From IMG/VR virus record IMGVR_UViG_3300042565_003438, positions 1-45,236 of that record: a stretch of 45,236 nucleotides of DNA; one strand, 5' to 3'. Made by a program: the position numbers and the translations under genes. This DNA is from a virus. This document shows positions 1 through 45,236 of this stretch, in pieces; the stretch's first letter is position 1, and each line of letters begins with the position of its first letter. Under the pieces are notes generated by a model that saw only the letters and a program-made list of their open reading frames with translations, was not told where the DNA came from and did no database searches.

Positions 1-1641
1 GGTGGCGGCGGAGCCGGATACGTCAACGGGTCTGTCCAGTTCTACGCCGATCTCCCGGTCACCGTCGGGACCCCGCCCGTCAACACCGCCTACCTCGTTC
101 GCGAGGACTCCGGCGTCTGGTTCATCAATCGGAAGCCCGCCGGCATCTATGTCAGGCTCTTTAACAACGGGACCCTGGCCGACTGGGACTATGCCGGAGA
201 GTTCCCCTCGGTCAACGACAGCCAGTATTTCAGGATCTACGACACGGCAGATCCCACGAAGGAACTTGCCTTCGATGTCTCTGGAATATCTTCCGGGACC
301 ACCAGAACCCTCGATGCGCCGAATCGTGACGGAAGAATCGCCGTCTCCGACTACCGCCTCCTGAGCGCCAACGCGAACGCCGTCACCGGAGACAAAGTTG
401 CCGCCGACACCACAGCCGGAGCCTTCACCCTCACGCTGCCCGCGACCCCGTCGAATGGCGACACAGTCACCGTCCTCGACTACGCAGGAACCTTCGACAC
501 CAACAACCTCACCATCGCCCGCAACGGATCGAACATCGAATCCTTGGCCGAGAATATGACCTGCGAGGTCGAAGATGCGGCCTTCACGCTGGTCTATGTC
601 GGCTCCACGGTGGGGTGGAAAGTCGTGCCTTATTTCGGGAATGGCGGTAAGTCGGATTTCAACGATGCCGATTTCCGGCTGTTCGACAACGGCGACAGCT
701 CCAAGAATCTAGCCTTCCAACTCTCCGGCATCAGCGCCGGCCAGACCTGCACGCTCACCGTCCCCGATAGCTCCGGAACCATCGCACTGTCCAACCAAGT
801 CTTCGACTTCTACTACGCAACCGCCCCAGCAGGCGCAACGGGCGGCAGCGGATCGGTGTGGACTTTTACCATTCCGAGTTGGAGCAACCATCAGCTAATC
901 ACAATGATCGGCGCTGGCGGCGGCGGCGGAAGCGGGCGCGTAGGCGCGTCTGGAACTGTAAACGCTGGCGGTGGTGGCGGCGGAAGCGGTGCCTTTGGAT
1001 TCTTTGCGACGCGAATTACAGGCGGATCGGTGATTGAAGTATCGGTCGGCGCGGGAGGTGCGGGAGGGGCGGCGGTCACTGCAAGCAATCAAAACGGTAA
1101 CGCAGGAACGACCGGAGGCGATGTTCGCGTGCGCTGGGTAACGCCAAACATTACGTTGCGCCACGGCTCGACTTTTGGCGCGGGAGGTGGCGGTGGCGGC
1201 GGTGGCAACAACACCTTGGGCACAAGCGGCACGGCTGGAGCTAGCGCCGGGGCGACAATTTTAGGAACAGGCGGCAACGGCGCTGGTGGCACTGCGGGCA
1301 GCTTAACGGGGACTCCCGGCGGCGGTTCCAACAACAACACCACACAAGGAGGCAGGGCGGGCGGATCAATCGACGCAACGCCAACTGCCTATAACGGAGG
1401 ATCAATCGGTGGATCTCCCTTTACTGACGTTCGGGCGGCTCTGTATCTGCCCGATTTAAGCCCAGCAATCGGCACAGGCGCAAGGGGCGGAAACGCTTCC
1501 ACAACCGCAAACGCTCAAGACGGAGCCAACGCAGGCGGATTGGGCGGCGGCGGTGGCGGCGGTGGCGCTGCGCTAAACGGATTCAACAGCGGTGCAGGCG
1601 GCAACGGCGGCGATGGCTTTGTCCGCATTGTCTGCTTTTAA
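1..1641 (+). CDS. Tail fibre with glycine-rich C-terminal domain (5' end missing)
   Basis: The frame is open from the first base, so this is the last 546 residues of a longer protein. Two copies of a fibre repeat are visible, with the pattern F-R-(I/L)-x-D, then LAF-x-(V/L)-SGIS-x-G, then TL-x-x-P and G-x-IA, near residues 77-117 and 220-262. Such repeats are common in phage fibres. From about residue 300 to the end the protein is dominated by Gly runs (GAGGGGGSG, AGGGGGGSG and similar), closing with DGFVRIVCF. This resembles glycine-rich receptor-binding tips of phage fibres. The likely role is host attachment. A TTG at 544 and internal ATGs are not needed as starts, because coding continues upstream of both. 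The exact family of the missing N-terminus cannot be seen. Confidence 0.82.
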   Translation, partial: GGGGAGYVNGSVQFYADLPVTVGTPPVNTAYLVREDSGVWFINRKPAGIYVRLFNNGTLADWDYAGEFPSVNDSQYFRIYDTADPTKELAFDVSGISSGTTRTLDAPNRDGRIAVSDYRLLSANANAVTGDKVAADTTAGAFTLTLPATPSNGDTVTVLDYAGTFDTNNLTIARNGSNIESLAENMTCEVEDAAFTLVYVGSTVGWKVVPYFGNGGKSDFNDADFRLFDNGDSSKNLAFQLSGISAGQTCTLTVPDSSGTIALSNQVFDFYYATAPAGATGGSGSVWTFTIPSWSNHQLITMIGAGGGGGSGRVGASGTVNAGGGGGGSGAFGFFATRITGGSVIEVSVGAGGAGGAAVTASNQNGNAGTTGGDVRVRWVTPNITLRHGSTFGAGGGGGGGGNNTLGTSGTAGASAGATILGTGGNGAGGTAGSLTGTPGGGSNNNTTQGGRAGGSIDATPTAYNGGSIGGSPFTDVRAALYLPDLSPAIGTGARGGNASTTANAQDGANAGGLGGGGGGGGAALNGFNSGAGGNGGDGFVRIVCF

Positions 1642-1644
1642 TTT

Positions 1645-2061
1645 ATGAACAACGCCATCGCCATAGTCCAAGAATCTGACGGCAAGGTTGTGACCTTTGT
1701 TCGCCCCGACCAGCCTGCCGGTTGGAAACCGCCCGAAGGCACCCGCGCCATTCCCGACACCGACCTTCCGGCCGACTGGGAGCAAGCGGAAGAGGTCAAC
1801 ACCTCCGAACCGATCACCGCCGAAGAACACCTCAAATCCGTCGGCCTCGGTGGCGAACGCCAGCCCACGTTGCTCTACTTGCGTTTTAACCTCCAAGCCG
1901 CGGGCAAGCAGAGCCCAGAACTCGACGCTCTGGAAGGCTACTTGAACGCAATCCTCGACACATTTGCCAATGATCCGTCGCCGCGCAACGACTGGCCGCA
2001 GCCTCCGCTGACTTTCGAGCAAGCCGTCCAATCCGCCCGCACCACTCTCAACACGCCATGA
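1645..2061 (+). CDS. Small protein between two tail-fibre genes
   Basis: 138 residues, starting 3 nt after the preceding fibre gene and overlapping the next fibre gene by 4 bp (ATGA). It is acidic and soluble, with no membrane segment or motif I recognise. The N-terminus ([18 protein letters not shown]) looks like a short beta-hairpin, and the C-terminal half is helical. Small genes next to fibres are often fibre-assembly chaperones or fibre accessory proteins, and that is the best guess from position alone. No sequence signature supports it. Confidence 0.68.
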
Positions 2062-3452
2062 GTCTCCTTTCCACTTTCTACCCAGAACCCGTCGACGCCG
2101 CCGCGCTCGGACTCGGCACCGCGAACAATGTCACGTTTGCCTCGATCCAGAATACGCCGATTGGGGGCACCACGGCATCGACGGTTGCGGCCACGAATCT
2201 CTCGGCCAGCGGCACGGTGAGCGGGACGGGTTTTAGCAATTACCTCGCCGCCCCGCCCGCCATCGGCAACACCACGCCCGCCGCAGGCACCTTCACCACC
2301 CTCACCGCCAACAACGGCACGCTCACGGCGTCCGCGCCTGTGCTGGATCTGGCGCAGACTTGGAACTCTGAAGCAGTTTTCACAGGATCAACCAGCGGCA
2401 CCACGCTCACCGTAACAGCCGTCACTTCTGGAACTATTGAGGTGGGAATGGTGCTTACCAGCAGTGGGACAATTACCCTTGATACACGCATCACCGCCCT
2501 CGGCACAGGAACAGGTGGCATCGGCACTTACACCATCAGCACCTCGCAGAATCGCAGCTCTGCCACATTAACTGGTCGCCAACGATTTAGCGCAGCCGTC
2601 ATCAACGTCACCAATACCGCAAGCGCAGCTTCCTCAAGTCTTCTTGATGTTCAATCCAGCGGAACTTCAGTGTTTAGAGTCCATGCTGACAACCGCGTGA
2701 CATTTGGCACGTTTGCCCCGACGCTCACTGGCCCATCGTTAGAGTTGGGATCGGGTTCGGGATTTTATGAGTCGAGCGGACTTCGTATAGCCACTTCTGG
2801 CGGCGGCAATCCAGTTTTGTTCACAGGCAGCGCGGTAAGGATTCGCGGAGGAGAGCTTCAATTTACTTCTGGGGGAGCAACCGCATTGATAGCAGACGGA
2901 GATCATATCCTCGCGCAACGACAAACCACCAACGCCCAAACCTTCCGAATATACAATACCTTCACCAGTGACACGAACCACGAGCGCGGTTTCCTCAAGT
3001 GGAGCAGCAACGTGTTTCAGGTTGGCACGGAGAAGGGATCTGGCGGCGGAACGGCGAGGGCGCTGGAGTTTCAGACGGATGGGGTGACGAGGCTTATCGT
3101 TAGCACCACAGGATTGATACAAATCGGAGGAGCCTCCAGTGCTCATGTGGCCCTAAAAAGAAACTCAAATACCTTACAAATTAGAACCGCTGACGACCTT
3201 GGTTTTGGCGGGCTTTTATGTGGTGCGCTGACGCTCCACGGCAACCTCGACGCCTCCACGCGGAACATCGTCACCGACACCACCACCGGCACCAAGATCG
3301 GCACCGGCACCACGCAGAAGGTCGGATTCTTCAACGCAACGCCCGTAGTCCAGCAAGCCGCCGTGGCAGACGCAACCGACGCCGCCAGCACGCAAGACCG
3401 CCTCAACGATCTGCTCGCCCGCCTCCGCACCTTGGGCCTCATCGCCACCTAA
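2058..3452 (+). CDS. Tail fibre or spike protein
   Basis: 464 residues. The N-terminal third is rich in Thr, Ala, Ser and Gly, with phrases such as [19 protein letters not shown] and [19 protein letters not shown], typical of the stacked repeats in trimeric phage tail fibres. The middle is beta-rich, and the end ([18 protein letters not shown]) is a short amphipathic helix of the kind seen at trimer ends or attachment points. The start overlaps the previous stop by 4 bp. The middle (about 2340-3220) is poorer in G+C than the lysis and virion genes downstream, as expected of host-range genes that recombine often. No enzymatic motif is visible. Confidence 0.78.
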
Positions 3453-3455
3453 TTT

Positions 3456-3764
3456 ATGATACCGAATCCAACACCCATCGAAACACCCGCCGTAGCCGCC
3501 AAGGTCTACGACAGGCTCCACGTTTACAGTCTGTCCGCCATCCAGCCGACCGCTGATTCCGGCAGCATCACCGTGGAGCTTTTGCCCGCCACCGAGAGCG
3601 GCGAACTCGCCAACGGCTCGCTCGTCCAAAAGATGACCGCGCCGCTGACGCCCGAAATCATGGCAGCGGTTCCCGAACTCGCCGCCGCGTTTGAGGCAGT
3701 CCTCGCCGCGATTCCCGCGACACAGGCTTATCTTGCCGCGCAACAGGAGCAGCCCAATGAGTAA
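3456..3764 (+). CDS. Small protein downstream of tail fibre
   Basis: 102 residues, beginning 3 nt after the fibre gene. The central stretch (SGSITVELLPATESGEL) looks like beta strands, and the C-terminal part is Ala-rich and helical. Function unknown. The tight spacing and the 8-bp overlap with the next gene support it as a real member of the fibre/lysis operon. Confidence 0.65.
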   Translation: MIPNPTPIETPAVAAKVYDRLHVYSLSAIQPTADSGSITVELLPATESGELANGSLVQKMTAPLTPEIMAAVPELAAAFEAVLAAIPATQAYLAAQQEQPNE

Positions 3765-3924
3765 GCAAGTCACACTCACGGAAGCCGAGGCCAAGGTCGT
3801 CATGCAGTGCCTCGACATTGCGACCAAAGCGGGCGGCTTGAACGCTGCTGCGGGCATCTTGCCGGTGGCGATGAGTATCGAAAAACAACTCACCCAACAA
3901 CCAACAGAGGAGAAACAACAATGA
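3757..3924 (+). CDS. Small soluble protein, 55 aa
   Basis: Start chosen at ATG 3757 (MSKQVTLTEAEAKVVMQC), which overlaps the previous gene by 8 bp; the open frame extends upstream only as overlap. The protein is a short two-helix type with no membrane segment and ends QQPTEEKQQ. Its last codons contain the ribosome-binding site of the holin-like gene, with which it overlaps by 4 bp. Function unknown. Position suggests co-expression with the lysis cassette. Confidence 0.6.
   Translation: MSKQVTLTEAEAKVVMQCLDIATKAGGLNAAAGILPVAMSIEKQLTQQPTEEKQQ
3907..3912 (+). promoter_or_regulatory. Shine-Dalgarno site of holin-like gene
   Basis: GAGGAG ends 8 nt before ATG 3921, inside the preceding 55-aa gene. 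It supports 3921 rather than the upstream in-frame start as the true start of the membrane protein. Confidence 0.65.
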
Positions 3925-4097
3925 ACATCAACGACATCATCCAACTCGTCAGCCGGCTCAACTGGCTCGAACTCATCGCGGCCGCCAACGGCCTCATCCT
4001 GGCCCTGATCGCGGTCTTTGCGCTCATCCCGGGAGAACAGCCTGAGAAGACGCTGCGTGCAATCGCGGCCTTCATTGGCCGCTTCTCGCGCAAATGA
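3921..4097 (+). CDS. Holin-like small membrane protein
   Basis: 58 residues with one clear transmembrane segment (about residues 15-36, LELIAAANGLILALIAVFAL), followed by IPGEQPEKT and a basic tail (GRFSRK). Size, a single hydrophobic helix, a charged C-terminus and a place directly before a lipoprotein and an endolysin fit a holin, which would permeabilise the inner membrane to time lysis. This rests on context and topology; there is no diagnostic motif. It overlaps both neighbours by 4 bp and has its own GAGGAG site. Confidence 0.6.
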   Translation: MNINDIIQLVSRLNWLELIAAANGLILALIAVFALIPGEQPEKTLRAIAAFIGRFSRK

Positions 4098-4258
4098 AGA
4101 CGGCGCTCGTGGTCATCATCCTGGCCTTCATCGTGGCGGCGCTGCTCTCGGGCTGCGTGACCCCGAGGATCGGGTTCGGCTATGACTTTCTCAACCAGAG
4201 AGTCACCGTCTCGGTCGAGCCCGGCGACGGCAAGCAGGTCGTGAGGCCCGAGCGATGA
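4094..4258 (+). CDS. Small lipoprotein, possible outer-membrane spanin (Rz1-like)
   Basis: 54 residues starting MKTALVVIILAF. It has a type II signal peptide: one positive charge, a hydrophobic core and the lipobox LLSGC with Cys at residue 21. The mature part is only 34 residues (CVTPRIGFGYDF...). It lies between the holin-like gene and the endolysin, overlapping each by 4 bp. A tiny lipoprotein in a lysis cassette is the usual form of an outer-membrane spanin, which would join inner and outer membranes in the last step of lysis. No inner-membrane spanin partner is obvious, so the spanin call is inference; the lipoprotein signal is seen directly. Confidence 0.68.
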   Translation: MKTALVVIILAFIVAALLSGCVTPRIGFGYDFLNQRVTVSVEPGDGKQVVRPER

Positions 4259-4836
4259 AAAAGACGCAGATCCAGATCCTCCAGGAGTCGGTCGGGGTCG
4301 AACCCGACGGCTTCTGGGGACCGAAGTCCATCCTGGCCTGCCAGCGCCATCTTCGGGCCCTCATGCCGAGGCCGAATCCGTGGCCGAGGCAGGATCAGAA
4401 GAGTCTCACGGCGTTCTACGGCCCGGCGGGCTCGGTCTCGACCGCCCGGATCTCTGTTCCCTACAGGATGTTTCTCTACAACGGGCCGGAGACCATCCGG
4501 ACGCTGGCAGTCCACGAGAGGCTCGCTCCCAGTCTCTCCCGGATTCTCAACGAGCTCGGGAAGCGCTATAAGACCGACGAGGCCAGGACCGAGGCCGGGG
4601 TCAACCGTTATTTTGGAATCTACGCCAACCGCAACATGCGAGGCGGAACCCTCCCGAGTCTGCATGCCCGGGCCGCCGCGATTGATCTCGACGCGAGCCG
4701 GAATGGCCTGCACGCGCACTGGCCGACCAGGGCCCACATGCCGCTCGACGTGATGGAGATCTTTGCCCGTGAGGGCTGGCTCTCCGCGGGAGCCTTCTGG
4801 TCGAGAGACGCGATGCACTTTCAGGCGACACAATAG
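4255..4836 (+). CDS. Endolysin, M15-family peptidase
   Basis: 193 residues. Residues 4-35 (QIQILQESVGVEPDGFWGP) resemble a short peptidoglycan-binding repeat. The C-terminal half has the M15/VanY zinc signature: S135-L-H137 followed by D144 (SLHARAAAID), and a second His at 188 in DAMHFQ. Enzymes of this family cut peptide cross-links or stem peptides of peptidoglycan, here to burst the cell. There is no signal peptide, so export would depend on the holin. It is the last gene of the cassette and overlaps the lipoprotein gene by 4 bp. Confidence 0.83.
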   Translation: MKKTQIQILQESVGVEPDGFWGPKSILACQRHLRALMPRPNPWPRQDQKSLTAFYGPAGSVSTARISVPYRMFLYNGPETIRTLAVHERLAPSLSRILNELGKRYKTDEARTEAGVNRYFGIYANRNMRGGTLPSLHARAAAIDLDASRNGLHAHWPTRAHMPLDVMEIFAREGWLSAGAFWSRDAMHFQATQ

Positions 4837-4840
4837 GAGG
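4835..4840 (+). promoter_or_regulatory. Strong Shine-Dalgarno site
   Basis: AGGAGG overlaps the TAG stop of the endolysin and ends 8 nt before ATG 4849. It fixes the start of the metallophosphoesterase. Confidence 0.7.
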
Positions 4841-4848
4841 AAACATCC

Positions 4849-5859
4849 ATGAAAAAAGAAACCACTGACACCAACTGGGGCAAGGTCGCGCAGGCGGCCC
4901 ATGCCGCGGATCACCAGACCAGACTGGCCGAGACCCAGGCCCAGCTCGAGGCCGAGCGGAAGGCCCACGCCGAGACTGTCAAGACCCTCGAGCGTGCCCG
5001 CACCGCTGGCCGCAAGGCCATCCAGGTGCCGAGGCCCTCGAGCCCCAGGGCCGGCAAGGGCGACATCGTCGAGGTCATCTTCTCCGACGTGCACGGCAAC
5101 CAGGTCGACCCCGCGGCCTTCTCGGCGCTGCTCGGTGATCTCAAGATCCTGCGCCCCGACCGGATCTTCATCGGAGGCGACTTCATCAACTGCGGCGGAT
5201 TCCTGGCCGAGCACCACGTCCTGGGCTACGTGTCCGAGGCCGACGACAGCTACGAGGACGACATGGCCGTGGCAAACGGGCTGCTCGACGCGATCATGGA
5301 GTCAAGCTCCTGCCCGGACATCCACTACCTCGAGGGCAACCATGAGTGGCGCGTCGAGCGCTGGGCCCTCACGCAGCGACTCGCCCACCACAAGGACGTC
5401 GAGCTGCTGCGCAAGACCTTCTGTGCCGAGCACGTTCTGCGCCTCAGGGAACGTGGCATCCGCTACTACCGGCAGGGCCACCTCCACGAGGGCTGCGACA
5501 CGCCGGGCTGGGTGAAGCTCGACAAGATGTTCTACGTGCACAAGATCAGCAACTCGAAGGACGCGGCCGACGTGGCCCTGGCCAAGGCCGGCGGCAACAT
5601 CTGCTACTTCGACACCCACCGGGCGAGCTTCAAGCCCAAGCACATTCCCGGCATCGGCCTGGTCAGTGCCTGGAATCCGGGCTGTCTGTGCAAGCGCCAG
5701 CCTCTCTACGCCAACACCCGGCCGACCGAGTGGACCCACGGCTACCTGGTCCGCTTCATCTCCCGGGCCACCGGCAACTTCAGCATGTTCAACGTCACCA
5801 TCAACGCCGGAGAGAGCTATGCCGGCATGCTACTGAAAGGAAACCGCACAGATGCCTAA
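4849..5859 (+). CDS. Calcineurin-like metallophosphoesterase
   Basis: 336 residues. The first ~60 are a charged helical or coiled-coil stretch rich in Ala, Glu and Arg. The metallophosphoesterase motifs follow in order: D80-x-H82 (FSDVHGN), GGD111 (IFIGGDF) and GNH165E, with later His residues (QGHLHEG, DTHR). The family binds two metal ions and cleaves phosphomono- or phosphodiesters, including nucleic acids and nucleotides; the substrate here is unknown. It has a strong ribosome-binding site and overlaps the next gene by 8 bp. The location just after the lysis genes, before the late tail genes, suggests an accessory gene. It is not similar enough to lambda phosphatase to call it that. Confidence 0.8.
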   Translation: MKKETTDTNWGKVAQAAHAADHQTRLAETQAQLEAERKAHAETVKTLERARTAGRKAIQVPRPSSPRAGKGDIVEVIFSDVHGNQVDPAAFSALLGDLKILRPDRIFIGGDFINCGGFLAEHHVLGYVSEADDSYEDDMAVANGLLDAIMESSSCPDIHYLEGNHEWRVERWALTQRLAHHKDVELLRKTFCAEHVLRLRERGIRYYRQGHLHEGCDTPGWVKLDKMFYVHKISNSKDAADVALAKAGGNICYFDTHRASFKPKHIPGIGLVSAWNPGCLCKRQPLYANTRPTEWTHGYLVRFISRATGNFSMFNVTINAGESYAGMLLKGNRTDA

Positions 5860-6298
5860 CTGGAAATCCATACTGGAAAAACAAAACGCCGCGGCCTATG
5901 CATGGCCGAGGGGCTGGTCGAGCCGCGACGACGTGGCCGAACAGCTCGAGTGCAGTCCCGAGAGAGTGGCCTCGCTTCTCGCCCCCGGCATCCGTGCCGG
6001 CACGGTCGAGCGCCAGGACTTCACGGTCTGGGACAACAAGCTCAAGCGCCTGGTCCGGATCACCGGCTACCGGGAGCTCGGCAAGAACGAGACGCCGGTC
6101 GCGGCAGATCTCAAAAAATCTGACGAGCCCACGCCCGCAAGAGAGCCGATGGAGGGCTCCCGGGTGCGACGCCGCCGCGGCTCCGGGAAGGTCGGGATTC
6201 TTTCAAAGGACGGAAAGCGCTGGAAGATCACGTGGCCCCACTGCAAGCCCACGTATCCCTCGAGCAAGGCATTCGGGAGGGATCTCGACATCCTGTGA
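5852..6298 (+). CDS. Possible winged-helix DNA-binding protein
   Basis: 148 residues. Residues 20-70 (SSRDDVAEQLECSPERVAS, then LAPGIRAGTVERQDF) read like a helix-turn-helix followed by a wing, the layout of small winged-helix domains. The middle is disordered and basic (VRRRRGSGK). The C-terminus (GKRWKITWPHCKPTYPSSKAF) is another small basic unit. DNA binding is inferred from this pattern only. It overlaps the phosphoesterase gene by 8 bp and ends 3 nt before the acetyltransferase gene, so the three probably form one accessory unit. Confidence 0.6.
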   Translation: MPNWKSILEKQNAAAYAWPRGWSSRDDVAEQLECSPERVASLLAPGIRAGTVERQDFTVWDNKLKRLVRITGYRELGKNETPVAADLKKSDEPTPAREPMEGSRVRRRRGSGKVGILSKDGKRWKITWPHCKPTYPSSKAFGRDLDIL

Positions 6299-6301
6299 GC
6301 C

Positions 6302-6736
6302 ATGACCCGGCTCGTCGCCAGGCCAGACTCGTGCCCGGAGTGGATCCGGGACACCATTCTGCGTCTCGACCAGCTGTGCTTTCCTGCCGACTGGCGCGTC
6401 CGCGTCGAGGGCTGCTACTGGTGGATCGAGGAACAGGACCGGACGCCCGTCGCCTATGCCGCCCTGCGTCCCTGCACGTCCAGGCACAACGCCGGACTGG
6501 GATTTCTATCGAGGGTCGGAGTCCTGCGAGACTGGCGAGGCCAGGGACGGCAGAAGGAACTCATCCGGAGACGGATCGCCCAGGCTCGCCGAGTCGGACT
6601 GAAAGAACTCGTGACCTACGTGGTTCCATCAAATCTTGCGAGTGCGAATTCGCTCATTTCCTGCGGCTTCCGGCTGTATTCTCCCCACCACGTCTGGGGA
6701 GGCAGGAGTGCCCTCTATTTCCGAAAGATTCTGTGA
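6302..6736 (+). CDS. GNAT-family N-acetyltransferase
   Basis: 144 residues. The acetyl-CoA-binding motif A is clear at about residues 71-90 (RVGVLRDWRGQGRQKEL, with R-G-x-G), followed by the typical second half, where ASANSLISCGF matches the usual N-x-x-x-x-x-x-x-GF ending. GNAT enzymes move an acetyl group from acetyl-CoA to amines on small molecules or proteins. Phage members may modify host or virion proteins; the target here cannot be read. A perfect inverted repeat starts at its stop codon. Confidence 0.78.
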   Translation: MTRLVARPDSCPEWIRDTILRLDQLCFPADWRVRVEGCYWWIEEQDRTPVAYAALRPCTSRHNAGLGFLSRVGVLRDWRGQGRQKELIRRRIAQARRVGLKELVTYVVPSNLASANSLISCGFRLYSPHHVWGGRSALYFRKIL

Positions 6737-6752
6737 CTTCTGCACAGAAGTC
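6735..6752 (+). promoter_or_regulatory. Perfect inverted repeat, operator-like or hairpin
   Basis: Arms GACTTCTG and CAGAAGTC, 8 nt each with a 2-nt centre, overlap the stop of the acetyltransferase gene. No T-run follows on either strand, so it is not a standard intrinsic terminator. It lies in the 69-nt gap before the next gene and may be an operator or an RNA hairpin. Confidence 0.45.
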
Positions 6753-6805
6753 TGTGATGTCAGAATGTTCCATCGAGAGATAACTTTGCACAACGAGTCA
6801 CGATC

Positions 6806-7132
6806 ATGATCAATCTTGGAAAATCTTCAGAATCCGCCGGCATGATCGAGATGGTCTCCGCGATGCCGGATGAAAAAATGACCTATCCGTCTCTCTACAT
6901 CTCTGGAAGAGAGGGAATCGATGATGCGCCCGATGTCGGGACCGAGGGCGAGGCCACGATCCGCTTCAGGATCGTCTCGAAGACCGACTCTGAGGGCCCG
7001 AACGGAAAGACCTCGTCGCTGGATCTTGAGGTCATGGGAATCGAATTTGGAGAGATCTCCGAGGACGGCGAGGATGAGATCGAGAAGGGTCTCCGCGAGT
7101 CCGAAGAGGAAACCGAGGACGAGGAGAAATGA
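6806..7132 (+). CDS. Small acidic protein, possible capsid-associated protein
   Basis: 108 residues. The body (MTYPSLYISGREGIDDAPDVG, then EATIRFRIVSKT and SSLDLEVMGIEF) looks like a small beta-barrel, and the last 35 residues are almost all acidic. Short proteins with a YPxL-type start, a beta core and a DLEV-like ending occur next to capsid genes in other phages, sometimes annotated as capsid staple or decoration proteins. I offer that only as a weak possibility, because no capsid gene is in this window. It follows a 69-nt gap and overlaps the next gene by 4 bp. Confidence 0.66.
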   Translation: MINLGKSSESAGMIEMVSAMPDEKMTYPSLYISGREGIDDAPDVGTEGEATIRFRIVSKTDSEGPNGKTSSLDLEVMGIEFGEISEDGEDEIEKGLRESEEETEDEEK

Positions 7133-7407
7133 CCATGAATGGAATGACCGACACGATGGCCGAGGAGCCAGAACCCCAGATTCAGCTGACGCTGCCGAGA
7201 TCGACGTTTGACCTTGCCAAGGGATTCCTGGCCGGGCTGAGCCAGGCGATCGGAGCCGCCGAGGCAAAACTCAAGGCCGACGAGAAGGCCGTGAAGGCCG
7301 ACGAGACAATGAACGAGGTTCTTGCCACCGGTGCCGATCTTTCTGGATTCGGGGCCGAGCTCTCGGCGATGTCCGACAGCCGACTCGGGATTCCGCCAGT
7401 GGCATGA
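7129..7407 (+). CDS. Small helical protein, 92 aa
   Basis: Starts at ATG 7129, overlapping the previous stop (a second ATG lies at 7135). It contains a short beta segment (PQIQLTLPRSTF), then a long helix rich in Ala, Lys and Glu (QAIGAAEAKLKADEKAVKAD). No family recognised. Coupled to the gene before and ending 7 nt before the adaptor-like gene, so probably a virion or assembly protein. Confidence 0.6.
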   Translation: MTMNGMTDTMAEEPEPQIQLTLPRSTFDLAKGFLAGLSQAIGAAEAKLKADEKAVKADETMNEVLATGADLSGFGAELSAMSDSRLGIPPVA

Positions 7408-7414
7408 TCTGGAC

Positions 7415-10390
7415 ATGTTTGTCTCGGAGATCATTGACCAGGTGATCGAGGTCCTCGGTCGGTGCGACCGGCAGAAGGCCCTTCGTCGCATCTCCGAGGC
7501 AGTTCGAGCCCTCCAGGACGAGGGCGACTGGGCCGCGAACATCGGGGCCCTTGACATCATGACCCTCTCTGACGGTCAGACCGTCACTCTTCCGCGCGAG
7601 GTCGAGACACCGCTGGCAGTTGCCGTCAATGGCATTCCGGCCTTCATGCGAGACGAATTTTTCCGCTTCCATCTCAATGGCGACGGACTGACAGACGACC
7701 ACGTCGTCCCGTGGGCGTGGGATGACTCTGGGACCGTGCCCTCTTTCATGGACATTGGGACTCCCGGTCCCCTGATCGCCCGCTGCGACTCAGAGGCCGA
7801 CATCGGCGTCGTCGTGCGAGTCCTTGGAATCGACGCGAATGGCCGAGAACTTCGTCAGCAGCTCGAGAATGGCGACTGGATCGACGGGACCGAGACCTTT
7901 GCAGTCAATGTCGCGGGAGCTCCCACGGCCGCCCCGACCTCTGTCCCGTTTCTTCGTCTCTTCGAGACCACGCCGACTGGTCTGCTGGTCTCAGGGACGG
8001 CCCACGGTCTCGCCACGGCCGCCCAGATGCAGGTGCAGCTCGCCTCCGGGTCGATTCCTCAGCCCCTGATCAACGGGGCATTTTATTTCATTCGAGCCGT
8101 CGACTCGACCAGCGTGCTGCTCTATGCGACCCGACTTGATGCCCAGACAAACCAGCGCCCGATCCTCTTCACGACCGTCGATCCAGCCGCCTCAATCACG
8201 CTCCGAGAGACGCGGGCCATCCGGGCCAGAACCTGCTTCGTGACCTCGGGAGCCAACCTCATCTCGGAGGGAGATCTTGTGGCCTTCACTGGATCACCGC
8301 TTCCTCTGCCGTTTGAGGCCTCTCGAACCTATGCGGCGTCTCCCATCGCCACCGACCGCTTCATTGTCTACGGCGACGACAGCGACCGCGAGAACGCGAC
8401 CAACCCGATCAACGCCACGACTCCCGGAACTTCGGCGGAGGCGCGCATTCTCAAGCCGATGTATCCGCTCACCCAGCTGACTTTTTCCCTGTTGCACAAT
8501 TTTGTCACAGGAGACCAGGTGACGGCCTCAAATTCCGGAGGAGAACTTCCGCAGCCTCTGATCGCCAACACGCCATACTTTGTCAGGGCCCTGAGCGCGA
8601 CGACCGTGTCGCTGCATTCCACCGCGGTCGATTCCTCGACTGGGGCCAATCCGATCGCGCTGACCTCGCTTGGAGTCGGCACGAACTCGCTCGTGAAACT
8701 CATCGCGGCAACCGTCGCTGGCGGCGGAAGCAGCACCGTGACGACGGCGAGTCCGCACAACCTCAGTGCCCCCAGCGGCTCGGGAGCGACCGGAACTGCC
8801 GTGCTCTCGAGTCAGACCGTTGTCGCCGTCTCGGTCGGTGCCGGTGGGAGTGCCTACAACGTCTCGCCAAAGGTCACCATCTCGGGAGGCGGAGGAACCG
8901 GCGCAACGGCCGAGGCGATCGTTGCCGGTGGAGCCGTGGTTTCGGTTCGTGTCATCACCGGTGGGACGGGATACACCTCGGCCCCGGCCGTGACCTTCAC
9001 GCCGCAGGGCGGGAGTCTGGTTCGGTTCACGACCAACGGAACACTTCCAGATCCCATCAAGGCCGAGACCGTCTACCGTGGAGAGGCCCCGCTGACCGCG
9101 ACGACATTCTCGCTCAATGACACGATCCCGAATCCGGTCGCAATCAGTTCTGGAGGATCTGGGCAGCTCTACGTGGCCATCTCGCGCTCGTTCTCGGTGG
9201 GATTTCTTCCGCAGTGGTCGGTGGACGCCACGGCCCTCTCGACCGGCGATGCCGTCCGATTCTACACGCCCGGAATTCTGCCGGGAACTGCTCCGTCGCA
9301 GGTCGACCAGTCGACTCTCTACTATGTCCGCAAGATCAGCAACTCGCTCGTTGAGATCTATGACTCGGCCGTCAACGCAAACGCGGCTCCTCCCACGGTG
9401 ACAGGAAGATTCTCGGCCACGACCGCCGGCGCCGAGACGCTGTATCTCTCGAGGGCAAGATCAGTGACCGTGTCGCCCCGAGACAACAGCCTCGATGTCG
9501 ATTTCACGGCGTTTCTCGAGAACCTCACGATTGTTCGCTTCACGACCACCGGGACACTGCCCGCTCCCCTTGCAACCGCGACAGACTACCGGGCCAACGT
9601 GGTGGGAGACACCATCGAGGTCTACACGACGGCAGGCGCGCTTGTTCCGCTGACGACCGCGGGATCAGGGACTCACGAGATGCTGATCTCTCGTTCCGTG
9701 ACGGCTCCGGCCGCGACGTCGCTTGACATTCTAGACCATGGATTTGTCACTGGAACCGCTCTCACGGCGGTGACGAGCTCGGCGCTTCCGTCGCCGCTTC
9801 TTCCGTCGACCACCTACTATCTCAGGTCCATCGATGACGACCAGATCGAGCTGTATCCCTCGCAGGCGCAGGCAAATGCCGCTCCCTCGACGGCCGGACG
9901 CATCACCTTTCTGTCGTCTGGAACAGGAACCCAGCGAGTCATTGTTTCCCGCGCGCCGGTGTCCGTTCAGACCGTCTCTTCCATTGAAAAACCGATCACC
10001 GACGGATACATCCGACTCTATGCCTGGGACACGTCGAGAACCGGAAACATCGCGCTTCTTGGAGACATCCATCCCACCGAGACAGTCCCGGCATACCGCC
10101 GCATCAGAGTCAGCAAGTCGGCCACCTCCGTCCGTCTAAAGTATCGCCGCCGGGCCTTCGACGTGCTGACCGAGAGAGACTTCATCAACCTGGATTCTCG
10201 CATGGCGATTCTCATGATGGTCCAGTCGCAGGAACTGCTCTTCAAGAAGTTCATCGCCGAGTCGGAGCAGTATCGCCTGATCGCGGTGGAATACCTCAAC
10301 AAGAGAAACCGGGCGCTCGACGGACCACGCGCCCCGACATTCCAGATCAACGCCGACGTGACAACCAGGCCAGATGACTGGATGGACTAG
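7415..10390 (+). CDS. Head-tail adaptor-like protein expanded by beta repeats
   Basis: 991 residues from ATG 7415; the upstream in-frame extension runs through the previous gene and is not preferred. The N-terminus (MFVSEIIDQVIEVLGRCDR, then ALRRISEAVRALQDEGDW) is a helical start like that of podovirus adaptor/tail-tube A proteins, followed by TLPREVETPLAV. The C-terminal ~130 residues are again helical (RLKYRRRAFDVLTERDF, LIAVEYLNKRN). Between them lie at least six copies of an ~85-residue beta repeat with the pattern G-x-LP-x-PL, x-x-T-x-YYV-R, I-x-L-Y. Compared with T7 gp11 (about 200 residues) it is nearly five times longer. Position directly before the nozzle-like gene supports the call; the repeats are seen directly, the adaptor role is inferred. 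Confidence 0.72.
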   Translation: MFVSEIIDQVIEVLGRCDRQKALRRISEAVRALQDEGDWAANIGALDIMTLSDGQTVTLPREVETPLAVAVNGIPAFMRDEFFRFHLNGDGLTDDHVVPWAWDDSGTVPSFMDIGTPGPLIARCDSEADIGVVVRVLGIDANGRELRQQLENGDWIDGTETFAVNVAGAPTAAPTSVPFLRLFETTPTGLLVSGTAHGLATAAQMQVQLASGSIPQPLINGAFYFIRAVDSTSVLLYATRLDAQTNQRPILFTTVDPAASITLRETRAIRARTCFVTSGANLISEGDLVAFTGSPLPLPFEASRTYAASPIATDRFIVYGDDSDRENATNPINATTPGTSAEARILKPMYPLTQLTFSLLHNFVTGDQVTASNSGGELPQPLIANTPYFVRALSATTVSLHSTAVDSSTGANPIALTSLGVGTNSLVKLIAATVAGGGSSTVTTASPHNLSAPSGSGATGTAVLSSQTVVAVSVGAGGSAYNVSPKVTISGGGGTGATAEAIVAGGAVVSVRVITGGTGYTSAPAVTFTPQGGSLVRFTTNGTLPDPIKAETVYRGEAPLTATTFSLNDTIPNPVAISSGGSGQLYVAISRSFSVGFLPQWSVDATALSTGDAVRFYTPGILPGTAPSQVDQSTLYYVRKISNSLVEIYDSAVNANAAPPTVTGRFSATTAGAETLYLSRARSVTVSPRDNSLDVDFTAFLENLTIVRFTTTGTLPAPLATATDYRANVVGDTIEVYTTAGALVPLTTAGSGTHEMLISRSVTAPAATSLDILDHGFVTGTALTAVTSSALPSPLLPSTTYYLRSIDDDQIELYPSQAQANAAPSTAGRITFLSSGTGTQRVIVSRAPVSVQTVSSIEKPITDGYIRLYAWDTSRTGNIALLGDIHPTETVPAYRRIRVSKSATSVRLKYRRRAFDVLTERDFINLDSRMAILMMVQSQELLFKKFIAESEQYRLIAVEYLNKRNRALDGPRAPTFQINADVTTRPDDWMD
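7935..9960 (+). repeat. Tandem ~85-residue beta repeats inside adaptor-like gene
   Basis: Repeat phrases include SIPQPLINGAFYFIRAV, ELPQPLIANTPYFVRAL, TLPDPIKAETVY, QVDQSTLYYVRKI, TLPAPLATATDY and ALPSPLLPSTTYYLRSI. Each is followed by a strand ending in L-Y or similar. They are diverged at the DNA level, so this is an old protein-level expansion. Confidence 0.7.
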
Positions 10391-10393
10391 GCC

Positions 10394-13300
10394 ATGCAAT
10401 CTCCCGCGATAACCCAGGGACGGCTCGTGAGTGTCGACGCCGGATGGATGTCGGGAATGAACTCTGTCCGGCATCCGTGGTTTCTTCGGCAGGATCAGTA
10501 TCGACGCGGAGTCAACGTCGTGAACCGCGGCGGCGTGATCCAGACGAGACCCGGATTTCGCATGCGGCTCACTCTTCCCGAAGGAAACTTTCAGGGAATG
10601 GCGCACTTTCAGGTCACCAAAGACGGGCGCCGCGACGATCACCTTGTTCTTGCCGTCGATGGAAAGATCTATTTTGCGCCGTTTCCTCTTGAGCAGCCAA
10701 GATTCTGGGAAGATTTTCGTCTTAAGAATCTTCAGTTTTCGGCAGATGCCGACATGGTCCATTTTGCGGTCGCCGAGAAGACCGTCACGACCGCGCCCGA
10801 TCAGACGCTGCAGATCGTGCCGTCGCACAACGTGCTGATGATCCAGGACGGCGTGACCCCGGCCGCATACTGGGACGGGGAGGAATCGCGGCACCTCGTC
10901 GAGGCGGCTCCGAATCTCGAGACCCCGACCGGGACCTGGATGACCTTCTCTGGGGGACGTCTCTGGGTCGCGCGCGGCAATGTTCTTCTGGCGTCTGATC
11001 TGTTTGATCCGATCAAGTTCACCGAGCGAGTCGAGGGCGAGGGCCGAGGCGATTTTTCTTTCCCGAAACAGATCACCGGGGTCACCAGCTTCATCGGAGA
11101 CGAGCGAGTCGAGGTCGTCGTGGTGTTCACCGACGAGAGGAGCGAGATCGTGCTCTCTGGCATCCGAGATCGCGCCCAGTGGGCCACGACCCAGGGAATG
11201 CAGTCGATCCTGTTCCCGAGCACCGGATGCGTCGCGGGACGAAGCGTCGTGTTCCAGGCGGGCCTGATGTGGTGGTATAGCTCTGGAGGTCTCGTGGCCT
11301 CTGACGCGGCGGCCTCGAGCAACCTGACGAGCCAGATCAACTATCGAGACGCCGAGATGGCCTTCAGCAAGCAGTTTCTCAACGATGACTCGTCGATGAT
11401 CTGCGGTCTCAGCTTTGAGAACTACCTTCTCATGTCGATGCCGATCGGGCAGAATCTCAACTCTGAGACGTTTGTGCTCGACTATTCTCCCCTGAGCGAA
11501 TTTTCTTCTGAAAAAATCCCGGCGTGGTCTGGAGTGTGGACGGGGATCCGCCCGATCCAGTGGGCATCCCCGGTGATCAACGGAAAGCGGCGCGCCTTCG
11601 CGGCCTCGGTCGACTACCGGGCTCTGTCTGACGGAAGCCACAACCATGTCTGGGAGGCGTTCATGCCCGAGAGAGAAGACACCTTTTTTGAACTGGGCAG
11701 CGACTTCACGAGGATCGACTTCACGAGGCCGATCTTCTGCGAGTTTGAGACCCGCCTCATGGGAGACGGCCACGATCTCAAGTCCTTCCAGTATGCCGAC
11801 ATCAATCTGATGGAGATCGCCGGAGACGCGTATGTCACGGCAGACTACCGCGGAATCCGCGGCGCCTACAAGCCAGTTCTCTGCAAGCGCATCATTGCTC
11901 CAATCACGGCCGCCTCTGCCGGGGCCGACATTCCGCCTTCCGAGCTCGACATTCTCGATGGTCTCAAGAAACAGAGCCGTCGTGTCACGACGGAGAATGC
12001 CCTGCCGACCGATGGCTGCCCGACCTGCGAGTCCGAGTATTCTGAGAACATCGACAAGGCCTTCAGCATTCTTGTCCGGTGGTGCGGCCAGATGGCCGTC
12101 GAGTCGATCCGTCTCTTCATGGAACCGTGGGCCGAGCGGGCAGAGGGTCGCTGCGAGGAAGACGAGATCCGTGTCTGCCTCGTCGGGGAGGACGGTCAGA
12201 ACCACATCTACAGCCGAGAAGAGGGATTCGTGCCTCTCGAGGATCTCTATGAGGTCGGCGGCAACGCGTGGGCCTCGACGAGGTCCTCGACCGTCACCCT
12301 GACCTGCCCGGCGGGGTCTGTCACGACCGGGCCGCTCACTGTCACGGCCACCTCGACATACAGGTCGAGAATCTCTCAGGCAGATGCCGATGTCCAGGCT
12401 CTCGCGTCTGCCCAGACGGCCGCCCAGGCGCAGGCCGACTACCTCAGGACAATCTATCCGTGCTACTATGACTCGGTGCAGTCCGTGACCCACCACTGTT
12501 ATTCTGAACTCAACGATGATGCCCTGGCAATGACGAGACTGTCTGATGGCCGCGTCATCCTTGGGGGTCAGTTCTGGAGAGACAACACGACCAACCAGGG
12601 CAAGATCACCGAGAGAACTTCCGGCGGCATCAGGAGCCTGACCTTCACGCAGGGAGACGGCTTTGTGTCGAACTTTGGAGCCGAGCCGAGTTCCGAGCAG
12701 ATCAACGTCCTGCTCAATGACAGCAACGGCATCTACGCCCTCGGAGAATTCAGCGAATACAACAATGTCGCGCGGACCCGGATCGCCCGACTGACATCGG
12801 CCGGGGCGCTCGACACGACCGTGACATTTGGAACCGGATTCAACACGGCACCGACTGCCGCGTGCATTCTTCCGTCGGCACTCACCGAGGTTTCGACTGT
12901 CCAGGTCGCAACGGCGTCTGGCAGTGGTGGCAAGTATTTTGATCTTGGAGATGCCAATGGTCCAGTCCGCGTCTGGATGGACAACAACAATACCTCAACT
13001 CCTCCAGCAGCTCCGTCGGGTGGCCGTCTGCTTGAGGTAGACATGTCGGCCGGTCTTCCGGAGATCACCCGAGTCACCACTCTTGCTGACGTCGCTGGAT
13101 CTCTTGATGAGGCCTACTTTGTCATTCGTGACGGGGCGGCAACGACCGTGGCGGTCTGGTTCGCACACTCCGGAGGATCCACGGCCCCCACGGGATACAC
13201 AAGAAACCTGAAGGTCGACATCAACAACAATGACTCGGCCAACACGGTCGCGACCAAGCTCAGAAACGCGGTCGACGCGGATGCCCAGTTCTCGGCGGCC

Positions 13301-14422
13301 GTGAGCGGAAACCAGGTGACCATCACGAATGTCTATATTGGAGTCGTGGCAGACGTAGTTGATGGGACAGACCCGACCGGATTCACGTTTCTTGTGACCC
13401 AGCAGGGCGTGAACATTGACACGGCCTCGCAACTCGCAACGAAGATCCAGCTTGCCGTCGACGCAGATGCCCAGTTCGTTGCGACAGTTTTGACCGACAC
13501 CGTGACAATCACGGCCGCCTCGGCCGGCCACCGGCTTCATGTCACCGAGCCAGATTCTGGCACCTATTTTGTGGTGGACACCACGGCGCTTGGGACGTCT
13601 GCCGGATCTCTCATCGTCGGTGGAACATTCACCACATACAACTCCGTGGCCGTATCAAAGCCAATTGTTCTGATCGAGGCAAACGGAACAAGAGATGCCG
13701 ACTATCTCCCGACGGGCTTCACGAAGATATTTGCCCTGATCCCCATCACGGGGAATCTTGTCTATGCGGCCGGATACGAGTCTGTCGCCGGAAAAGTCCG
13801 CGTGGCGAGACTCCTGTCGACCGGCATCGAGGATCCGGCATTCACGCCGTATGAGGTCACGGTCGCCGATCCCGGATTTGCCTCGATGGCCCTGCAGGCC
13901 GATGGCAAGATCATTGTCTCGTTTGACGGCGCCAATTCTGCCAAGGATCTGGTGAGACTCAACACCAACGGTTCTGTCGACGCGACCTACAACGTAGGGA
14001 CCGGGCTCAACACCGCGGCGCGGGCGATCTTGGTTCTTGCAGATGGAACCGTCATCCTTGGGGGCAACTTCACGACCTACAACTCTGTTGCGGTTCCGCG
14101 GATCGTCAAGACCACGGCGCTGGGGGCGGCCGTCGGGGCGTTCAACCCCGGAACCGGGTTCAACGCGACCGTCCGCGCCCTCATGCTGCCCTCGACCGGG
14201 ACCTTTTTCTTTGCTGCCGGCGACTTCACGTCCTACAACGGCAACGCGGACTCCTATGAGAGATTCGGGCGCGTCGACCAGACGACGGGAGCCGCCCTTG
14301 ACACGCGCCAGACCGTGAACGTCACCGGACGTCATCGTGGCACGATTTCCCAGGCCGACTCTGACACCCAGGCCCTCGCCCTCGCAAATGCCAGGGCCAT
14401 CACAGAACTCCCCTGCACCTGA
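10394..14422 (+). CDS. Tail nozzle-like propeller protein with delta-60 repeats
   Basis: 1,342 residues. Residues 1-600 (GGVIQTRPGF near 55; DHLVLAVDGKIYF; GRLWVARGNVLLASDLFDP near 190) match the layout of podovirus tail-tube B/nozzle proteins such as T7 gp12, which are beta-propellers at the tail end. Residues ~634-693 look like a DUF5977-type unit (ISQADADVQALA, ending YPC). Residues ~700-1300 hold delta-60 (DUF5122) propeller repeats (GGTFTTYNS, GGNFTTYNS, AGDFTSYNG, each followed by RI and GTGFN), interrupted near 829-1073 by two copies of another beta unit (VDADAQF...VTIT). A second DUF5977-like unit (ISQADSDTQALALA, ending LPC) closes the protein. The first part would form the tail exit; the added propellers may bind surface glycans. 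Confidence 0.75.
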   Translation: MQSPAITQGRLVSVDAGWMSGMNSVRHPWFLRQDQYRRGVNVVNRGGVIQTRPGFRMRLTLPEGNFQGMAHFQVTKDGRRDDHLVLAVDGKIYFAPFPLEQPRFWEDFRLKNLQFSADADMVHFAVAEKTVTTAPDQTLQIVPSHNVLMIQDGVTPAAYWDGEESRHLVEAAPNLETPTGTWMTFSGGRLWVARGNVLLASDLFDPIKFTERVEGEGRGDFSFPKQITGVTSFIGDERVEVVVVFTDERSEIVLSGIRDRAQWATTQGMQSILFPSTGCVAGRSVVFQAGLMWWYSSGGLVASDAAASSNLTSQINYRDAEMAFSKQFLNDDSSMICGLSFENYLLMSMPIGQNLNSETFVLDYSPLSEFSSEKIPAWSGVWTGIRPIQWASPVINGKRRAFAASVDYRALSDGSHNHVWEAFMPEREDTFFELGSDFTRIDFTRPIFCEFETRLMGDGHDLKSFQYADINLMEIAGDAYVTADYRGIRGAYKPVLCKRIIAPITAASAGADIPPSELDILDGLKKQSRRVTTENALPTDGCPTCESEYSENIDKAFSILVRWCGQMAVESIRLFMEPWAERAEGRCEEDEIRVCLVGEDGQNHIYSREEGFVPLEDLYEVGGNAWASTRSSTVTLTCPAGSVTTGPLTVTATSTYRSRISQADADVQALASAQTAAQAQADYLRTIYPCYYDSVQSVTHHCYSELNDDALAMTRLSDGRVILGGQFWRDNTTNQGKITERTSGGIRSLTFTQGDGFVSNFGAEPSSEQINVLLNDSNGIYALGEFSEYNNVARTRIARLTSAGALDTTVTFGTGFNTAPTAACILPSALTEVSTVQVATASGSGGKYFDLGDANGPVRVWMDNNNTSTPPAAPSGGRLLEVDMSAGLPEITRVTTLADVAGSLDEAYFVIRDGAATTVAVWFAHSGGSTAPTGYTRNLKVDINNNDSANTVATKLRNAVDADAQFSAAVSGNQVTITNVYIGVVADVVDGTDPTGFTFLVTQQGVNIDTASQLATKIQLAVDADAQFVATVLTDTVTITAASAGHRLHVTEPDSGTYFVVDTTALGTSAGSLIVGGTFTTYNSVAVSKPIVLIEANGTRDADYLPTGFTKIFALIPITGNLVYAAGYESVAGKVRVARLLSTGIEDPAFTPYEVTVADPGFASMALQADGKIIVSFDGANSAKDLVRLNTNGSVDATYNVGTGLNTAARAILVLADGTVILGGNFTTYNSVAVPRIVKTTALGAAVGAFNPGTGFNATVRALMLPSTGTFFFAAGDFTSYNGNADSYERFGRVDQTTGAALDTRQTVNVTGRHRGTISQADSDTQALALANARAITELPCT

Positions 14423-14424
14423 CC

Positions 14425-14715
14425 ATGCCCAAGGCAACCTCAGTCACGCTCTTCAACGGAACGACTCCGAACGCCTTCGTGAGTCCGTTCTCCGACCGTC
14501 TCCCGATGTCGTTCTATTCGTCGATCACGGTCCCCAACATGCCGACCCAGGAGTGTCTTCCGTGTGCCATGACCGGATACTCGACGTCGACCGTCAACCA
14601 GTTCATCCAGGATCTCGCCTCGGAGATTCCGCTTCCGCTCTCAAACAGCATCTCGACCTCGCAGACGCTGCCGACCATCCCGCCAGAACCCCAGCCACCC
14701 ACATCCGTATCATGA
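14425..14715 (+). CDS. Small virion-block protein, 96 aa
   Basis: Starts 2 nt after the nozzle-like gene and overlaps the next gene by 4 bp. It is Ser/Thr/Pro-rich, with a Pro-rich end (PTIPPEPQPPTSVS) and two Cys (ECLPCAM). No family recognised. Probably a minor virion or tail component, judged from position only. Confidence 0.6.
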   Translation: MPKATSVTLFNGTTPNAFVSPFSDRLPMSFYSSITVPNMPTQECLPCAMTGYSTSTVNQFIQDLASEIPLPLSNSISTSQTLPTIPPEPQPPTSVS

Positions 14716-15098
14716 AGACCAGATTCATCGACGTCAACCCGTATTCCGACGACTTCAAGAGAATGCAGCAGTTTGCCAGGACCTTCGACCACGAGATCGG
14801 GCACTGGAAGAACGGCAAGGTCGTCGCCTTCGAGCGAGACGAGAAGACATTCGGTTATGCCGACATCGTCTATCTTCCGGTCGCCTTTCCGGCGTTTCAT
14901 CCCGAGGTCGCGACGCCGCGTGGGATCATGGAGGTGGTCTTGGCGTGGAGGGCCGTGGCCCAGTTCAACCATGGCGGCGAGGGCTGGATCGGGGTGCCCC
15001 TCGATGAGACCCGAAAGACATTTCCCACGGAGATGATTGAGAAGACCGGATACTCAAAGATGAACAGAGAGATTTACTTGATGGAGGGAGCCGTGTAG
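14712..15098 (+). CDS. Possible GNAT-fold internal protein (T7 gp13 position)
   Basis: 128 residues from ATG 14712 (MKTRFIDVNPYSDDF); the longer upstream frame is rejected because this ATG overlaps the previous stop by 4 bp. The layout (helix, then VVAFER, FGYADIVYLP, a segment GIMEVVLAWRAV, a GWIGVPLD strand and a final EKTGYSKMNREIYL) resembles a reduced GNAT fold whose ending is like the usual GF...Y-x-K. Proteins at this point in podovirus gene order (after the nozzle, before the Gln/Ala-rich internal protein) include T7 gp13. The acetyl-CoA motif is not clear, so enzymatic activity is doubtful. Confidence 0.58.
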   Translation: MKTRFIDVNPYSDDFKRMQQFARTFDHEIGHWKNGKVVAFERDEKTFGYADIVYLPVAFPAFHPEVATPRGIMEVVLAWRAVAQFNHGGEGWIGVPLDETRKTFPTEMIEKTGYSKMNREIYLMEGAV

Positions 15099-15110
15099 GT
15101 TTCGACCGAT

Positions 15111-15878
15111 ATGGGTGGAGGATCTCCGTCAGTTCAATACACGCAGCCGCTTGAGGGATACAACGCGGGTCTGCAGGGACAGATCGCTCTCGGGAGGGGA
15201 CTCGCCGAGGCGGCCGTTCGGGCGACACCAGAGACGATGCGCGCCGACATCCCGTATCTCCAGGAGACGGCAAGACGCGAGGCCATCATCAACGCCCTGA
15301 ACTCAGAGGCTCTTGAGCGTCAGCTCGCCCCGGAGACCGCCAGGATGCGGACGGGTCTGCGCCAGCAGCTCGAGCAAGATTTTGCGGGAGGCCCGAGCCG
15401 AGAACTTTCCAACCTGTGGCTTCGCCAGGGACTGTCAGACGTGGTCGGGACCGGGGCAAGGACCGAGTCTGGATTTGCCCGCTCGGCACTGGCTGATCGC
15501 AGCCGCCGCGACTATTTTGCGAATCGCCAGGGACTCCAGGATCGGGTCGCCGCATATCTCCAGGCAAACCCGATGCCGGTCGCCGGAATCGATCCCGGAT
15601 CACTCGCCGGAATCGTCAGCCAGGTCTCGGCCGACAACATCAATCTTCGCAACGCGTATCAGCAGCAGGTCCTTGGATACCTTGGGGCCCAGGCACAGAA
15701 CGCCTCGAATGCCTTCCAGCAGCAGTCGCAGATGGAAATGGCCCGCAGGTCGCAAAACGCGGCGGCCGCCAATGCCGCGAGCGCCGCGGCCGCCTCGAAT
15801 CAGGCGTCTTTGATGGGAGCCGGAATCGGCGCGGGCGGTCAGCTTGCCGGAGCAGGAATCACGGCCCTCGCCCTATGA
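15111..15878 (+). CDS. Internal virion protein, gp14-like; first MGG protein
   Basis: 255 residues, almost entirely helical, rich in Ala, Gln, Arg and Asn. It starts MGGGSPSVQY and ends with a small-residue membrane-like helix (LMGAGIGAGGQLAGAGITAL). The central part (RQQLEQDFAG, LADRSRRDYFANRQGL) and the Ala/Gln coiled stretch (NAFQQQSQMEMARRSQNAA) resemble podovirus ejection proteins that form the channel through the cell envelope, such as T7 gp14. This is inferred from composition and order. It shares the Met-Gly-Gly start with five small proteins downstream. The stop overlaps the reductase start by 4 bp. Confidence 0.66.
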   Translation: MGGGSPSVQYTQPLEGYNAGLQGQIALGRGLAEAAVRATPETMRADIPYLQETARREAIINALNSEALERQLAPETARMRTGLRQQLEQDFAGGPSRELSNLWLRQGLSDVVGTGARTESGFARSALADRSRRDYFANRQGLQDRVAAYLQANPMPVAGIDPGSLAGIVSQVSADNINLRNAYQQQVLGYLGAQAQNASNAFQQQSQMEMARRSQNAAAANAASAAAASNQASLMGAGIGAGGQLAGAGITALAL

Positions 15879-16705
15879 CGCTCGACCGAAAGGTCGAGGT
15901 CGCGGTCGACTTTCTTGACCGCATGCTGAAGACGGCAAGGAACCCGGTCATTCTCTGGTCGGGCGGCAAGGACTCAATGGTGGTCCTGCACATGCTGAAG
16001 TTTCTCATGAAGAGAGAACTTCCAGTCGTTTGCTGGCGAGAGCCCTGGATGCCCGAGAAGCTGCGCTTCATCAACAGGATCATCGACGAGTGGAATCTCG
16101 AGGCCCACGACTATGCCCCGTCTGCCGTCAGTCTCTGTCGAGGGAAGGAGAGCCGGGTCGACATCATGGAATGCTACCAGGTCAGCTCGGCGGCCCAGAA
16201 GCCAGAATACATCATGGTGGCCCGTGGGACGATCGTCCCAGAGGAGGGGCATCCGTTTCTCTGCGCCCTCGAGACGTTTCTTTCTCGTCCGCTTGGGACC
16301 TACAACTTTCCGTGGGACTGCATGGTCATGGGCCACAAGTCGTCGGACGACGACCCGACCGTCGGCCGTGTGCCACTTCAGGTCGACCGACTCCAGCTCG
16401 AGAATGCCGGGACGATCCTCTATCCGATCCGGGAATGGACCGACGATGACGTCTTTGAATACCATGAGAGGCACTCGGTGCCGCACGACGAGACGCGCTA
16501 TGACGTCAAGAACCGGCAGGTTCTCAAGAAGAACTCGACGAATTCCGACTATTTTCACACCTGCACGAAGTGCTGCGACCCGACCTCGGCCTCCTTTGTC
16601 AGGTGTCCCAAGTATGGCATCGACGTGAACAACGTGTCACACCGGGTGCCCTGGGTCGAGCCCAACTTTGCCTACTGCGGACTCAGCCGCGAGGATTCTG
16701 CATAG
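15875..16705 (+). CDS. PAPS reductase-like PP-loop enzyme
   Basis: 276 residues. The PP-loop is explicit at residues 29-34 (SGGKDS, in LWSGGKDSMVVLHML). It is followed by WREPWMPEKL, a conserved-looking RGTIVPEEGHPF region, YPIREWTDDDVFEYH (typical of the PAPS reductase/ATP-sulfurylase small-subunit superfamily) and a C-terminal cysteine cluster (HTCTKCCD, then FVRCPKYG). Superfamily members bind adenine nucleotides and handle sulfur: sulfate reduction, or thiolation as in DndC. The Cys cluster could hold a metal or iron-sulfur centre. It is unusual for its place: it is translationally coupled to a virion gene in the late block. The substrate cannot be decided. Confidence 0.78.
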   Translation: MTLDRKVEVAVDFLDRMLKTARNPVILWSGGKDSMVVLHMLKFLMKRELPVVCWREPWMPEKLRFINRIIDEWNLEAHDYAPSAVSLCRGKESRVDIMECYQVSSAAQKPEYIMVARGTIVPEEGHPFLCALETFLSRPLGTYNFPWDCMVMGHKSSDDDPTVGRVPLQVDRLQLENAGTILYPIREWTDDDVFEYHERHSVPHDETRYDVKNRQVLKKNSTNSDYFHTCTKCCDPTSASFVRCPKYGIDVNNVSHRVPWVEPNFAYCGLSREDSA

Positions 16706-16715
16706 AATTTTCTGG

Positions 16716-16744
16716 TTCTGAATCCTGGCAGAAGCGAGTTACAT
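16716..16744 (+). promoter_or_regulatory. Weak promoter candidate before the MGG cluster
   Basis: TTCTGA, 17 nt, TTACAT, then exactly 10 nt to ATG 16755. The spacer contains CCTGGCAG, also present in the promoter at 31606-31634. The hexamers are poor (3/6 and 4/6), so this is a weak call supported by geometry and the shared spacer word. The 49-nt gap is one of few in the late block. Confidence 0.3.
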
Positions 16745-16754
16745 TCTCAGAGAC

Positions 16755-17042
16755 ATGGGAGGCGCGTCACAGAACAAAATGATGAAGATGGAGAGGATCA
16801 CTCGTCCTCTTCCTTCGCGTCAGGAATACATGCTCATGGATCCGATGAGCGAGGGCGCGACCGAGATGTCACAGACGGCCCTCCGGCAGCCATATGGCAT
16901 GACTGGATCCATCTCAGATCAGGAAATGATGGCGCTCCAGCGTCTGCCCCTCTTTCGTCCGATGGGAGGACCCAGCCCCAGCGTGAGCGTCGTCCCGCCC
17001 CCGACAGTCCCGATGCGAGCCGCCCCGATGGGCGTGAGGTGA
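16755..17042 (+). CDS. Small Met/Pro-rich MGG protein, 95 aa
   Basis: Begins MGGASQNKMM. Rich in Met and Pro, with a likely disordered end (VSVVPPPTVPMRAAPMGVR). No enzymatic motif. It follows a 49-nt gap and precedes four more short proteins with the same MGG start. Likely a minor virion component by context. Confidence 0.6.
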   Translation: MGGASQNKMMKMERITRPLPSRQEYMLMDPMSEGATEMSQTALRQPYGMTGSISDQEMMALQRLPLFRPMGGPSPSVSVVPPPTVPMRAAPMGVR

Positions 17043-17048
17043 CCGATC

Positions 17049-17405
17049 ATGGGAGGAGCAAACAAGGCATTCGAGAGAGCCGGAAAGGGCGCAAGCATCG
17101 GCGCCTCTGAGGGCTTTTCTGGAGGAGGACTCGGTGGCCCTGTTGGATCTGCCTATGGCGCACTCGGAGGCGCCGTGTTTGGCGGACTCGACGGCGCCGT
17201 GAATGGCCCGATCTACCGTGCCAAGACCGGCGGATCCTCCGGATTCGGATCATCCTTTGACCGCATGATGCAGGGCGCGACGACCGGAACGGCAGACGGC
17301 AGCGCCTTCGGACCGTGGGGCGGAATCGGAGGCGGAGTTGCCGGCGGATTCAGCGGCCTGTCGAACAGCCCAGCCTTTCAATATCGAGTCGGAGGAGGAT
17401 ACTGA
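17049..17405 (+). CDS. Small Gly-rich MGG protein, 118 aa
   Basis: Begins MGGANKAFER and is about one third Gly, with phrases such as GGLGGPVGSAYGALGGAVF and GGIGGGVAGGFSGL. Alternating small residues and hydrophobics resemble glycine-zipper helices that pack in membranes. This would suit an ejection or membrane-active virion protein, but that is inference. A GAGGTGA site lies just upstream. Confidence 0.62.
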   Translation: MGGANKAFERAGKGASIGASEGFSGGGLGGPVGSAYGALGGAVFGGLDGAVNGPIYRAKTGGSSGFGSSFDRMMQGATTGTADGSAFGPWGGIGGGVAGGFSGLSNSPAFQYRVGGGY

Positions 17406-17406
17406 C

Positions 17407-17817
17407 ATGGGAGGAGCCTCCGCATCTGCCGCTCCGGCGGCCTCGGCCGCGGGCGGATACGCCAGCAAGGGAGCCATGTCGGCCGCGACGGTCGGCGGAA
17501 CGACCGGCAGCAACGTCTCCGGGATGGGATGGGTTCCGAAGGCCCAGGCGGCCGGCTCTGGCGGGACAAACTACATGGAACTCGCAAAACTCTTTGGCGG
17601 CGCCCTCGGAGACTCATCCGGTCAGTTTGGAAAGGCCGTCGCCGGCCAGCAGTATGGTCTCGGCGGACAATCCGCGCCGAGTCCGTTCTCGCCCCAGGGA
17701 CCGTTTCCGTTCGCGGGACTGACTCGGGAGATGCCACGAGTCCAGTCGAGAGGTTTTCGTCTTGCCAGCGCGTCCGCGGGACCGCTTCAGCAGACAGGAA
17801 TGGGATATTCAATCTGA
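17407..17817 (+). CDS. Small Ala/Gly-rich MGG protein, 136 aa
   Basis: Start at ATG 17407 (MGGASASAAP), 8 nt after the strong site GGAGGAGG; the longer upstream frame lies inside the previous gene and is not used. Rich in Ala, Gly and Ser, with YMELAKLFGGALGDSSGQFG as the only segment likely to be an ordered helix. No recognised family. Confidence 0.62.
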   Translation: MGGASASAAPAASAAGGYASKGAMSAATVGGTTGSNVSGMGWVPKAQAAGSGGTNYMELAKLFGGALGDSSGQFGKAVAGQQYGLGGQSAPSPFSPQGPFPFAGLTREMPRVQSRGFRLASASAGPLQQTGMGYSI

Positions 17818-17821
17818 GACC

Positions 17822-18274
17822 ATGGGAGGAAGCCGACAGGGACCATTCGGGGCGATCGCGCAGATGCGCGAGCGGATGCAGAATCGTGTTCAACAGCAAC
17901 AGGCCGCGGCCAGGCCGGCTCCTGCCCCGGCGCCCGCCCCGGCCCCAGTTTCGGCACCGGCGCCCGCCCCGACTCCGGCACCAGCTGAACCCCCTACTCC
18001 CGAATACGCCCCGTTCCGCTCATTCGCGGTTCCTGATTTTGGATCTCAGCTCTATGGACAGTCCGGAGCAATTCCACGCGAAATTTCTGAATCATCTGGC
18101 ATGACTCCGTCACGTCCCAGACTTCAGCCGACTGGATCAAGGAATCCAACCGCGGGCGGACGTCTCTCGGGATCAACCGGATCATCGCCGACAACGGCGG
18201 GTCCGATCACGCCGGTTCCCAATGTCTGGAACTCTGCGAACGCCAACATGGCAGCTGGCGCCGTCGCTCTATGA
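17822..18274 (+). CDS. Pro/Ala-rich MGG protein, 150 aa
   Basis: Start at ATG 17822 (MGGSRQGPFG). A short helix with Gln/Arg (MRERMQNRVQQQQ) is followed by an alternating Ala-Pro stretch at about residues 31-58, then a Ser/Thr/Pro/Gly tail. The Ala-Pro part should be a stiff extended rod. No enzymatic signature; probably a structural or tethering virion protein. It ends 33 nt before the next gene. Confidence 0.6.
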   Translation: MGGSRQGPFGAIAQMRERMQNRVQQQQAAARPAPAPAPAPAPVSAPAPAPTPAPAEPPTPEYAPFRSFAVPDFGSQLYGQSGAIPREISESSGMTPSRPRLQPTGSRNPTAGGRLSGSTGSSPTTAGPITPVPNVWNSANANMAAGAVAL

Positions 18275-18307
18275 AAACGCCAACAAACAGAAAGAGAGGA
18301 TAGCATC

Positions 18308-18811
18308 ATGGGAGGAGGAAGAGGAGGAGGATCAGCACCGCCGCCACCGCCGCAGCCCGACTGGGCTGGGATCTTTGCGGCCGAGCGTGCGGCAAATCAA
18401 CGAATCATGGACCAGCAGCGGGCCGAGGCCGAGGCGCAGAGACAGCGCGAGGCGCAGCAGCGCCAGGAAGAAGAGGCGCGCCGCATGCAGGAACAGCACA
18501 ACGTTCAGCAGAAGGCCCGCGACGAGGCCGCCATGACCGACTTCACGAAGATGAAGCAGGCGGCGGCCGCACAGGCCGTCGGAGGAGTCGGCTCTGTCAC
18601 CCCGACGTCGTCTCGTGCCACGGCGCCAGGGCTCACTCCCACGTCTGCCATGTCGACGTCTCGTCCGATGTCGTCTGGAACGTTTGCCCCGAGTCCGACG
18701 GCCCCGGTGGGTCCGACGGCCCCGATGGCCGGCAATCTGCCAACCGCGCCGGCACAGGTCGGCCTCGGAGGCGGCGGATTTGACTTCCTGAGACAGTATT
18801 TCTCGAGGTAA
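18308..18811 (+). CDS. Coiled-coil MGG protein, 167 aa
   Basis: Begins MGGGRGGGSAPPPPPQPDW. Residues ~25-80 are a highly charged continuous helix (AERAANQRIMDQQRAEAEAQ and onward, Arg/Gln/Glu-rich), a probable coiled coil. A Thr/Ser/Pro-rich disordered part follows, and the end FDFLRQYFSR is a short amphipathic helix. An AGAGAGGA site precedes the start. Unknown family; structural virion role likely from context. Confidence 0.62.
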   Translation: MGGGRGGGSAPPPPPQPDWAGIFAAERAANQRIMDQQRAEAEAQRQREAQQRQEEEARRMQEQHNVQQKARDEAAMTDFTKMKQAAAAQAVGGVGSVTPTSSRATAPGLTPTSAMSTSRPMSSGTFAPSPTAPVGPTAPMAGNLPTAPAQVGLGGGGFDFLRQYFSR

Positions 18812-18814
18812 CTC

Positions 18815-20227
18815 ATGGCGATTCGGACCGGCGGCTTCAACGTGGCGCGGGGCGGAGGGGCTCAGATTCAGCCCGCCGCCCCGGCGCCGCTGTCGTTTGT
18901 GTCTGGAAGCATCCTTGCCCCGGGAGACATCGGGATCAACGCCATCACCGAGGGATCGCGTCTCGCGACGGCCAGTCTGCTCTCTGGGGTCAACGTGGCC
19001 CTCGAGAGCGTGCTCGGTGCCGGCCTCGGGATTCTCGAGAGAAGGCAGAAGCGCGACGAGGACGAGCTCGCCCATGAGCGCGCCCTTGAGATTGCTCGTG
19101 AGCGCAGTCTTCTCGGGAACGTTCTCAGCCCGCTCGACCGCGAGCGCCTGCTCGGACAGCGCCTGCGGAACATCGAGCAGATTCGCGAACTCGAGGATCC
19201 CTATGCCGAGTTTCTCGGTGAAAAGGGCCCGTCGCCACTCGGCGACATTCCAGATCCCAATCTCGGTCTGAGACCCGAGGATCTGCCTCTTGAGCCATTC
19301 GACCCGAATGCGCCCGAGAATGCCGAGCCAGAACTCCCGTCGGGTGACGTCCCGCTCCCGCCTCTTCAGGGAGCCCGTCCTCCCGGCGAGGAACCCGCGC
19401 CCGGCGCCGCCCCAGAGGGCTACACGACGGCCGGTCCAGGAGGAATGCTTCTTGTGGTCCCGATTCCTGAGGAATCTGGCGGGGGTCGCATGATCATCAA
19501 TCGGGCCACCGGCGCCACGACGATCGACAAGGGAGCCGGCGGACGGACCGAGACCACGGCCTCTGGACTTCCCGAGGAACTCAAGGATGAACTCCGTCTC
19601 AAGGGCGTGACCGTCAACGCCAAGGGAGAGGTCTCGACCACCTACGAGCCGAGCACGGCCGACGCGGACCAGGAGAAGGAGATCAGCACGATGCAGTCGA
19701 GCATCGAGCAGGCCAACCGCGTCGTGCGAGACATCGACACGATCGTCGACACGGCGCAGGGAGCCAGACTCCCGGCGACTGGAAAATTTTCTGACTGGAT
19801 CGCAACGCTGCCCGTCACCACGGGAGCAAGCGACGTCCGAGCCCTCATCAAGAACATCGAGGCCGACGTGGCATTCAAGACCCTAGCCGACATGCGGCGC
19901 AACAGCAAGACGGGTGGCGCGCTCGGAGCCATCTCTGACCGAGAACTCGCTCTTCTTGCGGCCGCCGAGGGCTCGATCAACCCGTCTCTCAGCTGGCCGA
20001 TTTTCAAGCGCAATCTGCAGGACATCAGCAAGGCGCGCAAGGAGCTGATCAAGATGTGGGGCGGCAAGCTTGCCTCGATGGGAGCCGGCACGTCACAGTT
20101 CGATCTGACTGCCGAGATCAACAGCCTCGCCGAGCAGCTCGATGACATGCCCGACAGGAATTCTGAGGAATATCGCGCCGGGAGAGAACGGCTCAAGGAG
20201 CTGGTTCGTCGCCAGAGAGGACAATGA
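18815..20227 (+). CDS. Internal virion protein, 470 aa
   Basis: N-terminal Ala/Gly-rich part, then a long charged helix (about residues 75-130), a Pro/Glu-rich linker (about 150-210) and a C-terminal helical domain. The segment near 355-400 (MRRNSKTGGALGAISDREL, then LLAAAEGSINP and FKRNLQDI) matches a helical module often seen in large phage virion/DNA-transfer proteins. It sits between the MGG cluster and the giant protein, the place of T7 gp15. Ends 3 nt before the giant gene. No catalytic motif. Confidence 0.7.
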   Translation: MAIRTGGFNVARGGGAQIQPAAPAPLSFVSGSILAPGDIGINAITEGSRLATASLLSGVNVALESVLGAGLGILERRQKRDEDELAHERALEIARERSLLGNVLSPLDRERLLGQRLRNIEQIRELEDPYAEFLGEKGPSPLGDIPDPNLGLRPEDLPLEPFDPNAPENAEPELPSGDVPLPPLQGARPPGEEPAPGAAPEGYTTAGPGGMLLVVPIPEESGGGRMIINRATGATTIDKGAGGRTETTASGLPEELKDELRLKGVTVNAKGEVSTTYEPSTADADQEKEISTMQSSIEQANRVVRDIDTIVDTAQGARLPATGKFSDWIATLPVTTGASDVRALIKNIEADVAFKTLADMRRNSKTGGALGAISDRELALLAAAEGSINPSLSWPIFKRNLQDISKARKELIKMWGGKLASMGAGTSQFDLTAEINSLAEQLDDMPDRNSEEYRAGRERLKELVRRQRGQ

Positions 20228-20230
20228 CCC

Positions 20231-23200
20231 ATGGCCGTTCTCGAGGAAGTCATCGGCGAGGTCACGTCTGAGACCAGGCCAAAATCCGGCATGGTCGGCG
20301 GAGTCTCGCGCGGCGCCGTCGGGCGTCGCCGCAAGAAGAAGCCCGCATCGATTCTCGACGAGGTCACCGAGGAGGTGTCGAAGGAGCCGGTCCCTGAGGG
20401 TGCCCTGGCCCAGGTCATGCGCGAGACCGAGACCGATCCCGAGACCGTCCGCCGCATGCGGGCCGAGGGACAACCGCTCACGACCGATCAACAGCGCATC
20501 GCCTTCGAGGCAGAGCGGGCGAGGCCACTGACCGATGTTGCACTCGGGGCCGCGGGTGCCTTCATTCAGGCCGTCCCGGAGACCGTCGGGCAGCTCGTCA
20601 GGGGAACAGGCAAATTTGCCTATGAGGGAGCTCTCAAGCCCATCGGCCAGACCGTGCTTGCCGGGCTGCAGTATGAGCCCGGATCAGACGAGTATGAGCG
20701 AGCCCTGTCGCAGACGTATGGCGGCGCAAACCGGGCCGTGCGTTCGCTGGCCTCCGGGGTCGCGCAGGACATGGAAGAAACGGCAAATGCCGCGACGAGG
20801 GCCGCGATGTTTGGAACCAGCATCACTGACCGTGCCGCCGAGAAACTCGGACTCGTCACGCCAGAACAATCTTTTAACAACTATCTTGCTCGCGAGGACA
20901 TGCGCCGCGGCGAGGCTGAGGACATCCAGGAGAATCCCGATCGTGCCGCGACCCTGCTGGCCAGAAACCCGCTCGCCGGGACCGTGATCGAGGGAGCCGC
21001 GATGTTGTCTGGACAGGGAGCCCTGACGCCAGAGGCGAAACGAGCCGCTCTTGCCGGATACGAAGAATCTCTGCTTCAGGAGGCCAAGTTCAGACCAGAC
21101 GAGGACATCTCGATGCTCGGCGAGGTCCTGTCTCCGGTCGGTCTTCCGGCCAGGCTGGTGAAGCCCGTCACGAGCGCGCTCGGCGGAACCATGGAGGCCG
21201 CGGGCGGACTCGCCGTGCGAGGCGTGACAAAGCCCACGATCAGGGGCGTCAATCCTCTTGAAGGTGTTGGCATCGGAATCCGGAGGGTCGGCGAGGGAGC
21301 CGAGAAGGTCGGAGCAGGCATCAGCCAGGCAATCACGGGACGTCCCGACACCTTCCTGGCGGCACCTGGCACGATCGTCTCGGCATTCACCAAGAGACCT
21401 GGTCAGCTGGTCGAGGGAGTCGGCCGCACGCTTCGCGATGTCGGCCGCCAGATCGACGAGGGCGGGATTCGCGGACGGACCGGCATCGTCGAGCGACTCG
21501 GAAGAGACCCCCAGTCTGCCGACTGGATCCGCGACCTCTTTGGACCCGGCGCACAGAAGCGGCTCGAGAAGATGGAGCGCAAGAACAAGCAGCGCGTCGC
21601 CGAGGGCAAGGAACCGATCAGACCCGGACGCGGCGGGGTCATGCGAGCCCGCACCGCCGACTACGGTCTGCGTCTCGCGAACAGTCTCACCAAGTCGGGT
21701 GTCTCTGGCGCCGCGCTGAACGGTATCATCGGGGCAGCCGACATCGAGACCGCAGAAGAATTTGGCCGCTCCACCGGCGTGGGCTTCGGCATCGGCTCCT
21801 ACATGGCCGGCCGCGTGCCCGAGCGCATCGGGGCAGCCCTTGATCCGACAACCGGCCTTGCCACAAAGATCGACCGGGTGACCGAGATCGACCCGCTCGA
21901 TCGTCGTCTCGACGAGGATGCCGATCTCAAGCGCTTCCGGGCGACGGCCGATCCGGAGCTTGTGCGGCAGGTTGAAAAGCTCTCGAGCCCAGAGGAACAG
22001 GTCGCGTCTCGCATGCGAGAGCTCGACGAACTGTTCCAGCGCAAGGCCGAGGCCGACTATGCCGAGGAAGACACGGCCGAGCTCGATGCCGTCATCACCC
22101 AAAAGGCCGATGAACTGTCGGCCCTGCAGGAGAGCACCAAGGATCTGACGCAGGAAGACCGCGACGAGCGCCGCCGGGCCGTCGAGCTCATCATGGCAGA
22201 CGGCCTCGATCTTCTTAAGTCAAACGGCAGGGCCGCGGGTCTCAACGGCGTGAACGTGAAGATTCTTGACCCGTCTCAGATCGAGTCGTTCATTCGCGAG
22301 CGCTGGGGACAGAATCTTGAACAGGCCGAGGCGATCGTCACACAGCTCGGAGGCCGCACCGATCTCAGTCCATCCGAGGAACAGTCACTCCTGCGTGCCA
22401 ACCAGGCCGTCCAAAAATTTCAGGAGCAGGTGCAGCTCTGGCCACAACAGACGGGATTCGCGCTGTCAGACTCCGACCAGGCCGATGCCCCGGCCCATCT
22501 TCGGATGGCCAACATCGGGGCCCCGACGATCGTGATGAACACCGAGCAGCTGATGCGTGATCCGCGCCGCGTGGGTCTTCGTTATCTGCTGCAGCACGAG
22601 AGCAACCACATTCTTGAGCAGTTCCGCGAGGTCCAGGAGATGCAGCGCCCGGTGAGAGACCTGTGGTTCGGCAAGCGAATCGTCCGTCCCGACGGCACGG
22701 TGCTCGAGGCGACCCCGGGAATTATCACCGACGACTGGATCAACGACGTTGGAATCCCGATGTATGCCGAGCGACTCTACGGTCCCGGAGGCGAGACCAA
22801 GTTTCGTGATTCTTTCGCGTCGCCGCAGCAGGCCGTCGAGTATGTCCGTTCCGAGCTCATGTCCGAACTGTCGGCGCTGTCCGAGACCGGCTATTCCACG
22901 ATCCGCGAGGCACTCGATTCGCCTGGTCAGGCCGTTGTCGACCGTCTTCTCATTTCTCGAAAAAATTCCATGCTCGGGCGACTCCGCCAGGCCCTCGAGG
23001 CCATGGGAGTTGAACTCGACTCAAAGGGAGACGTGAAGTCCGTGATCTTTGGAGACCAGGCACCCTTTGATCCCGATGCCCTGGCGATCATGCGCCAATA
23101 CAAGAGAAACCTTCGCGAGTTCAACGACATGCTCACCTATGCCGGCGGCACCACTGAAGGCGAGGTCGAGATCAGCGTCACTGAGCTGATGACAAACCGA

Positions 23201-26200
23201 GCCCTGCAGGAGGCATACAAGGATGATGTCATCTGGGACAAGGAGACCGTTCTTGATGTCCAGGACGACGAGGGAAACACCGTCGCGCAGATCGTGATTC
23301 CCGATGACCCCACGACCGATTCTGCCACCGGAGAATACCGGATTGTCAACGGGCGGCTGGTTGACGAGAATGGCAATGCCCTGCCACTCACACCGACCAT
23401 CGACCTGTCCGGTCTCCCAGACGGATCGCGCGCCTCGATCGACAGTCGCATCGCCAGGAATCCTGACGGCAGTCCCAAGATTCTGACAAACAAGGAGATC
23501 CAGGCGCGGGCTCGCCAGCGCGACCAGATGATCAAGGACGCGATCGACAACGCGCCAGAGGACGGCTTCGAGGGACGACTCCGCGACACCGGAAACGGGA
23601 GCTATCGCGGGGTCATGAGCCCGTCGCAGCTCGAGGCCGTCATGGCACTGCCCAACAGCGTGATTCCCCCGTCTCTCAAGAAGAACATAGCCGCCTTCAA
23701 CGAGGTGCTCCAGAAACGCGACGGGACTCGCATCCTGATGGAATACCAGGCGGCCCTTCGCGGCGGAAGGTATCGGGCCCTCAGTCCGCGCATCCGCGAC
23801 GTCGTGCCGATTGGGTATCAGTTCAGCAAGCAGGGCAACTTTCTGGCCACGACCATCTCGGTCAGCCGCATGTTCGACAAGATGAATCTCTGGTCACAGA
23901 AGCGGCCAGAGAATCTCAATCTCTGGGGACGCGATCTCGGCAAGTTCTGGGAGGACGTGACCCGGGTGCTCGACAACCACAACCGGGGACTGGCTGGACA
24001 GACCGGACTTGACGTCGATCCCGACATCGCGATGCAGAAAAAGAACCGCATCAACGACTTTTTCAATCTGTTCACCAAGGAGACTGAGTCGCTGAATCCA
24101 TCGAGGACCACGCTTCCGGCGCGACGCGGGAAGGACTCGGCCGACCGCCTGATCATGTCGGCTCGCATGGACCGCATCAACCAGATGCAGATCAGCAACG
24201 CCCAGAAGCTTCCTGTCGACTACGGCAAGATGCTCGTCAATTTTTTCCCAGAGAACGAGGCACGGTCGCTTCGTCTCGACCAGTTTCAGGATGCTCCGGT
24301 CGAGAACGACATTGTCGGCGGCGCCATGCCTCGGTTCCTTCCCGGCATCCGCTACACGTCGCTTCCCGACGATCCGAAGAAGACCATGGCCGACTTCTAC
24401 ATGCTTAACGCCATGATCACGACCCCGCCGACCGGATGGAGCATGGGCAAGTTTGGCGGCGAGGCCACCATGTATGCTCCCTCGGCAGACCCGACCGGAC
24501 GCTATGCCGGAGTGCGCGCCGAGAAATATCAGGACGCCCTCGATGAGGCCAAGCAGACGCTCATCCCGTCTCTCCACAGCAAGATCCAGAAGGCACTGCA
24601 TTTTGCGATCGCGGCCGAACTTCGCCATGCCATTCCGCGCAGACAGCCAGCCGATCTCGCCGAGACCGAATTCTATCAGGAATACATGCGGCAGTATGCG
24701 ATCCAGGGTGCCGGCATGCCAGATCTCAAGAAAGAGAAGGGACCGCGCCGCTACAAGGGAGAGAGCGAGGGCTACCGGGCCTCTTTTGTCGCGATGGAAA
24801 ATGCTCGCAAGAAACTGGGCATGGGCATCGCCGACGTGGCGCGCTTTGCCGAGCAGCTGTATCGTCGCGGCGACTGGTCGTCGAGCTACGGCGGAAACCC
24901 ATGGGGCGACATCGCGGCCCATCTCGCCCAGATGTCAGATCCGACATATTCCACCGAGCGAGTCCGCGCCGTCGCGACCGATCCAGAGACCGGCCGCATG
25001 CAGATCATCGAGACCAACGAGTTCCGCGACCCGGGCGCCTACAACGCCATGTTCCAGGAGATCGACCGGGCCTACGACCTGCAGCACAACACGAACACGG
25101 TCTTCAACAAGCTCAAGAAATACTATCTCGGGGTCGAGGGATACGGCTGGATCGCCAAGATGCTTGACTTCAAGGCCAATGTGGCAAATCCTCGAGAACT
25201 CCGCGGATTCGTGAGCGGCACCATGGGGAAACTGGCCGACGCCTGGTTTGCCGACATGCGCGCCGATGCGCCCCTCACACAGGATCTCGAAGCCAAGGTC
25301 ATCGAGCAGCTTCCGCCCACGCTGGTCGAAAACATGGACCCGTCCCAGTTCACTGATCTTCTCAAGGACCTGGTCTCAGATTACTATCGCAAGTCATCGA
25401 GCGGAGTTCGTCGCGAGGCCCCGTTTGAAAACATTGCCAACGCGGCCGAGGGAATCTTTCGCAAGAATGGCGGAAAGAACGACGACTGGAAGGCGATCAA
25501 GAAGGACCAGAACGCGCACATTGGGATCATCCTCGACGATCATTTTGGAGATCTCGGGGTCGCCAGGACCGACGCCGTCAAGCTCTTCCGCATGCTGCTC
25601 GTCGAGGGCCGGGACCCGCGCGTCACTGGCAAGACACCTTCGCTTCCGACGAAGATGGAGACTGGTCTCTCCGAGAAGTCTTCATCCTCTGGGGTCCTGA
25701 AGGCAACCAAGAACATGGTCAACATGGCGGCAAGTTCCAAGGTGGTCGGAGACGGCTTCGGAGAGGGAGAATGGACGGTGAAGCTTGTTTCCAAGAATTC
25801 CGAACTGAACACGCTGACTCTCTACAAGAACGGCAAGCCGGTCAACAGCTACAGCATAGCGATGACCACAAAAGGAAAGCCGATGGTGGGCAGCATCGAG
25901 CTCGCGACCGAGATGATCAACAAGGACATCGCGAAGAGCGCGCTCAATGCTCCTAGCGCGGCCAAAACGTCATCGTGGTCAGACCAATGGTTCATAGGAA
26001 ATGTGTTCCAGCCCAAGCTTGACAAGTCGACTCCCTCAAATCTCAATGAGTTTGTCACGGGGTTGCTGTTCAACGGATTTAACGGCCTGAAGCTCGGCGA
26101 CGTCACGGTTGTCAACGCCGGTGGGTCTGGACAGGCCGCGACTCTCAAGGTCTATCAGGGAGACTCTGTGTCTGAGGGCAATCTTCTGACCACGGCCACG

Positions 26201-29200
26201 ATTCCAGGCGGCAAGAAGCGTGACATCGTCGACTGGCTCGCCGAGTATGCGCTCATGCGTGCCAAGATGAACGGCTATGGCAACACCGCCGACTGGATGC
26301 AGCAGAATCTGAAGGCCGAGATGAAGCCGCAGATGCCGGCACCGAGCCAGAAAGTCTCAGACCTCATTGCGGTCCTGCCGGTCTCGGCCAAAGCCAGAGT
26401 CAACCAGCTGATCAAGAATCTCCAGGATCTCGAGTGGGTTGATGTCAACCTGGCAAATCTCCCGCCCTCGGACATCGACGCCTCGGCCGAGTATGTCGAG
26501 ACCCTGCTGCTCAGCGGGGCCGGCGCTCCGGCCAAGGCCATGATCACTGACTCAATCGGGGCGGGCGATGTCGAGGCCCTCGGCAAGTATCTCTACGACG
26601 TCGGCAAGTGGGCATCCGACAAGCTTGAGAAGCGCAAGGCGGCCGACATGATCGAAGAGGTCGAGGAAGAGGGGCTGACCCTGGATTCTCCGGCAGTCGG
26701 ATATGCCAAGGCAGACGACACCCTCATGACCGTCGCCGAGGCGGCCGCCATGGTCGGACCGTTTGAAGAGGGTGAGATCGGCGGGACCAACCACGTGTAT
26801 TTCACGGCGAACTCGGGCACGGCCGTGACAAATCCATACGAGGACGAGCAGGGCGATCCGTTTGTGACCGAGTGGGCGCCCGGCAACAAGACAGCCATCA
26901 TGCAATACTGGGCCGACAACGGAGTCCTCCCGTCTGTCTCTGAGACGGCCCTGGCAATCTTCGATGCCGCGAATCCCAGCCACCCGTATCTGAAACCCTC
27001 GGAGAATGAGGCGGATCCCGTGATTCTTGCCGACTCCGACGCACTGATGAAATTTGTCGACAATCTGGGAGTGACTCTTGACGATGCACAGGCCACCAAG
27101 GATGGCAAGTGGAAGTCCGTGGTTCTCACGAACGGCCAGGGAGACGAGGTCAAGATCGTCAAGCAGGTCGCGGAGGACGGAATGTATCAGTTCATCAAGG
27201 ACGACAAGAATTTCGCGATCGGGCCGTTTGCCTACGTCATCCGAGAGGCCGCGAAGTATCTGAATCAAAAAAGCCCGGAGAAAAAAGACGAGACCGCGGC
27301 CCAGAAACAGGCCATGGAATTTCTCAATGACGCGCTGCTCGACGAGCCAACCACGATCGACGGAAACACATGGGAGCTCGAGGGCATCGAGGACGACTCT
27401 GGTGAAATCACCGCGGCCGTCGTAAAACTTAATGGCGTTGCCGTGTCAAACACCATTCCGTTTGAGCCAGAGACGGCGACTCCCATGACCGGTCCTAAGG
27501 GAATCTACGACGACTATTTCGCGCTTGACTGGATGAAGGACTGGAAGACACCCGAGGCCCAGTCGCTCCTGACTCCGGAGCAGGACTTCGCGATGCAGGC
27601 GGCGGCCCAGTTGATGGACCCAGACATCGAGGTCGTCGAGATCGGCGGCAAGAAGTTTGCCAAGGGCGTCACGCAGTCTGGATCTGTGGCAATCTCTGCT
27701 TACAACAAGGACAATGAAGTTCTCGGCATCATCCCGATCCAGGGATCGCAGAACATGGAACCCATGGACCTCGAGGCGGCCATCTACGAGGCCCTGTCGA
27801 CTCTCGGAGCCACGTCTGCGCCGGCATCCAAGACCAAGTCAATCACAACGCAGATGATCAACGAGGCCGCCGAGGCCCTGATGAACGACGAAACGACGTC
27901 ACTCGGCAAATACACGTTTGAGCCGATCGCCTCTGGACTCGGAGGAACCAGGGTCAACATCTACGTCGAGCCCGGCATGGAGGACTCGGTCGGCTATTTC
28001 ATGCTCGACCCGGGCGAGTATCGCGAGCCCTCGGACATGCTCGACGCGTTCTACGACAAGATCAGCGAGTTTCTTGAGAACAATCCACCGGACAAGGGCG
28101 GTGGCGGCACGGGGCCCGGGGCCAAGTTCATGCCCGTAAATAGATCCGAACTTTCTGAAGAAAATCAAAAAATTTTTGATGCGTTTCAAGAGCGAGTGAA
28201 AAAAGGTTTCATTGTTAGTCATGGGACAACGCGCAAAAACGCAAAAAAAATCTTGTCACAAGGTTTCAAGGGAAACACTTATTTTGCCCTGGATCCAGAT
28301 TTTGATGGGGGATGGGACGTCGACGATAAAAACACGTTCCACATTTCGGTAGATACATCCAAACTGGACCCAAAACGCATGTTTCCTGATCCAGAACAAG
28401 CCGGGATCTATCATTATAGAACCACAAAATCTAAAGACTGGAATAAGGTGTTTGACTATATCCGGAGCCAAATGTCACAAGCTTCATCAGATGAAGACTC
28501 TATTTTTGGGGATGGAAATTTTGTCTATACTGGAAAAATACCATCCTTGGCAATCAAGGCCGTTTGGGATTGGGACACGGACGACAAATTTGACACATCT
28601 GGAGTCAAGTTCATGCCGGCAAGCCGGGCCTCACTCGTGGATCGGATCGTGAAGGATGCCAATGCCAGGGTCGAGGACCGGCTCAAGGGCGAATCGGCGT
28701 GGCTCTCCCCGAGGGGCTGGGTCAACGTGGACGACCATCTCGACATTTTTCCTGAGGATCTGTTTGATCTCCGCCGAGTGAACTACGACGATCTCAAGGA
28801 TCGCCGCTTCGTGCGCGTCCGCAGGATGGGCAGGACTCTCTGGTATGAGGGACGTCCGACTCCGAAGATGCTCAAAGAGCTGAAAGACACGGCCATCGAG
28901 AAGAAGCTCAAGCTGGAAGAGGATCGGATAGAACCCTACGGAAGTTCTGCCAGATTCATGCCGGCGGGCTTCTATGATCCCGATGAGGATGTCCCGTCTC
29001 TTCGCCAAAAGGCCTGGATCACTCCAGATGGCGAGATCGTGAACGTGGATCCGGGATCCGAACACCGCATCGCCGCGCGGTCGTTTTATCCCAACGTCGA
29101 GTCCGACGAAAAGGCCCAGATGGCCGCCGAGAATGAGGGTTATCTGCGAGTTGTCCGGCAGGGCAGTCGCGTCAACATTGGCGGACGGACTCCGAACTCA

Positions 29201-29578
29201 TCCCAGAGGGACACCCTCACGAGACTGCGACTCGATCATGACTATGAGATTCAGGATGACCGCGGACGTTCCATGGCGGCCAGATTCATGCCCGCGGGCC
29301 CATCCGGATCATCCCAGGATGACCAGAGTCTTGCCGGAGTCGCGGCCCCGGTGTCTGATCAGGCTCCTCTGTCGGGGGCCAGATTCATGCCCGGCTACAA
29401 CCCCCGCTACACCGATGACGACGGCAACTTTGACTATGGTCTCTATTCCGAGGACCGCCGCAAGACCATCGCCTATCTGCGAGATCGCATGGGCATCACC
29501 CGGAAGGACTTTCCCAATGAGGAAGAGTGGAAGCGCGCCATTCGTGAGACGATGCGAGACGTGATCCGCGGCGGCTAG
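20231..29578 (+). CDS. Giant multidomain virion-type protein (3,115 aa)
   Basis: A single uninterrupted frame of 9.3 kb, in the place of T7 gp16 and like the giant proteins of other podoviruses. Order of parts: a basic N-terminus (GRRRKKKP near 35); helical Ala-rich segments to ~700; a zinc-peptidase-like HESNH at 789-793 (YLLQHESNHILEQF) with possible acidic ligands near 875-879; a long helical middle including AAELRHAI and ANPRELRGFVSGTMGK; about six diverged ~100-residue alpha/beta units (~1844-2620); then modules bounded by [KR]FMP at 2632, 2793, 2908, 3018 and 3051. The first module (2636-2792) resembles an ADP-ribosyltransferase (HGTT at 2664, YFA at 2684). The likely role is a virion-carried polyvalent protein delivered with the DNA, acting on the envelope or on early host targets. 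Shared family features are inference; motifs are seen directly. Confidence 0.75.
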   Translation: MAVLEEVIGEVTSETRPKSGMVGGVSRGAVGRRRKKKPASILDEVTEEVSKEPVPEGALAQVMRETETDPETVRRMRAEGQPLTTDQQRIAFEAERARPLTDVALGAAGAFIQAVPETVGQLVRGTGKFAYEGALKPIGQTVLAGLQYEPGSDEYERALSQTYGGANRAVRSLASGVAQDMEETANAATRAAMFGTSITDRAAEKLGLVTPEQSFNNYLAREDMRRGEAEDIQENPDRAATLLARNPLAGTVIEGAAMLSGQGALTPEAKRAALAGYEESLLQEAKFRPDEDISMLGEVLSPVGLPARLVKPVTSALGGTMEAAGGLAVRGVTKPTIRGVNPLEGVGIGIRRVGEGAEKVGAGISQAITGRPDTFLAAPGTIVSAFTKRPGQLVEGVGRTLRDVGRQIDEGGIRGRTGIVERLGRDPQSADWIRDLFGPGAQKRLEKMERKNKQRVAEGKEPIRPGRGGVMRARTADYGLRLANSLTKSGVSGAALNGIIGAADIETAEEFGRSTGVGFGIGSYMAGRVPERIGAALDPTTGLATKIDRVTEIDPLDRRLDEDADLKRFRATADPELVRQVEKLSSPEEQVASRMRELDELFQRKAEADYAEEDTAELDAVITQKADELSALQESTKDLTQEDRDERRRAVELIMADGLDLLKSNGRAAGLNGVNVKILDPSQIESFIRERWGQNLEQAEAIVTQLGGRTDLSPSEEQSLLRANQAVQKFQEQVQLWPQQTGFALSDSDQADAPAHLRMANIGAPTIVMNTEQLMRDPRRVGLRYLLQHESNHILEQFREVQEMQRPVRDLWFGKRIVRPDGTVLEATPGIITDDWINDVGIPMYAERLYGPGGETKFRDSFASPQQAVEYVRSELMSELSALSETGYSTIREALDSPGQAVVDRLLISRKNSMLGRLRQALEAMGVELDSKGDVKSVIFGDQAPFDPDALAIMRQYKRNLREFNDMLTYAGGTTEGEVEISVTELMTNRALQEAYKDDVIWDKETVLDVQDDEGNTVAQIVIPDDPTTDSATGEYRIVNGRLVDENGNALPLTPTIDLSGLPDGSRASIDSRIARNPDGSPKILTNKEIQARARQRDQMIKDAIDNAPEDGFEGRLRDTGNGSYRGVMSPSQLEAVMALPNSVIPPSLKKNIAAFNEVLQKRDGTRILMEYQAALRGGRYRALSPRIRDVVPIGYQFSKQGNFLATTISVSRMFDKMNLWSQKRPENLNLWGRDLGKFWEDVTRVLDNHNRGLAGQTGLDVDPDIAMQKKNRINDFFNLFTKETESLNPSRTTLPARRGKDSADRLIMSARMDRINQMQISNAQKLPVDYGKMLVNFFPENEARSLRLDQFQDAPVENDIVGGAMPRFLPGIRYTSLPDDPKKTMADFYMLNAMITTPPTGWSMGKFGGEATMYAPSADPTGRYAGVRAEKYQDALDEAKQTLIPSLHSKIQKALHFAIAAELRHAIPRRQPADLAETEFYQEYMRQYAIQGAGMPDLKKEKGPRRYKGESEGYRASFVAMENARKKLGMGIADVARFAEQLYRRGDWSSSYGGNPWGDIAAHLAQMSDPTYSTERVRAVATDPETGRMQIIETNEFRDPGAYNAMFQEIDRAYDLQHNTNTVFNKLKKYYLGVEGYGWIAKMLDFKANVANPRELRGFVSGTMGKLADAWFADMRADAPLTQDLEAKVIEQLPPTLVENMDPSQFTDLLKDLVSDYYRKSSSGVRREAPFENIANAAEGIFRKNGGKNDDWKAIKKDQNAHIGIILDDHFGDLGVARTDAVKLFRMLLVEGRDPRVTGKTPSLPTKMETGLSEKSSSSGVLKATKNMVNMAASSKVVGDGFGEGEWTVKLVSKNSELNTLTLYKNGKPVNSYSIAMTTKGKPMVGSIELATEMINKDIAKSALNAPSAAKTSSWSDQWFIGNVFQPKLDKSTPSNLNEFVTGLLFNGFNGLKLGDVTVVNAGGSGQAATLKVYQGDSVSEGNLLTTATIPGGKKRDIVDWLAEYALMRAKMNGYGNTADWMQQNLKAEMKPQMPAPSQKVSDLIAVLPVSAKARVNQLIKNLQDLEWVDVNLANLPPSDIDASAEYVETLLLSGAGAPAKAMITDSIGAGDVEALGKYLYDVGKWASDKLEKRKAADMIEEVEEEGLTLDSPAVGYAKADDTLMTVAEAAAMVGPFEEGEIGGTNHVYFTANSGTAVTNPYEDEQGDPFVTEWAPGNKTAIMQYWADNGVLPSVSETALAIFDAANPSHPYLKPSENEADPVILADSDALMKFVDNLGVTLDDAQATKDGKWKSVVLTNGQGDEVKIVKQVAEDGMYQFIKDDKNFAIGPFAYVIREAAKYLNQKSPEKKDETAAQKQAMEFLNDALLDEPTTIDGNTWELEGIEDDSGEITAAVVKLNGVAVSNTIPFEPETATPMTGPKGIYDDYFALDWMKDWKTPEAQSLLTPEQDFAMQAAAQLMDPDIEVVEIGGKKFAKGVTQSGSVAISAYNKDNEVLGIIPIQGSQNMEPMDLEAAIYEALSTLGATSAPASKTKSITTQMINEAAEALMNDETTSLGKYTFEPIASGLGGTRVNIYVEPGMEDSVGYFMLDPGEYREPSDMLDAFYDKISEFLENNPPDKGGGGTGPGAKFMPVNRSELSEENQKIFDAFQERVKKGFIVSHGTTRKNAKKILSQGFKGNTYFALDPDFDGGWDVDDKNTFHISVDTSKLDPKRMFPDPEQAGIYHYRTTKSKDWNKVFDYIRSQMSQASSDEDSIFGDGNFVYTGKIPSLAIKAVWDWDTDDKFDTSGVKFMPASRASLVDRIVKDANARVEDRLKGESAWLSPRGWVNVDDHLDIFPEDLFDLRRVNYDDLKDRRFVRVRRMGRTLWYEGRPTPKMLKELKDTAIEKKLKLEEDRIEPYGSSARFMPAGFYDPDEDVPSLRQKAWITPDGEIVNVDPGSEHRIAARSFYPNVESDEKAQMAAENEGYLRVVRQGSRVNIGGRTPNSSQRDTLTRLRLDHDYEIQDDRGRSMAARFMPAGPSGSSQDDQSLAGVAAPVSDQAPLSGARFMPGYNPRYTDDDGNFDYGLYSEDRRKTIAYLRDRMGITRKDFPNEEEWKRAIRETMRDVIRGG
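28124..29392 (+). repeat. Five [KR]FMP motifs separating C-terminal modules
   Basis: The motif (A/V)-[K/R]-F-M-P-(A/V/G) begins at residues 2632, 2793, 2908, 3018 and 3051 (Lys/Arg position; nt 28124, 28607, 28952, 29282, 29381). Codons vary between Lys and Arg copies, so the protein motif, not the DNA, is conserved. Spacings are 161, 115, 110 and 33 residues. Confidence 0.8.
28136..28606 (+). other. AT-rich module inside giant gene, ART-like
   Basis: By hand count, 28141-28620 is about 41% G+C (198/480), while the rows just before and after are 55-68%. The segment lies exactly between two KFMP motifs. Its protein has HGTT then YFALDP 20 residues later, an arrangement like the His and Tyr of PARP-type ADP-ribosyltransferases. 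The composition points to recent transfer into the gene in frame. Confidence 0.7.
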
Positions 29579-29703
29579 TCTCGGTCTGCCCGTTCCCAGG
29601 CCAGGACCACGGCCAGCCCCAGTGCAATGAACACCAGGGCTGGCCAGAAGTTCCAGGCGATCTGGATGAACGCCCGCAGGATGATGAGAATGTCGGGGTC
29701 CAT
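29575..29703 (-). CDS. Small membrane protein, 42 aa
   Basis: Start at ATG 29703 (MDPDILIILRAF); longer upstream frames overlap the next real gene. One transmembrane helix (about residues 17-36, FWPALVFIALGLAVVL) is followed by a charged end (AWERADRD). Function unknown; it could be a membrane-acting early protein. Its TAG stop and the TAG of the giant gene on the other strand share the palindrome CTAG. Confidence 0.6.
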   Translation of the reverse strand: MDPDILIILRAFIQIAWNFWPALVFIALGLAVVLAWERADRD

Positions 29704-29705
29704 GA

Positions 29706-29906
29706 TCAGACGGGGTGGATGTCGCGCATGAAGGGACGCGGTCGCTGTTCGCGGCGGATGGTCTCTTTCAGACGGCGCAGTTCGTTCATGACCGAGACCG
29801 CCCGGCCGACCGGGATCCGAATTTCTTCGAATCCGTGGCGGCGGGCCATCTTGACGTGGGCCTCGAGCAGGGGCTCGACCGAGTTGATGACGCGGAGGGC
29901 GGTCAT
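29706..29906 (-). CDS. Small basic protein, 66 aa
   Basis: Begins MTALRVINSVEPLLEAHV and continues with Arg-rich helices (NELRRLKETIRREQRPRP). No recognised family. It is 2 nt after the DUF2786 gene and 2 nt before the small membrane protein gene, so the three should be one transcription unit. Confidence 0.58.
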   Translation of the reverse strand: MTALRVINSVEPLLEAHVKMARRHGFEEIRIPVGRAVSVMNELRRLKETIRREQRPRPFMRDIHPV

Positions 29907-29908
29907 GG

Positions 29909-30631
29909 TCAGGCGGCGATCTTGGAGGTGAAGTCGATCGAGGCCCCGACCTGCTTGCCGTGCTCGTGGGCGCCGGCGTCATGGCTCGCGCGGCTGCGGC
30001 TGCGACTCGAGCGGAGGTCCATGTTCTGGTCGACCCAGTCCTTGATGCGTTTCTTCTTGTCGGCGATCACGATCGCGAAGCGGTCCTGCTCCTCCTTCTT
30101 GAAGCGGCGCATCGCGGCCTGGCGGCCATGGGTCGACTCGTTGATGAATCCATCAGCGACTCCGCGGAAGAACGAGTTGGCCGTCGTCGTGTTCCACGAC
30201 TTGCCAGTCATCTTGAGGTGGTGGTTGAGGCCGTTCTTCATCGCGTCATAGACGAGCGGCAGCGCCATGCGGGCGGCCTCGATGTCGAGCGACTCCCCGA
30301 CGAAGATGTAGACGTGCCGGTAGCCGCCAGAGCGGCCGACGGTCGAGTCCCACTGCGCCGAGTAGACGACCTTGACGTCGAAGACCTGGTGGATGACGGC
30401 GGGGATCCAGCGATCCTCGTCGCGCTTCTTGCGGCCGGTGTTGACGGACACCTTGTTGATGGTCTCGGCCTCGCGTGCCTCGCCCACCTGCATCTGTTCG
30501 ATGCCGTGGCGCGTCATCAGCTCGCGTGCCTTGCGGAGAGCGACCTCCATCTCGTTGGCCGTGGCCCCGCTCGAGGGATCGGCCATCTTGAAGAGGTTGC
30601 GGATTTTTTCGATGATGTTGGATGTGTTCAT
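29909..30631 (-). CDS. DUF2786 domain protein
   Basis: 240 residues from ATG 30631. The first ~55 residues (IRNLFKMADPSSGATANEME, then KARELMTRHGI) are a clear DUF2786 domain, found in many phage and bacterial proteins of unknown function. The rest includes VIHQVFDVKVVY and YIFVGESLDIEAARM, the usual companion domain of phage DUF2786 proteins, then a helical basic tail with RSSRSRSRASHD. The start lies 10 nt after a predicted -10 box, so the mRNA would be almost leaderless. First gene of a three-gene unit. Confidence 0.78.
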   Translation of the reverse strand: MNTSNIIEKIRNLFKMADPSSGATANEMEVALRKARELMTRHGIEQMQVGEAREAETINKVSVNTGRKKRDEDRWIPAVIHQVFDVKVVYSAQWDSTVGRSGGYRHVYIFVGESLDIEAARMALPLVYDAMKNGLNHHLKMTGKSWNTTTANSFFRGVADGFINESTHGRQAAMRRFKKEEQDRFAIVIADKKKRIKDWVDQNMDLRSSRSRSRASHDAGAHEHGKQVGASIDFTSKIAA

Positions 30632-30641
30632 GACAGGACCT

Positions 30642-30669
30642 AGTCTACCATGGCTGGCAGCCAAGTAAA
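30642..30669 (-). promoter_or_regulatory. Promoter P1 for the DUF2786 unit, with inverted repeat
   Basis: On the minus strand: TTTACT (30669-30664), 16 nt, TAGACT (30647-30642), then 10 nt to ATG. The spacer is TGGCTGCCAGCCA plus 3 nt; TGGCTG and CAGCCA are perfect inverted arms around one central base. The element recurs in three other promoters. Confidence 0.6.
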
Positions 30670-30680
30670 CCCCAAAAAGC

Positions 30681-30720
30681 AAAAAAATGAAAAAAAAATA
30701 GGGGGCCCCGGAGGGCCCCC
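30681..30720 (-). terminator. Intrinsic terminator of DUF932 gene
   Basis: Minus-strand transcript: stem GGGGGCCC / GGGCCCCC (8 bp, loop TCCG) at 30720-30701, then TATTTTTTTTTCATTTTTTT. It lies 20 nt after the DUF932 stop, a textbook rho-independent terminator, and separates this gene from promoter P1. Confidence 0.88.
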
Positions 30721-30740
30721 TTGGCTGAGGTTTTCGTGGA

Positions 30741-31595
30741 TTATTCGGCGGCCAGCATCTCCTTGCGGAACTTCTGGAGGCCGTGGGTCCCGCCGGCGAG
30801 CAGGGCCTCGGCACCGGCCCAGAGGCGGCGGTTGACGAGGGTGTCCATGTGGAAGGACGTGACCCCGCGGCTGCGACGACCCAGGCGAGTCTCGATGCCG
30901 CCCTTGATGACGTTCTCCTGGACGCGGTTGAACACGGTCCAGAGGTCGTCGTGCTTGTCGACGTCGCGGCGGGCGACGAGAACGTCCTTGGCCTCGATGG
31001 GCATGTCGGCATAGCCCTTGTAGCGGGCCTCGATCGCGAACTTGGCATACATGCTCTGCTCGATCTTGTTCAGCCTCCGCTCGCGGAAGGCCTCGACGCG
31101 GCCCTCGGACTCATCGAGCAGCTTGGCCATGTTGGCGATCATCGAGCGGACGGCCTCGGAATCGAGCGACACGTGGGTCGCGACGAAGCTCGAGGCCATG
31201 CCCGAGGCGACGACCATGCCGTTGCTGCAGACCAGGCGGTAGAAACCGGCCATGGCAGACAGACGGCGCGTGCGGTCGTGGCTGTTCTCGAGGATGACGC
31301 GCGGGGCGGACTCCATCTTGCCCGACTGCAGCTTCTCGAGGTGGTTGCGGTGAAACAGCTCCACGCGGTGCTGTCCGGTGATCCCGGCCTCGCGGCGCTG
31401 GCGCGCATTGACCGGCACGAAGCCGTGGTCGCGCAGGACCGGGAGGACCTCGGACGTGCTCACGAACGTGTAGCGCTCGGAGACGTCAGGGGCGGGTTTC
31501 TTCGCGAAGATCGCCGGGGCGAGCTCACGGAGGCGGGTGTCGTTCAGTTCTCCCAGGAGGACCTGGGCCGTAGTTGTGTTTGCAGTATTGCTCAT
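30741..31595 (-). CDS. DUF932 family protein
   Basis: 284 residues from ATG 31595 (MSNTANTTTAQVLLGEL). The central phrase YRLVCSNGMVV is typical of DUF932 (phage/plasmid-related proteins of unknown role). The flanking parts (VSTSEVLPVLRDHGFVPVNA, HRVELFHRNHLEKL and the helical C-terminal half) agree. It is a single-gene unit: a good promoter ends 10 nt before the ATG and an intrinsic terminator follows the stop. This isolated strong expression suggests an abundant early protein. Upstream in-frame extension is rejected because it would run through the promoter. Confidence 0.83.
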   Translation of the reverse strand: MSNTANTTTAQVLLGELNDTRLRELAPAIFAKKPAPDVSERYTFVSTSEVLPVLRDHGFVPVNARQRREAGITGQHRVELFHRNHLEKLQSGKMESAPRVILENSHDRTRRLSAMAGFYRLVCSNGMVVASGMASSFVATHVSLDSEAVRSMIANMAKLLDESEGRVEAFRERRLNKIEQSMYAKFAIEARYKGYADMPIEAKDVLVARRDVDKHDDLWTVFNRVQENVIKGGIETRLGRRSRGVTSFHMDTLVNRRLWAGAEALLAGGTHGLQKFRKEMLAAE

Positions 31596-31605
31596 AACGA
31601 GGGAT

Positions 31606-31634
31606 AATATAGCTGGCTGCCAGGCACGTGTAAA
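31606..31634 (-). promoter_or_regulatory. Promoter P2 for DUF932
   Basis: On the minus strand: TTTACA (31634-31629), 17 nt, TATATT (31611-31606), then 10 nt to ATG 31595. The best sigma70-like match of the set. The spacer contains CTGGC-A-GCCAG, a perfect inverted repeat with one central base. Confidence 0.72.
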
Positions 31635-31681
31635 CCCCAGAATGAAACTTTTTTCAACTTTTTTTCGGGGCCCTCGGAGGG

Positions 31682-33796
31682 CTACTTTTTGGCCCCCTCG
31701 GGGAAGATCGTGTAGGACTTCTTGCCGCCGACTCGGATCGAGACCACCCCGCGGCCCTGGGCCTCGAGCTTGCCGAGCTGGATGCCGAACCACCTCGCCG
31801 AGTTGCGGCCGACGATGTTGCGCAGGCTGTCATAGAGGAAGATGTCCTGCATGAGAGCTGTCGCGGTTCCAGACCACGCCTCATTCTCGCCGTTGCGAGA
31901 TCTCTCGAGCATGAAGGCCGACAGCACCTCGTCGAGCACCGCCGCGTCCGTGCTCTCGCCGGCCGCGAGCCGAAGTTCTGGATGGTGGTATCCCCTGATT
32001 CCGTATCGCGCCTGTTCTGAGATGCATTCCTCTGGCACGTCAAACTCGACCAGCCACGCGGCGAGATAGGGAAGTTCTCGGATGATCGTGTCCTGGAGGA
32101 CGTGCCTCTCTGGAAACATCTTGTCGACGGTGGCGGCCCTGAAGAGCATGATCTTGTCAAGGATCGACGTGTCGAGATCAGGCAGGATGCGGAGCGACTC
32201 GGCGTCGAGGTTTCCGGTGATGATCACGCGGCCAGTCCACTCGACCATGACCGAATCCTGGAACTTGGCATGGTATTCAAAGGTCGTGTTGGCCGTGACC
32301 TTCTTGAGCAGGCTCGAGAACTTCTTGTGGTCTGCCGAGCTGTCGCCGGGCGTCGCGTCGTCGACTGACCACAGGCCGTGATGGAACAGCTCCTTGTTGA
32401 ACGAGGATGCTCCCAGAAGAAACTGGGTCGCGTCCTGGTGACCTCCGACCAGACCAGAGACGATCCTGTTGGACAGCAGGGTCTTGCCCTGCCCGGGCTC
32501 ACCGGCGATGAACAGGGCCTGTCCCTGCTTCGGGGCCCCGTCGAGCGCCGAGCAGTAGAACCTCTTGAGCCACGACAGAAAATAGAGCAGCTGCTCGTCG
32601 TTGTCAAAGAACTTCTCAAGAAATCCACTGAGCCACGGAAAGCGGTCTCCCCAGTCGGCGACCGATTCGGCCGGCCTGAGCGGCATGACCCTGGCCGTGT
32701 TGAGGACTCGCTTGCCCATGAACTCGATCATGCCCGGCGGCAGGTAGACGAACGGGGCCGCTCCCACGACGCGCCTGTGCTGGTCGACCGTGAAGAGCGC
32801 GTGCTCGACTTCTGAGAAGGTCGCGTTCTTTTCTTTCTCGGCGGCCAGCCCCTGCTCGACCTTGAGCCAGCGACCCATCTCCCTCTCGGCACGCGCCTCC
32901 CACTTGCCGTCGGCCGACTGATACCAGTAGTTCTTGCCGTCATACCAGACTCCGTCGATCACCTCGCTGAGCCTGCTCGACGTGAACTGCTCAACGAAGC
33001 GACTTCCGAAGATCTTCGACCACGGCACGAAGCCAGACGAGCCGGTGAAGCACTGCATCCCGGTTGGCCTGACGATCGCGGCAGTCGGGTTGTCTGCCAT
33101 CGGGTCCCAGAACCGCACTCCTCGAGATCCCTCGACAAAGGGTCCGTTCCAGCGACCGGGAAAGCGCTGATGGAGCTCGTTCTCGAGAACGTCGAGCGGG
33201 ATCGAGTCGCCGGTCCACTTGACTGACTCGGATGACTTCAGCATCCAGCCCTCGACGACCGCGGCATCGAGGGGCGGCGCCCCATCGATCTCCATCCAGT
33301 CGCGGCCGACGTCGTAGTAGATGGTCGGGTTGAGAAAGGCCGAGTCGAAGTCGAAGCCGGGCAGGAGGCCACGCAGGTCGAGCGACTTGGCCGCCGCCCT
33401 GAGCGTCTTGATCAGGACAGATCCCGACGCGACAAGAACCGGGCGGTCCAGAATCCACACCAGTCTGGCTCCCCCGGATGGTGTCCTGTGGGCCCAGGTC
33501 GGCGGAGTGGCATCGCACCTGCCCAGCATCGACTCGAGGTCAGAGATGTCAATCTCGGAATCGTAGTCGGCCACCAGGGCGTGGATGGAATGGACCGGAT
33601 TTGCGTCCTTGTGCAGCCGCAGGCTCGGGATGAGCCCCGTGAAGCCGCAATAGAGGCAGTGCTCGGTCGTGTCCTGCGCGAGCCATTCCTTGTAGAGTCG
33701 CTTGGTCTTGAACTTGGGCACCTCGGAAACAAACTCCCAGGGCCTGAGCATCTCCACGTCCTGCGTGACGAGATTCGTGATGCACGGGAACTTCAT
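31682..33796 (-). CDS. Primase-helicase
   Basis: 704 residues. The N-terminal part carries an archaeo-eukaryotic-primase-like acidic motif (VADYDSE, D77/D79/E81) and the later RTPSGGARLVW, as in phage and plasmid primases. The C-terminal part has a superfamily-3-type ATPase: Walker A GEPGQGKT (Lys 438), an acidic motif WSVDDATPG and VIITGNLD as sensor region. A Cys pair (HCLYCGF, 47-50) may bind metal. It would prime and unwind at the fork for the family A polymerase encoded upstream. It overlaps the preceding gene by 4 bp; its end lies 47 nt before the -35 of P2. Confidence 0.8.
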   Translation of the reverse strand: MKFPCITNLVTQDVEMLRPWEFVSEVPKFKTKRLYKEWLAQDTTEHCLYCGFTGLIPSLRLHKDANPVHSIHALVADYDSEIDISDLESMLGRCDATPPTWAHRTPSGGARLVWILDRPVLVASGSVLIKTLRAAAKSLDLRGLLPGFDFDSAFLNPTIYYDVGRDWMEIDGAPPLDAAVVEGWMLKSSESVKWTGDSIPLDVLENELHQRFPGRWNGPFVEGSRGVRFWDPMADNPTAAIVRPTGMQCFTGSSGFVPWSKIFGSRFVEQFTSSRLSEVIDGVWYDGKNYWYQSADGKWEARAEREMGRWLKVEQGLAAEKEKNATFSEVEHALFTVDQHRRVVGAAPFVYLPPGMIEFMGKRVLNTARVMPLRPAESVADWGDRFPWLSGFLEKFFDNDEQLLYFLSWLKRFYCSALDGAPKQGQALFIAGEPGQGKTLLSNRIVSGLVGGHQDATQFLLGASSFNKELFHHGLWSVDDATPGDSSADHKKFSSLLKKVTANTTFEYHAKFQDSVMVEWTGRVIITGNLDAESLRILPDLDTSILDKIMLFRAATVDKMFPERHVLQDTIIRELPYLAAWLVEFDVPEECISEQARYGIRGYHHPELRLAAGESTDAAVLDEVLSAFMLERSRNGENEAWSGTATALMQDIFLYDSLRNIVGRNSARWFGIQLGKLEAQGRGVVSIRVGGKKSYTIFPEGAKK

Positions 33797-34278
33797 ACGC
33801 CGACACAGCCGATGGCGCGGTTGATGACAATGTTGCTGAACTTCTCGAGTTCCTCGGTGGTGCAGCCCATGGCATTGGGATGCCGGGCTTCCACGATGCG
33901 GGCTCCCAGAAACTGGTCATCCCAGAAAAACAGCGGCATCTCCTGTCGAAGCCGGTCAATGCCCGCGGCCGCGCGCCTTCCGAGAACCCCGATGGTCTTC
34001 GGGCGCTGCTCGAGAATGACTCGCAGCATGTGCTCGTGGTCGGGATCTCCGGCGGCCCGGTGGTCGCCGAGCAGGGGCTGAGGATGCGCGTTGTCCCACC
34101 AGATGTCGTGAAACATCGGGCCGAACAGGCCAAGAAGGCGACGTCCGGTCATCGTCGTCGCGAGAAGTTCGCGGCGGAACTGGACGTCGTGCATGTAGGA
34201 CTGCAGAATCGCGGGGTCTGTCTCAGGCGGAAACCATGGGTTCTGCAGGAAGATGACGGTGGTGTGGGCGAGGCTCAT
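33793..34278 (-). CDS. Possible uracil-DNA-glycosylase-like protein
   Basis: 161 residues. The N-terminal FLQNPWFPP and the later pattern RPKTIGVLGRRAAAGI (strand then helix) and ARHPNAMG recall the uracil-DNA glycosylase superfamily, where a motif near the N-terminus and an HP-x-x motif near the C-terminus line the base pocket. The match is suggestive only. It starts 10 nt after a promoter and overlaps the primase-helicase, so the two form one unit. If real, it would repair or screen uracil in phage DNA. Confidence 0.55.
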   Translation of the reverse strand: MSLAHTTVIFLQNPWFPPETDPAILQSYMHDVQFRRELLATTMTGRRLLGLFGPMFHDIWWDNAHPQPLLGDHRAAGDPDHEHMLRVILEQRPKTIGVLGRRAAAGIDRLRQEMPLFFWDDQFLGARIVEARHPNAMGCTTEELEKFSNIVINRAIGCVGV

Positions 34279-34288
34279 GACGTGCTCG

Positions 34289-34317
34289 ATTGTAGGTTGG
34301 CTGGCTGTCGCTGTGAA
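34289..34317 (-). promoter_or_regulatory. Promoter P4 for UDG-like/primase unit
   Basis: On the minus strand: TTCACA (34317-34312, 5/6 to consensus), 17 nt, TACAAT (34294-34289, 5/6), then 10 nt to ATG 34278. The spacer contains ACAGCCAGCCA, shared with P1 and P3. Confidence 0.7.
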
Positions 34318-34326
34318 ATGTCGACT

Positions 34327-35184
34327 TCACCGAGCGAGTTCTTTCCAGTTTTCTGACGACCCCCAGGGCTCCGGAACCTCCGTGATCTCGGGATACTGAC
34401 ACTCATAGGACTCCACGAGCTCGGGATTCTTCCCAGAATCGACGATCTCCCAGATGCAGTTGCGGGACTGCCGCGGGAACATCGGGGCAAAGATCGTGGC
34501 CAGGTAGTTGGTGTCGTAGTAGCCGCGAAGACGCTCGAAGATCTCGCGCTGGGCCGGCGTGAATTCTTCCTTGTAGTCCTTGATCGAGGCGAATGTCCCG
34601 TGGACGGCCTGGATCATCCAGCCCTCGCGCTCGAAGACGGCCCCGAGAGTCTCGTGACGCATCTCGTTGACGTGGTTGTCGGCACAGGTCTTGACGTCCC
34701 AGCAGGGAGTCGAGATGAAGGCGCGCCCGTCCTTTTTCAGCATCTCTCTGAACGAGTCAAGCATGCGGAGCATGTGCTCCGGTTCGACGTGTTCAAGGAC
34801 CTCGAGACACACGATGATGTCGACCTGGTTGGCAAACTCGTCGGTCGCGTCGCAGATGTCGGTCTTCTCGTATGCCTCGAGCGGAAACTTGCCCGAGTGG
34901 AACACCTCGATCGCCTCGTCGAGGATCGGCCCGACGTCGATCCCAATGTAGCGCTTCGGGATGTAGCGAGAGCTGTAGAGCGTCTTTGCCATCGGGAGTT
35001 CACGGCCGCAGCCGACGTCGAGAATGGTCGCCTCGGCATAGGCCTTGCCCTCTGACAGGCGGCGCATGATGTGGCTCCATCTCAGACAGTGGGCGATGTA
35101 GTCGCGATGCAAGAATCCGCGTTTCTCGGCGGTGTCGAGCGACAAGAATGTCGTGTCTACGGTTTTTCCTCTTTTGTTTGCCAT
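34327..35184 (-). CDS. Class I SAM-dependent methyltransferase
   Basis: 285 residues. SAM-binding motif I at 54-60 (ILDVGCG), acidic ribose-binding strand (YIGIDVG), and motif IV-like CLEVLEHVEPEH with STPCWD after it. This is the fold of small-molecule, sugar or nucleotide methyltransferases. There is no DNA-methylase catalytic motif (DPPY or PCQ), so base methylation is not evident. It is 6 nt after the thymidylate-synthase-family gene, in the nucleotide block, so it might act on a modified nucleotide; that is inference. Confidence 0.76.
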   Translation of the reverse strand: MANKRGKTVDTTFLSLDTAEKRGFLHRDYIAHCLRWSHIMRRLSEGKAYAEATILDVGCGRELPMAKTLYSSRYIPKRYIGIDVGPILDEAIEVFHSGKFPLEAYEKTDICDATDEFANQVDIIVCLEVLEHVEPEHMLRMLDSFREMLKKDGRAFISTPCWDVKTCADNHVNEMRHETLGAVFEREGWMIQAVHGTFASIKDYKEEFTPAQREIFERLRGYYDTNYLATIFAPMFPRQSRNCIWEIVDSGKNPELVESYECQYPEITEVPEPWGSSENWKELAR

Positions 35185-35190
35185 GACGTT

Positions 35191-36048
35191 TTATTTTGTG
35201 GGTTGGTTGTTTGTGTTCAGGAGACGATCCTCAAAGGACTTAAAAAATCCATGAGGCTCGTTGAGATTCGGGGTGACGGAATACTCGCCGATGATCGCGG
35301 CAAGGTAGCCGTGGACAAAGCCGCGCTCAATTCGATGACCAGCGACGGCATCAAAGTCATGTCCCTCTGACCAGTCGTGGTTGTGCCAGCCGGAAAGGGT
35401 CTCGAGATCCTTCTCGTAGATGTGATGAGATCCGGCGTTGAGATGCAGGGTGCCGAGCTGGAGGTCCATGCCCTCGTCGCGCAGCGCCTCGAGAATGTGC
35501 CACGACAGCATCGAGAAGTTGAAGACATCATACGGAAACCCGAGCCAGACGTCACTTGAACGCATCGTGTCGATGCAGTGGAGCAGCCCGTCGCGGATCA
35601 GCCACTGGACGGCCACCGTGCAGGGCACGTCCTTCGTGTGCGGCGGATTCTCTCTCCATATCGTGAGAACTGCCTGGCGCGTGTCGCGGTCTCTCTTGAG
35701 CGTGTTCACGACGTATTCGACCTGCCGCGCGATCTTGGGTCCGTAGGCCCCAAAGAATGTCTCCCCGTCGTCGGAAAACTTCTTGATCGCCGAGCAGTAT
35801 CGTCCGATCGATTCGACGTCGCGGCGGCCGGCAAGAATCCACCAGGCCTCGGCCGCCATGAAGCGGTAGCTCAGCCGGCGCTTCTTTGTCAGAACGACCG
35901 GAAACGCCATGTCGACTGCCACCGTGTTGTTGATGATCTCGCGGACCGGCATGCCGCGTGGACTGTATCGACGGCCGTTGAGAGACACGTCTGCGATGAG
36001 CTGAAGCCACGCCTCGGTGGCGGTCTTTGGGATCTTGTCGTTGTTCAT
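35191..36048 (-). CDS. Thymidylate-synthase-family enzyme, probable dCMP hydroxymethylase or methylase
   Basis: 285 residues with the thymidylate synthase fold throughout: FPVVLTKKRRLSYRF, AAEAWWILAG, FGAYGPKI, catalytic Cys 143 in DVPCTVAVQW, and RSSDVWLGFPYDVFNF. In thymidylate synthase the last motif reads PFN, and that Asn binds the uracil ring of dUMP. Here it is Asp 174 (FPYD), as in dCMP hydroxymethylases such as T4 gp42. The enzyme should therefore use dCMP with methylene-tetrahydrofolate, giving hydroxymethyl-dCMP or methyl-dCMP. The next genes upstream are a dNMP kinase and a Nudix hydrolase, which fits a pathway for modified cytosine in phage DNA. Starts in a 4-bp overlap with the kinase. 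Confidence 0.8.
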   Translation of the reverse strand: MNNDKIPKTATEAWLQLIADVSLNGRRYSPRGMPVREIINNTVAVDMAFPVVLTKKRRLSYRFMAAEAWWILAGRRDVESIGRYCSAIKKFSDDGETFFGAYGPKIARQVEYVVNTLKRDRDTRQAVLTIWRENPPHTKDVPCTVAVQWLIRDGLLHCIDTMRSSDVWLGFPYDVFNFSMLSWHILEALRDEGMDLQLGTLHLNAGSHHIYEKDLETLSGWHNHDWSEGHDFDAVAGHRIERGFVHGYLAAIIGEYSVTPNLNEPHGFFKSFEDRLLNTNNQPTK

Positions 36049-36731
36049 TTGATGAGATTCAGTTCGTTGAGAAGAAGCACGCGATCTTTCACGAGGTCCT
36101 CGGCATGCACGTTGAAGTCAGTCGCCTCGAGCATGGCCGAGGCAATGTCCTGGACGTCCTGGACGTGCATGGACATGTCATGAGACGTCTGTCCCATCTG
36201 CTCGTAGTCATAGAGGTGTGCCATCAGGGGACGAGCGTTGCCGAATCCACGTAGTGTCTCGCAGTGGCCGAGATTGGTCGTGGTGTGGTCGGTTCCGTGC
36301 CACCAGTCAAAATAGCAGCAGACCAGGTCGCGGTAGCGATCGTCTGGCTCATACATCTCATGACGTTCCTCGCGGGAGCGACGCAGCGACTCAAACATCC
36401 GTTCGGGACTCGAGAGCAGACAGACGACATAGGTCACTCCGAGACACGACATGACCCGATCGAGAACGGCGGCCTCGGCAGAGATCGGTGACCCGCCACG
36501 GTAGGCGGCGGCATACAGCTGCTCCGAGGGCCAGTGTCTGTCGATCAAGACGGGCTTCTCGATCGACCAGTGGACTGCCAGGGCGAGAGACATCGCCTGA
36601 TGCTCATACATTCTCTTGCGCAGCGGAAGATGCAGGTAGCGGGCCCCGGTCTGGCGCATGTATTCGCGTCCCCACGTCGTCTTGCCGACGGCATCGGGTC
36701 CCTCAAGGACAATGATCGGGTGGCGCTTCAT
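36045..36731 (-). CDS. Thymidylate kinase-like dNMP kinase
   Basis: 228 residues. P-loop EGPDAVGKTT at 10-19, then DRHWPSEQLYAAAY (the DR(F/H)-type motif of thymidylate kinases) and LLSSPERMFESLRRSREER as the LID-like arginine region. It should phosphorylate a deoxynucleoside monophosphate. Its direct coupling to the probable dCMP-modifying enzyme suggests its substrate may be the modified dCMP; this is not shown by the sequence. Overlaps both neighbours by 4 bp. Confidence 0.73.
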   Translation of the reverse strand: MKRHPIIVLEGPDAVGKTTWGREYMRQTGARYLHLPLRKRMYEHQAMSLALAVHWSIEKPVLIDRHWPSEQLYAAAYRGGSPISAEAAVLDRVMSCLGVTYVVCLLSSPERMFESLRRSREERHEMYEPDDRYRDLVCCYFDWWHGTDHTTTNLGHCETLRGFGNARPLMAHLYDYEQMGQTSHDMSMHVQDVQDIASAMLEATDFNVHAEDLVKDRVLLLNELNLIK

Positions 36732-37219
36732 AGGGTCTGGATCAGGCGCTTGGCGACGGTCCTGAGAACTGGCTGAAGAGAGCTCGCGAACATCGCCGGC
36801 TTTCCGTCAAGCATGGGATTGGGCGAGGCGAGATCATCGAGTGACATGAAGACAAGGTAGTCGTGCTTGTCGGGCTCGACGTTGCGGGCGACGAGCTGGA
36901 GATCACGGGCGGCGACAGACCATACACCGATCACCCAGTCCAGACCATCCCCATTGTCATTGCGGTAGATCGTCTGAAACTCGACACGGAAGCAGTTGTC
37001 TGGCTCGATCGCCATCTCCTCGCGGAGCTCACGAAGAAGACCCTCCTCGAACGGTTCGCCATGCTCAAGAAGTCCCGCCGGGGTCGACAGGCAGTTCTTG
37101 GCAGAGCGGACGCGGTCGCCGCGCCACATCATCGCAACCATTCGGGTGATCGGATCATAGGGCACGGCCATGACGGTGAAGTGCGGCAGCGGATCTGGGA
37201 GTGATCTTGGCTCGGTCAT
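36728..37219 (-). CDS. Nudix hydrolase
   Basis: 163 residues. Nudix box from Gly 49: G-x5-E55-x7-R63-E64-L-R-E67-E68, with the usual later Gly replaced by Ala (EEMAI). This motif binds metal and cleaves nucleoside diphosphates linked to another group. In a phage it could remove unmodified or damaged dNTPs, or NAD-like caps. It is coupled by 4-bp overlaps to the kinase and to a 60-aa gene. Confidence 0.82.
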   Translation of the reverse strand: MTEPRSLPDPLPHFTVMAVPYDPITRMVAMMWRGDRVRSAKNCLSTPAGLLEHGEPFEEGLLRELREEMAIEPDNCFRVEFQTIYRNDNGDGLDWVIGVWSVAARDLQLVARNVEPDKHDYLVFMSLDDLASPNPMLDGKPAMFASSLQPVLRTVAKRLIQTL

Positions 37220-37398
37220 GACTGGGCCCTCTTCTCGAGGTAGTGGTCGGCCGCCTCGATCGCGAGATCGATGGCCTTGGTTGGGTTGACGCTGATCTTG
37301 CCCGACAGGATTCCGGCGGCGCAGAACATGACAAGCACGTCGCGCATGTTGACCTCATCGATGTCGGGTGACTTCTTGGTGTTGTGGTTTGGGTTCAT
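37216..37398 (-). CDS. Small protein, 60 aa
   Basis: Start at ATG 37398 (MNPNHNTKKSPDIDEV), overlapping the polymerase stop by 4 bp; its stop overlaps the Nudix start in the same way. Helical, with LVMFCAAGILSG and AIDLAIEAADHYLEKR. No recognised family. The double overlap is the main evidence that it is real. Confidence 0.68.
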   Translation of the reverse strand: MNPNHNTKKSPDIDEVNMRDVLVMFCAAGILSGKISVNPTKAIDLAIEAADHYLEKRAQS

Positions 37399-39164
37399 TT
37401 GAGATAGTGCGGACTCGCGTGGGCCTCCGAGTCGAGAGCGATTCCTGGCATCCATTCACATTCCTGGGCCATGATCTCTCTGACGGTCTCGAGGGCGTCG
37501 TCGACCTGGTCGGCGGGAATCTCGTCGGTCACGACCTCGTCGTGCACGGCGAAGAGAGTCGGGATTCCGGCCTCCTCGATCTTGAGAAGCTTCTCGTAGA
37601 AGCAGTCGCGGGCCGTCGCCTGGATGATGTTTTCCACTCCAAGACTTCCCCACATGCGGTTGACCCGGCCGGTCGCCAGGGTGGCGGTGAGCTGCCCCTT
37701 GTCGCGGCGGACGTCGCGGTAGCGCATCGTGTTCCATGACGGCAGGTCGATCTCGAGGTCCTGGCCAACGGACGTCTCGAACCTGCGCTGGATGCGGTTC
37801 CAGAAATCCACGATGAGTCGCTCCTTGCGGCGGAAGTCGCCGACCTGCAGCTTGGCGTCTCTGAGAGAGATTCGGTGGCCATACTGGTTCCAGCAGTAAT
37901 CGACGAAGCGCTCGGCGCCGCAGCCGTAAGAAAGACCAAGGACACGCATCTTGCACATCGCATAGAGGTTGGGATCCTCCTTCTTGAGGCTGGTGCCCTT
38001 CCAGTTGAGCGTCTGGATCGCATGGACCTGGTAGACTGAGATGCCGCGGTTGATCATCTCGATCTTGCGCTCGTCGTCGACGAGCCAGGCAAGAGTGCGC
38101 GGCTCGATCTGTGCCAGGTCGGCGATCACGATCTGGCCGCCGTGCATCGCGTGGATGGCGCGGCGCATGTCGACTCCCTCGAAAGGATCTCGCTGGAATC
38201 CCTGGACGTTGAAGCCCTGGTCTCCACTGGTGCGCTTGGTGTGGGCTCCGCAGTATTTCTGACTGAAGTCAATCCGGCCGTCTGGGCGGATGCGGTCACG
38301 CATCGTCATGAGCTTGGTCATGAGAAGATTGGCCTTGCGATACCGGCGCATCTCGCGCACCCACGGGATCTCGGGATGCTCGTCTTCCCAGCGCTGGCAG
38401 TCGGTCGAATCCTCGGCGAGCGACTTCGGGGGAGTGATCCCGAGCTTGCGGCACTCCTCGGCGACGGCGATCGGAGAAAGGACGGCGCGCTCCTCGGCCT
38501 TGCCGTTGGCCCAGGGCAGGAGGTTTCTGGCCTCCCAGCAGGCGCGGTCGAGTGTCTGGATCGACCGGTCAAGATACTCGCGGTCGGCGGGAAGTCCACG
38601 CAGACACTGCAGGGTGGTCATGAGGCTGATCTTCTTCTCGGCGTCTGGCCACAGATGCGCGTGGGACTCCCAGATCTTCCAGCACCACTCGGCGTCTCGC
38701 TCGGCATATTCGACAACCTCTCGCCAGTCGGGACTGACTCGCAGCTCGCGGTATGTCTTGTTCTCCATCTTCTTGCGGGCATCCTTTGACACGTCGACGT
38801 TGAACATGGCCAAGCAGGACTTCTTGAGATCTCTGGGATGCCCGAGCCAGCATGACAGGTTCGCGGTGCAGTGCCATTCCGATGGATCGATGTCCTGGAC
38901 CTCTGGATGAAGTTCCTGATAGCGTCGCCAGACGCGGGCATCGAACGCGGCGTTGTGGCTGACCCAGGTTCGGTCATTGATCGACTCCCAGTCAAACTCT
39001 GAGGGATGACCGACAAACGAGCCCTCCTCGGCGTGGACTGCCACGAGATAGATCTCGACCTCGGGATGCCGGAGATACTGGTCGACACCCATGTTGCGCA
39101 GCCCGATCTTCTTCTTGGGGAAAAAGCTGCTCTCGAAGTCGACGGCGACGTGATCTCTGGTCAT
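37395..39164 (-). CDS. DNA polymerase, family A, with 3'-5' exonuclease
   Basis: 589 residues. Exonuclease motifs: D9-x-E11 (VDFESS), HNAAFDAR, and YAERDAEW. Polymerase motif A ADLAQIEPRT (Asp 349), motif B CKMRVLGLSYG (Lys 405) and motif C VHDEV (His 541, Asp 542). The motif B residue matching E. coli Pol I Phe762 is Leu 409. The length fits compact phage PolA enzymes lacking a 5'-3' nuclease. It replicates the phage genome together with the primase-helicase. Overlaps the genes on both sides by 4 bp. Confidence 0.93.
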   Translation of the reverse strand: MTRDHVAVDFESSFFPKKKIGLRNMGVDQYLRHPEVEIYLVAVHAEEGSFVGHPSEFDWESINDRTWVSHNAAFDARVWRRYQELHPEVQDIDPSEWHCTANLSCWLGHPRDLKKSCLAMFNVDVSKDARKKMENKTYRELRVSPDWREVVEYAERDAEWCWKIWESHAHLWPDAEKKISLMTTLQCLRGLPADREYLDRSIQTLDRACWEARNLLPWANGKAEERAVLSPIAVAEECRKLGITPPKSLAEDSTDCQRWEDEHPEIPWVREMRRYRKANLLMTKLMTMRDRIRPDGRIDFSQKYCGAHTKRTSGDQGFNVQGFQRDPFEGVDMRRAIHAMHGGQIVIADLAQIEPRTLAWLVDDERKIEMINRGISVYQVHAIQTLNWKGTSLKKEDPNLYAMCKMRVLGLSYGCGAERFVDYCWNQYGHRISLRDAKLQVGDFRRKERLIVDFWNRIQRRFETSVGQDLEIDLPSWNTMRYRDVRRDKGQLTATLATGRVNRMWGSLGVENIIQATARDCFYEKLLKIEEAGIPTLFAVHDEVVTDEIPADQVDDALETVREIMAQECEWMPGIALDSEAHASPHYLK

Positions 39165-39874
39165 TCGCTCATCTCCTCCTGTGGCGCGAAGCGGCTCTGC
39201 AGGACTGTGTATCCGCCGGCGAGTGCCTCGTCATATCTCTTCTGGGCCCAGTCTGGAAGCTCATCGACGACGGGCCACATGAACCTCTGCAGGGTGGTCT
39301 TGAACTCTGGCTCGCGGTCCTGCTGTTTTTCTTCGATCGAGTGCAGCATCGACGCGACCCTGGCGATCTCGGCAGAGCCGGTCGCGAACATGCGAGCAAG
39401 CATGTCGTCATGCATCGTGCGGATCTCGATGGCGCGCAGATGGAACGGCTCGGCGGCCCGCATGACGATATCCTCATGGAGTCCAATGAGCGACATCCAG
39501 TGTCCGCGGCGCTGAAACTCTTCGGCCATCGACTGCCAGGCCTTGCGGGCCTCGGCCTCGAGAGAAGTCGCGCCGGCGTCGGACGTCTCCTCGACAGAGA
39601 CACAGACGGCCGGATTCTCGGCGGCGGCCCGCCAGATCCATGGCTCAGACCTGGTCGTCGGTCCCCCGATGATGACATTGGTGACGTCGAGACGGGGAAT
39701 CGTCGCGACATCGGTGAGGTTCGCGAGAAACCTGTAGATGACCCCGATCGGCTGGCGGTTCTTCTTGAACTCGCAGTCGGTCACGAGGACACGGTGGACA
39801 TGAAATGGAAGATGCGGAAGAAGCATGAAAGTGGGGCAGACGTTTTGGCCGCGGTCTGCCAGCGCGGGTGTCAT
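39161..39874 (-). CDS. Unknown protein upstream of DNA polymerase
   Basis: 237 residues if started at ATG 39874; a TTG at 39919, just 4 nt after the previous stop, and an ATG at 39826 are alternatives, and none has a good ribosome-binding site. The N-terminal half is beta-rich (HRVLVTDCEF, VTNVIIGGP) and the C-terminal half helical (HDDMLARMFATGSAEIARVA). No family recognised. It overlaps the polymerase gene by 4 bp, so a replication role is possible from context. Confidence 0.65.
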   Translation of the reverse strand: MTPALADRGQNVCPTFMLLPHLPFHVHRVLVTDCEFKKNRQPIGVIYRFLANLTDVATIPRLDVTNVIIGGPTTRSEPWIWRAAAENPAVCVSVEETSDAGATSLEAEARKAWQSMAEEFQRRGHWMSLIGLHEDIVMRAAEPFHLRAIEIRTMHDDMLARMFATGSAEIARVASMLHSIEEKQQDREPEFKTTLQRFMWPVVDELPDWAQKRYDEALAGGYTVLQSRFAPQEEMSE

Positions 39875-39923
39875 GAGCTGCCGGGCGCGCCACTGCAAAG
39901 AGGACGCCCGGTCACCCAAATGT

Positions 39924-40883
39924 TTATCCCAGACTGAGGACCCACTCGGCGAAGCCCGGATCCTTGTGGCGTCCGAGATTCTTGAAGTTGGCCACGGTCA
40001 CGATGTTGCCGGACTTCTGCTTCTCACGGCTGCAGGTGAGTCCGAGCATGAACATGCGGGTATCGGGGATCAGGCTGGTCTGCGACTGAGTCATCAGCCA
40101 GCGCGCCGCCGTGGCCGCACGATAGTTGACGCCGGTGAACTTCATTTCAGCCAGACAGAACTTGCGCTCCGCGTGCTCGAGGCTGAAGATCGGGTCTGGC
40201 TCGATGTATTCGGGCTGCTCGAGCAGGAAGAGGCAGAACAGTCCCGGGTCGGCCGTGGGAGGTTCCTTGCCGTCCCAGTTGGTCGAGAATCCGGCGCTCT
40301 CCGCGTCCTTCGGCGAGTCGAAGATCATCGGGGTGACGCCATCCTTGTATTCCTCGTCGGTCAGGCGCTGGATGAACTTCTTGCGCCCGGTCATGAGGAT
40401 CAGGTTGAGCGGGTCGTAGCCCTTGTCCCACACGAGGACCTCGCCATTGACGACGATCTGTCCGACGGTGAAACCCTTCGACTCGAGATCCGAGCTGTTG
40501 GACTGCACCATGTTGACGCGCGGGCGCATGAGATCGCGCTCGGAGATGGCTCCGTCGATCTGACCCATCGCCATGGGGCGGTAGGACACGACGGCCGTCT
40601 CGGATGCGACATCGTCCTCGTCTGCCTCGATGATGGGCTGGCGAGTCGCCAGTTTCTTCGATGGCGCGGGAGCCGGCTCGACCTCGGCCTCGATGATGTC
40701 CTCATCGGGTTCCGGGGCGAGTGCCTTCTTGGTGATCAGGCGCTTCGCGGGCTGTGCAGCGGGCTGCGGTGTTTCGGACACCTCGGGTGTCTCGACTGGT
40801 GTTTCCTCGGCGACGGGCGCGTCGGATGTCTTCGGAGTCTCGGCCGTCTTGCGACGGAGAGACAGTTTCTGTATCAGTGCCAT
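39924..40883 (-). CDS. Unknown replication-block protein, possible DNA-binding protein
   Basis: 319 residues. The first ~110 are a disordered Pro/Glu/Thr/Lys linker (PVAEETPVETPEVS). The ordered part contains MGQIDGAISERDLMRPRVNMVQSNSSDL and later KGFTVGQIVVNG, LILMTGRKKFIQ, FKNLGRHKDPGFAEW. Proteins of this layout sit beside PolA and a RecB-like nuclease in other phages, where they may replace a single-strand DNA-binding protein. I cannot identify the fold from sequence. It starts 1 nt after the acyl-carrier-like gene stop. Confidence 0.68.
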   Translation of the reverse strand: MALIQKLSLRRKTAETPKTSDAPVAEETPVETPEVSETPQPAAQPAKRLITKKALAPEPDEDIIEAEVEPAPAPSKKLATRQPIIEADEDDVASETAVVSYRPMAMGQIDGAISERDLMRPRVNMVQSNSSDLESKGFTVGQIVVNGEVLVWDKGYDPLNLILMTGRKKFIQRLTDEEYKDGVTPMIFDSPKDAESAGFSTNWDGKEPPTADPGLFCLFLLEQPEYIEPDPIFSLEHAERKFCLAEMKFTGVNYRAATAARWLMTQSQTSLIPDTRMFMLGLTCSREKQKSGNIVTVANFKNLGRHKDPGFAEWVLSLG

Positions 40884-40884
40884 T

Positions 40885-41166
40885 TTATTTGGTTTCCTTG
40901 GTTTGTTGTTCTTGCTGTGTTCGGATCGTCATGATCCTGTCGAGCCAGTCGCCGACTCGGTAGTTGCCGATGCCAATGGCATCAGTGTCCGCGTCGTCGA
41001 GCTGGATCGAAAATTTTTCCTCGAGCATGAGCTGCACCTCGATGAGGTCGAGATCGAGCAGACCGAGGTCGTCGAGCATGTCGGTGTCCTCGGTGATGAC
41101 TCCCAGTTCTGGCAGCATCTCGTGCAGCACCTCGTGAAATTTTTGCATTGCCTCTTCTCTGCTCAT
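40885..41166 (-). CDS. Acyl-carrier-like protein lacking the attachment serine
   Basis: 93 residues. The central region DDLGLLDLDLIEVQLMLEEKF aligns without gaps to the acyl carrier protein signature (DLGxDSLDxVEL...LEExF). The Ser that carries phosphopantetheine is Asp 38 (codon GAT). No other Ser lies near it: the only ones are residues 2 and 52. It keeps the helix II pattern and the acidic surface, so it should fold like ACP but not be acylated. ACP is known to bind many bacterial proteins, so this may be a decoy or scaffold. It overlaps the nuclease gene by 4 bp. Confidence 0.82.
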   Translation of the reverse strand: MSREEAMQKFHEVLHEMLPELGVITEDTDMLDDLGLLDLDLIEVQLMLEEKFSIQLDDADTDAIGIGNYRVGDWLDRIMTIRTQQEQQTKETK

Positions 41167-42326
41167 GATTTTTTCCCCCTGCTGAGTTGTGCATAGCGCA
41201 CTCTGGCGCCGTGCTGGATTAGTCCGGTCTCGTGGAGCCGGTCGACCGCGAGCGACTGCATGCCGCCCTTTTCTCCGGTCTTTGCGTGCTGACCCACGAG
41301 CTGCTTGATCTTCGTGACCGAGACATCGCAGGCCGACAAGAATTCGTCAAACGTGACGCCAAATTCAGACTCCAAGAGCTTCGCCGCGGCGATGGGATCG
41401 ACGATTGAGGTGTCCCCAGACTTCTCGACGATTGTGACTCCCTCGGACAGTCGGCCCGCGTCATGGACTGCCAGCACGAAACGCTTGAACTTCTTGAGAT
41501 AGTCCTCCATGGGCTTGATCCAGCGAAACGCCCTGACGACCTCCTCTGGGTCGGCGGTCTCGGGCGACTCGAGGCTCGTGAGAGGCGCGATCTCGTGGCC
41601 AAACAGATCTGCGTCGTTGGCGAGCTTGACCATGTAGCGCTGCCACGCCGAGCAGCTGGCCTGGCGGGCGCAGAAGCCACAGATGTCTGGATGCGGACGC
41701 AGCATGTCGTTGTCCTGTGTCTCCAGCCACCGGTGGCGGCGACGAACAATTGCTCCGACCTGCGACACGATCACCTCATAGTCCTTCTTGCGGGTGAAAA
41801 GGTGCGTGTCGTCGACCTTCAGGGCCGGCTGAATCAGGCGGACTCGGATCTTCTCGATGGTCGGAAACAGGATGAACAGACCGAGGGCGTAGGCCCGGAA
41901 CTGGATGTTCTCTGACACATGGTCGACCTCCCAGCGGCCAAACTTGAAGTCGATCAGCTCGACAGAGACCGGCTCGTGGTCGGCGTCTGCCTCGAGCACG
42001 ATGACCCGGTCGGCATGCCCCTTGTCGAAGTCACGGAACTTGAGGGGTCGAAAGTCGAGCTCGACCTCCTTCAGAGGCTCATAAGGTGACTGACTCTCGG
42101 CGTCGGCGAGCAGGGCGAGCGTCTGCTCTGCGACCTCGCGGTCCTCGTCTGTCAGCGTGGCAGGAATCTTGCCGGTGTCCATGACCTCATGCAGCGTGGT
42201 TCCGCGAGCGGCTGCCGCAGACGGCGTGTCGTCGGACTCGTAGCCGGGGCAGATCTGCAGCGGCTTCAGCCTTGACGGACTGATGCGCGAGTGGCCTCGT
42301 GACGTGTGATCAACCTGGGAGTTCAT
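41163..42326 (-). CDS. RecB/Cas4-like PD-(D/E)XK nuclease (DUF2800 type)
   Basis: 387 residues. His 46 in GTTLHEVMD, Asp 106 in GHADRVIV and the core ELIDFKFG (Asp 126, Lys 128) form the PD-(D/E)XK active site; QFRAYALGL follows as the usual Q-x-x-x-Y helix. A Cys group (CGFCARQASCSAW) resembles part of the iron-sulfur cluster of Cas4/AddB-like nucleases. Such phage enzymes degrade DNA ends in recombination or host DNA breakdown. Overlaps the deaminase by 17 bp and the acyl-carrier-like gene by 4 bp. Confidence 0.84.
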   Translation of the reverse strand: MNSQVDHTSRGHSRISPSRLKPLQICPGYESDDTPSAAAARGTTLHEVMDTGKIPATLTDEDREVAEQTLALLADAESQSPYEPLKEVELDFRPLKFRDFDKGHADRVIVLEADADHEPVSVELIDFKFGRWEVDHVSENIQFRAYALGLFILFPTIEKIRVRLIQPALKVDDTHLFTRKKDYEVIVSQVGAIVRRRHRWLETQDNDMLRPHPDICGFCARQASCSAWQRYMVKLANDADLFGHEIAPLTSLESPETADPEEVVRAFRWIKPMEDYLKKFKRFVLAVHDAGRLSEGVTIVEKSGDTSIVDPIAAAKLLESEFGVTFDEFLSACDVSVTKIKQLVGQHAKTGEKGGMQSLAVDRLHETGLIQHGARVRYAQLSRGKKS

Positions 42327-42786
42327 GGGAATCGGAGAGGCGAGTGATGTAGCTCTTGATGTGGTTGAGTGGCATGTGGATGAGCTCGACGCCGTATTCG
42401 TCGAGAATCTCCATGCCGGCGACGTCGCGCGGATAGGTCAGACCATAGACGACGCGCTTGACGCCGTGCGCGATGAGATTGAGCGCGCAGGGACCGCACG
42501 GGATCGTCGTGCAGGCGACGGTCCTGACGGCTCCGCGGTGGGTCAGGCTGCAGAGATTGGACTCGGCGTGCACGACAAACTTGCGGCGCTGGTCGTCGTT
42601 CTGCCACCAGTCGTCGGCGACGTCCCATCCAGATGGGAGTCCGTTGTAGGCGGTGGCGATGACGCGGTTCTCATGATCGAGCGCGACGGCTCCGACCTTG
42701 CGACTGGGATCCTCGGAACGGAGGGCAGCGGCACAGGCCAGGACCATCGCATACTCGTCGACAGTTGGGCGAAGATGGATACTCAT
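42310..42786 (-). CDS. Deoxycytidylate deaminase
   Basis: 158 residues from ATG 42786. The zinc site is H73-A-E75 and P-C97-GP-C100, with SRKVGAVALD and AYNGLPSG as in dCMP deaminases. It converts dCMP to dUMP for dTTP synthesis. In this genome it would draw on the same dCMP pool as the probable dCMP-modifying enzyme. It is the first gene after a predicted promoter whose -10 is 10 nt from the ATG; an ATG 5 nt upstream is out of frame and stops at once. Confidence 0.9.
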   Translation of the reverse strand: MSIHLRPTVDEYAMVLACAAALRSEDPSRKVGAVALDHENRVIATAYNGLPSGWDVADDWWQNDDQRRKFVVHAESNLCSLTHRGAVRTVACTTIPCGPCALNLIAHGVKRVVYGLTYPRDVAGMEILDEYGVELIHMPLNHIKSYITRLSDSHELPG

Positions 42787-42796
42787 GACATGCGCG

Positions 42797-42824
42797 ACAT
42801 TATCGTGGCTGGCTGCCAAGTAAA
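42797..42824 (-). promoter_or_regulatory. Promoter P3 for deaminase/nuclease unit
   Basis: On the minus strand: TTTACT (42824-42819), 16 nt, TAATGT (42802-42797), then 10 nt to ATG 42786; GATAAT at 42804-42799 is an alternative -10. The spacer contains TGGCAGCCAGCCA, 12 of 13 identical to P1. Confidence 0.6.
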
Positions 42825-42830
42825 TGCATA

Positions 42831-42846
42831 TTTTCTGCGCAGAAAA
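42831..42846. promoter_or_regulatory. 16-nt perfect palindrome upstream of P3
   Basis: TTTTCTGCGCAGAAAA reads the same on both strands. It lies 7 nt upstream of the -35 of P3 and 8 nt after the stop of the preceding gene. No T-run follows it in the minus direction, so an operator is more likely than a terminator. Confidence 0.5.
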
Positions 42847-42853
42847 CTTTTCA

Positions 42854-43399
42854 TCACTCGCAGGAATAGATCTCGCTCTGCAGGCGAAGACGCGGCACTC
42901 CATGAGACGCATCGGTGAAGCTGCGGTCCTCAAAGAGAACGCGGTTCGTCGGCTGAATCGTGAGGCGGTCGTTGTCGAGCCAGATGAACATGAATTCCTT
43001 CGCCTGGTCGGGCGCGTCGGAAAAGCCGTCGCCGATCGGGACTGCGGTAAAGAGATACGTGCCCGGATGATCTTCTCCCTTGATGATGGCATCGCACTTG
43101 AGGCCACGGAGATAGGTGTATTCGGTCGCGTGCCAGTCGTATCCGTAGCAGTCCCACAGCTCGGCGTCGTCGATCTCCCAGTCGGTCTCGGGATTCTCGC
43201 TGAACGCGATCGCGTGCGGCGGCACCGAGCGGTAGACGGCTCCAGATTCAAACATGACGTTGCAGCCCCAGGCACGACCCGGGATCGAGACGAGACCAAA
43301 CCAGACGGCGGGCACGAAGCCGCACGGCTCCTCGTGGGTGAATCTCGAGTCGACCCAGACATACTGGTGCCGAGGCAGTGATCCGATCTGGCAGTTCAT
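42854..43399 (-). CDS. Conserved-looking unknown protein, 181 aa
   Basis: Start at ATG 43399 (MNCQIGSLPRHQYVWVDSRF), chosen because it overlaps the previous stop by 4 bp; a GTG at 43456 is less likely. Aromatic-rich and beta-like (AVWFGLVSIPGRAWGCNV, YGYDWHATEY, EFMFIWLDND). No family recognised and no catalytic motif evident. It is the last gene of the helicase unit. Confidence 0.68.
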   Translation of the reverse strand: MNCQIGSLPRHQYVWVDSRFTHEEPCGFVPAVWFGLVSIPGRAWGCNVMFESGAVYRSVPPHAIAFSENPETDWEIDDAELWDCYGYDWHATEYTYLRGLKCDAIIKGEDHPGTYLFTAVPIGDGFSDAPDQAKEFMFIWLDNDRLTIQPTNRVLFEDRSFTDASHGVPRLRLQSEIYSCE

Positions 43400-43587
43400 G
43401 GAGTCTCTGGATGAAGCTGCCACTCTGTCTGCGATGGAGGAACAGGTCTGCTGCACAGTGGACAGAGACTGAGATCAGGTTCTGGACGGTGGCGAGATCC
43501 GAGATGCAGGATCGCGAGCGACACGGCGGCCGCCCAGAACAGGCACAGGGCCGCAAGCACGGCGTTGAGACTGAATCCCCGCGTCAT
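43396..43587 (-). CDS. Small membrane protein with Cys pair, 63 aa
   Basis: Residues 5-28 (FSLNAVLAALCLFWAAAVSL) form one transmembrane helix near the N-terminus. The C-terminal part has CPLC, a possible metal-binding or redox pair. Both ends overlap neighbours by 4 bp. Function unknown. Confidence 0.65.
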   Translation of the reverse strand: MTRGFSLNAVLAALCLFWAAAVSLAILHLGSRHRPEPDLSLCPLCSRPVPPSQTEWQLHPETP

Positions 43588-43784
43588 GACGCCATCCTCC
43601 TGAGAGCGGCCCTGACCGTGAGGTCACGCAGGTGTTCCATGGCCGAGTGGCGAGTCGGAAAGACCCGGTCTTCCAGCATCCACCGAGACTGCTCATGGCA
43701 GAAGCGGAATCCCGCGGCATGAAGCCTGGGGCACTCACTGGCCCTGTCGAGCCAGCCGACGATTCGATCGATCATTCGTTTCAT
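43584..43784 (-). CDS. Small basic protein, 66 aa
   Basis: Begins MKRMIDRIVGWLDRASEC and contains CPRLHAAGFRFCHEQSRWML. Basic and helical, with two Cys and two His that might bind zinc. Overlaps both neighbours by 4 bp. Unrecognised. Confidence 0.63.
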   Translation of the reverse strand: MKRMIDRIVGWLDRASECPRLHAAGFRFCHEQSRWMLEDRVFPTRHSAMEHLRDLTVRAALRRMAS

Positions 43785-45142
43785 ATCATTCCCTCCATGT
43801 TGAGTTCACCATCTGTCAGCAAGGAAAGGTTCTCGAGTCGGCGCTCCACGGCCCTGGCTATCTTCGACTCGATGCCGGTCGACGAGTAGACGATGCGCTG
43901 GACGACGGGACTCTTGGCTCCCGATCGGACGGCCCGACCAAGGACCTGGATGAGGGTCACGGCCTTGTAGGTCGGGAACACGATCACGTGGCGAGGTCTC
44001 GACCCGTGCGTGTCGTGCAGGTCGATCGACTCGGATCCCGCGTCGACCTGGCAGACCAGGACCCTGACCAGGCCGGACTGGAAATCATGCACGGCCGCCT
44101 CCTGGTCGCGCCGAGACCTCTTGCCGTCGAGCACCCTATGGTCAATCGTGCCGAGACGCTCGGAGATGACCTGGATCGTCCTGGTGAACTGGACAAACAC
44201 GATGACGGACTCGCCTTCCTCGAACCGGTCCTCGATCTCCTCGATCAGGGCCGGGACCTTGAAGAGCTCGGCGCGCTGCCGGTCTCGAATCGCGAGGATG
44301 CCGGGACTGGGATTTCCCTCGTGACGCTCCACGTCGGCCTGCTCGTCGTCGTCGACCAGACTGAGCCAGGATCCGAGCCAGGACGGCGGGGAATCTGGAA
44401 GATCCCACAGCTCGACCGTGGTCTGGGCCTCGGGGAACTGTCCGGCCTCAAAGAGATCTTTCTTGCGGAGACGGAGTCCCCAGCAGTCGGGACCGTCGAA
44501 GAGAGTCCGGTGGATGTCGCCGAGCACTCGGTCACGGTCTCCCTTGCGGAAGTAGAGACCACCGAACGGACTGCGCACGCAGCCGTTCCTGCGGCACCAG
44601 TTCCAGAAGTCGTTGTCGAGCCGGTGCATTCCGGTGCAGAAGCCGAGGGCTCGCATCTTGAGGGGCGAGTCTGCCGGAGTCGCAGAGAGGCCGAGCACGA
44701 GGACATTCGGATTTCGCTGCGCCGCGATGACGAGCTCGGCGTTCTGACTCTTGAGACCTCCGCCGGCATGGATCTCGTCGATGATGAGGATCATCGGATG
44801 GGGCATGACAAAATTGAAGGCGCGGACGCGGCCGAGTCGGTTGCGGATCGGGATGAAGTCCTCGTTGCGGCCGCCGCGGGCCTTTTCCCAGCTCATGACA
44901 AACTCTGGCACGATGCCGAATTGCCCGAGGGCGACCTTCCACTTTGTGATGGCGCGGGCGCGGCAGATCACGGCGATCCGCGGAATGTGCCCGTCCTGGT
45001 CTTCGAACTCGAGTGCCGTGGCAATGGCCGTGAAGGTCTTGCCGATGCCGGTGTCAGAGGCATCAAGGGCAAAACCCCTCTCAGAGAGAATCTCCGAGAG
45101 TCGGCGGGCAGCCTCCTGCTGGTATGGGCGGAACTCGGCCAT
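43781..45142 (-). CDS. Superfamily 2 helicase/ATPase
   Basis: 453 residues from ATG 45142; the upstream frame is dropped because it runs over the end of the previous gene. Motif I TGIGKT (31-36), motif II DEIH (122-125), motif III LSATPAD, then the second RecA-like domain with VIVFVQFTRT, motif V DAGSESIDLHD and motif VI QVLGRAVRSG. The FRPYQQEAA start is a Q-motif-like opening. SF2 enzymes of this type (Snf2/DEAD-like) translocate on or unwind nucleic acids; in a phage this may be a replication or recombination helicase. Coupled to small genes downstream. Confidence 0.88.
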   Translation of the reverse strand: MAEFRPYQQEAARRLSEILSERGFALDASDTGIGKTFTAIATALEFEDQDGHIPRIAVICRARAITKWKVALGQFGIVPEFVMSWEKARGGRNEDFIPIRNRLGRVRAFNFVMPHPMILIIDEIHAGGGLKSQNAELVIAAQRNPNVLVLGLSATPADSPLKMRALGFCTGMHRLDNDFWNWCRRNGCVRSPFGGLYFRKGDRDRVLGDIHRTLFDGPDCWGLRLRKKDLFEAGQFPEAQTTVELWDLPDSPPSWLGSWLSLVDDDEQADVERHEGNPSPGILAIRDRQRAELFKVPALIEEIEDRFEEGESVIVFVQFTRTIQVISERLGTIDHRVLDGKRSRRDQEAAVHDFQSGLVRVLVCQVDAGSESIDLHDTHGSRPRHVIVFPTYKAVTLIQVLGRAVRSGAKSPVVQRIVYSSTGIESKIARAVERRLENLSLLTDGELNMEGMI

Positions 45143-45144
45143 GG

Positions 45145-45236
45145 TCAGATGTTGCTCCAGTCGTGGCCGCAGCAGCGGTCGGCGTCGTGCTCGAGGCGCT
45201 TCTCTGCCTCCCACTCGGCGTCCTCCTCCGGCGTGC
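45145..45236 (-). CDS. C-terminal end of an unknown gene (cut by window)
   Basis: The minus strand has an open frame running in from the right edge: 29 full codons, then TGA at 45147-45145. The end is highly charged (EEDAEWEAEKRLEHDADRCC, then GHDWSNI). It stops 2 nt before the helicase start codon, so it belongs to the same unit. Too short to identify. Confidence 0.6.
   Translation of the reverse strand, partial: TPEEDAEWEAEKRLEHDADRCCGHDWSNI

What the first reader, a model, noticed from the sequence alone, without database searches (positions are those of the whole stretch)
30629..42824. Four phage promoters with a shared spacer element and exactly 10 nt from -10 to ATG: predicted leaderless mRNAs
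Upstream of DUF2786, DUF932, the UDG-like gene and the dCMP deaminase I see -35/-10 pairs (TTTACT-16-TAGACT; TTTACA-17-TATATT; TTCACA-17-TACAAT; TTTACT-16-TAATGT). In all four, 10 nt lie between the -10 hexamer and ATG, so transcription should start 3-4 nt before the start codon. All four spacers contain GCAGCC or GCCAGCC, forming inverted repeats in two (TGGCTG-C-CAGCCA; CTGGC-A-GCCAG). In three, GCCAGCC is exactly 4 nt before the -10. This looks like a coordinated regulon with a repressor or activator bound between -10 and -35, feeding leaderless messages.
Basis: partly seen in the sequence, partly recalled or inferred. Interest (0 to 1): 0.8.

Follow-up and report, generated by a model that had tools for sequence, protein, structure and literature searches.

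The report
Phage leaderless promoters sharing an operator
A family of uncultured bacterial viruses starts several of its genes from near-identical promoters that probably begin the messenger RNA only three letters before the start codon and carry a shared palindrome where a regulator could bind, so these genes are probably switched together and translated without the usual ribosome-binding site.

Summary
In detail: the four promoters lie where stated, each with 10 nt from -10 to ATG, far above chance. The window is a fragment of an uncultured phage (about 66 kb, inferred). Close and distant relatives (about 65% protein identity) carry the same architecture, T[TG]TAC-N17/18-TANNNT-N6/7-GT[CT]-ATG, ahead of DUF2786, DUF932 and dCMP deaminase; close relatives have two more such promoters outside the window. 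A search for -35/-10 pairs alone in 18 family records found ATG 9-10 nt after the -10 in 36 of 43 cases, five of them probably coincidental; 44 other loci (626 kb) have no full match. In close relatives the gap between -10 and ATG mutates but keeps its length. A conserved Y|GTY-ATG suggests transcription starts at that G, giving a 3-nt leader without Shine-Dalgarno sequence. GCCAGCC is part of an imperfect palindrome, CTRGC-W-GYYAG, at variable distances from the -10, which fits an occluding repressor better than an activator. RNA ends, regulator and host remain undetermined.

The parts
30629..30669 (-). Promoter 1 (DUF2786): -35 TTTACT 30669-30664; palindrome TTGGC-T-GCCAG 30664-30654; -10 TAGACT 30647-30642; predicted start G at 30634; ATG 30631-30629
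   Evidence: conserved in G001, G002, G004, G005; in G003 the same promoter precedes a 108-aa ORF instead
31593..31634 (-). Promoter 2 (DUF932): -35 TTTACA 31634-31629; palindrome CTGGC-A-GCCAG 31623-31613; -10 TATATT 31611-31606; GTT then ATG 31595-31593
   Evidence: conserved in G001-G005 and, diverged, in G006, G008, G009
34276..34317 (-). Promoter 3 (UDG-like gene): -35 TTCACA 34317-34312; degenerate palindrome GCGAC-A-GCCAG 34311-34301; -10 TACAAT 34294-34289; GTC then ATG 34278-34276
   Evidence: conserved in G001-G005 and G007; no tblastn hit for the gene in G006
42784..42824 (-). Promoter 4 (dCMP deaminase): -35 TTTACT 42824-42819; palindrome TTGGC-A-GCCAG 42819-42809; -10 TAATGT 42802-42797; GTC then ATG 42786-42784
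   Evidence: conserved in G001, G002, G003, G005, G007 and G011; same architecture ahead of the dCMP deaminase of G006, G008, G009
29909..30631 (-). DUF2786 + DUF7168 gene, 240 aa
   Evidence: Pfam E 4e-09 and 3.9e-08
30741..31595 (-). DUF932 gene, 284 aa
   Evidence: Pfam E 9.4e-25
33793..34278 (-).
42310..42786 (-). dCMP/cytidine deaminase gene, 158 aa
   Evidence: Pfam E 3e-15
30700..30721 (-). Terminator-like hairpin with T run between DUF932 and promoter 1
   Evidence: a consensus scan: 17 found in the region, 8.4 expected

Best explanation
These are four members (5-6 in the near-complete relative G005) of a family-wide set of promoters, probably early or middle, read by host sigma70-type RNA polymerase. 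Each is T[TG]TAC (or TTCAC/TTCGC) - 17/18 nt - TANNNT - 6/7 nt - G-T-Y-ATG. Transcription most likely starts at the G, so each mRNA begins 5'-GU(C/U)-AUG with a 3-nt leader and no Shine-Dalgarno sequence, and is translated by the leaderless route. The -35/-10 spacer holds an imperfect 11-bp palindrome (CTRGC-W-GYYAG), most simply the operator of a dimeric DNA-binding protein, probably a phage-encoded repressor that occludes RNA polymerase and sets timing or dosage of these genes together. Shown: the architecture, its conservation, constant -10-to-ATG length within close ortholog groups, absence of an SD, palindrome enrichment. Inferred: expression class, start site, leaderless translation, the protein, and repression rather than activation.
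For: A search using neither distance nor GTY, in 18 of the 29 family records then in hand: 61 T[TG]TAC-N17/18-TANNNT pairs, 43 with an ATG-ORF of 60 codons or more within 60 nt, 36 of these at 9-10 nt; TTGAC, T[TG]AAC and T[AC]TAC control pairs show no peak. A PWM from 13 sites of distant relatives, without spacer, ranks the four window sites 1-4 (29.3, 29.0, 28.8, 22.8; next 17.2). Footprint over the distinct variants of 5 close ortholog groups: variable columns -35 0/25, -10 3/30, gap N7 19/35, GTY 0/15, gap length constant. 44 other DUF932-bearing loci, 625,889 bases: 0 full matches. Base before GTY is a pyrimidine in 28 of 30 rows, the usual Y/R start. Palindrome in clades B-D: mean best score 8.88 against 6.01 shuffled, 0 of 2000 reach it. 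Distance from palindrome centre to -10 is 7 or 12 in 20 of 30 rows and 6 to 13 overall, which suits occlusion more than a fixed activator contact.
Against: No RNA data, no identified regulator, host unknown. 8 of 30 rows match the palindrome at 8 of 11 or less (the sixth promoter and G009 carry GCAGAAG forms; L107:4376 in G006 has a different 12-bp palindrome, TTCTACGTAGAA). 9 of 18 further family records have no match even to the short pattern, and in G022 and G027 none lies ahead of dCMP deaminase. SD motifs are scarce at other gene starts too (3 of 14 minus-strand starts including these four, 8 of 19 plus-strand starts, starts as I chose them), so lack of SD is not specific. Rows from close relatives are not independent, and the 30 rows were mostly gathered by the pattern itself.
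Confidence: 0.62

Rival explanations
1. The palindrome binds an activator (MerR-like or other) that turns the leaderless promoters on.
For: The palindrome lies between -35 and -10 as in MerR promoters (recalled); position 3 of the -35 is T or C, never the consensus G, in the sites listed, which could mean weak promoters needing help.
Against: -35/-10 spacing is a normal 16-17 bp, not the 19-20 bp that MerR activators remodel (recalled); the palindrome shifts 5 bp, half a helical turn, between sites of one genome.
Confidence: 0.15
2. The spacer repeat is an extended core-promoter element read by an altered RNA polymerase or phage sigma factor, not an operator.
For: TTTAC/TGTAC/TTCAC instead of TTGAC; GCAG or GCTG in the spacer of 25 of 30 rows.
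Against: Its distance to the -10 varies from 6 to 13 nt and it is palindromic; no sigma70 region 2 match in 4 records, where the control rang in 10 of 14 genomes.
Confidence: 0.12
3. One promoter cassette was copied within the genome recently, and the likeness reflects common descent rather than present function.
For: Promoters 1 and 4 share TTTACTTGGCWGCCAGCCA.
Against: Hexamers, most of the spacer and GTY are held while the adjacent 7-nt gap diverges (19 of 35 columns); same architecture with different spacers in clades B-D.
Confidence: 0.04
4. The messages are leadered: transcription starts further upstream and the repeat is an RNA element in the 5' UTR.
For: No RNA ends are known.
Against: A palindrome with a 1-nt centre cannot close as an RNA hairpin without fraying (reasoning); a terminator-like hairpin precedes promoter 1; no SD before the four ATGs; Y/GTY start signature.
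Confidence: 0.05

Closest known systems
Leaderless (TA-led) genes of bacteria, Zheng et al. 2011, PMC3160421 (passages seen)
   Same: TANNNT just upstream of the start codon and no SD
   Different: There the signal lies about 12 bp before the start codon; here its first T is 15-16 bp before, predicting a fixed 3-nt GUC/GUU leader. Phage, not host, genes
R. sphaeroides acuR-acuI-dddL leaderless operon, PMC3017554 (section 7 read; other passages)
   Same: sigma70-like promoter abutting the ATG, overlapped by an inverted-repeat operator of a repressor; leaderless mRNA mapped there
   Different: One operon with a co-inducer-controlled TetR-family repressor and 8-bp arms with a 6-bp spacer; here several phage promoters with 5-bp arms and a 1-bp centre
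Leaderless cI/cro of phage PY54, PMC4488713 (passages); lambda cI (cited there)
   Same: Phage gene, leaderless mRNA, operators near the promoter
   Different: Immunity switch of a temperate phage; here nucleotide-metabolism and DUF genes of a phage with no tyrosine integrase found in 4 records
Thermus phage phiYS40 middle/late leaderless transcripts, PMC3594737 (passages of a review)
   Same: A whole class of phage genes made leaderless
   Different: No operator-like palindrome mentioned in what I saw; different phage and host
Mycobacteriophage L5/L1 operators (PMC1934351, passages) and cluster K start-associated sequences (PMC3203893, passages)
   Same: Short repeated sites tied to phage promoters or start codons
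   Different: Asymmetric operators, or a 13-bp sequence 3-7 bp before the start; neither is present here above chance

Membership tests
Leaderless (TA-led) bacterial genes | TANNNT -10 box placed so that transcription starts at or within a few nt of the start codon | tested here: met
   4 of 4 window sites; distance-free search peaks at 9-10 nt, 36 of 43. The 30 rows were mostly gathered by this spacing and do not test it
Leaderless (TA-led) bacterial genes | No Shine-Dalgarno sequence before the start codon | tested here: met
   0 of the 4 window genes have one; the G004 DUF2786 row carries GGAG in its gap (table)
Leaderless (TA-led) bacterial genes | Mapped primary 5' end at or near AUG | not testable with these tools
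   no RNA data
Repressor-controlled phage regulon (L5/P1/lambda type) | Same operator sequence at several phage promoters | tested here: met
   palindrome scores 10, 11, 8 and 10 of 11 at the 4 window sites and 10 at the g167 site of relatives, weaker variants elsewhere
Repressor-controlled phage regulon (L5/P1/lambda type) | Identified DNA-binding repressor | tested here: inconclusive
   no HTH_3 match in 4 records; small basic candidate with no significant family or fold match
Repressor-controlled phage regulon (L5/P1/lambda type) | Temperate phage with integrase | tested here: not met
   no PF00589 match in 4 records, the control rang in 14 of 14 genomes; serine integrases were not searched and the records may be incomplete
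Cluster K start-associated sequence | GGGATAGGAGCCC 3-7 bp before start codons | tested here: not met
   0 matches with up to 2 mismatches in the window
L5 operator/stoperator | GGTGGMTGTCAAG | tested here: not met
   4 matches at 2 mismatches against 2.33 expected; one, GCTGGCTGCCAAG at 42808, overlaps promoter 4
MerR-type activated promoter | Dyad in a 19-20 bp spacer (recalled) | tested here: not met
   hexamer spacing 16-17 bp in the 4 window sites and in the 30 rows

The most novel reading that the evidence does not exclude
In this phage clade the fixed 5'-GUC-AUG end is itself a signal: a whole gene set is made leaderless with one trinucleotide leader, so that phage messages are picked by a translation route (70S, IF2-favoured) that stays open during takeover, while one sliding operator lets a single phage repressor meter all of them.
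Probability: 0.15. Interest if true: 0.75.

Novelty: new variant of a known kind. Interest (0 to 1): 0.5.

Why it matters
Leaderless phage messages have been described, in the papers I saw, for single genes or single phages. A clade in which the same genes keep a -10 box 9-10 nt from ATG, a Y/GTY start and a shared operator across roughly 65% protein identity gives a natural series for testing how RNA polymerase start choice, leaderless translation and operator position are selected together. It also yields a short signature for finding gene starts and regulons in uncultured phages.

Tried and rejected
Rejected: chance; the bare heptamer as the element (14 copies, 3 at promoters); the plus-strand match at 15111 (TTTACT..TAGGTT-9-ATG), because the TTTAC there is inside a coding end and the -10 overlaps its stop codon (my reading), with no GTY.

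Led nowhere: cultured relatives (near DNA search none; DNA polymerase 446 records, all below 60% identity; terminase one 23% hit; DUF2786 none). Host: terminase scan of genome contigs, 160 stretches and 0 confirmed; primase scan, one 36% relative in an Actinomycetes MAG contig, which has one match to TANNNT-N6/7-GTYATG without a -35. Structure of DUF2786: mean pLDDT 56.9, not used. The small basic protein modelled at mean pLDDT 73.4, three main helices, best PDB match E 3.7. The T7-type RNA polymerase search was uninformative because its control was silent. G010, picked up by the motif scan, had 6 hits of the short pattern in 66 kb; none shows the -35 in context, and one carries GCCAGCC, by which it had been picked.

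Rows dropped or against: the G004 DUF932 site was left out of the column count because its spacer is 1 nt shorter. L148:5558, L148:754, L149:9475 and L154:19341 match TANNNT-N6/7-GTYATG without the rest. 19 such short matches occur in 44 non-family loci, none with the -35. 9 of 18 further family records gave no hit; eight are under 17 kb, G014 is 29 kb. One search covered 18 of the 29 family records then in hand. Two of the 30 rows (D_G019, B_G025b) open a frame of only 9 codons; D_G019 has a near-identical second copy (L163) that I did not count. The motif scan of all viral contigs gave 41 stretches; by contig name 13 lie in 7 family contigs and the other 28 have one match each.
Full report
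What was checked. The four promoters were read directly from the sequence and set against gene starts. Each has the hexamers, spacing and 10-nt gap claimed. GCCAGCC-N4-TANNNT-N10-ATG occurs three times, exact, against 0.48 expected with two mismatches allowed. The DUF932 site is a variant in which CTGGCAGCCAGC abuts TATATT. In 300 dinucleotide shuffles of the window, T[TG][TC]AC-N17/18-TANNNT-N9/10-ATG reached at most 1 (mean 0.03) against 5 observed; TANNNT-N6/7-GTYATG at most 2 (mean 0.20) against 4. By my reading of the gene coordinates, counting the ORF at 37216-37455 as a gene, four of the five minus-strand gaps longer than 30 nt in 29.9-45.2 kb hold one of these promoters (inference).

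Where it comes from. The window is a 45-kb IMG/VR virus record. Close relatives (G001-G005, G007) and a distant one (G006) were found with DUF932 and the motif and mapped to the window. G005 (66.6 kb) spans the window plus about 21.5 kb, so the genome is probably about 66 kb (inference). More distant members came from the primase and terminase. No near DNA match was found among 50,697 phage records, and the host is unknown.

The architecture is a family trait. In the window TANNNT-N6/7-GTYATG hits exactly the four sites; in G005 exactly five, the fifth ahead of a 167-aa ORF outside the window; in G006 five. A sixth promoter, ahead of a 96-aa ORF, has TAAATG as -10; in G003 its spacer reads GTGGCAGCCAC where the four other relatives shown have GCAGAAGTTGC. 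Members at 65-69% terminase or primase identity show the same design ahead of DUF932 (G006, G008, G009), DUF2786 (G006, G009) and dCMP deaminase (G006, G008, G009). The G009 DUF932 site has TATAGC as -10 and so escapes the TANNNT pattern.

Search without the distance. Looking in 18 family records only for T[TG]TAC-N17/18-TANNNT gave 61 pairs. 43 had an ATG opening at least 60 codons within 60 nt, 36 of them at 9 (9) or 10 (27) nt. Five of the nine at 9 nt are orthologs of the gene at 15111, where the match is probably coincidental. The other 31 all carry GTC or GTT before ATG, which was not part of the search. Two more, listed at 35 nt, have their first ATG at 9 nt; by my reading it opens a 9-codon frame whose TGA overlaps the ATG of the next ORF (ATGA), as for a short leaderless frame coupled to a gene. 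Control -35 forms gave TTGAC 1 of 15, T[TG]AAC 3 of 23, T[AC]TAC 3 of 21, T[TG]TCA 10 of 29 without a 9-10 peak, and T[TG]CAC 10 of 32 (TTCAC 10 of 16), seven at 10 nt, which I take to be the UDG promoter and its orthologs. In 44 loci from other DUF932-bearing contigs (625,889 bases) the full pattern occurs 0 times, and about half of their DUF932 genes listed show GGAG before the start, by eye. A weight matrix from 13 sites of distant relatives, ignoring the spacer, ranks the four window sites first to fourth.

Footprint and start site. Across the distinct variants of five ortholog groups of close relatives, variable columns are 0/25 in the -35, 3/30 in the -10, 12/88 in the spacer, 19/35 in the seven nt after the -10, and 0/15 in GTY. 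The gap mutates but keeps its length within each group. Over 30 distinct rows it is 10 nt in 24 and 9 in 6; the last three bases are GTC in 26, GTT in 3, ATC in 1; and the base before them is T or C in 28. A pyrimidine followed by a purine 7-8 nt after the -10 is the usual bacterial start (recalled). So I place +1 at G and predict 5'-GUC-AUG. Rows share ancestry and were mostly gathered by the pattern, so these counts are not independent.

The spacer element. Best matches average 9.17 of 11 over 30 rows against 6.09 shuffled; in clades B-D alone 8.88 against 6.01, with 0 of 2000 shuffles reaching it; odd-centred self-complementarity is also raised (3.70 against 2.83 of 5). 8 of 30 rows score 8 or less. 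The centre lies 12 nt before the -10 in DUF2786, dCMP and UDG of the window, but 7 nt in DUF932 (and in g167 of the relatives); in G006 DUF2786 is at 7 while dCMP is at 12. A half-turn shift is hard to reconcile with one activator touching RNA polymerase, and easy for a repressor that blocks it.

Regulator. No HTH_3, sigma70 region 2 or tyrosine integrase was found in four records. A small basic protein (about 70-82 aa), encoded between the sixth and fifth promoters in G005, is a candidate by position only: all 15 loci confirmed in a viral scan lie in family contigs, as would be true of any conserved gene of the family. It has no significant Pfam match and its model matches no solved fold.

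Against the reading. 9 of 18 further family records lack even the short pattern, and in G022 and G027 no match lies ahead of dCMP deaminase. In G003 the DUF2786 promoter is followed by a 108-aa ORF, with DUF2786 further down. SD sequences are uncommon at other gene starts too. One G006 site has no copy of this palindrome.

Comparison with print. TANNNT about 10 bp before the start codon is an accepted computational sign of leaderless genes (PMC3160421, passages). Leaderless phage genes are known from lambda and PY54 (PMC4488713, passages) and as a class in phiYS40 (PMC3594737, passages). A leaderless promoter overlapped by a repressor's inverted repeat was shown by 5' RACE and mutation for acuR (PMC3017554, section 7). 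What I did not see in the listings of searches is a phage-clade regulon with a fixed GUC leader and a sliding spacer palindrome. Those searches cover open-licence PMC papers only.

Noticed in passing
window 40885-41166 (-): Looks like an acyl-carrier-protein-like gene in a phage (by eye, recalled); the usual phosphopantetheine serine seems replaced. No tool run on it.
   Followed up: no
L105:6222-6470 (-) in G005 and orthologs: Small basic protein family (core GKFTVxEMASIRGRIGGLxG); the 15 loci confirmed in a viral scan are all of this phage family; three-helix model, no solved fold matches; candidate regulator.
   Followed up: partly
L151:1514 (-) in G019 and L158:1011 (+) in G025: Two promoters of this class open a 9-codon frame from the predicted leaderless ATG whose TGA overlaps the ATG of the next ORF (ATGA; 207 and 101 codons): possible leaderless mini-ORFs coupled to a gene (read by hand).
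   Followed up: partly
window 16755 (+): Plus-strand gene with TACATT/TAGATT 9 nt before ATG and CCTGGCAGAA upstream, conserved in G002 and G003; possible weak further member.
   Followed up: partly
L099 18972-19349 (G003): Promoter of DUF2786 kept, but followed by a 108-aa ORF, with DUF2786 downstream without such a promoter: apparent gene insertion behind a promoter.
   Followed up: no
window 20231-29578 (+): Single ORF of 3115 aa in the plus-strand region; not investigated.
   Followed up: no
window 15875-16705 (+): PAPS-reductase-like gene (phrog_424, E 8.2e-09) on the plus strand.
   Followed up: no
L146:1098-2051 (G009): The N-terminal part of the 167-aa protein is joined to a phrog_1250-like protein (317 aa) in G009, still behind the same promoter type.
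   Followed up: partly
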